34,133 bases of DNA from Chloroflexales bacterium ZM16-3 (lineage in GTDB: Bacteria; Chloroflexota; Chloroflexia; Chloroflexales; Chloroflexaceae). Position 1 is the stretch's first letter, and the number at the start of each line of letters is the position of its first letter. Shown here one piece after another: positions 1 through 34,133 of the stretch. The stretch spans positions 1 through 34,133 of the forward strand of contig RYFE02000053.1 in assembly GCA_004138175.2 (NCBI GenBank). The letters are read 5' to 3'. The position numbers and the translations under genes were made by a program. A model generated the notes under the pieces. It was not told where the DNA came from, made no database searches, and saw only the letters and a program-made list of their open reading frames with translations.

Positions 1-38
1 GCCCTATGTTCCACTTGGATGAACTCCACCTTGGATGG

Positions 39-1073
39 CTACGGCTTGTTCGTCTCCCGCCCCCGCACCCGATCGCCGCCCGTCTGAAACGCCGTGCGCA
101 GCGCCCCCTCGGCGGGCACGGTGTAGATCATGGTGGTGCTGATGTGGGCGTGGCCGAGGGCCTTGGCCACCCCCGGCAGATCGACGCCGTCCTCGACCAT
201 GCGCCGGGCCAGGCTGTGGCGGAAGGTGTGCGGCGTCACCGTCTTCAGCTCCTCGGCCAGGAACAGCAATGCCTGCCGATCATCCTGGCGCCGCGTCCGG
301 CCGGCGTCATCGGTCGCCAGCTGCGCGGCCTGCGCCGCGATTTCCTGTACGACCAGCTGCACTGCCCGGGTGGTGATGCCCGGTCGCTCGTGCGCGCCGA
401 CCCGGTGGAACCAGAGGCGCTGCTGCGAGTCGGGCGAGCCGGCGGCGGGCACGCCGTCGGTGAAGCGGGCCTCGGTGAGGTAACGGGTGAGGAGGGCGAC
501 GCTGGATGCGTCGAGGTAGATGTAGCGCGACTTGCCGCCTTTGCCGTTGCGGATGAACACGCTGCGTGCGCTGAGGTTCACGTCGTCGAGGATGAGCGCG
601 GTCAGCTCGGCCACGCGCATCCCGCCGAAGGTGAGCAGATCGAGCATGGCCTCGTTCCGCCTGGCCAGGTGGAGATCAGGGTCTTTCCGCACCTCGCGGA
701 GCATGGCGTCGATCGCCTCAGGGCTGACCGACTTGGCCTCGCGCTGCGGCAGGCGCGCATCCTGAATATCCTGGCTCGGGTCGTCACGGATGATCTGCTG
801 GCGGATCGCCCAGGCGGCCCATGCCCGCAGCGATGCCTTGCGGCGGTTGCTGGTGCTCGCGGCGACGCCGCCGGCGATCATCCAGCGTTCAACATCGCTG
901 GCCGCCAGATCTTCCAGGCGGAACGGCCGCGCACGATCCGCCTCGTACCAGCGGATAAGGTAGCTGAGATCGAGCCGGCGGGCGTTGATGGTGGTAGCCG
1001 GCCGGCTTCGGGCGGCGAGGTCGGCGAGGAATCCGGCCAGGGGCGGATAGTCAGGAATCGGCTCAGGTGGCAT
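39..1073 (-). CDS. Tyrosine recombinase / phage-type integrase (XerC/D-like)
   Basis: Site-specific DNA recombinase of 344 aa. It has an N-terminal SAM-like core-binding domain (about residues 8-100) and a C-terminal catalytic domain. The catalytic set is visible: Arg153 in FGGMRVAEL, the beta-hairpin Lys in GKGGKSRYIYL (about 178-186), H282-x-x-R285 in PHTFRHSLAR, His308 in LGHAHISTT and nucleophile Tyr317. It therefore looks complete and active, and its length is typical of the family. The start is ATG at 1073, with GGAG a few bases upstream on the minus strand. It is transcribed away from the defence genes and sits next to a cluster of 12-bp boxes (1094-1215) that could be its binding sites or operator. 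It probably mobilises this island or a nested element. The family is certain; the substrate is not known. Confidence 0.93.
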   Translation of the reverse strand: MPPEPIPDYPPLAGFLADLAARSRPATTINARRLDLSYLIRWYEADRARPFRLEDLAASDVERWMIAGGVAASTSNRRKASLRAWAAWAIRQQIIRDDPSQDIQDARLPQREAKSVSPEAIDAMLREVRKDPDLHLARRNEAMLDLLTFGGMRVAELTALILDDVNLSARSVFIRNGKGGKSRYIYLDASSVALLTRYLTEARFTDGVPAAGSPDSQQRLWFHRVGAHERPGITTRAVQLVVQEIAAQAAQLATDDAGRTRRQDDRQALLFLAEELKTVTPHTFRHSLARRMVEDGVDLPGVAKALGHAHISTTMIYTVPAEGALRTAFQTGGDRVRGRETNKP

Positions 1074-1093
1074 GCGCGCTCCGGATGTAGATC

Positions 1094-1215
1094 ATATGCG
1101 AAGTTTGAACAACGCGAAAACGTAGGTGTGCCGCACATAATATGCGAAGTTGGCATGGTCTGGCACTGCGGTGCGGGCAGGGAGTAACTTCGCATATGCG
1201 GTTGGTCTGCGAAGT
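1094..1215. repeat. Cluster of ATATGCGAAGTT boxes upstream of the recombinase
   Basis: The 12-mer ATATGCGAAGTT occurs directly at 1094-1105 and 1140-1151 and inverted at 1186-1197, so the boxes start at an exact 46-bp pitch. A shorter TGCGAAGT at 1208-1215 forms a perfect 8-bp inverted repeat with 1187-1194. The location directly upstream of the recombinase start suggests recombinase core or arm sites, an operator, or a transposon end. Which of these it is cannot be told from the window. Confidence 0.6.
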
Positions 1216-1252
1216 CACCTGCCGTGCTTTCCGCCCCTCGCGCACATCGCCA

Positions 1253-1295
1253 GAAACACACAACGCGCCAGCCCCTGCGGCTGGCGCGTTGTTTC
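1253..1295 (-). terminator. Hairpin terminator behind the antitoxin gene
   Basis: A perfect 13-bp stem (1261-1273 with 1279-1291) encloses a 5-base loop. It can be extended by GAAAC/GTTTC pairing with a small bulge. On the minus strand it lies about 24 bp after the antitoxin stop and is followed by a short T-rich stretch, as expected for an intrinsic terminator. It separates the antitoxin from the recombinase. Confidence 0.7.
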
Positions 1296-1314
1296 ACGTC
1301 GGTCGGCCTTGGCG

Positions 1315-1689
1315 CTACGCCACGACCTCGGCTGGCGCGTTCCCGCGTGTGCGCCGCCGCTGCTTCGGGGCGGTGGTCTCCTGCCGTGCGGCGTCCTCGG
1401 CGACAGGTGGTGATTCGTACGCGCCCAGCGCATCCATGATCACGTCAGCAGTCTCTGGTTCAAGCGCCGGCTCCGGCTCCGGCTGCCCCTGATCATCGGC
1501 CAATCCTTTGATCGCGCTGAACAGCTCGATGGAGAGCAATACCCCGGTCGGATACCCTTTCTGCGTGATGATCACTGGCTGGCCGGTCGTGCCGGTGCGC
1601 TTGATCAGCGCCCCCAGCGACGAGGCCGCCTTGGAGATTGGTATCACCCCACGCTGCAAGTCCACGTTCAAATTCATTCTGCGAGGCAT
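1315..1689 (-). CDS. Phd/YefM-type antitoxin (type II TA), solitary
   Basis: A protein of 124 aa whose N-terminal half matches the Phd/YefM fold: VIPISKAASSLGALIKR, then GQPVIITQKGYPTGVLLS, the usual operator-binding and dimerisation region. The C-terminal half is acidic, proline-rich and then basic (PKQRRRTRG), and is unlike the usual toxin-wrapping tail. The start is ATG at 1689, preceded on the minus strand by AGGAAG; an internal ATG at 1677 is an alternative. No toxin gene (RelE/ParE/Doc/PIN) is seen on either side, so it is an orphan antitoxin or a transcription repressor. Members of the family repress their own promoter, so it may also act on the divergent promoter region before 2029. 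Family assignment is good; function is inferred. Confidence 0.8.
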   Translation of the reverse strand: MPRRMNLNVDLQRGVIPISKAASSLGALIKRTGTTGQPVIITQKGYPTGVLLSIELFSAIKGLADDQGQPEPEPALEPETADVIMDALGAYESPPVAEDAARQETTAPKQRRRTRGNAPAEVVA

Positions 1690-2028
1690 TCCCTGCTTCC
1701 TCTCATCGCGTGCTGCACCAGACGGCGCTGCCAAGCTGCGGCACGACCGTCGATCAGTTTACGCATCCTCATTCTTCGTTGCATACGTGCAGCATAGCAT
1801 AGATGGGCGATATGTGAGCGCATCGCGACAGGAGCCGTACCTTCACTATCGCGCGGTATGTATACGTGTTCCCCGATTGCGTGCCGCGATCACATCTCCC
1901 GTCCGATCAGATGCGGTATCCATGAGCGGTGCCCGCATGGTATACTTCGGCGGTCTCATCATAGGCAAGCACCGATCCATCTTCCTTCGCAGTGAACACG
2001 CATCGCTGCTGCATGTATGAGGGTGCGC
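1690..2028. other. Intergenic region between divergent antitoxin and helicase genes
   Basis: About 340 bp without a convincing gene; open frames here have no ribosome-binding site or family signal. It is clearly more AT-rich than the flanking genes and must hold the leftward antitoxin promoter and the start of the long rightward block. It contains small palindromic TATGTATACGTG-like and repeated GCATA elements (about 1778-1870) that could be regulator sites, but no well-formed operator. Confidence 0.5.
1918..1946 (+). promoter_or_regulatory. Possible promoter for the defence block
   Basis: TATACT at 1941-1946 is a good sigma-70-type -10 hexamer about 80 bp before the helicase start. The hexamer at the right distance upstream (around 1918-1923) is a poor -35, so this would be a weak or activator-dependent promoter. 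This is only a candidate. Confidence 0.25.
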
Positions 2029-5000
2029 GTGGATATTTTTCAGCTTCGTCAGCAGATTATCGATCAGTATGCGGCCTACACCCGCAGCTTCCTGACCATC
2101 CTCGACCCCGACATTCGCACCTTCGTCGATGACGCCCTCGCCGCCGGCCGCCTCTGGCCCGACTCGCTCATCCAGCTTTCCCCGGCCTACACCCAGGCCA
2201 GCACGGTGGCCGACCTCGTTGCGCACGGCGTGTTAGACCCGCGCTGCGACGAGATCTTCCGGGTGCCCGCTGCTGACGGGGCGCTGCACTCCCTGCGACT
2301 CTATCACCACCAGAAACGGGCGATCGATCTGGCCGCCGACGGGGCCAACTATGTGGTCACCACCGGCACCGGCTCAGGGAAGAGCCTCACCTATCTCATT
2401 CCGGTCGTCGACCATGTGCTGCGCCACCACCCTGAAGATGGCCGGGTGCGCGCCATCATCGTCTACCCGATGAACGCGCTGATCAACTCGCAGGCCAAGG
2501 CGATTGAGCGATTCTTCGGCAATGTACCCGGCGGCTGCCCGGTGCGCTTCGCACGCTACACCGGCCAAGAGAGCGACGCCGAGAAGCGCGCGATTCAGCA
2601 GAACCCGCCCCACATCTTGCTGACGAACTATGTGATGTTGGAGCTCATGCTCACCCGCCCCGATGAGTTTACCTTTGTCGATAAGGGCGCTGCAAACCTC
2701 CAGTTTGTCGTCCTTGATGAGCTGCATACCTACCGCGGGCGCCAGGGCGCGGATGTCGCCCTCCTCCTGCGCCGCCTGCGCGAGCGCTCCGGTAACCCGC
2801 AGCTCACCTGTATCGGCACGAGCGCCACGATGGTGAGCGGCGACTCGGCTGACGACCGCCGCGCCGCCGTCGCACGGGTAGCCGCCAGCATCTTTGGGGT
2901 GTCGCTCTCGGCCGACCAGGTGATTGAGGAGACCCTCACCTACGCGGTTCCGCAGTCGCCATCGCCGACGACCGCTGCGCTCTGTGCGTCCCTCGATGCG
3001 GAGCTGCCCGCCACCCTTGACTGGCCGACCTTTCAGCACCACCCCCTCGCGCACTGGATCGAGCAGACGTTCAGCCTGCGCTCCGACCAGGCGGGCACCC
3101 TCCGCCGCGCCGACCCGCGCACGTTGCGCCAGGGTGCCCTGGCGCTCGCCACGGACACGGGTGTGGATGTGGCGCGCTGCGAGTCGCAGCTGCGCCGATT
3201 CTTCGACCTCGGCAGCGCTGTGCGCGACCCCGAAGGTCGGCCGGGCTTCGCCTTCAAGCTGCATCAGTTCATCTCGCAGGGCAGCGCGGTTTACAGCACG
3301 CTTGAGCCAGCGCCGGCGCGCCACCTGACCCTGGAGGGCCAGCGCTACATCGCCGGCTCCCACAGCGACCGCCTGCTCTTCCCGCTGGTCTTCTGCCGCG
3401 AGTGCGGCCAGCACTACGCCCTCTGCGCTTATAACCCAGAGCTTGAGGCGGTCACGCCACGCCAGCCGATGTCCCGTGGCGAGGATGTGGCCGATCCGGC
3501 CCTCGCCGGCTACCTCCTCACGGGCGAGGACGCATGGAGTGAGGACTCGGAAGATCTCCTCCCCGACAGCTGGTTCAATCTGACCCGCAGTGGGCGGACG
3601 ATGAAAAAGGACTATCGCCCCTTTCGCCCGCGCCGCCTGAACGTGCGCGCCGACGGGGCGGTCACGGCCATGCCGGACGATGATGCGGTCACGGCATGGT
3701 TTCTGCCCACGCCCTTCCTCACCTGTCTGCGCTGCGGAACGGTCTACACCCGCCGCGATAAGGACGACTTTCGTAAGCTCGCCCGCCTGAGCAGCGAGGG
3801 GCGTAGCACGGCAACGACCTTGATCGCGGTGACGACTGTCGATGAGATGCGCCGCTCCGACCTCGTCCCGAGCGCCCAGAAGCTGCTCAGCTTCACCGAC
3901 AACCGCCAGGATGCCTCGCTCCAGGCCGGCCACTTCAACGACTTCGCCGGGGTCAGCCTGCTGCGCGCCGCCATCGCGGCCGCGATTGCCGCCGCGCCGC
4001 TGGATCGCCCACAGAGCTACCTGACGGTCGCCCCGGCGGTCTTCGCCGCGCTCGATCTGCCCCAGGATGCCTACGCACGTAACGTCGGCGCCTATGGCGG
4101 GGCGAAGCGACGCAATGAGGAGACCCTCACGACCTATCTGGAGTACCGGATCTTCGAGGATCTCCGGCGCAGCTGGCGGGTCACCCAGCCCAACCTGGAG
4201 CAGTGCGGCCTTCTGCGCATCGACTACCTCGATCTCCACGCGCTGTGCGTGGACGAGACACCCTGGGCCGCGCACGCAACCCTTGCCGAAACGCCCCCTG
4301 CGCAGCGCGAGACGGTCATCCGCGCGCTCCTGGAGTACATGCGTCGCGAGCTGGCGATCGATGCGCCCTGTCTGGACCCCGAGCGCCAGCCCGATCTCGT
4401 CAAGCGCATTGGCTCCGCGCTCAAAGCACCCTGGGCCTTCGCCGAAGAGGAGACGCGGGATCTGCGGATGGCGACCCGCTTCCTGGTGCCGAGCGATGAG
4501 CCGATCCCCCCCGGCGCCCGCAGTTTCTCGGGGCGCGGCCAGATCGGTCGCTTTCTGCGATCGCCCCGGGCCTGGCCGGGGCTCGATGCGCCGCTCACTG
4601 ACGCGGATTACGACACCCTGCTCACCACCCTGCTTGATGTCCTCGTTGGCACTGGCATCCTGGTAGATATTGCAGATCACGGGCCGCGCGCGGTCCAGAT
4701 CCGGCGCGATGCCTTGCTCTGGCTGCCCGGCGATGCAACCCCGCTCCCGCCCGACCCAATCCGTGCGCGCCGCATGGAGGGGCTCCACGCAGGTGAGCGC
4801 CAGGCGAATGCCTTCTTCCAGGCGTTCTACCGACGCCCACCGACGATCCTGCGCGGGATCGAGGGGCGGGAACATACGGGCCAGGTCGAGCAAGCCGTCC
4901 GCGAGGAGCGTGAGGAGCACTTCCGCGCGGGCACGCTCCCAGTGCTGTTCTGCTCGCCGACCATGGAACTCGGTATCGACATTGCCGACCTGAACGTCGT

Positions 5001-7200
5001 TCACATGCGGAATGTCCCGCCGACCCCGGCGAACTACGCCCAGCGCTCCGGTCGGGCGGGCCGCAGCGGCCAGCCGGCGCTGGTGATGACCTACTGCTCC
5101 ACCGGCAGCGGCCACGACCAGTACTTCTTTAAGCGCCCGACGGCGATGGTGGCCGGCGCCGTGGCGGCACCCCAGATCGACCTGGCGAATGAAGATCTCC
5201 TGAAGGCCCACGTCCATGCGATCTGGCTGGGCGTGACCAGCCTCGATCTCGGGCGCTCTATGCTCGATCTGATTGACGCGACGATGCCGGGCCTGCCGCT
5301 CAGATTGGACCTCCAGGCACGGATCGCCCTTGGGGAGAAGGAGCATGCTATCTGTCTTGGCCAATGCCGGCGCCTGCTCGACACCCTGGCCACCACGCTC
5401 GGGGAGAGTGCCTGGTTCGACGATGCCTGGCTGACCAGGGTGGTGGACGACGCACCCCAGCGCTTCGACGAGGCGTGCGGGCGCTGGCGTCAATTGTACG
5501 TTTCCGCCGAGGCGCAGCTCACCGAGGCCCGTGGCGTGGCCGACGCCTACCGTCGGGGCACCGGTGACCGCACGGCACACGAGGAGGCCGAGCGGCGTGA
5601 GGCCGAGGCGAAGCGCCAGCTTGCCCTGCTGGGCGGTCGTGAGAGCCGGGGTAGCAGCGAGGCCGACTTCTACCCCTACCGCTACTTTGCCAGCGAGGGC
5701 TTTCTCCCAGGCTACAACTTTCCACGCCTGCCGGTGCGCGCCTTCCTGCCCTTCAGCCGTGGCGAGGGCAGCTTCCTAGCTCGCCCGCGCTTCCTGGCGA
5801 TTAGCGAGTTCGGCCCGATGAACATCATCTACCACGAGGGCCGCAAGTATAAGGTGACCCGCACGGCCGTCCCGTCGGGGGACGCCCAGCGCCGATTCTT
5901 ACGCGCCAAGATCTGCCGCATCTGCGGGTACTTCCACGAGGGTGCGGAGGCCGAGGTCTGCGAGCAGTGTCACGCCGTCCTCGCCGGCCAGGGCGTGACC
6001 TACCTGCCCTACCTCTTCGAGATGAGCACCGTCACGGCCCAGCCCGCCGACCGGATCACCTGTGAGGAAGAGGAGCGGGCCCGCGAGGGCTTCCGACTAG
6101 AGACCTTCTACCAGTTCGCCCGTGGCCACCACGGCCCGCGCCGCCAGGACGCGACCTGTGATGTGGCGGGCGGGGTTGACCTGGTCTATGCGCCCACCGC
6201 GACGATCTGGCGCGTGAACCACGGGTGGCGGCGCGCCAAGCAGGCCGGATTCGCCCTCGATCTGCGCAAAGGCATCTGGGGACGCCAGCCGGATGGCGAG
6301 GAGCTGCAGCAGGGTGCGGACGATCTGACCGGTGATGCGGTGCGGCGCGGCGTCCGGCTGGTCGTGCGCGATACGCGCAACCTCTTGATCATCGGGCTGC
6401 CGCCCGCCATCGCCGCCCGGCCCGAGGCCGCCGCGAGCATCCAGTACGCGCTGCAGCGCGGCATCGCCGCGGCGTTCCAGCTGGAGGAGCAGGAGCTGAG
6501 CTCCGAGCGGCTCGGCACCGGCCCGAGTACCAGGCTGATCTTCTGGGAGTCCGCCGAGGGCGGGGCTGGCGCGCTCCGGCGGCTGGTAGAGGAGCCCCGT
6601 GCCCTAGCCCGCGTCGCACAATCCGCCCTGGAGATCTGCCATAGCGACGCGCAGGGAGCGGACCGCGACGCGGGCGAGTGCGTCCGCGCCTGCTACCGGT
6701 GTCTGCTCTCCTACAGCAACCAGCCTGACCACGCCCTGCTTGATCGCCGAGAGGTGCGTGACCTGCTCCGCGAACTCGCGCGCACCGAGGTGGTCGCCCA
6801 GGCCCCGCCTGCTCCAGACGGTAGCACGCGGATGCCGCAGATCGAACGGATCAGCACGGATCACACCAATCATATGTCCGATCCGCGCGAATCCGTCACA
6901 TCCGCGCCCTCCGCGTTCTATCCCGATACATACGCTACGCTTCCCCCTGCGACCGCCCGCGTGATCGCCGCGATCCGCACACTCGGCGGGCGCGATCCCG
7001 AGGGCATTCTGCCCGAGGTGATCGGCCACCGGCCCCACCTGGCCTACCTCCCGACCTTCTTCATCCTCTGCCCGGAGCCGGGCGAGTCGATCGCAGAGAT
7101 GCGCGCCGACTTAGAGGATGCCGGGTGTTCGATCGTGGTGATTGGGCCTGAGGATGATGTCGCTGCTGCGCTCGCGCCGTATGTGTTCTGGAGAAACTAA
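2029..7200 (+). CDS. Giant DEAD/DEAH-box helicase with C-terminal DUF1998-type domain (DrmA-DrmB-like / DruE-like)
   Basis: A superfamily 2 helicase of 1723 aa. Walker A TGTGSGKS is near residue 112, the DELH box near 230, and SAT in IGTSATM follows. The second RecA domain has CSPTMELGIDIADL and QRSGRAGR near 975-1015. Cysteine pairs CRECG/CLRCG (middle) and CRICG...CEQC (about 1305-1330) suggest zinc sites. The DUF1998-type end has WESAEGGAGALRRL and ECVRACYRCLLSY (about 1505-1560). In DISARM, helicase DrmA and DUF1998 protein DrmB are separate; here both parts are one chain, as also in Druantia DruE. GTG 2029 is preferred because TGAGGG lies just upstream and MDIFQLR is a natural start; ATG 2017 has no such site. 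A repeat-derived linker (about 1598-1631) precedes a 90-residue tail of unknown role. It is the first gene of the block. Family is certain; system name is inferred. Confidence 0.92.
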   Translation: MDIFQLRQQIIDQYAAYTRSFLTILDPDIRTFVDDALAAGRLWPDSLIQLSPAYTQASTVADLVAHGVLDPRCDEIFRVPAADGALHSLRLYHHQKRAIDLAADGANYVVTTGTGSGKSLTYLIPVVDHVLRHHPEDGRVRAIIVYPMNALINSQAKAIERFFGNVPGGCPVRFARYTGQESDAEKRAIQQNPPHILLTNYVMLELMLTRPDEFTFVDKGAANLQFVVLDELHTYRGRQGADVALLLRRLRERSGNPQLTCIGTSATMVSGDSADDRRAAVARVAASIFGVSLSADQVIEETLTYAVPQSPSPTTAALCASLDAELPATLDWPTFQHHPLAHWIEQTFSLRSDQAGTLRRADPRTLRQGALALATDTGVDVARCESQLRRFFDLGSAVRDPEGRPGFAFKLHQFISQGSAVYSTLEPAPARHLTLEGQRYIAGSHSDRLLFPLVFCRECGQHYALCAYNPELEAVTPRQPMSRGEDVADPALAGYLLTGEDAWSEDSEDLLPDSWFNLTRSGRTMKKDYRPFRPRRLNVRADGAVTAMPDDDAVTAWFLPTPFLTCLRCGTVYTRRDKDDFRKLARLSSEGRSTATTLIAVTTVDEMRRSDLVPSAQKLLSFTDNRQDASLQAGHFNDFAGVSLLRAAIAAAIAAAPLDRPQSYLTVAPAVFAALDLPQDAYARNVGAYGGAKRRNEETLTTYLEYRIFEDLRRSWRVTQPNLEQCGLLRIDYLDLHALCVDETPWAAHATLAETPPAQRETVIRALLEYMRRELAIDAPCLDPERQPDLVKRIGSALKAPWAFAEEETRDLRMATRFLVPSDEPIPPGARSFSGRGQIGRFLRSPRAWPGLDAPLTDADYDTLLTTLLDVLVGTGILVDIADHGPRAVQIRRDALLWLPGDATPLPPDPIRARRMEGLHAGERQANAFFQAFYRRPPTILRGIEGREHTGQVEQAVREEREEHFRAGTLPVLFCSPTMELGIDIADLNVVHMRNVPPTPANYAQRSGRAGRSGQPALVMTYCSTGSGHDQYFFKRPTAMVAGAVAAPQIDLANEDLLKAHVHAIWLGVTSLDLGRSMLDLIDATMPGLPLRLDLQARIALGEKEHAICLGQCRRLLDTLATTLGESAWFDDAWLTRVVDDAPQRFDEACGRWRQLYVSAEAQLTEARGVADAYRRGTGDRTAHEEAERREAEAKRQLALLGGRESRGSSEADFYPYRYFASEGFLPGYNFPRLPVRAFLPFSRGEGSFLARPRFLAISEFGPMNIIYHEGRKYKVTRTAVPSGDAQRRFLRAKICRICGYFHEGAEAEVCEQCHAVLAGQGVTYLPYLFEMSTVTAQPADRITCEEEERAREGFRLETFYQFARGHHGPRRQDATCDVAGGVDLVYAPTATIWRVNHGWRRAKQAGFALDLRKGIWGRQPDGEELQQGADDLTGDAVRRGVRLVVRDTRNLLIIGLPPAIAARPEAAASIQYALQRGIAAAFQLEEQELSSERLGTGPSTRLIFWESAEGGAGALRRLVEEPRALARVAQSALEICHSDAQGADRDAGECVRACYRCLLSYSNQPDHALLDRREVRDLLRELARTEVVAQAPPAPDGSTRMPQIERISTDHTNHMSDPRESVTSAPSAFYPDTYATLPPATARVIAAIRTLGGRDPEGILPEVIGHRPHLAYLPTFFILCPEPGESIAEMRADLEDAGCSIVVIGPEDDVAAALAPYVFWRN
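6821..6922. repeat. CGCGGAT hairpin repeat inside the helicase gene
   Basis: The left arm carries GCACGCGGATG...CGGATCAGCACGGATC and the right arm GTCCGATCCGCG...CCGCGTTCTATC. The same arms occur at 10188-10736 and 11565-11679. Here it is read in frame as a polar linker with TRMPQIERISTDH after the DUF1998 region. It looks like a short interspersed palindromic element tolerated between domains. Confidence 0.75.
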
Positions 7201-7269
7201 CCACAGAGGCACAGAGACACAGAGGCCGCACAATGTGTATGAAAACTCTGTGCCTCTGTGTCTCTGTGG
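7201..7269. repeat. CACAGAG hairpin repeat, intergenic copy
   Basis: A nearly perfect 24-bp inverted repeat (7201-7224 and 7246-7269) around a 21-base loop, starting directly after the helicase stop codon and ending about 23 bp before the SNF2 start. Copies at 13381-13448 and 14818-14882 lie inside the methyltransferase gene. In RNA it would form a strong hairpin and could act as a stability element or attenuator between the two genes; it lacks a terminal T-run. Confidence 0.85.
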
Positions 7270-7292
7270 TGAATGGAGTTTGGGAGACGTAG

Positions 7293-10187
7293 ATGCCACG
7301 ATTCTCTGTCGGTTCCCTGGTCCGCTGCCGCGAGCGCGAGTGGGTGGTGCTGCCCTCGCCAGATGAGGAGCTGCTGCTGCTGCGGCCCCTCGGCGGGGCG
7401 ACGGCAGAGATCTGCGGCATCTTCCTGCCCGTCGAGGGCGACGGCGTCACCGAGGCCAGCTTTACCCCCCCCGATCTGGTCAATGTGGGCGATGTTGAGG
7501 CGGGATCGCTGCTGCGCGACGCGGCCCGCCTGAGCCTGCGTAGCGGTGCCGGGCCGTTCCGCTCCCTGGGGCATCTCGGCGTACGCCCCCGGCCCTACCA
7601 GCTCGTACCGCTGATCATGGCCCTGCGCCTGGACCCGGTGCGCCTGCTGATCGCCGACGATGTAGGTATCGGCAAGACGGTCGAGGCCGGGCTGATTGCC
7701 CGCGAGCTGCTTGACCGGGGCGAGATTAGTCGGCTCACCGTGCTCTGCCCGCCCCACCTCTGCGACCAGTGGCAGCGCGAGCTGGCGGAGAAGTTTGCCC
7801 TGGAGGCCACCGTGGTGCGCTCCAGCACCGCCGCTGCTCTGGAGCGCAGCCTCCCGCGCGGCGATGTGAGTGTCTGGGAGCACTTCCCGATCACGGTGGC
7901 CAGCATCGATTACGTGAAGAGCGACCGCCGCCGCGACAGCTTCCTGCGCGCCGCCCCCGAGCTGGTGATTGTGGATGAGGCCCACGCCGCCGTCGGCATG
8001 GGTGGCAGCGCCGCCCAGCAGCAGCGCTACGAGCTCGTCCGCGAGCTGACCACCGCGCATGCCAGCCGTCATCTGATTCTGCTCACCGCGACCCCGCACT
8101 CGGGCGTGGAGGACGCCTTTACCAGCCTGCTCGGTCTGCTCGACCCGCGCTTTGGGAAGCTCGACCCCAGCAAGCTGAGTGAGGCTGAGCGCGATACCCT
8201 GTCCCGCCACTTTGTGCAGCGCCGCCGTGGCGATGTGCAGCGCTGGCTTGGGGCGAGCGATGTGACGCCCTTCCCCGTCCGTGAGTCTGCGGAGGTGACG
8301 TACACGATGCCCCGCGCCGCGGCCTATCGTACGCTCTTCGATGAGGTCTTCACCTTTACGAAGGAGCTGGTGCAGGAGAGCGGGCTCGGAACCAGCCATC
8401 GCGTCTGGCGGCAGCGCGCCCGCTACTGGGCGGCCCTGGCCCTGCTGCGCTGTGTGATGAGTAGCCCGGCGGCCGCCGAGAAGGCCCTGCGCCTGCGCGC
8501 CGCCGGGATGGAGGATGCCGAGCCTGCGGGTGATGGTGGCGAGAGCGAGGAACTGCTGCGTGGCTATGTCTATGACCCGACGGACCAGGAGGGGGCGCAA
8601 GACCAGGAGCCGAGCACCATTGTGGCGCAGGGCAGCCCGCCAAGCGAACGCGCCCGGCTCAGTCGCTTCGCCACCCGCGCCGCCGAGCTGCGCGGCAAGG
8701 ATGACCCGAAGCTCCAGCGACTGATCCAGGTGGCCGGCGACCTGCTGCGCGACGGCTTCAACCCGATTATCTACTGCCGCTACATCGCCACGGCCGATTA
8801 TGTCGCCGCCGAGCTGAGCAAGAGCCTCGGGCGCCAGGCTGGCCTCCGTGTGCTGTCGGTCACGGGCGAACGCTCTGAGGAGGAACGCGAGACTCTGATC
8901 ACTGAGCTGGAGGCCAGCCCGCGCCGCCTGCTGGTCGCCACCGACTGTCTCAGCGAGGGCATCAACCTCCAGGGCGGATTCGACGCCGTGGTCCACTACG
9001 ACCTGCCCTGGAACCCGAACCGCCTGGAGCAGCGCGAGGGGCGCGTGGATCGCTATGGCCAGCGCCGACCGACGGTGCGCACGGCCCTGCTCTACGGCCA
9101 GGATAACCCGATGGACGAGGCGGTGATGAAGGTGCTGCTGCGCAAGGCGGTGCGCATTCATAAGACCCTTGGCATCACCGTGCCCCTCCCGGTGGAGAGC
9201 GGCACGGTGGTTGAGGCCCTGATCGAGTCGCTCTTCCAGCCCACCGTCGAGCAGCTGGCCCTGTTCGACACCGCCCGCCAGATGACGCTGCTGGACGCGG
9301 ACCACGAGGTGCGCAATGTCGAGACGGCCTGGGATCGGGCAGTGGAGCGCGAGCAGGAGAGCCGCACCCGCTTCGCCCAGCGCCGGATCAAGCCCGAGGA
9401 GGTGGCCCGCGAGCTGGAGGAGACCGACGCGGTGCTTGGCAATGCCATTGCGGTCGAGCGCTTTGTCACCGCCGCCTGCGCCCGCCTGGGGGCTTCGCTC
9501 CTGAAGGATGAGGGAAGAAGGATGAAGGACGAAGTCGGGCAGATGAAATTCACCCTTGGCGACGATGTGTATCGCCTGAGCCTCGGGTCACTCCCGGCCC
9601 CCATCCGTGAAAGGCTCGAAGGTACGCTCACCTCAGCCCTCAGCCCTCAGCCCTCAGCCCTTGAGCGCAACCACCCGCTCGTGGTCGCCCTCGCCGAGTA
9701 CCTGATGGAAACCGCGCTGGCCCCCGATGGCGTCGAGCCCATTGCCGCACGCTCCGGGGTCATCCGCACCCGCGCGGTGCCCAAGCGCACGCGCCTGCTC
9801 TTGCTGCGGGTGCGCATGCTGATCGAGAGCGCCCGCCAGCGCGCCCCGTCCCTGGCCGAGGAGCTGGTCGTGGTCGGCTTTAGCGGGCAGCCCGCCGCCC
9901 CCGCATGGCTCAGCCAGCCCGACGCCCTCGCGCTGCTGGAGCAGGCCCAGGCCGCCGCCAACCTCACGCCCGACGAGCGCGCCATCGCGCTCAGCGCCGC
10001 CCGCGACGAGCTGCTCCCGCTCGCCGACGAGCTGAGGCGGGTCGCCGAGGAGCGGGCCGCCCACCTCCGCGAGTCGCATATGCGCGTGCGCGCCCAGACC
10101 GGCGGCGGCGCGGTGCGCGTGCGCCCCGCCGGCCCGCCCGATGTGCTCGGCCTGTACGTGCTGCTGCCCGCGCTGATAGGGATGTAA
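7293..10187 (+). CDS. SNF2/RapA-type helicase (DrmD-like)
   Basis: A 964-aa superfamily 2 ATPase of the SNF2/RapA group, which translocates on double-stranded DNA. Motif I DDVGIGKTVEAGLIA is near residue 122, motif II VDEAH near 227, motif III LLTATPHSG near 263. The helicase C domain has ATDCLSEGINLQGG and the motif VI equivalent QREGRVDRYGQ near 575-590. A long C-terminal region (about 600-964) holds charged helices. The start ATG 7293 has GGGAG about 8 bases upstream. In class 1 DISARM the SNF2 subunit DrmD sits beside the methylase DrmMI and the DrmA/DrmB pair, the same combination as here. Two short repeats are inserted in frame (9501-9534 and 9631-9660), in the C-terminal region and clear of the motor. 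Helicase family is certain; the DrmD assignment is inferred from context. Confidence 0.92.
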   Translation: MPRFSVGSLVRCREREWVVLPSPDEELLLLRPLGGATAEICGIFLPVEGDGVTEASFTPPDLVNVGDVEAGSLLRDAARLSLRSGAGPFRSLGHLGVRPRPYQLVPLIMALRLDPVRLLIADDVGIGKTVEAGLIARELLDRGEISRLTVLCPPHLCDQWQRELAEKFALEATVVRSSTAAALERSLPRGDVSVWEHFPITVASIDYVKSDRRRDSFLRAAPELVIVDEAHAAVGMGGSAAQQQRYELVRELTTAHASRHLILLTATPHSGVEDAFTSLLGLLDPRFGKLDPSKLSEAERDTLSRHFVQRRRGDVQRWLGASDVTPFPVRESAEVTYTMPRAAAYRTLFDEVFTFTKELVQESGLGTSHRVWRQRARYWAALALLRCVMSSPAAAEKALRLRAAGMEDAEPAGDGGESEELLRGYVYDPTDQEGAQDQEPSTIVAQGSPPSERARLSRFATRAAELRGKDDPKLQRLIQVAGDLLRDGFNPIIYCRYIATADYVAAELSKSLGRQAGLRVLSVTGERSEEERETLITELEASPRRLLVATDCLSEGINLQGGFDAVVHYDLPWNPNRLEQREGRVDRYGQRRPTVRTALLYGQDNPMDEAVMKVLLRKAVRIHKTLGITVPLPVESGTVVEALIESLFQPTVEQLALFDTARQMTLLDADHEVRNVETAWDRAVEREQESRTRFAQRRIKPEEVARELEETDAVLGNAIAVERFVTAACARLGASLLKDEGRRMKDEVGQMKFTLGDDVYRLSLGSLPAPIRERLEGTLTSALSPQPSALERNHPLVVALAEYLMETALAPDGVEPIAARSGVIRTRAVPKRTRLLLLRVRMLIESARQRAPSLAEELVVVGFSGQPAAPAWLSQPDALALLEQAQAAANLTPDERAIALSAARDELLPLADELRRVAEERAAHLRESHMRVRAQTGGGAVRVRPAGPPDVLGLYVLLPALIGM
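9501..9534. repeat. Purine-rich GGATGAGGGAAGAAGGATGAAGG repeat in the SNF2 gene
   Basis: Repeated GGATGA/GAAG units, read in frame as LKDEGRRMKDE. It resembles a short interspersed repeat and differs from the local GC-rich codon style. It lies about 100 bp before the CAGCCCT tract at 9631. Confidence 0.5.
9631..9660. repeat. CAGCCCT heptamer tract in the SNF2 gene
   Basis: Four consecutive 7-bp units (CTCAGCC phase), read in frame as TSALSPQPSAL. The same units occur in both orientations inside the methyltransferase gene at 12215-12371 and 12480-12570. Because 7 is not a multiple of 3, gain or loss of one unit would shift the frame of the helicase C-terminus. Confidence 0.75.
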
Positions 10188-10241
10188 GATAGAACGCGGA
10201 TCGGACGGATCGAACGGATCAGCACGGATCGGACTTTTTTG

Positions 10242-10667
10242 ATGAGCCTAAAACACCGTGAATTGACAGATGCGATCATCAACGCCTTCTATCATGTGTA
10301 TAACACTCTGGGTTTTGGGTTTTTGGAGAAGGTGTATGAACATGCGCTGGCTTATGAACTGCGGAAGCGCGGCTACACCGTCGCACAGCAGTTTCCCATT
10401 AAGGTTTTCTATGATGGTCAAGTGGTGGGCGATTACTACGCCGATCTTCTTGTCAACGATCTGGTACTCCTTGAACTGAAGGCCGCTGAGTCAATCATGC
10501 CTGAGCATGAGGCGCAACTGCTCAACTATCTGCGTGCAACGCGCTATGAGGTTGGTCTGATCTTGAACTTCGGCCCAAAACCGCAACTCAAGCGCAAAAT
10601 CTATGATCGCGCACGCCGGGACGGAGATGCCCGCATTGAACGCGGATGTGACAGATTCGACGAATAA
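10242..10667 (+). CDS. GxxExxY family protein (PD-(D/E)XK nuclease-like fold)
   Basis: A 141-aa protein with the name-giving motif G26-F-L-E29-K-V-Y32 and the downstream nuclease-like triad: Asp68 in GDYYADLLV, then E78-L-K80 in LLELKA, followed by the usual helix with MPEHEAQLLNYL. The family (PDDEXK_3/GxxExxY) has no firmly established function; the residues expected for metal-dependent cleavage are all present. ATG 10242 is the first sensible start, but no Shine-Dalgarno sequence precedes it, unlike the neighbouring genes. The last 15 or so residues (about RDGDARIERGCDRF) are encoded by repeat-arm sequence. It is less GC-rich than both neighbours and sits inside a pair of inverted repeats, so it is probably a passenger or a driver of the repeat rather than a subunit of the defence core. 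Confidence 0.88.
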   Translation: MSLKHRELTDAIINAFYHVYNTLGFGFLEKVYEHALAYELRKRGYTVAQQFPIKVFYDGQVVGDYYADLLVNDLVLLELKAAESIMPEHEAQLLNYLRATRYEVGLILNFGPKPQLKRKIYDRARRDGDARIERGCDRFDE

Positions 10668-10736
10668 CCACTGATCGAACATGGTTGTTTTGCTATCCGC
10701 GCGCATCCGTCCGATCCGCCGCATCCGCGTTCTATC
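10636..10736. repeat. CGCGGAT hairpin repeat overlapping the GxxExxY 3' end
   Basis: The left-arm-like GAACGCGGATGTGACAGATT (from 10637) and the right arm GTCCGATCC...ATCCGCGTTCTATC match the copies at 6821 and 11565. The right end leads into GAGG (10737-10740), which is the likely ribosome-binding site of the methyltransferase, so the element supplies or abuts its translation signal. Confidence 0.65.
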
Positions 10737-10750
10737 GAGGACTACACTTT

Positions 10751-13700
10751 ATGCCCCACACAACCATCGTTACCGAGGGCGGGCTGCTGCCCAGCGATAT
10801 CCTCGACGCGATCGCCGCCGGCGAGCTGGCCGGCCAGCGCCCCGAGGACTTCGGCCTGGAGCGCACCCGCAATCTCTCCGACCGCATCTCGGCGGCGTGG
10901 CAGGCCGCGCGCGGCCAGTGGGCGCTCTTCCAGTCCTACCTGGCCGATCTGCCCGCCGGCGAGACGGCCACCTCGGAGACCCGCGAGCAGTGGGTGCTGC
11001 CGCTGCTGCGCGTCCTCGGCTACCAGCTGGCCCGCAACCGTAGCGCCTACGTCGTCCAGGGCCGTACCTACGCCATCTCCCATCGCGCCGGCGAGGCCGA
11101 TGATACGCCGCCCGTGCATATCGAGAGCATCCGCAACAGCCTCGACGCCCGCCCGCCCTCGGGCCGCCCGCGCCTCTCGCCCCACGCCCTCGTGCAGGAG
11201 TACCTCAACAGCACCGAGCAGCTCTGGGGCATTGTCACCAACGGCGAGCGCCTGCGCCTGCTGCGCGACTCCTCGCGCTTCACCCGCCCGACCTATGTCG
11301 AGTTTGACCTGCGCGCAATGCTGGAGGGCGAGAAGTTCTCCGAGTTCGCCCTGCTCTACCGCCTGCTCCACCGCTCGCGTATGCCCGTGGGCGCCGATGA
11401 TGCCGCCGCATGTCTGCTGGAGAAGTATCACCAGCAGGCCGTCGAGGCCGGCGGCCGCGTGCGCGAGGGTCTGCGCGATGGGGTGGAGTCGGCCCTGAAG
11501 CTGCTTGGCGACGGCCTGCTGCGCCACCCGGCCAACGCCGCGCTGCGCGCCAAGCTGGGAATTGTAGATGGCACGCGGATGGCGCAGATGCCACAGATCG
11601 ACACGGATCAGCCTGAACAGCACGATCAGAATCAGAACCGCGAGAATCTGTCCGATCCGCGTCATCCGCGTGCTATCGAGCTAACGCCGCTCGGCTACTA
11701 CCGCCAGCTGCTGCGCCTGGTCTACCGCCTGCTCTTCCTGATGGTCGCCGAGGAGCGCGGCCTGATCGCGACCGCCAATGACGAGGACGAGGGCGACATC
11801 CTCTCGCCCGCCGCCTACCGTCCCGCGCCCGACCGACGACTCGCCATCTACCGCGAGTACTACAGCCTGGGCCGGCTGCGCCGCATGGCCGAGACCTCCG
11901 GCACGGGCCGTGGCTCCTACACCGACCTCTGGGCCGGTCTGCTGACCACGTTCCGCCTGCTCGAGGGCAGCGACGAGGTCGCGCCGCGCCGCCTCGGGCT
12001 GGCCCCGCTCGACGGCGATCTGTTCAGCGATGCCGCCTGCGCCGCCCTGACCACGAATACCCACCTGACCAACCGTGAGCTGCTGGCCGCCGTGCGCGCC
12101 CTCTCACTCTACCGCGAGAAGGAGAGCAAGGCCCTGCGCCGCGTCAACTACGGCGCCCTCGACGTGGAGGAGCTGGGCAGCGTCTACGAGAGCCTGCTTG
12201 ACTACCGCCCCGTTGTGAGGGCTGAGGGCTCAGGGCTGAGGGCTGAGGGCGGAAGGCTGAGGGCTGAGGGCGGAAGGCTGAGGGCTGAGGGCGGAAGGCT
12301 GAGGGCTGAGGGCTCAGGGCTCAGGGCTGAGGCTCCGATCACATCAGCCCTCAGCCCTCAGCCCTCAGCCTTCTTCGACCTCGTCGCCGGCACCGAGCGA
12401 AAGACCACCGGCAGCTACTACACCCGCCCCGAGCTGGTGCAGGAGCTGATCAAGAGCGCCCTGGTGCCGGTGCTGGAGGAAAGGCTGAGGGCTGAGGGCG
12501 GAAGGCTGAGGGGCAGCGACAGGGCGCAGGGTTCGGAGCATCAGCCCTCAGCCCTCAGCCCTCAGCCCTTGAAAGACCCTCATCCCTCTTCCAAAGCCCT
12601 CGAAGACGCAATTCTATCCATTAGGGTGATCGATCCTGCCTGCGGATCGGGGGCCTTCTTGCTCGCCGCCGCGCGCCGCCTCGGGCGCGAGCTGGCCCGC
12701 GTGCGCGCCGGTGAGGATCAGCCCTCGCCCACGCAGTTCCGCCGCGCCGTGCGCGATGTGATCCGGCGCTGCATCTTCGGCGTCGACCTCAACCCGCTCG
12801 CGGTGGACCTCTGCAAGCTGGCGCTGTGGATCGAGGGCCACGCCGCCGGCCTGCCGCTCAGCTTCCTCGACCACCACATCCGCCAGGGCAACAGCCTGGT
12901 CGGCGCGACCCGCGCCTTGGTGGAGCAGGGCATCCCCGACGATGCCTACAAGGCCGTGACCGGCGACGACAAGCCGACGGCGAGCAGCGTCAGGAAGCGC
13001 AACAAGCAGGAGCGCGACCTCTACCAGAAGCAGGGCATGGTTCAGCAGGATCTCTTCGCCGCCCAGTCCCACGCCGGCGACGATATGGCCGCCGCCCTGC
13101 GCGCTCTCGACGAGGCCGCCGACGACAGCGTGGCCGCCGTGCGCGCCCGCGCCGCCCGCTACGCCGCCCTGCGCCGTCAGTCCGACGCTGAGCGCACGAA
13201 GTTCGACCTCTGGACCGCCGCGTTCTTCCAGCCGCTCACGACAGCGAACACCCGCTACGTGCCGACCACCAAGGATCTGATCGACTTCCAGCCCGCCGGC
13301 GAGAAGGCGCTCATGGCCGCGCCCCTGGCTGATGACGTGGGCTTCTTCCACTGGGAGCTGGAGTTCCCGCAAGTTTTTCACCACAGAGACACAGAGGCAC
13401 AGAGGCCGGACGATTCAAAAGAATCTCTGCGTCTCCGTGCCTCTGTGGTGAACATGCCCGGCTTCGACGTTGTCCTCGGCAACCCGCCCTGGGAGCGAAT
13501 CAAGCTCCAGGAGCAGGAGCACTTCGTGGATGTGCCCGCCATTGCCGGGGCCGCCAACAAGGCCGCCCGCGAGAGGGTCATCGCTACTTGGCGCGGAGGC
13601 GACGAGCGCCAACGCGCCCGCATCGCCGAGTTCGACGCCGCCAAGTACCGCGCCGAGGCCGAGAGCCGCTTTGTGCGCGCATCCGGGCGCTTCCCGCTGA

Positions 13701-15148
13701 CGGCGGTGGGCGACGTGAACACGTATGCGTTGTTTGCCGAACAGTTCCGTACCTTGTTATCCCCACCGGGGCGGGCGGGCATTATTGTGCCTACGGGTAT
13801 CGCGACGGACGATAGCACCAAGGATTTCTTTGGCGATCTCAGCGTGCGGCGACAGCTTGTAAGCCTCTACGATTTTGAGAACCGCGAGGCAATCTTTCCG
13901 GGCGTGCATCGAAGCTACAAGTTTTGCCTGCTCACCACAGGTGCAACGAGGGAGCCAACCCAGTTTATCTTCTTTGCCGCCAATGTGACACACCTGACTG
14001 ATAAGCAGCGCGTCTTCACACTCACCCCCGAAGAGATCGCCCTGATCAACCCGAACACCCGCACCGCGCCGGTCTTTCGCACCCGCCAGGATGCCGATCT
14101 GACCAAAAACATCTACCGCCGCGCCCCAGTGCTGATCAATGAGCGTACTGAGACAAACCCTTGGGGAGTGCGCTTTATGGCCATGTTCCACATGTCCAAC
14201 GACAGCCGCCTCTTTCAGAGCGCACCGGGCGAGGGATTGCTGCCGCTATATGAGGCTAAACTGCTTCACCAGTTTACTCATCGTTGGGCTACCTATGATG
14301 GTGATGCTGCCCGCGACAGTAGCACTGATGAACTGGTCGATCCAGCAAAGAGCATTACACCGCGCTACTGGGTGCCGACTAACGCTGTTACTGAGCGATT
14401 GGCTCATTGGAAATATCATTGGATTATGGCTTTTCGACGGGTAGCCAGAGTTACAGATGAGAGAACAGCCATTTTTACCATACTACCCAATGTTGCTGCT
14501 GGTGACAGCGTTTTTTTACTTTTACCCATGAATGCAAATAGCCTCACGATAGCTTGTTTGCTGGGAACAGTAGGTAGCGTCGTATTTGACTTTGTTACCC
14601 GTCAAAAAGTTGGTGGCGTCAACTTCAGCTTTTTCATCGTCAACCAACTCCCCGTCCTCCCGCCCTCTACATTCACCCCCGCCGACATCGCCTACATCGT
14701 CCCGCGCGTCGTCGAGCTGGTCTACACCGCCTGGGACATCAAAGCCTTCGCCGAGGACGTATGGGCCGAGGCAGACAACGAATTACGGGCGCTCATCCTG
14801 GCCCGCCGGATGGACAACCACAGAGACACAGAGGCACAGAGCTCAGACGAAATCAAAACTCTGTGCCTCTGTGCCTCTGTGGTGAACTCCGACCCGCCGC
14901 CCCCATTCATCTGGCACGACGAGCGCCGCGCCCTGGCCCGCGCCGAGCTCGACGCGCGCATCGCCAAGCTCTACGGGCTCACCCGCGACGAGCTGCGCTA
15001 CATCCTCGACCCGGCGGACGTGTACGGGCCGGACTTCCCCGGCGAGACCTTCCGGGTGCTGAAGGAGAAGGAGACGAAACTGTACGGCGAATACCGAACG
15101 AGAAGGCTGGTGCTGGAGGCGTGGGATCGGGAGAACGCACAGCGGTAA
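10751..15148 (+). CDS. Large N6-adenine DNA methyltransferase (DrmMI/PglX/Eco57I-like)
   Basis: 1465 aa; transfers methyl from S-adenosylmethionine to adenine in DNA, in DISARM marking self DNA. The SAM site DPACGSGAFLL is near residue 628, the acidic loop GVDLNPLAVDLCKLALW near 675, and catalytic motif IV NPPWERI near 911-917, the form typical of gamma-type N6-adenine enzymes. The N-terminal 480 residues are helical and specificity domains occupy about 1000-1465. ATG 10751 follows GAGG at 10737-10740. The gene is interrupted in frame by five repeat-derived stretches (residues about 272-309, 489-540, 577-606, 877-899 and 1356-1377), the third just before motif I and the fourth just before NPPW, yet it stays open throughout. 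The DNA for about 13740-14650, the expected target-recognition part, is visibly more AT-rich than the rest, suggesting recombinational exchange. Enzyme class is certain; activity with these inserts is unproven. Confidence 0.92.
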   Translation: MPHTTIVTEGGLLPSDILDAIAAGELAGQRPEDFGLERTRNLSDRISAAWQAARGQWALFQSYLADLPAGETATSETREQWVLPLLRVLGYQLARNRSAYVVQGRTYAISHRAGEADDTPPVHIESIRNSLDARPPSGRPRLSPHALVQEYLNSTEQLWGIVTNGERLRLLRDSSRFTRPTYVEFDLRAMLEGEKFSEFALLYRLLHRSRMPVGADDAAACLLEKYHQQAVEAGGRVREGLRDGVESALKLLGDGLLRHPANAALRAKLGIVDGTRMAQMPQIDTDQPEQHDQNQNRENLSDPRHPRAIELTPLGYYRQLLRLVYRLLFLMVAEERGLIATANDEDEGDILSPAAYRPAPDRRLAIYREYYSLGRLRRMAETSGTGRGSYTDLWAGLLTTFRLLEGSDEVAPRRLGLAPLDGDLFSDAACAALTTNTHLTNRELLAAVRALSLYREKESKALRRVNYGALDVEELGSVYESLLDYRPVVRAEGSGLRAEGGRLRAEGGRLRAEGGRLRAEGSGLRAEAPITSALSPQPSAFFDLVAGTERKTTGSYYTRPELVQELIKSALVPVLEERLRAEGGRLRGSDRAQGSEHQPSALSPQPLKDPHPSSKALEDAILSIRVIDPACGSGAFLLAAARRLGRELARVRAGEDQPSPTQFRRAVRDVIRRCIFGVDLNPLAVDLCKLALWIEGHAAGLPLSFLDHHIRQGNSLVGATRALVEQGIPDDAYKAVTGDDKPTASSVRKRNKQERDLYQKQGMVQQDLFAAQSHAGDDMAAALRALDEAADDSVAAVRARAARYAALRRQSDAERTKFDLWTAAFFQPLTTANTRYVPTTKDLIDFQPAGEKALMAAPLADDVGFFHWELEFPQVFHHRDTEAQRPDDSKESLRLRASVVNMPGFDVVLGNPPWERIKLQEQEHFVDVPAIAGAANKAARERVIATWRGGDERQRARIAEFDAAKYRAEAESRFVRASGRFPLTAVGDVNTYALFAEQFRTLLSPPGRAGIIVPTGIATDDSTKDFFGDLSVRRQLVSLYDFENREAIFPGVHRSYKFCLLTTGATREPTQFIFFAANVTHLTDKQRVFTLTPEEIALINPNTRTAPVFRTRQDADLTKNIYRRAPVLINERTETNPWGVRFMAMFHMSNDSRLFQSAPGEGLLPLYEAKLLHQFTHRWATYDGDAARDSSTDELVDPAKSITPRYWVPTNAVTERLAHWKYHWIMAFRRVARVTDERTAIFTILPNVAAGDSVFLLLPMNANSLTIACLLGTVGSVVFDFVTRQKVGGVNFSFFIVNQLPVLPPSTFTPADIAYIVPRVVELVYTAWDIKAFAEDVWAEADNELRALILARRMDNHRDTEAQSSDEIKTLCLCASVVNSDPPPPFIWHDERRALARAELDARIAKLYGLTRDELRYILDPADVYGPDFPGETFRVLKEKETKLYGEYRTRRLVLEAWDRENAQR
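11565..11679. repeat. CGCGGAT hairpin repeat inside the methyltransferase
   Basis: Starts with TAGATGGCACGCGGATGG and ends with GTCCGATCCGCGTCATCCGCGTGCTATCGA, matching the ends of the GxxExxY element. Read in frame as a Gln/Asp/Asn-rich linker (IDTDQPEQHDQNQNREN) between two helical segments. Confidence 0.75.
12215..12371. repeat. GAGGGCT heptamer array with inverted CAGCCCT arm, in the methyltransferase
   Basis: A left array of 7-bp GGCTGAG units and 14-bp GGCTGAGGGCGGAA variants (12215-12332) faces an inverted CAGCCCT array (about 12343-12371), so the transcript could fold into a long hairpin. Translated, it gives a 7-residue period RAEGGRL repeated several times, then SALSPQPSA. It ends just before the conserved TGSYYTRPELV motif. 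Confidence 0.85.
12480..12570. repeat. Second heptamer array in the methyltransferase
   Basis: The same GGCTGAGGG units (12480-12511) and inverted CAGCCCT units (12540-12570) around a 28-base spacer. Translated as RLRAEGGRLRG...HQPSALSPQPL, directly upstream of the SAM-binding motif I. It separates the conserved TGSYYTRPELV region from DPACGSGAF. Confidence 0.85.
13381..13448. repeat. CACAGAG hairpin repeat just before the NPPW motif
   Basis: 24-bp arms 13381-13404 and 13425-13448. It encodes an HHRDTEAQR-type insert between FPQVF and MPGFDVVLGNPPW, fewer than 15 residues before the catalytic motif. It is the same element as the intergenic copy at 7201. Confidence 0.88.
14818..14882. repeat. 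CACAGAG hairpin repeat near the methyltransferase C-terminus
   Basis: 24-bp arms 14818-14841 and 14859-14882 with a 17-base loop. It encodes NHRDTEAQ...LCLCASVV in frame, between the last specificity segment and the C-terminal helical tail. Confidence 0.88.
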
Positions 15149-15162
15149 AAGGAGCTTGGGCT

Positions 15163-17382
15163 ATGGCGAATGACAACGAAGCGCGCTCGGCGGTTTTCAT
15201 TGAGGAGACTTACAACTACACGATCATTGCCGACACCCAGACGGAGATCACCTGCACTGGCACCAGCGGGCAGGTGCGAGTCACCGTCCCATACGACGGC
15301 CGCTCCATTGGCAAGGCAGCCCCTGGGGCACTCATTGATTTCGGCCAGCTGCGCCTGCGCAAGCCCTCTCAGGGCACGGCATGGAGCACCTGCCCGATCC
15401 AGCTCCCGATCGGCACCGATCTTCCCCGGATGCTCCGTAACAACCGCGAGTCGGTGTGGGAGTGGAGCTACATACCCGACGCTCCTCGTGACACCCTCCT
15501 GAATCTTGAGGCCGCCGTCATTGACGGGGCGGCCCTGGACCCTTCGATGGATGACAATCTGCTCGCCGAGCTGCTCTTTCACAACGTCGAGGCGTTTGTG
15601 AACGATCTACGGCTCCGGCTCAAGCTATGGGTGCCGCGCCTCAACACCGCAGCGCTGATAGGTGCTCGCGGCCACGAGCTGCGCGGGCTGATACTGGAAC
15701 AGGAGAGCAAGGTCCAGATCTTTCTGCCTTCGGGGGCATCGGAGGAGCTGCTTGCTCAGAGCCTCGCTGCGCTCGCCAACACTGCGGGCGGACGGTTGCT
15801 GATCGGCGTGGGCGCTCAGGGTACCGTGGATGGCCTGCGTGGCGAGCTAGCCGATAGCGAGGCCATCGGCCTACGGAGACTGCTCCTGCAAGCGGCTCTG
15901 CGCTGCGATCCGCCCGTGGTATTCGCCCCACCGGCCATGCTGGAAGATGAAGATGGCAGGCGCGTTGCGCGAGTCAACGTCCCGCCCGGCCAGAGCGAAC
16001 AGCACGTCTACCAAGACAAGCTGTGGCTGCGCGAGGGGCCAACGACGGTGTCGAAGGCCCGCTCGGGAAACCGGCACCCTGCCCCGGCGCCGCAGCCGCT
16101 TGGCGACCTGGCTAATCTGGTTGCTGCCGGCCCCACAGCGGATGTAATAATGCTGGGGAGCAAGGGCGTCGAGGTTACGGCGAACGATCTCGGGCGTGCG
16201 ATCACGGCCCTGGTCAACGCTGCGGTTGGCCAGGGACTGATCGTGGTGCGACACCTAGCGCCGCCGCAGGGCTGGACGGCACGTCTGGCGAGCCAAAACG
16301 CAAACCAGAGCTTTGAGAAGCAACTCAGGAGCGCGCTTGAAGGAATCTGCCCTCAGATCTTCAACCCACGCCCGGAGTATGCCACCATTGAGGGAGAGCG
16401 TGTCGTTGTGCTCAGAATCAAAGGGCATCAGCCAACGGTGGCTACCTACAAAGGCGCAGCATACGAGTGGACGGGTACCGCGCTGCGGGAGGTCGATCAT
16501 GAAGAGCTCTACCGCCGGTATATGCTGCGTTCGGGCCAGCAACTGCACAGTGGCCCGAGCGGTGACACGGTCACACTCCTCTACGGTGAAATCAGTTGGC
16601 CGAGCCACCCTCCAACCAGAGCGAAGCTCAGCGCCATGCTTCAGCAGGATACCGCAGATAAAAGCCTGGCGCACTTCGACCACCAGGTGCGTGCGATGGT
16701 TTGGCACAACCTTCCCTTCAGCAACCTTAGGGGCACGCAGGGATCCGGCTGTCTTCTGAACACAGGCTTGCGTCATGCGTTTGCGAGGCCCTCTAACCCG
16801 GGCGCAACCTCAGACCTGAACCTCAACGGGGTGATCCAGATCAGAATCGACAATGTGCTGGCGTCGGGCACAGAGTACGAGATCCAGGCCAACCACCCGC
16901 TGATCCAGGGGGTGCCAGTCTACAAGCGTACCCAGCTCATTGCGAACCTCCAACTCAACATACCCGAGCTCTTTGCAAACCGCCAGCGGGCCGCGCTCCT
17001 TCATTTTCAAATCCCCGATGTCGCAGCAGGCCGGGAGCTCGAAGAGCGCATCTTCGATCTCCAGCAGATCTGCGCCGACGTGGGCTTCTGGGTGGCGAAG
17101 CCCTCCCCATCCTCCGAGCTATGGGGGCTCCTGCGGGGGATCCGCAACACCGGCCACCGGGACATCTCTCTTGCTCTCGGCTTCCGTTGTACCACAACCG
17201 ATGTCGCCCGTGAACTGCGTTTCAGCCAGCGCGTCGACCATAAGCAGATCAAGGTGGGCCACCTGGATGTCCGGATAGTGCTCTCGGGTGTCGGTGATAA
17301 GGTGAGCGAGGAACTGACCTCGCTCCAGATGGAGCTTAGCCAGTTGATCCACGACCGGCTGTACTACCTGCGGACGGAGTAG
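15163..17382 (+). CDS. Schlafen AlbA_2 domain protein
   Basis: 739 aa. The N-terminal about 170 residues are unassigned. An AlbA_2-type domain follows (about 177-290): EESKVQIF-like entry, ALANTAGGRLLIGVGAQG near 200-220, then VNVPPGQSEQHVYQDKLWLREG, the usual end of this fold. A second degenerate copy appears at about 328-460 (DLGRAITALVNAAVGQGLIVV ... AAYEWTGTALREVDHEEL). The C-terminal 275 residues are beta-rich and unassigned. AlbA_2 domains bind nucleic acid, and related Schlafen cores cleave RNA; which applies here is unknown. ATG 15163 is chosen because AAAAGGAG lies 8 bases upstream; the same frame is open further left but that part overlaps the methyltransferase and the 14818 repeat. 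It starts 14 bp after the methyltransferase stop and 6 bp before the next gene, so it is co-translated with the cassette. Confidence 0.8.
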   Translation: MANDNEARSAVFIEETYNYTIIADTQTEITCTGTSGQVRVTVPYDGRSIGKAAPGALIDFGQLRLRKPSQGTAWSTCPIQLPIGTDLPRMLRNNRESVWEWSYIPDAPRDTLLNLEAAVIDGAALDPSMDDNLLAELLFHNVEAFVNDLRLRLKLWVPRLNTAALIGARGHELRGLILEQESKVQIFLPSGASEELLAQSLAALANTAGGRLLIGVGAQGTVDGLRGELADSEAIGLRRLLLQAALRCDPPVVFAPPAMLEDEDGRRVARVNVPPGQSEQHVYQDKLWLREGPTTVSKARSGNRHPAPAPQPLGDLANLVAAGPTADVIMLGSKGVEVTANDLGRAITALVNAAVGQGLIVVRHLAPPQGWTARLASQNANQSFEKQLRSALEGICPQIFNPRPEYATIEGERVVVLRIKGHQPTVATYKGAAYEWTGTALREVDHEELYRRYMLRSGQQLHSGPSGDTVTLLYGEISWPSHPPTRAKLSAMLQQDTADKSLAHFDHQVRAMVWHNLPFSNLRGTQGSGCLLNTGLRHAFARPSNPGATSDLNLNGVIQIRIDNVLASGTEYEIQANHPLIQGVPVYKRTQLIANLQLNIPELFANRQRAALLHFQIPDVAAGRELEERIFDLQQICADVGFWVAKPSPSSELWGLLRGIRNTGHRDISLALGFRCTTTDVARELRFSQRVDHKQIKVGHLDVRIVLSGVGDKVSEELTSLQMELSQLIHDRLYYLRTE

Positions 17383-17388
17383 AACATC

Positions 17389-19170
17389 ATGACAATCCAA
17401 TTTCAAGGCGAAGAATCGAAGCCGCAGCTCAGATGGCAGCGTACACCGGGCTCCCCGATCCGCAGCCACAAAAGCTACGAGCGTCCCGCCAACCAGATCT
17501 GCCACCACTCAGGGCAGTACCTGACCGTCGAGGAGACCAATCCACAGCGGGTGGTCTGGCTGCGCGAGCAGCACGACTTCCCTGGCTTTAAGACACTGGA
17601 CGCCCGCTTCCAGAGCGCCGCCCATGCCAGCGAGGCGCAGCACCTGGTCTGGAGCATGCCGGCTGTCCGAGCCGTAGGGCTGCTGATCGGCTCGCTGCTG
17701 CTCCTAGCCGGGATCGGGCTCCTCTGGACGCGGATCGCGCAGTGGAGCGGCTGGTTCGAGGGTGCGTTGATCTTTGGGGCGATGATGGTGGCCGGTGCTG
17801 GTGCTGTGGCGATGCTGGGGATCGGCATCAGGCTGATCACAGAGCGGGCTAACATCTACCATCAGCAGGCCATGGGTGAGCGCCCGGCGGTCAGCTATTT
17901 CCCCCTCTTTGGCGCGTACCATGTCGAGATCAAGGAAAGCTACGAGCTCAACTTAGTTAATAGCGAGCCCATCATAACGAACCAGATCGTGGCCAGTGGT
18001 CTCGTGACCGTCACGGTACACCCCGAGCCTGATGCCTCGGATACCTACCGCACCTACCGGCAGCTCTATGGAGCCCATCGCGGCACCGGGGTGGGCGAAC
18101 ATCTACATGCGGGGGCGGTTGCCTTTGAGGGTCGTGAGTGGGTCAGCTTTACCCCACCGATCGATTACGATCATCGCATCGCTCTGCGTCAGCCGATCGA
18201 GCAGCAGTTCGTGGTGGCAGGCGAGCCCCAGCAGAAGCCCATACACTTTGAGGTTCCCTACCGGATCGATGGCGCAGTGCTGCGAACGGAGGACGACCCT
18301 CGGCGTGGGCGCAGCAAGCTCAAGATCATCCCTCAGCTGGCCAGCTTCGATAGCTACACCATGCACCTCACCTTTTTGTGGAGCGGCAAACCGAAGGAGT
18401 GCTTCCTGAAGGAGTGCAGGCTTGAGATCCCTTCTGAGCTTGGAAATATCCTTCAGGTGGAACTTGGGCGTAGCGTGTATGGCACCAATGGGCCAGAGGT
18501 GGTCTGGCGCAATCTCTTGTTCGAAAATGGGAAGCTCGTGCTGGCGGTGCGCTTTGCCGATCCGCTCCTCGGCCCTACGGCTCCGGCAAGCCTTGAGGGC
18601 TCATACCACTTAGTCGTTGGCGGAGCCGTGTCAGGGTTACAGGTTCCCCCAGACCACGTGTGGGACCCGACCGGGCGTTGTGTAACTCCGCGCGCCCAGC
18701 CAAAGCCAACCATGAGCGCGATCAGTGAGATCAAGGGCAAGCTCACCACACATATCGCGGTGCTGGCCGAAGAGCATGAGCACGTCGATACGCTCCGTCT
18801 TCGTACCTCGGCCGAGACGGACAGACCGCTGATCAAGCAGATCACGCACATGCTGACGAAGATGGGGGTTGACATCCAGCGGATCGAGGAGGCGATGCCC
18901 CGCCACGACCCTCTTGATAGCCAGAGCAGCCAGCTGCGCTACTGGGATGTTATCGGTCGCATCTACGGCTCTGCCAACCGCGAGGCGCTGGACATCCATG
19001 TTGTCGTCAGCGGCAGCACCTCAGACACCCCACAGCCGCAGGTGCAGACAACCATCGATGTGCGGGTGCGCTGCCTCCACGATCCCCGGAACACCTCGGT
19101 CGTGCAAGAAGTGGCTGATACCTGCAAGCTGATCAACGACAATCTCAGCTCGCAACTGCCCATACTCTAG
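17389..19170 (+). CDS. Two-TM membrane protein of unknown function
   Basis: I do not recognise this 593-aa protein. Two hydrophobic helices stand at about residues 94-113 and 124-147, separated by a short loop with Trp residues (WTRIAQWSGWF), so the N-terminal 90 residues and the large C-terminal region lie on the same side of the membrane, probably the cytoplasm. The C-terminal part is beta-rich up to about 440, then a helical segment (SEIKGKLTTHIAVLAEEHEHVDTL...). It starts 6 bp after the AlbA_2 gene with GGAG upstream and ends 38 bp before the CHAT gene. Given this context it may anchor the CHAT and AlbA_2 proteins at the membrane; that is inference. No signal peptide or catalytic motif is visible. 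Confidence 0.75.
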   Translation: MTIQFQGEESKPQLRWQRTPGSPIRSHKSYERPANQICHHSGQYLTVEETNPQRVVWLREQHDFPGFKTLDARFQSAAHASEAQHLVWSMPAVRAVGLLIGSLLLLAGIGLLWTRIAQWSGWFEGALIFGAMMVAGAGAVAMLGIGIRLITERANIYHQQAMGERPAVSYFPLFGAYHVEIKESYELNLVNSEPIITNQIVASGLVTVTVHPEPDASDTYRTYRQLYGAHRGTGVGEHLHAGAVAFEGREWVSFTPPIDYDHRIALRQPIEQQFVVAGEPQQKPIHFEVPYRIDGAVLRTEDDPRRGRSKLKIIPQLASFDSYTMHLTFLWSGKPKECFLKECRLEIPSELGNILQVELGRSVYGTNGPEVVWRNLLFENGKLVLAVRFADPLLGPTAPASLEGSYHLVVGGAVSGLQVPPDHVWDPTGRCVTPRAQPKPTMSAISEIKGKLTTHIAVLAEEHEHVDTLRLRTSAETDRPLIKQITHMLTKMGVDIQRIEEAMPRHDPLDSQSSQLRYWDVIGRIYGSANREALDIHVVVSGSTSDTPQPQVQTTIDVRVRCLHDPRNTSVVQEVADTCKLINDNLSSQLPIL

Positions 19171-19208
19171 CCCACCCCCGGGTGAGCTACAGCAAACGGA
19201 GCTAACCA

Positions 19209-20738
19209 ATGAGCGACGACAACCCACTTCTTCTCACTCTAGACTTTATAAATAATGGTGGGCAGGCCATTATCCGTTGGTATAGCGAGGTGCTTGACGG
19301 TGACAATACTGACTTTGTCCCCCCTTACGCATCGAGCGAGCTGCCGGTGGTCATCAAAGCTCTGGACACGTTGCAGAGGCCGCAATCTTTCGGCGGGGAG
19401 GAAATCGCCGTTCTGGAACACCACGGTCTCTGGGAGCATGGATTTGTAACGCAGCGGGCGGCTCATCAGGTCGGCAGCGCACTCTACACCGCCCTGGGCC
19501 ATAGGGGCCAGGCGCACATCGAGCAGACAATCGGTCACGCTCGCCTTAATAGGCGTAGCATCAACTACCGGCTCCGCTTTCTGCCTGAGGGTGTGGAACT
19601 GGCCGCACTGCCGTGGGAACTGCTTCGCAGCCCGCGCCATTTCCTGCTGATGCGACCGGACGGCAGGGACTCGTGCGAGCGCAACATCCTGTTTGGACAG
19701 CCGCCACCCCCGGCTCTTGCGGAGGGCGAGACCCCACATGTCCTTGTGCTGCTACCTCACTTCGCCATCGACGCAACAATACGGGCCGCCCAACTCCAGA
19801 TCTTCGAGCGGCTCCAGTCCCGGGGCGCGCTTACCTACGAGGCCCTCAGCCCGGTGACGCCCGACGGGCTGTATCAGCACCTGGCCGCGACGAGGCGCCA
19901 GCCGCATATTGTCCACTATGCAGGCCACGGCGTCTACTTTGAGCAGCAGGGTTGGCTCCTCTTCGACGATCTCAAAGGCGGCAAACAGCGGGTTAGCGCC
20001 GAGCAGTTCAGCACGCTGGTCGGCACGATCCATCTCGCCGTCATCCAGGCATGCCAGTCAGCCATGGTGTCCAAGGGGGAATTGCTCACCGGCGTGGCGC
20101 CGGCCCTGAGCTATGCCACCGATGCGGTGGTAGCGATGCAGCTACATGTGCGAGTTGATGCTGCGCACCGTTTTGCCGAGACACTCTACGAAGAGCTGCT
20201 GATCCGCGCTACATCGCTGCGCAGTGCGGTCGCCAGAGCGCGCCGCAACCTTTTTGGAACTGAACAGGAGCCGGTAAGCTGGTTTGTGCCGGCGCTCTAC
20301 CTGCGGGTGGAGCCTCAGTTTGCCTCCAGGCTGACCCCTGCCGGCTCTACCTCTCTGGAGCGCACGATCGTCCGGTCGCCCATCCGCCAGATAGCGCTCG
20401 ATCCACTTGTGGTTGGCCACGTTGAGCTGACGCTTTCGTGTGACCCGCGCACAAGAGACTGGTCACTCGTGGCGCATAATCACTCGCCGCATGAGGTAGA
20501 GTCGATCACCATCACAGCCGGGCAGATGCCGCCCGGGATCCGAATCCATCCGCCTCAGATCAGGATCGCCCGTGCGCGTGCCGGTGACAGCTCGGCACCG
20601 GAAGCGGTAACACTTACGCTCGGCTCAGCCACTCAAGGCTCGCGCATCCCTGTGAACGTCACCTACCGTGTTCGCCAGACGGGCCAGATTGGGCGCTACA
20701 CTGGCGCATTTACGGTGCAACTAGCTGATGAAGGATGA
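19209..20738 (+). CDS. CHAT-domain cysteine peptidase
   Basis: 509 aa. CHAT peptidases are caspase-like cysteine proteases (clan CD) that act in several prokaryotic defence systems, including the type III-E CRISPR protease. The fold is clear: ELAALPWELL near 130-139, the His motif HYAGHG with His240, and the Cys motif AVIQACQSA with Cys282, so the catalytic pair is intact. The C-terminal 120 residues (about 385-505) look like an immunoglobulin-type beta-sandwich, perhaps for partner binding. GGAG at 19198-19201 supports ATG 19209. The short N-terminal 110 residues are unassigned and there is no TPR array or STAND ATPase attached, unlike many CHAT proteins; the sensing role may lie in the separate propeller proteins encoded next. 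Family is certain; the target protein is unknown. Confidence 0.9.
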   Translation: MSDDNPLLLTLDFINNGGQAIIRWYSEVLDGDNTDFVPPYASSELPVVIKALDTLQRPQSFGGEEIAVLEHHGLWEHGFVTQRAAHQVGSALYTALGHRGQAHIEQTIGHARLNRRSINYRLRFLPEGVELAALPWELLRSPRHFLLMRPDGRDSCERNILFGQPPPPALAEGETPHVLVLLPHFAIDATIRAAQLQIFERLQSRGALTYEALSPVTPDGLYQHLAATRRQPHIVHYAGHGVYFEQQGWLLFDDLKGGKQRVSAEQFSTLVGTIHLAVIQACQSAMVSKGELLTGVAPALSYATDAVVAMQLHVRVDAAHRFAETLYEELLIRATSLRSAVARARRNLFGTEQEPVSWFVPALYLRVEPQFASRLTPAGSTSLERTIVRSPIRQIALDPLVVGHVELTLSCDPRTRDWSLVAHNHSPHEVESITITAGQMPPGIRIHPPQIRIARARAGDSSAPEAVTLTLGSATQGSRIPVNVTYRVRQTGQIGRYTGAFTVQLADEG

Positions 20739-20742
20739 GTCG

Positions 20743-22008
20743 ATGCAGCACCCACAAAATCCCGACCCTTCGAGCTACCGTTGGGCTGGGACCGGCGAGG
20801 CGGCCCCACGCACGGCCGACTCTTTTCCCGCTCGCGCCTTCTACCGCTGGATCCTAGTGGGCCTGGCAGGCTTTGTCCTTATGGCCGGGCTGTATCTCTA
20901 TCTGGAGCACCGGGCCTCCAGACAGATCATCTATGTAACGCCTGACAGCGCCCTCGCGGCGGTGCGTGCCGATGGGACTGGCGCTCGCAAGCTAAACCTC
21001 GCCGGCTTAGCGTATCGAACCGCAGGACAGCCCCAATGGGCGCCGCAAGGGGGGCGTTTCGCCAGCCTGATCGAGCTCCCCTCAGGCTACACGCTGCTGG
21101 TCGCCGGCAGCTCGGGCCAGCGAGTTGCCCAGTTGCCTCTGGCAGACTCTGTGGCTCCCGCGCTGCTGCCGCAGGCGTGGGCACCGGGTGGGGATCATGT
21201 GGTGATGACCAGTCAGCGCGCTGGACAGACCGAGCTCCAGATCGCCAACCTTGATCAACAGCAGATAGTGCCAATTGAGCATCCCCTGGCCGACCGCCAC
21301 ATCTCTTGGCACCCGCGACAGGATCAACTGCTGGTGACAACACTAACCGAGGAGTTTACGCAGACGATCCAAGTCGTCACCATGGACGCCCAGGAGCGCC
21401 CTTTCATCCCCGCAGATGGATTTCAGCACCATAGCCAGGCCGCCTGGTCCCCTGATGGTAGACAGATCGCTTATATTGCAAGCGCCAGCCTCGACAGCCC
21501 TGAGCGGCCTCTGTTTGTCGTAAATGCAAACGCCAGCTCGCCCGTGAAAGTGGTCGCAGATGGGCAGAACTATCTGCCTATCTGGGCACCCAGAGGCGAT
21601 CTGATCATCTTCACCCGCTACAATAGCGAAACGAACGAGTTCATGCTTTATCGCGTGCAGCCTGACGGTGAGGGACTTGCTCCAATCGGTCGTGGTCTGC
21701 CGCAGGAGATCGCCATGACCGACCCTCAGAGCGTTGCCTCCTGGTCGCCTGATCGAGCCTGGATGATCTTTCAGAGCCTTGACCCAAGTACTGGCCAGAT
21801 CGAACTGTCCCTTGCCCGCTACGATGGTAGCAATCCGAGCTCCCTTATCTCAGGACTTAGGAACGGCTCGACCTCAATTCGCGCTATCTGGTCGCCGACC
21901 AGCCGGGGCGTCCTGGTGGCTAGTAACGGTCAGATCTCGATGCGCTGGCTGAGCCACAAGGAACAGGAGGTCTTTGCACAAGGCACCTTCCCACACTGGG
22001 AGCCATAG
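20743..22008 (+). CDS. Membrane-anchored TolB-like beta-propeller (PD40 repeats)
   Basis: 421 aa. One transmembrane helix (about residues 36-54, ILVGLAGFVLMAGLYLYL) follows a short N-terminal region, then several PD40/TolB blades: AAWSPDGRQIAYIA, PIWAPRGDLIIFTR, ASWSPDRAWMIFQS and AIWSPTSRGVLVAS, plus weaker earlier ones. A signal-anchor topology would put the propeller outside the cytoplasm; the charge balance beside the helix is not decisive. ATG 20743 is preferred because AAGGA lies 7 bases upstream; an in-frame ATG at 20728 overlaps the CHAT stop but has no such site. It is translationally linked to the CHAT gene and followed 18 bp later by a second propeller gene. Such propellers usually bind proteins or glycans and have no catalytic role. 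No enzyme motif is seen. Confidence 0.85.
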   Translation: MQHPQNPDPSSYRWAGTGEAAPRTADSFPARAFYRWILVGLAGFVLMAGLYLYLEHRASRQIIYVTPDSALAAVRADGTGARKLNLAGLAYRTAGQPQWAPQGGRFASLIELPSGYTLLVAGSSGQRVAQLPLADSVAPALLPQAWAPGGDHVVMTSQRAGQTELQIANLDQQQIVPIEHPLADRHISWHPRQDQLLVTTLTEEFTQTIQVVTMDAQERPFIPADGFQHHSQAAWSPDGRQIAYIASASLDSPERPLFVVNANASSPVKVVADGQNYLPIWAPRGDLIIFTRYNSETNEFMLYRVQPDGEGLAPIGRGLPQEIAMTDPQSVASWSPDRAWMIFQSLDPSTGQIELSLARYDGSNPSSLISGLRNGSTSIRAIWSPTSRGVLVASNGQISMRWLSHKEQEVFAQGTFPHWEP

Positions 22009-22026
22009 CCCACAAAGGAGAAACGC

Positions 22027-24009
22027 GTGCGCCGCTCTATCCTTATCACCGCCGCTATCATTGGGGGAGTGCTCACGCTCATTGTCGCTGTAGCGCTGGT
22101 ATTACAGGTTCAAACCGCTATCGTGACTACCGATGGCCCGCCTCCCCCAGCATTCCCGATGCCGACGGTGCGGCAGGCTGTGTCAGACCAGCAGGAGGGC
22201 GGACAGGCCACGCTCGTGCCTGCGGAGTCCTCACCAGGCGCAAGCCCACCCCCCGCCCCCAGCGCAACTGTGGAGGCGCTGGTGGAGGAGCCGTTCACTC
22301 CGCTTATCTACGATGATTTCACCAACCTTCAAAGCGGCTGGGCGGTGTTATATCTTGACCAACGCGGCAATGCAAACGGCTACAGCGCAGAAAGCTACAT
22401 GCTCGATGTGGGCCGTCCCGGCGAGATCCTGTACGATGTGCGTTCCGACCTGCCCTTCACGCCCTCGCACTTCGCGATCGAGATTCACTCGGCTCAGGGA
22501 TCTGGGCGCTTTGGGCTGATGTTCGATGTGACTGGGGATTCGAACAACTACGCCAGCCTTTCCTACTATGCGATCACCCTGACCTCCGATGGGGAGGTAG
22601 GGCTGATCCAGCAGCTTCCCGGCCAAAGTGCGCCTCAGGTACTACAGGTCGGGAACCGCTTGATTAGCCCACTAGGGCCTGAGCGCACCCTGAACCTGGA
22701 AATCCAGCGGGGTTCAGACGGGCTTGTCGCATATGTTGACGGGCAGGAGGTGCTGCGGTCGGCGATCAATACAGGTGATGGCAGCGTGGGGCTGCTGGCA
22801 TTCACTGATAGCTTTCTCCGTGTCCAGTTCGACAACCTGCTGCTTAGCGCAGCGCCAGCGCGGCAGGGGCCTATCTGCGCTGGCCTTCGCTTGCTCTTCC
22901 AACCTATTGGAGCGACCGAGCAGGCGAGAAACGACGATGTTGCCATTGTGCAGGATCGGCTACTTAGCCTTGGCTATGATCCTGGCCCGATTGATGGCAT
23001 CTTTGGCAATCTGACTGCTGTCGCAGTCAGGACGTTTCAAACGCGCAATGGCCTCATCCCTGACAGTGTGGTCAGGCCCAACACGTGGTGCTCACTCCTT
23101 TCAAGCGACGCTATCCGCGCTGACGGCCTCACAGAGCGCACTGAAAACCGCGCCCGCTTCCGTACCATAAAGATCATCCCCGGCGTACTCCTGCCCGCAC
23201 CACTGTTACTATCCGTGCGCGGGCCCGATGAGCTCTGGCAGATTGGGCTTGCTTTGCCGGGCAGAGATGAGCTTCGCTATATTGACACCCAGGGTGACGC
23301 CTTTGATCCGGCGTGGAATCCGCGCACACGATCGCTCGCTTTCACTTCGGTGCGAGCCAATCCCTCCCTGGGCTCAATCTGGTATCTCAACATGCTGACC
23401 GGAGAGGTTGAACAGCTTTCTCCTCCAGAGCTCGATGCACAGTTCCCCACATGGTCACCTGATGGACGCACTCTGATCTACACGGTTGAGACACCAGGAG
23501 GTGGAACTGAGAGTGCGCGTAACTTCCGCTACGACCTAGCTACAAGGCAGAGCGTTCAATGGAGCGATCAGCATGCGGGCTGGTCCGACTGGTCAGTTCA
23601 GGATCGCGTGGTCTTCACCCGTTGGACAGGGCGCAGTTTTGATATTTTTGTCGCTAATGGTGATGGTACTGGGGAGACCAACCTCACAAACTCTGATGAC
23701 TTCGACGAGGATATCCCCGCTTGGTCGCCGGACGGCGAAAACATAGCTCTTGTTCGTAGTCTTAGGTCGAGCCGTAGTGATCGCCAAGTCTTTGTGATGC
23801 GAGCTGACGGAACCGGTCTCCGACAACTCACCACTATTCCTGGCCCGAACAGTAACCCAATTTGGCTGGATGCAATGACAATTGTCTTTGCGAACCAACC
23901 TAACGACCAGGAGCGACAACCTTATGTCATTGACTTGGCAGGCAATATGAAGCAGTTGAGTGCCAACGAAGACCGAATATGGTTCATGGGTCGCCTGGAC
24001 TTTCAATAG
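22027..24009 (+). CDS. Surface protein: TM anchor, LamG-like domain, peptidoglycan-binding domain, TolB propeller
   Basis: 660 aa with four parts. A signal anchor (about residues 4-28, after MRRS) is followed by a Pro/Ala-rich linker. A concanavalin/LamG-like jelly roll follows at about 93-280 (DDFTNLQSGWAVL ... VQFDNLLLSA). A PG_binding_1-type domain at about 304-360 has the hallmark LLSLGYDPGPIDGIFG and AVRTFQ. A C-terminal TolB/PD40 propeller at about 420-655 contains PAWNPRTRSLAFTS, PTWSPDGRTLIYTV and PAWSPDGENIALVRS. The GTG start has AAAGGAG 6 bases upstream. The peptidoglycan-binding domain makes an extracytoplasmic location likely. With its neighbour it forms a pair of propellers beside a CHAT peptidase, which suggests outside sensing. 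Domain calls are good; the role is inferred. Confidence 0.87.
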   Translation: MRRSILITAAIIGGVLTLIVAVALVLQVQTAIVTTDGPPPPAFPMPTVRQAVSDQQEGGQATLVPAESSPGASPPPAPSATVEALVEEPFTPLIYDDFTNLQSGWAVLYLDQRGNANGYSAESYMLDVGRPGEILYDVRSDLPFTPSHFAIEIHSAQGSGRFGLMFDVTGDSNNYASLSYYAITLTSDGEVGLIQQLPGQSAPQVLQVGNRLISPLGPERTLNLEIQRGSDGLVAYVDGQEVLRSAINTGDGSVGLLAFTDSFLRVQFDNLLLSAAPARQGPICAGLRLLFQPIGATEQARNDDVAIVQDRLLSLGYDPGPIDGIFGNLTAVAVRTFQTRNGLIPDSVVRPNTWCSLLSSDAIRADGLTERTENRARFRTIKIIPGVLLPAPLLLSVRGPDELWQIGLALPGRDELRYIDTQGDAFDPAWNPRTRSLAFTSVRANPSLGSIWYLNMLTGEVEQLSPPELDAQFPTWSPDGRTLIYTVETPGGGTESARNFRYDLATRQSVQWSDQHAGWSDWSVQDRVVFTRWTGRSFDIFVANGDGTGETNLTNSDDFDEDIPAWSPDGENIALVRSLRSSRSDRQVFVMRADGTGLRQLTTIPGPNSNPIWLDAMTIVFANQPNDQERQPYVIDLAGNMKQLSANEDRIWFMGRLDFQ

Positions 24010-24057
24010 ATGCCGCTCCTCTGTTCGTAGAGCGGTGGAATAGCGGAGTAAACGCCT

Positions 24058-26859
24058 ATGTCCCGCATCAACCTCCCCGCCACCCAGCCCTTCTACGATG
24101 CCGCCCAGGCATTCGTCGATCTGGCCCTGCGCCAGGATCGCTCGCTGTTCACACCGGGAGTGGCGATCTGGACGAAGGACAACCTCGACGAGTTGCACCG
24201 GCGCTTCAACGACAACCCCGACGAGAGCGGCGGCAGCTTCGCGCAGAAGTTCCAGAAGCAGCTCGCCGGCGCCACCCCGGAGATCTACCAACTCGCCGGC
24301 GAGCTGATCTATGTCCACGTTCTAATCGCTACCGGCAATATCGGCGGCGGGGCCAAGCGCACGCTCATCCACCGTGTGCTCGGCTGGTCGCCACGCGGCG
24401 TGGCCATCCCCAAAGAGCTCGACGCCGCGCTCGACACCGGGCTGGCCCGGGTGGGCACCGCATTCCTGACCTACCGGCCCTTCCAGCTCTGGTTCCTGAT
24501 CGACTTCGCCCGCGCCTGGAAGGGTCTCCCGGCCGATGAGCGCGAGCGGCTGCTCGCCGACCCCTGGGCGTTTAAGGCCATGGTCTTCGCGCTGCCGATC
24601 AGCCGAGCCTACGCCCAGCGCGAGGCCCTGCTGCACATCGTCTACCCTGACACCTTCGAGGCGATCGTCTCGCGGGAGCACAAGCGCGCGTATGCCAACC
24701 TCTTCCGCGACCTGATCGCCACGCCCTCGGGCGACGTGGACCGGGACTTGAAGCAGATCCGCACCGTGCTTGATGCACGCTACGGGCCTGGCCACGGCCT
24801 CTACGCGATCCGCGATGGCAACGTCAACCCGCTTCCGCCGGCCGGCCCGCTGCCGCGCAGCCTCGGCACCGCGCTGAAACCCTATGTGCGCCTCATCGCG
24901 CTGCTCGACGAATCGAGCTACACGCCCGCCCAGATCGTCGAGCGGTTTGGTCGCGTCAGCCCGCCCATCGCGAACCTGGCCGCCCCGCCCGACCCCGAGG
25001 CGCTGGTCGGCGACCTGCTGCGCTTGCGCCTGCTTGAGTCGCTTGCGCCCGACGGCACCTACCGCCGCTGGGCACACCTCAACAGCGCCATCGAGAGCCA
25101 GGTGCTGCGCTACGCCGCGCTGACCCTGCTCGTCCCGCTGGGCGACGGCAGCCACGAGCTCCCAGCGCTGCGTGCGCCCCTTGACGGCGATCCGCATCCC
25201 GCCGCCGCCTGGCCGTACCCCGATGTACTTCTGCCCTGGTATGCTGAGGCTGGCCTGGCGCGACAGATCGAAGATGGGCGCTGGCAGGCCAGCCCGGACG
25301 CCCTCAGCCCCCTGACGGCGACCAACGACTGCGCCCGCGCACTCCACACCTTCCTCGGCTACCTCACGCACGCCCGAGCGGGGCAGGCCGAGATCCCGCC
25401 CATCACCGACGATGCGCTGCCGCCCCTCGACCCCACCGTGCTCGACGAGCGCATTGTCGAGATCCAGCGCGAGCTGCTCATCGACCGCAGCACCATCCTG
25501 CGCATCTACCGCGCCCTCGTATCGGGCAACCACGTCATCCTCAGCGGCCCGCCGGGCACCGGCAAGACCCATCTGGCGAAGCTGCTGCCCCGCGTGCTCT
25601 GGCGGGACGCCGAGCCGGTCGTCCAGCTCACCCTCAGCACCGATCCGCGTCGCTCGCCCACCGATCCGCCGACTGAGCGCCAAGTCTTCCGCGACGGCTA
25701 TGTGGCCGAGGTGGTCACCGCCACCGAGGACTGGGGCGTGCGCAATGTGATCGGCGGGATCGTGCCGCAGCTGGTGCGCGATGGTGACCGGCGGGCGCTC
25801 GCCTACCAGATACGGCACGGCTACCTCACGCGGGCCGTTCTTAGCAACTACACCGGCTATGACGGGATCGCCCCGCCCGCGACCTTCCAGCGCCAGGAGG
25901 TGCAGGACGGCACCGCGCGCTGCCGCGGGCGCTGGCTGGTGATCGACGAGTTCACGCGGGCACCCATCGACGCCGCCTTCGGCAGCCTGCTGACCACCCT
26001 GGGCGGTCAGCGCAGCCCGCTGGCGGTGCCCACAGACGATGGCGAGGTGCAGGTGCCTCTCCCGCGCGACTTCCGCATCATCGGCACGCTCAACAGCTTC
26101 GACCGGCACTTCCTCAACCAGATCAGCGAAGCGATGAAGCGGCGCTTTACCTTCATTGATGTGCTACCGCCAGGGCTGGCCCTCGCCGCCGCAGAGCGTG
26201 GGGCGGCGGCCACGCGCGCGCTGCGCAGCCTGGATGCGCAAGGACTCCTTGATATCACCGAGGATACGGCTGAGGGCCGGCTGATCTGGGAGGATGTGGT
26301 CACGATCACGCGGGCCGAACATGCGGAAGGCGAAGCCCCCAGCTACACCCTGGGCTGGGACGACGCGGACGGGCAGGCGGCATTGGACTCCTTCTGGCGG
26401 ATCTTCGGTGCGATCCGCGTCTACCGCCAGCTGGGCACGGCCCAGGCCGAGACCGTGTGCAGCGCACTGTTCAGCGGCCACATGATTGGGATGTCCTGGG
26501 CCGAGGCCCTCGACTCCGGCCTCGCTGACACCTTGGCCGACCAGCTCCAGGTCATCGCCCGCGACGAGCAGCGCGTGCTCCTGGCCTACCTCGATCAGGC
26601 GGGCAACCCAGAGCGCTTCGTCGAGCGGGTGCGGCAGATCCTCGGCGGGCTGCCCGCCGCCCGCCAGATCGCCCACCTGACCCACCTACAGAGCGCCGAC
26701 CATCGGCCGGGCAGCGATGTGATCGACGACATTGACGCCACGAAGCTGAGCAAGGATCAGCTCGGGCGCATCTTCACCCTCGATAGCCCCCTCACGATAA
26801 GCGGGCGCGGCCTGTTCGCGCAGCGCCTGCGGTCGTTCGTCGGCGAGCGCGGGCTCTAG
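24058..26859 (+). CDS. McrB-like AAA+ NTPase
   Basis: 933 aa. The AAA+ domain occupies about residues 470-730: Walker A GPPGTGKT at 497-504, Walker B VIDEF near 627-631, then GTLNSFDRHFL near 677-687, the sensor motif resembling the MNxxDR signature of the McrB family, and SEAMKRRFTFID. McrB hydrolyses GTP and drives translocation of the McrC nuclease. The first 450 residues form a long helical region followed by a winged-helix-like stretch and would be the target-recognition part. GGAG near 24043 and ATG 24058 mark the start. It ends one base before the nuclease gene, a typical coupled McrB-McrC arrangement. Whether it reads modified DNA, as classical McrBC does, cannot be seen. Confidence 0.88.
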   Translation: MSRINLPATQPFYDAAQAFVDLALRQDRSLFTPGVAIWTKDNLDELHRRFNDNPDESGGSFAQKFQKQLAGATPEIYQLAGELIYVHVLIATGNIGGGAKRTLIHRVLGWSPRGVAIPKELDAALDTGLARVGTAFLTYRPFQLWFLIDFARAWKGLPADERERLLADPWAFKAMVFALPISRAYAQREALLHIVYPDTFEAIVSREHKRAYANLFRDLIATPSGDVDRDLKQIRTVLDARYGPGHGLYAIRDGNVNPLPPAGPLPRSLGTALKPYVRLIALLDESSYTPAQIVERFGRVSPPIANLAAPPDPEALVGDLLRLRLLESLAPDGTYRRWAHLNSAIESQVLRYAALTLLVPLGDGSHELPALRAPLDGDPHPAAAWPYPDVLLPWYAEAGLARQIEDGRWQASPDALSPLTATNDCARALHTFLGYLTHARAGQAEIPPITDDALPPLDPTVLDERIVEIQRELLIDRSTILRIYRALVSGNHVILSGPPGTGKTHLAKLLPRVLWRDAEPVVQLTLSTDPRRSPTDPPTERQVFRDGYVAEVVTATEDWGVRNVIGGIVPQLVRDGDRRALAYQIRHGYLTRAVLSNYTGYDGIAPPATFQRQEVQDGTARCRGRWLVIDEFTRAPIDAAFGSLLTTLGGQRSPLAVPTDDGEVQVPLPRDFRIIGTLNSFDRHFLNQISEAMKRRFTFIDVLPPGLALAAAERGAAATRALRSLDAQGLLDITEDTAEGRLIWEDVVTITRAEHAEGEAPSYTLGWDDADGQAALDSFWRIFGAIRVYRQLGTAQAETVCSALFSGHMIGMSWAEALDSGLADTLADQLQVIARDEQRVLLAYLDQAGNPERFVERVRQILGGLPAARQIAHLTHLQSADHRPGSDVIDDIDATKLSKDQLGRIFTLDSPLTISGRGLFAQRLRSFVGERGL

Positions 26860-26860
26860 C

Positions 26861-29164
26861 ATGGCATCCGCACCATCACCTACAGAGGTCGCCGCCTACG
26901 GCGCGATGCAGGCACGGCTCGTCGCCCTGCTCCTCCGCTACGACGAGCGCGGCTTTGGTCGGATGATCGGCGCGCGGACGCGCCAGGCATCTGAGCAGGA
27001 TACGCTGGCGCTCCGGCGCTACCGCGACCTGGGCGCCGTCTTCGTGCTGCGCGACGACCTGTTCGAGGATATCCTGCCGCGCATTGTCCGCCGGCTGAGC
27101 TTCGAGTCACCGCGCGCCATGGTCATCGAGGAGCCGCCCGCGCGCGGCCGCGTCGACTGGGGGCGCACCATCGACGCGGCCTGGGCCGAGCGCCCTGGCG
27201 AGACGCCACTGCTCCTCCACACGCGCCAGCAACGCCGCACCTTTGCGACGCCGGAAAACCTCCTCGCCGTGCTCACCCTGCTGGAGTATCAGGCCGAGGT
27301 GCAGCGGCTGCTTTGGGATGAGCAGATCACCGCCGGCAGCGCGGCCCTACAGCATCCGCTCAACGAGATCAGCGAGCGCTGCGATCGGGAACTGGCCTTC
27401 CCCCAGTTCGCCGGCATCAGGGGAACGGCCCAGCAGATCCTCACGGGGGAAGACGGCGACCCCGAAACGCTGGAGCACCAGGTACGCGAGCGGCTCATCC
27501 CCGGCAGCAATAGCGCCTACGAGGATCTGCTCGCCTGGCGGGCGCGGCTCCGCGCCGTGCGCCTGCTGCGGCGCAGCCCAGCCGACCCGGACGACGTGCT
27601 CGGCGCGAACCCCGAGCGTGACAACTACCTGTATCAGATCTGGATCTTCTACGAGCTCGCGGATCTGCTGCGCGCGCGCGCATGCCTCGATCACATCGAC
27701 CCCCGCCAGGGCCAGATGCACATCCGCTTCCGCTGGGGCGAGGGCGACGACGCGCGCGGCTACGAGTTGCGCCACGACCAGGGCGTGCCGATCCCGCCCG
27801 CGCGCTGGGGGGCTGAACCCCTGCGACGCCACGCGGTGCCCGGCGTGCGGCCCGACTTCTACCTCTGGCGCGTCAGCCCCGAGACCGTACGGGTCGAGCA
27901 CCACGGAAAACTCTTCTGGCGCGAGCCTGGCGTGGTCTGGGATGCCAAGTACTACCGCGAGCGAGAGACATCCGCAGCGCCATCATCGCCGGTCAAGCGC
28001 ATGATCGCCGACCTCACGCTGCTCGGTGAGGGACGCGGCACCCTGCTCTTCGCGTTCCTGACGGGAGGGGCCACGACCACAAGCCAGGGGCGGAGCTATC
28101 GCCTTCGCCCCGCGGATCGCGATCAGAGTATCGTCCCCGATCAGCAGGTGGCCGTCCAGCCGCTCTGCCCAGATACGGATCTGCATGATGTGCAGACGAC
28201 TCTGATGGCCTTGCTCAATGTGGCCCATGCACGGCTGCGCGAGCCGCGCATACCGCGCTGCCAGGGCGTATTCCTGGACACCTTGAGCGTGGCCGAGCGC
28301 GGCGCGCTGCTCGGGCGCGATGGGGAGATCCTCGCCCCAGACCTAGTCTGCCCCAAGCCCCACATCGGCCCGTGGCGCGTCGACCTCGTGAACCGTAACG
28401 CGCACTGCTGCCGTGACGGGCGGCTCTGCCACATCATCAGCCAGCCGGGGGCGGCGCCACCGGTGCGGCCCCCGCGCAATGCGCGCGAGCTGCTCACGGA
28501 GCTTGAGCGACTCTTCGAGGCGGGCGACCTCGACACACTCGATGAGGATGCCGTCGAACGCGTCATGAGCCGCATCGAGGCCCTGAGCCGTCGTTTTGCC
28601 GAGATCACCGGGGCGCTGAAGGATTTGAGACGCTACGAGGCCAAGCTGGGCGACATCGGGCTTGACCGCACGCTGCACCTGCTGGGAGCCACCGAGCGCG
28701 AGTCGCTTGCCCTGGCGATCTACCTGCGCGACCAGCTCGACGAGGTGGGGGCGAACGATTACTCCGCCTCGATCATCCACGTCGCGCGCGTGCTGGAGCG
28801 CGAGCTGCAGCGCCGCATCCTGTCTATCCCCGGCGTCAGCGGTGCTGACTTCCCGCACGGGAAGCCAACCCTCGGCACCCTTGGAGGAGTGTACCGGAGA
28901 AATCCAGCCCTCTGGGGCACGATCACGGCGCACCTGAGTCAGGTCTGGGTGAGCCGCGTGGACCCCGACGACTCCGCATTTGCCGTCAGTGTGGAGCAGC
29001 TGATCATAGAGGTCGAGCAGCTCGTGCGGGTACGCAACGAGGCCGCGCATACCACGCCGATCCCCCGCGACCGCTTCCGCACCATCCTGCGGGCTCTGTG
29101 CGATGGCGGCCCACTGCGCGTCGGCGCGCTCAATGTGCTGCTTACCGCCTGGCCCCTCTCATAG
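26861..29164 (+). CDS. McrC-like PD-(D/E)XK nuclease (DUF2357-type) with HEPN-like C-terminus
   Basis: 767 aa. The middle carries a PD-(D/E)XK core: Asp332 in VRPDFYLW, then D361-A-K363 in VWDAKYYRER, the form usual in DUF2357/McrC-type nucleases that partner McrB. The C-terminal 120 residues are helical and contain R725-N-E-A-A-H730 after VEQLVRV. This fits the Rx4H motif of HEPN domains, many of which are RNases. The N-terminal 300 residues are unassigned and probably include the DUF2357 beta-barrel-like part. It starts 1 bp after the McrB-like gene stop, so the two are translationally coupled. The HEPN call rests on the motif and its helical surroundings only. It is the last clear gene of the block; the next clear promoter-like gap follows. 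Confidence 0.85.
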   Translation: MASAPSPTEVAAYGAMQARLVALLLRYDERGFGRMIGARTRQASEQDTLALRRYRDLGAVFVLRDDLFEDILPRIVRRLSFESPRAMVIEEPPARGRVDWGRTIDAAWAERPGETPLLLHTRQQRRTFATPENLLAVLTLLEYQAEVQRLLWDEQITAGSAALQHPLNEISERCDRELAFPQFAGIRGTAQQILTGEDGDPETLEHQVRERLIPGSNSAYEDLLAWRARLRAVRLLRRSPADPDDVLGANPERDNYLYQIWIFYELADLLRARACLDHIDPRQGQMHIRFRWGEGDDARGYELRHDQGVPIPPARWGAEPLRRHAVPGVRPDFYLWRVSPETVRVEHHGKLFWREPGVVWDAKYYRERETSAAPSSPVKRMIADLTLLGEGRGTLLFAFLTGGATTTSQGRSYRLRPADRDQSIVPDQQVAVQPLCPDTDLHDVQTTLMALLNVAHARLREPRIPRCQGVFLDTLSVAERGALLGRDGEILAPDLVCPKPHIGPWRVDLVNRNAHCCRDGRLCHIISQPGAAPPVRPPRNARELLTELERLFEAGDLDTLDEDAVERVMSRIEALSRRFAEITGALKDLRRYEAKLGDIGLDRTLHLLGATERESLALAIYLRDQLDEVGANDYSASIIHVARVLERELQRRILSIPGVSGADFPHGKPTLGTLGGVYRRNPALWGTITAHLSQVWVSRVDPDDSAFAVSVEQLIIEVEQLVRVRNEAAHTTPIPRDRFRTILRALCDGGPLRVGALNVLLTAWPLS

Positions 29165-29238
29165 CGCGCATTTGCGCACCGGATCTGGGCTACACTGAGA
29201 GGAGCAGATCACCAGACATCAAGTCGACGGACGAGCCA

Positions 29239-29490
29239 ATGACGCCAGAAGCACATGGAGCAAACCAGCACGTACCAGGAGGATACGTGCTTGCCGAACA
29301 GCAACGGCTCATCGAGGGATGGCTCCCGTTGGCGCAGGACGCGAATCAACAGTACGGCTGGCAGCTCGACGGCCCCGCGTTGGAAGCGTTGATCATCGCC
29401 GCAGCACCAACGCTCGTACAAGCGCCGAGCGCCCTCGCGGCCCGCGCCAGCTTGTGGCATGTGCATTGCCAGGAGACAACGTCGGTATAG
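29239..29490 (+). CDS. Small hypothetical protein
   Basis: 83 aa, no family recognised. The sequence is Ala/Gln-rich, helical and mildly acidic (EQQRLIEGWLPLAQDANQ). The start ATG 29239 has only a weak GGACGAG upstream. It follows the nuclease gene by 74 bp. It could be real or a chance open frame in GC-rich DNA. Confidence 0.35.
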   Translation: MTPEAHGANQHVPGGYVLAEQQRLIEGWLPLAQDANQQYGWQLDGPALEALIIAAAPTLVQAPSALAARASLWHVHCQETTSV

Positions 29491-29547
29491 AGCCAGCTCT
29501 TTGGCCCCGACCGACATGCGTGTCACCGTTTGTGAGAGGTTGCCGCG

Positions 29548-29700
29548 ATGAGCGAGACCTGGCTATTCTTTGTCGAGATCCTCAAGCTGATCGTGCTGTT
29601 CACCATGGTGCTTGCGCCGTTCGCCTGGAAACCTCATTGCGACCGGGGGGACAGCGTCTTCCTCCGCGTCAGCATGATCATCAGCGTCTATGGTATATGA
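29548..29700 (+). CDS. Possible 50-aa single-TM protein
   Basis: ATG 29548 with GAGAGGT about 8 bases upstream opens a 50-residue frame with one hydrophobic helix (about residues 4-24, ILKLIVLFTMVLAPFAW) and a short basic tail. It is not recognised. Small membrane proteins occur beside defence modules, but the frame is short enough to be accidental. The rest of 29491-29839 shows nothing else. Confidence 0.4.
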   Translation: MSETWLFFVEILKLIVLFTMVLAPFAWKPHCDRGDSVFLRVSMIISVYGI

Positions 29701-29839
29701 CAACGATTCACGACAAACTGGGCCATTTATCCTAACGTTACTCTGTATCCCCCGTGTTCCTACCGTGAAAACCGCTTTTCCATCGAATAGCCTGACTACG
29801 TCCGCAAACCACATCCCCCACCACGATCCAGGAGGCACT

Positions 29840-30670
29840 ATGTCCCGCTCGCTTCTCATCCTCACCATCACCATCATTCTCGCCGGCTGCGGCGCACAGC
29901 CCGCCGCCCAGGCACCCGTCGAAGTCACCCGCGTCGTGAAGCAGGAAGTCACCCGCGAAGTTCTGGTGGTTCAGACCCAGGTTATCGTCGTAACCGCCAC
30001 CCCGGAGCCAGCATCGCCCACCGCTGCGGCGACCCCGGAGCCAACGGCGGTGCCCAAACCGACGGCGGTGCCCGAGCCGACGGCGGTGCCTGAGCCGACG
30101 GCGGTGCCTGAGCCGACGGCGGTGCCTCTGCTGCCGGAGGGTGAAACCGTACCAGGGAGGATCATGCGCACCATCCGTATTTTCGATATCCCCAATGAGG
30201 CCGAGGGGAAAGTGGTCATCAATGCCGTCCCTGGCAATACCGTTGACGTACTCTACCGAGGTGGGCAGTGGTATCAGGTGCAGGGCAAGTCGGGCAGCGG
30301 GGAAACCGTCACCGGCTGGGTGTACAAGGACTGGATCAAGATCGCACCCGAGGATGCGGTGCGACTTCAGCCGAACCCCGACCCGCTGCCGGTACTTGTC
30401 TCGAAGATCGCCCAGTCACGCAGCAATGGCTACGAGTACTGGAGCGGAACGGTGATGAACGTTGGCGCAAAGACTGCTTACGATGTGCAAGTTGAGATTA
30501 CTATAAGGGGAAGTGTCGGGAGCACAGAGACACGTGCAGCGCAAGGCGTCGCCTTTGTCTCCACGCGCAACCTGGAGCCGGGGCAGTCGGCGACATTTAC
30601 GGTTCGGACGAACTGGGTGTCGTCGGATGGCGTCTACTACGACTACAAGGTACTCTGGACGGAGCGGTAG
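29840..30670 (+). CDS. Lipoprotein with PEPTAV repeats, SH3-like domain and FxLYD-like domain
   Basis: 276 aa, exported and lipid-anchored. The signal peptide ends in the lipobox LAGC (Cys17). A Thr/Pro/Glu-rich spacer with repeated EPTAVP units (about 54-97) follows, then a bacterial SH3-like domain (about 105-170: RIFDIPNEAEGKVV ... GWVYKDWIKI) and a C-terminal beta-sandwich resembling FxLYD (about 185-275: GTVMNVGAKTAYDVQVEI ... LEPGQSATFTV). ATG 29840 has AGGAGG about 6 bases upstream. It probably sits on the outer face of the membrane, binding wall material or partners. It is separated from the nuclease gene by about 670 bp and likely has its own promoter, so it is probably not part of the block. 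Confidence 0.82.
   Translation: MSRSLLILTITIILAGCGAQPAAQAPVEVTRVVKQEVTREVLVVQTQVIVVTATPEPASPTAAATPEPTAVPKPTAVPEPTAVPEPTAVPEPTAVPLLPEGETVPGRIMRTIRIFDIPNEAEGKVVINAVPGNTVDVLYRGGQWYQVQGKSGSGETVTGWVYKDWIKIAPEDAVRLQPNPDPLPVLVSKIAQSRSNGYEYWSGTVMNVGAKTAYDVQVEITIRGSVGSTETRAAQGVAFVSTRNLEPGQSATFTVRTNWVSSDGVYYDYKVLWTER
30038..30127. repeat. 18-bp tandem repeat coding for EPTAVP
   Basis: Five units of an 18-bp sequence close to GAGCCGACGGCGGTGCCT, the last three nearly identical, inside the lipoprotein spacer. The unit is a multiple of three, so unit loss or gain changes the spacer length without a frameshift. Confidence 0.85.
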
Positions 30671-30718
30671 ATGCCTATTCCATCGCAACAGATCGTGCAT
30701 CTAGCGAAGCTATAGTGA

Positions 30719-30805
30719 CCGGAAACGGGTTTGGTCATCCTGTAGGAGACACGCCATTCCGCATCAGGAAGCCGGAGATACGAACGAACTAAACCTGTTT
30801 CCGAG
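30719..30805. promoter_or_regulatory. Inverted repeat upstream of the 30860 gene
   Basis: GGAAACGGGTTT at 30721-30732 and its near-exact reverse complement AAACCTGTTTCC at 30791-30802 (one mismatch) are about 60 bp apart. TATAGT at about 30809 could be a -10 box directly after it. Together these may form an operator-promoter region, but no -35 is convincing. Confidence 0.3.
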
Positions 30806-30859
30806 CAGTATAGTACAAGCCACACTCATTCCAAATGGCCGCGTATATGAGGAAGAAGG

Positions 30860-33800
30860 ATGAGCAGACACCAGCACCTCACCGAGTTACTCGACAAGCT
30901 CAATAGTCATCTCACTCGTCTCGCCGATAGCCTAGAGGAAGCTGCTCTAGCCCTCCGCATCGATACAACCCTCCCTGATCATCAGCTAGCGCAGCAGATT
31001 GATGCAGCTCGTACTGACCTAGCCGAGCTAGCAGGCCAAGCCAACGCACAGGCAGCGCACTATGGGCTAGCGATTGACGCACAAAGCCTGACATCGCTAC
31101 CCGCCGTGATCGCCCTGATCACGCAGATCACAGCGGCTAGCCTTGTTCTAGAGGAAGAGCAAGCGCAGGCACGCCAATGGTTAGCCCAAGTGCAAAATCT
31201 CCGTTATAACGGGGGTAGTGATTTTGAACCATTGGCCAAGGTCCAAGCCGAGGCCCAGCGGTTGACTACAGCGCTTGATGCGGGAGATATGACTGATCTC
31301 CCCTTGATCATCGCTGGTACACATCCGCTGGTCTCCTTAGTGCGACTGGTAACGGAACGGGAGCAGTTGACATTTGAGGAGATGGATCTGCTTGATGCTC
31401 GCGTTCGACAAGATCTGAATAGGATGCTGGCAGTTGCCGCAACGAGTGGGCGACTCACGCTTGTTGTGCCCATCGTTCTCATGGAGACTCCTCAAGCTGA
31501 ATCACATCCTCCAATAGACGACACCGATGGAAATCTGCCGAGGGATGAGGTAGCGCTATTCAACCAAGGGAATGAGTCACCAAACCAGTCCGAGATTACG
31601 CCTGATCTGAGGGGGCTGGCGGATACCGCTATAGCAAACGACCCGGATTCAGGCATAACGCGAGAAACAACCTCCATAACTACAGACGATCAGGAATTAC
31701 AGGAATTGATGGTAGTGGCTGAGGATGTTACCGAAGCATCTGATGGAGAGATTCCTCTAGGAGAGGAAGGTTGTGAGGTCGCCGATCTTGCCGATCTGCT
31801 CGACGCGCTCCAACCGCTCGCTATGGTCACCTCAGAGATGAGTGGGCGATCCTGGCGAGCTACGCCAACCGTGATCTCTCCTAACGAGACTACCACTGAG
31901 TCTCTATTGAATGATCAATCTGACCACGAAGTTATGGAGATCACCAATGAAACAGGCACAGCTGTATCGAAAAGGCCAATCCTGAGAGGCATAGAGGCTC
32001 CTCCAGAAGGCATTGCCGAGCGGATCGCCTACGAATTGGTCATGGATAACACCCAGGATCGCAGCGCTGCGATGGAGCAGATCGTCTGGCAGTTGTTGAG
32101 CGATAATCGCGGAGGACTCGCATACCACCTCGTACGACACCTTCATGCCCAAGGCGAGGCGCTAATTGCAACACCTGAAGTCGTACGCGCGGTACTCCTT
32201 GGTGCCACGGTGTGCTACGACATAGGCGACACTGCCTCCCTGCTCAGGAATGATTTCAGTCTGTTCAGTCCACTCAACAACGAGCAGGACGACGAAATGC
32301 TCACGACCGCAGTTATTCTGCGGGCTGCCTCGGCGATCCGCCCCGCCTTGCTGGCACCGAACACCGGTGCCCATACGATCCTACAATCGCTGCCATCGTG
32401 TCCTGGGCTCGCACGATTCTCTGACTACTGCGCGGTGATCGCGAGCTATGGCGCAAACCTTAAGCCGCTCAATACAACGAACCTGTTGCTTGCACACGAT
32501 AAGGCCAGTTGGCAGACTGAGCTTGATGCCCTACAGCGCGAGGTACGGGTCTGGAGCAGTCAAGCGAACTTCCGCACCATCAAATTCGAGCGCGCCAGCC
32601 GTGTTTGGAAATTCTGGCAGCAGCCGAATGGGCTGATTGCGCGGCTTATGAAAATTGTGCAGGAGAATGACTCGACGCAACTCGACCTAGTGCGCCATGA
32701 GATCAATAGACTGTCTGACCTCGAAGAGATCCGACACGAGGTACATACCACCGAGCGGAGGGCGATCGGACAGACGCAACGTGGTATTGATCCGATTACC
32801 GGCGCAGCACTTACGCAAATCCGGCAATATGCCGGGCAGGCACTGGATTTTGCCCGCCGCTGGGTGGTTTTACATAGTAGCCGGCCGGATAGCAAACGAG
32901 ATTACCTCCAGCAACAGGCTGAGCAACTGCGGGCACAGGTCGTCGAACTTCAGAGCGCCGTGTTAGCTGAACTCGATCACTATGCCACGCATCAGTCGCC
33001 GCTCAAGCCACCACTTGCAGCAGCGATTGCATGCTGCAGGAGGACGATAACGCACATTAGCACCCTCTTTGAAGAAATGAGTGAATTGCAGACTGAAGAA
33101 GTCCTGCCCCGTTATACCCTCCACTTCGATCTGCTACGGAGCACCAGCATTACCACCAACGACGATTGGGAGCCAACGCTGCCGTCAGATCAGTTCGAAC
33201 TGGCACTTCTCGACGCAATCATCCGGCTCTGCCTGCCCTGGGGAACGGTGCTGGAAGAATGGAGTGTATTGCGTGACCATGAAATGACCGGGCGAATTAT
33301 TACGGGTCTTACGGCCCTCAGCTATCCACAGGAAGAGATAGCGCAGCTTGAGCAGCGTCGCAGCAGACATCTGGAGGAGTGTCGGGATGCGCTGCACAGC
33401 GATATCGAGGTGACCCGACGCGAGATTGAAAGCGCTGTTGCCTATGGCATACTGCGTGAGACCGAACGCCTCAACCTCATTGCCGACATCCAGGCGATCG
33501 AGAACGAGTTACCGAATACGCGGCTTTTTATCGCGTCACATACAAAGCTCGTCGATATTCGTCAGGACATTGCCGATGAGCGGCAACGGCGATTAGAGAG
33601 TACACGCCAGCGACTCACGAGCAGCAAAATCGGCCCTGATCACCCTGCTTATACACGGATCAATGCCCTGCTGGCCGATGGTGACGATCTCACTGCCAAC
33701 GAATATATTGATATGGCGAGTGATGGGCGACCGCTTCCTGATCCCCAGCCCGAACGTGACCTGTTCGACGCCTTTTTTCCGGACGTTGTTATGAAACTCT

Positions 33801-33892
33801 CGCACTTCCTTGAGAACGATGCGCCGCCTCGCTATGTCGAGCGGCTCACGAATGAGATGCGCGCATTTGCGAAGGGCAATCGGCGCAACTAG
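30860..33892 (+). CDS. Large unknown coiled-coil protein
   Basis: I do not recognise this 1010-aa protein. Residues 1-200 are strongly helical and Leu/Ala/Gln-rich (LTELLDKLNSHLTRLADSLEEA), likely coiled coil. About 215-375 is acidic, low in order and rich in Asp/Glu/Ser/Thr. From about 380 onward the chain is helical again, with segments such as RERRIEQ-like charged heptads near 700-760 and 830-920. No nucleotide-binding loop, nuclease motif, zinc site or signal peptide is visible. AGGA about 6 bases before ATG 30860 supports the start. Its DNA is less GC-rich than the block to the left, and its codon style differs from the core, so it was probably acquired separately. It ends 158 bp before the transposase start. 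Confidence 0.8.
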   Translation: MSRHQHLTELLDKLNSHLTRLADSLEEAALALRIDTTLPDHQLAQQIDAARTDLAELAGQANAQAAHYGLAIDAQSLTSLPAVIALITQITAASLVLEEEQAQARQWLAQVQNLRYNGGSDFEPLAKVQAEAQRLTTALDAGDMTDLPLIIAGTHPLVSLVRLVTEREQLTFEEMDLLDARVRQDLNRMLAVAATSGRLTLVVPIVLMETPQAESHPPIDDTDGNLPRDEVALFNQGNESPNQSEITPDLRGLADTAIANDPDSGITRETTSITTDDQELQELMVVAEDVTEASDGEIPLGEEGCEVADLADLLDALQPLAMVTSEMSGRSWRATPTVISPNETTTESLLNDQSDHEVMEITNETGTAVSKRPILRGIEAPPEGIAERIAYELVMDNTQDRSAAMEQIVWQLLSDNRGGLAYHLVRHLHAQGEALIATPEVVRAVLLGATVCYDIGDTASLLRNDFSLFSPLNNEQDDEMLTTAVILRAASAIRPALLAPNTGAHTILQSLPSCPGLARFSDYCAVIASYGANLKPLNTTNLLLAHDKASWQTELDALQREVRVWSSQANFRTIKFERASRVWKFWQQPNGLIARLMKIVQENDSTQLDLVRHEINRLSDLEEIRHEVHTTERRAIGQTQRGIDPITGAALTQIRQYAGQALDFARRWVVLHSSRPDSKRDYLQQQAEQLRAQVVELQSAVLAELDHYATHQSPLKPPLAAAIACCRRTITHISTLFEEMSELQTEEVLPRYTLHFDLLRSTSITTNDDWEPTLPSDQFELALLDAIIRLCLPWGTVLEEWSVLRDHEMTGRIITGLTALSYPQEEIAQLEQRRSRHLEECRDALHSDIEVTRREIESAVAYGILRETERLNLIADIQAIENELPNTRLFIASHTKLVDIRQDIADERQRRLESTRQRLTSSKIGPDHPAYTRINALLADGDDLTANEYIDMASDGRPLPDPQPERDLFDAFFPDVVMKLSHFLENDAPPRYVERLTNEMRAFAKGNRRN

Positions 33893-33910
33893 GGCCTATA
33901 CAAACGTTAC

Positions 33911-33945
33911 TGTCACCAGCCGCCACGTACGTGGGCGGTGTGACA
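33911..33945. terminator. Near-perfect palindrome after the coiled-coil gene
   Basis: TGTCACC...ACGTACGT...GGTGTGACA pairs over about 15 bp with small mismatches. It lies about 20 bp behind the stop at 33892 and before the transposase gene. It lacks a T-run, so it could equally be a regulator or resolvase-type site for the element at the right. Confidence 0.4.
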
Positions 33946-34050
33946 GGCAGGTCGTTCGCACCTCGTATCAGGTATAGGTGCGCCATGGTGCGGTCGTGCT
34001 ACCTTGGATTGCGTGGCGATACCCGCGCCACGTGTATCTGAGGAGACTCG

Positions 34051-34133
34051 ATGAAACGCACCTGGACTCCTGACGAGTTGATCGACCAGTGGACGCTCCT
34101 GCCGCATGACCTTGCGCTCGTGGATACGGCCAC
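34051..34133 (+). CDS. Tn3-family transposase, N-terminal fragment at the window edge
   Basis: The first 27 residues (MKRTWTPDELIDQWTLLPHD) match the opening of the DUF4158 N-terminal domain of Tn3-type transposases, which usually run near 1000 aa. AGGAG lies about 7 bases before ATG 34051. The frame is open to the window edge, so only the start is present here. It marks a transposon next to the island; the terminal repeat was not identified. Confidence 0.7.
   Translation, partial: MKRTWTPDELIDQWTLLPHDLALVDTA

Follow-up and report, generated by a model that had tools for sequence, protein, structure and literature searches.

Genes of the cassette and of the surrounding operon

The window analysed here is the whole stretch of 34,133 nucleotides of contig RYFE02000053.1 from Chloroflexales bacterium ZM16-3. 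Its forward strand carries five adjacent genes, encoding an AlbA_2-domain protein (AlbA), a membrane protein (TM2), a CHAT protease and two TolB-type propellers (PropA and PropB), which are flanked on both sides by genes of a larger operon (Table 1). All five open reading frames described in an initial annotation are present at that place and on that strand, and their domains were found by Pfam and hydropathy. Other genomes, contigs and loci are referred to by G, C and L numbers.

Table 1. Features of the host operon, the cargo slot and the five-gene cassette, with positions in the window
Feature	Position	Strand	Product or domains	Basis
DruE/YprA-like helicase	2017..7200	+	DEAD + MZB	PADLOC, Pfam
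SNF2 helicase	7293..10187	+	DpdE/DrmD/BrxHII-type	DpdE 4.3e-198, DrmD 1.1e-92, BrxHI/II 6.4e-62
Methyltransferase	10751..15148	+	DrmMI/PglX-type	DrmMI 4.3e-64
Cargo slot	15149..24057	+	methyltransferase stop to McrB-like start	
AlbA	15163..17382	+	739 aa, SLFN_AlbA_2 at residues 192-295	PF04326 6e-10
TM2	17389..19170	+	593-aa membrane protein, no Pfam family	two TM segments by hydropathy
CHAT protease	19209..20738	+	509 aa, H240/C282	PF12770 9.3e-24
PropA	20728..22008	+	426-aa TolB-type propeller, one N-terminal TM	PD40 5e-7, hydropathy
PropB	22027..24009	+	660 aa, signal anchor, PG_binding_1 (301-354), TolB-type propeller	PD40 4e-10, PG_binding_1 1.5e-14
McrB-like protein	24058..26859	+	AAA_5 protein	AAA_5 1.9e-12; McrB model 2.1e-8, below its cut-off
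McrB partner	26861..29164	+	767 aa, McrC-like	position and a visually identified D...DAKYY motif only

The frame of AlbA as listed opens at 14761; the start that the orthologues share is the ATG at 15163. No Pfam match was found in the N- and C-terminal parts of AlbA outside residues 192-295, in the C-terminal stretch of the CHAT protein (approximately 380-509) or, above threshold, in the region of approximately 90-270 of PropB. The membrane segments of TM2 are located by hydropathy at approximately residues 90-113 and 124-149, and alignment of the TM2 relatives revealed a conserved CHH(S/T)GQYLT motif near the N-terminus. TM2 has no match in Pfam (E up to 1), NCBIfam or PADLOC.

The spacings within the cassette are 6, 38, -11 and 18 bp (AlbA-TM2, TM2-CHAT, CHAT-PropA and PropA-PropB, respectively). 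The gaps of 6-38 bp described initially thus hold for three junctions (6, 38 and 18 bp), whereas the first 11 bp of PropA lie within the CHAT gene; this overlap is kept in Ca. Oscillochloris fontis (G033). The annotation of the two propellers as anchored is borne out by an N-terminal membrane segment or anchor and a PD40 match in both, although the peptidoglycan-binding domain of PropB had been missed.

The catalytic pair of CHAT, His240 and Cys282, is intact as annotated, and both residues are kept in the three aligned CHATs of the five-gene type. In the wider alignment, which holds sequences from the fetched loci and not all CHATs of the class, the catalytic His and Cys are each found in 22 of 24 proteins. 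No TM segment is predicted in the CHAT protein by hydropathy. In PADLOC at E 0.01, CHAT is the only one of the five proteins that is named (chat, 4.4e-9; SAVED_CHAT, 7.9e-7), the SAVED_CHAT model covering residues 193-386. Comparison of the five proteins with Pfam gave no NTPase, TPR, SAVED or TIR domain; SAVED, MoxR and vWA had no match at E up to 1.

The order of the YprA-like, BrxHII-like and PglX-like genes upstream is that of ARMADA Type I as set out in the main text of PMC12458937. From this gene order and the PADLOC DruE similarity of the helicase, the host operon seems to match ARMADA Type I with McrBC, and this appears to be a better name for it than DISARM, which had been given at first. 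Association of a DISARM-like system with McrBC is reported in the text of PMC11090510 and of PMC12458937, both from the same group. Several genomes of the class carry the host operon genes together. The McrC-like protein of 767 residues has no Pfam match.

Dispersed short repeats are found inside the methyltransferase frame, at approximately 12250-12600, 13377-13452 and 14816-14886. Read by eye, they encode RAEGGRLRAEGG and HRDTEAQ...LRASVV, and one of them immediately precedes the NPPW motif. Relatives have similar copies. ZM16-3 has a second copy of the host operon (L123, G000:C46:13001-33000), with NsnABC in its slot. In G034:C114 (L112-L114), from the same genus, a second helicase/SNF2/methyltransferase set lies inside a split methyltransferase gene. 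This inserted set is accompanied by further defence-like genes, judged by eye, and by two McrB-like copies after it.

Recurrence of the cassette and variability of its slot

All five genes are found in Ca. Oscillochloris fontis in the same order and on the same strand, with identities of 45-54% (52% for AlbA and 50-52% for PropB). The spacings there are 6, 36, -11 and 16 bp, compared with 6, 38, -11 and 18 bp in ZM16-3. Recurrence of the array in another species, with its order unchanged and the 11-bp overlap preserved, exceeds chance, and the five genes are one unit. The initial annotation had proposed that at least four homologues should occur together elsewhere, and five of five do so in G033. 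It had also expected recurrence, often near DISARM or McrBC genes, whereas no such operon lies beside this second complete copy. Within 60 kb around the G033 cassette there is no match to any gene that flanks the cassette in ZM16-3, and neither the McrB-like gene (E 1e-20) nor the SNF2 helicase gene (E 1e-40) is matched in the G033 genome. The surroundings look, by eye, like housekeeping genes, and a gene for an Mrr-type endonuclease is located approximately 5.7 kb from the cassette.

These two are the only complete copies known, and both are in one genus. In G011, TM2, CHAT and part of PropA are present on a contig of 4,088 bp, the ends of which remove the remainder; with a contig coverage of 0.92, the binning is uncertain and the contig may be mis-binned. 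In G004 only the AlbA-TM2 pair is found, at 30-33% identity (32% for AlbA), and this genome (85% complete) gave no CHAT match. This means that CHAT and the propellers are not obligatory partners of the pair. The AlbA-TM2 pair may be the ancestral core. The G004 pair (L009:1-15741) is followed by two genes for proteins of approximately 312 and 480 aa that, by eye, resemble ATP-grasp proteins; the gene of approximately 312 aa has no Pfam match.

The distribution of TM2 is narrow. It is matched in 4 of 158 class genomes (ZM16-3, G033, G011 and G004) and in 3 of 400 genomes of the phylum sample. A pattern-based search of the GTDB genome_contigs, of limited sensitivity, yielded three loci from 51 candidate stretches, all in the same three genomes. 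The carriers are, by kinship or title, Chloroflexaceae or Chloroflexota of the same family. The AlbA profile matches 76 of the 158 class genomes; three of these matches are full-length, and the others listed fall within profile positions 138-319. PropB is full-length only in ZM16-3 and G033 among the nine genomes searched.

A mobile origin was considered and set aside: no TM2 relative was found in plasmids, phages or IMG/VR (0 of 48 candidate stretches), nor any AlbA relative in IMG/VR (0 of 131 candidates). In addition, the regions 15091-15175 and 23961-24075 share no direct or inverted words of 8 bases or longer, and for this reason no insertion mechanism is proposed.

The slot that the cassette occupies has a G+C content of 0.607, compared with 0.666 and 0.691 in the flanks, and the genes in it are packed on the same strand as their neighbours, with 14 bp separating them from the methyltransferase gene and 48 bp from the McrB-like gene. 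DNA similarity to G040, G001, G015 and G034 stops at 15135-15152 and resumes at 24055-24058. These breakpoints fall at the methyltransferase stop codon (15148) and the ATG of the McrB-like gene (24058), which indicates that the insert consists of the five genes and nothing else. G016 has its left edge at 15127 and its right edge at 24847, the latter because its McrB-like gene is without the first part; G000:C46 yields only a right edge, at 24056.

The slot was compared in 13 other loci, one of them (G000:C46) in ZM16-3 itself, in which both flanking genes are co-directional on one contig; G015 was counted from a methyltransferase end of 43 bases only. McrB-like matches occur in 38 of the 158 genomes and the slot count refers to fetched loci, with G005, G019, G020, G023, G085, G112, G129 and G144 among those outside it. 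The divergent arrangements in G042 and G047 and fetched loci whose stretch has no methyltransferase match (G049:C73, G064 and G002 among them) are likewise excluded. The slot is empty in 4 of the 13 loci (G051, G041, G082 and G059; gaps of 13-97 bp) and filled in nine, with approximately 1 to 24 kb.

Known defence systems were found by PADLOC in three of the 13 slots, a count that has no matched background. They are Gabija in G040 (GajA, 1.5e-182; GajB, 3e-251), NsnABC in G000:C46 (1.8e-128, 3.7e-113 and 9.8e-35) and AbiLi/AbiLii in G037 (1.1e-103 and 2.1e-30). We take these gene sets to be complete systems, and NsnABC is presumably the system Menshen. PADLOC covered the cargo of four of the nine filled slots (10 proteins from G040, G000:C46, G037 and G034); the cargo of G021, G015 and G001 was compared with Pfam only, and that of G016 and G027 with neither. 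The text of PMC12458937 describes a GajB-like helicase as normally belonging to ARMADA Type II, so that the Gabija genes in G040 may be less independent than the other two cases.

The other filled slots are diverse. In G034, from the same genus, a CHAT-KAP NTPase protein, a GAF protein and a NERD protein are encoded, in a gap of 15.6 kb to the first McrB-like gene and approximately 24 kb to a near-identical second one; Pro is aligned at the catalytic Cys position of this CHAT. The G021 slot holds a helicase that weakly matches PLD, along with three genes that have no Pfam match. In the slot of G015, a small membrane protein and one of 456 aa are encoded, both with no Pfam match. The secreted M23 peptidase in the slot of G001 does not look like defence. 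The slots of G016 and G027 (two of the nine) are approximately 1 kb long and show no clear co-directional gene. The gap between the methyltransferase and McrB-like genes is a variable cargo slot in Chloroflexales (L104, L107, L123, L125, L117, L118 and L130), with uncharacterised cargo in G034, G021 and G015.

Relatives of CHAT, TM2 and AlbA

CHAT relatives are present in 70 of the 158 class genomes, often several per genome and in many contexts. In a FastTree phylogeny of 24 sequences from the fetched loci, the three CHATs of the five-gene type form one clade (0.989, 1.000), which is joined by the apparently solo CHAT of L056 (0.948) and then by those of L057-L061 (0.986). The CHAT gene of G040 (L060) is followed by two small open reading frames and then by genes for AAA_5 (MoxR-like), vWA_CoxE and AAA/FGE-sulfatase proteins. 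The CHATs of G016 and G015 have neighbouring genes of comparable size, and the CHAT of L061 is near a GAF-histidine kinase gene. Conflict-system contexts are therefore seen for some of the closest CHAT relatives but not for all. The text of PMC10907252 counts CHAT among the effector domains of bacterial defence. The neighbours of CHAT were also considered as a shared unit, which was rejected: the called genes of 20 regions gave no match to TM2, AlbA, PropA or PropB at E 1e-5.

The AlphaFold model of TM2, built from four sequences, has a mean pLDDT of 57 and is good mainly in parts of residues 311-590; residues 174-310 are mostly of low pLDDT. In the Foldseek search with this model, the first 41 rows were mu-homology domains of AP mu or COPI delta (best E 5.1e-5, rmsd 9-16 Å). 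This fold is known from the eukaryotic clathrin and COPI adaptors. Alignment of residues 174-454 with AP-2 mu by VIA-align gave a Z score of 9.3 over 206 residues at 5.4 Å, part of which lies in low-confidence sequence. No mu-homology chain is among the sequence matches of TM2. Since the match is partly in low-confidence residues and absent from the sequence matches, the mu-homology fold is regarded only as a lead. Residues 461-593 align with a chain that we take to be of the Bet v1/START-type fold (VIA-align; Z 10.6, 109 residues, 3.1 Å) and, tied with it, the beta2-adaptin appendage (Z 10.2, 94 residues, 2.3 Å). From the model, TM2 would weakly resemble a mu-homology domain (174-455) followed by a helix-grip or adaptin-appendage-like domain (461-593).

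The model of AlbA (mean pLDDT 43) was too poor for a fold search. Between AlbA and TM2, two weak collinear similarities were found; the profile matches are weak, with probabilities of 17.5%, 58% and 3.6%. The observed score was reached in 0 of 150 column shuffles for the N-terminal part, 1 of 150 for the C-terminal part and 0 of 60 for the whole, which is a lenient control. This collinear similarity would fit an old duplication. Schlafen-type RNases carry catalytic acidic residues. At what we take to be the second acidic position, the AlbA_2 stretch has Gln in all three AlbA proteins of the five-gene type. The motif is present in 12 further AlbA_2 loci, one of which (L026) has Glu and most of which have no acid there; 5 of 20 loci are without the motif.

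Proposed function of the cassette

In filamentous green bacteria the five genes form one block. In ZM16-3 this block fills a slot that holds known antiviral systems in related operons, and it is therefore probably a new bacterial immune system. A defence assignment had been made in the initial annotation, and it is strengthened by these known systems in the same slot of other host-operon copies. An antiviral or other defence role seems quite likely for the cassette. That the five genes are at once a unit, a defence system and exchangeable cargo of the ARMADA-McrBC operon is the reading we favour, with somewhat less assurance.

Among known systems, the cassette would be best classed, from its domains, with the CHAT-protease conflict systems, as a new variant of these. 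Like those with STAND/NACHT, MoxR-vWA or SAVED partners, it has a CHAT effector with an intact His/Cys pair and sensor-like partners beside it, and related CHATs of the class are found in such contexts. Its partners differ, however: AlbA_2, a membrane protein of no known family and two anchored propellers. The SAVED domain of SAVED-CHAT is absent. With the MoxR-vWA-beta-propeller ternary systems, as described in the main text of PMC7159879, it has beta-propellers and membrane-proximal parts in common, but MoxR and vWA are missing; Schlafen and AlbA are not mentioned in that main text. ARMADA Type I with linked McrBC (PMC12458937) differs in that the five genes are cargo inside it; the main text does not contain the words CHAT and Gabija, and GajB-like helicases are named there for Type II. 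Gabija, NsnABC and AbiL take the place of the cassette in other host-operon copies, but by family matches no gene of theirs resembles any of the five. The five-gene combination is not described in the titles and abstracts of the literature searched, a scope that mostly excludes subscription papers.

In the proposed mechanism, PropB, a cell-wall-binding propeller with a signal anchor, and PropA, a propeller with a single TM segment, would monitor the envelope. From its N-terminus, PropB has a signal anchor, a Pro-rich linker and a peptidoglycan-binding domain, and this layout places its propeller most likely outside the membrane. The two-pass TM2, with a large and probably cytoplasmic adaptor-like part, would couple the propellers to the soluble CHAT and the AlbA_2 protein. 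Upon infection, CHAT would be activated and cleave a co-encoded or host protein, leading to growth arrest or death. The membrane-linked sensor-protease complex put forward in the initial annotation would likewise be a prediction from domains and topology. The topology of TM2 and PropA is assigned provisionally, since simple charge counts do not decide. The direction of signalling and the substrate are tentative, and the mechanism taken alone is held less firmly than the unit and its defence role.

It competes with a model of the opposite direction, in which AlbA would sense phage nucleic acid or an altered nucleotide in the cytoplasm and activate CHAT, which would cleave TM2 or the propellers to release a membrane fragment that disrupts the envelope. 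Persistence of the AlbA-TM2 pair in G004, where CHAT is not found, the weak collinearity of the two proteins and the predicted solubility of CHAT are in line with this model. However, a peptidoglycan-binding propeller seems, in our judgement, more than a mere substrate would need, and Gln at the presumed acidic position of AlbA_2 weakens an RNase role, though not a binding role. We consider this model rather unlikely.

An envelope or proteostasis operon with no role in defence, inserted by chance in a defence operon, might account for the cell-wall-binding and TolB-like domains, the housekeeping-like surroundings in G033 and the secreted M23 protein in one other slot (G001). Against this, known defence systems are present in the slot elsewhere, one of the related CHATs has MoxR/vWA-type genes next to it, and the sparse, uneven occurrence of the cassette (4 of 158 class genomes have TM2) is unlike that of a housekeeping gene; this explanation is improbable. 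The cassette is very improbable as an accessory part of the ARMADA-McrBC operon rather than an independent system, as its tight same-strand packing against the flanking genes might suggest, because the same five genes are found in G033 with no such operon and the slot at other loci is empty or has other contents.

The preferred reading, a defence unit carried as cargo, can be extended to a trans-envelope immune receptor. In this receptor, wall-anchored propellers would lie outside, and a mu-homology-like, peptide-binding TM2 adaptor inside, with AlbA_2 as a distant paralogue of TM2, would deliver a bound peptide or partner to CHAT. This extension is speculative and, taken as a whole, doubtful.

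Most described prokaryotic defence systems sense infection inside the cell. If the proposed mechanism is true, the cassette would represent an immune system built on a CHAT protease, with sensors that lie outside the cytoplasm and bind the cell wall. Furthermore, the slot with sharp edges in ARMADA-McrBC operons could serve as a source of more defence systems of Chloroflexota that are not yet described.
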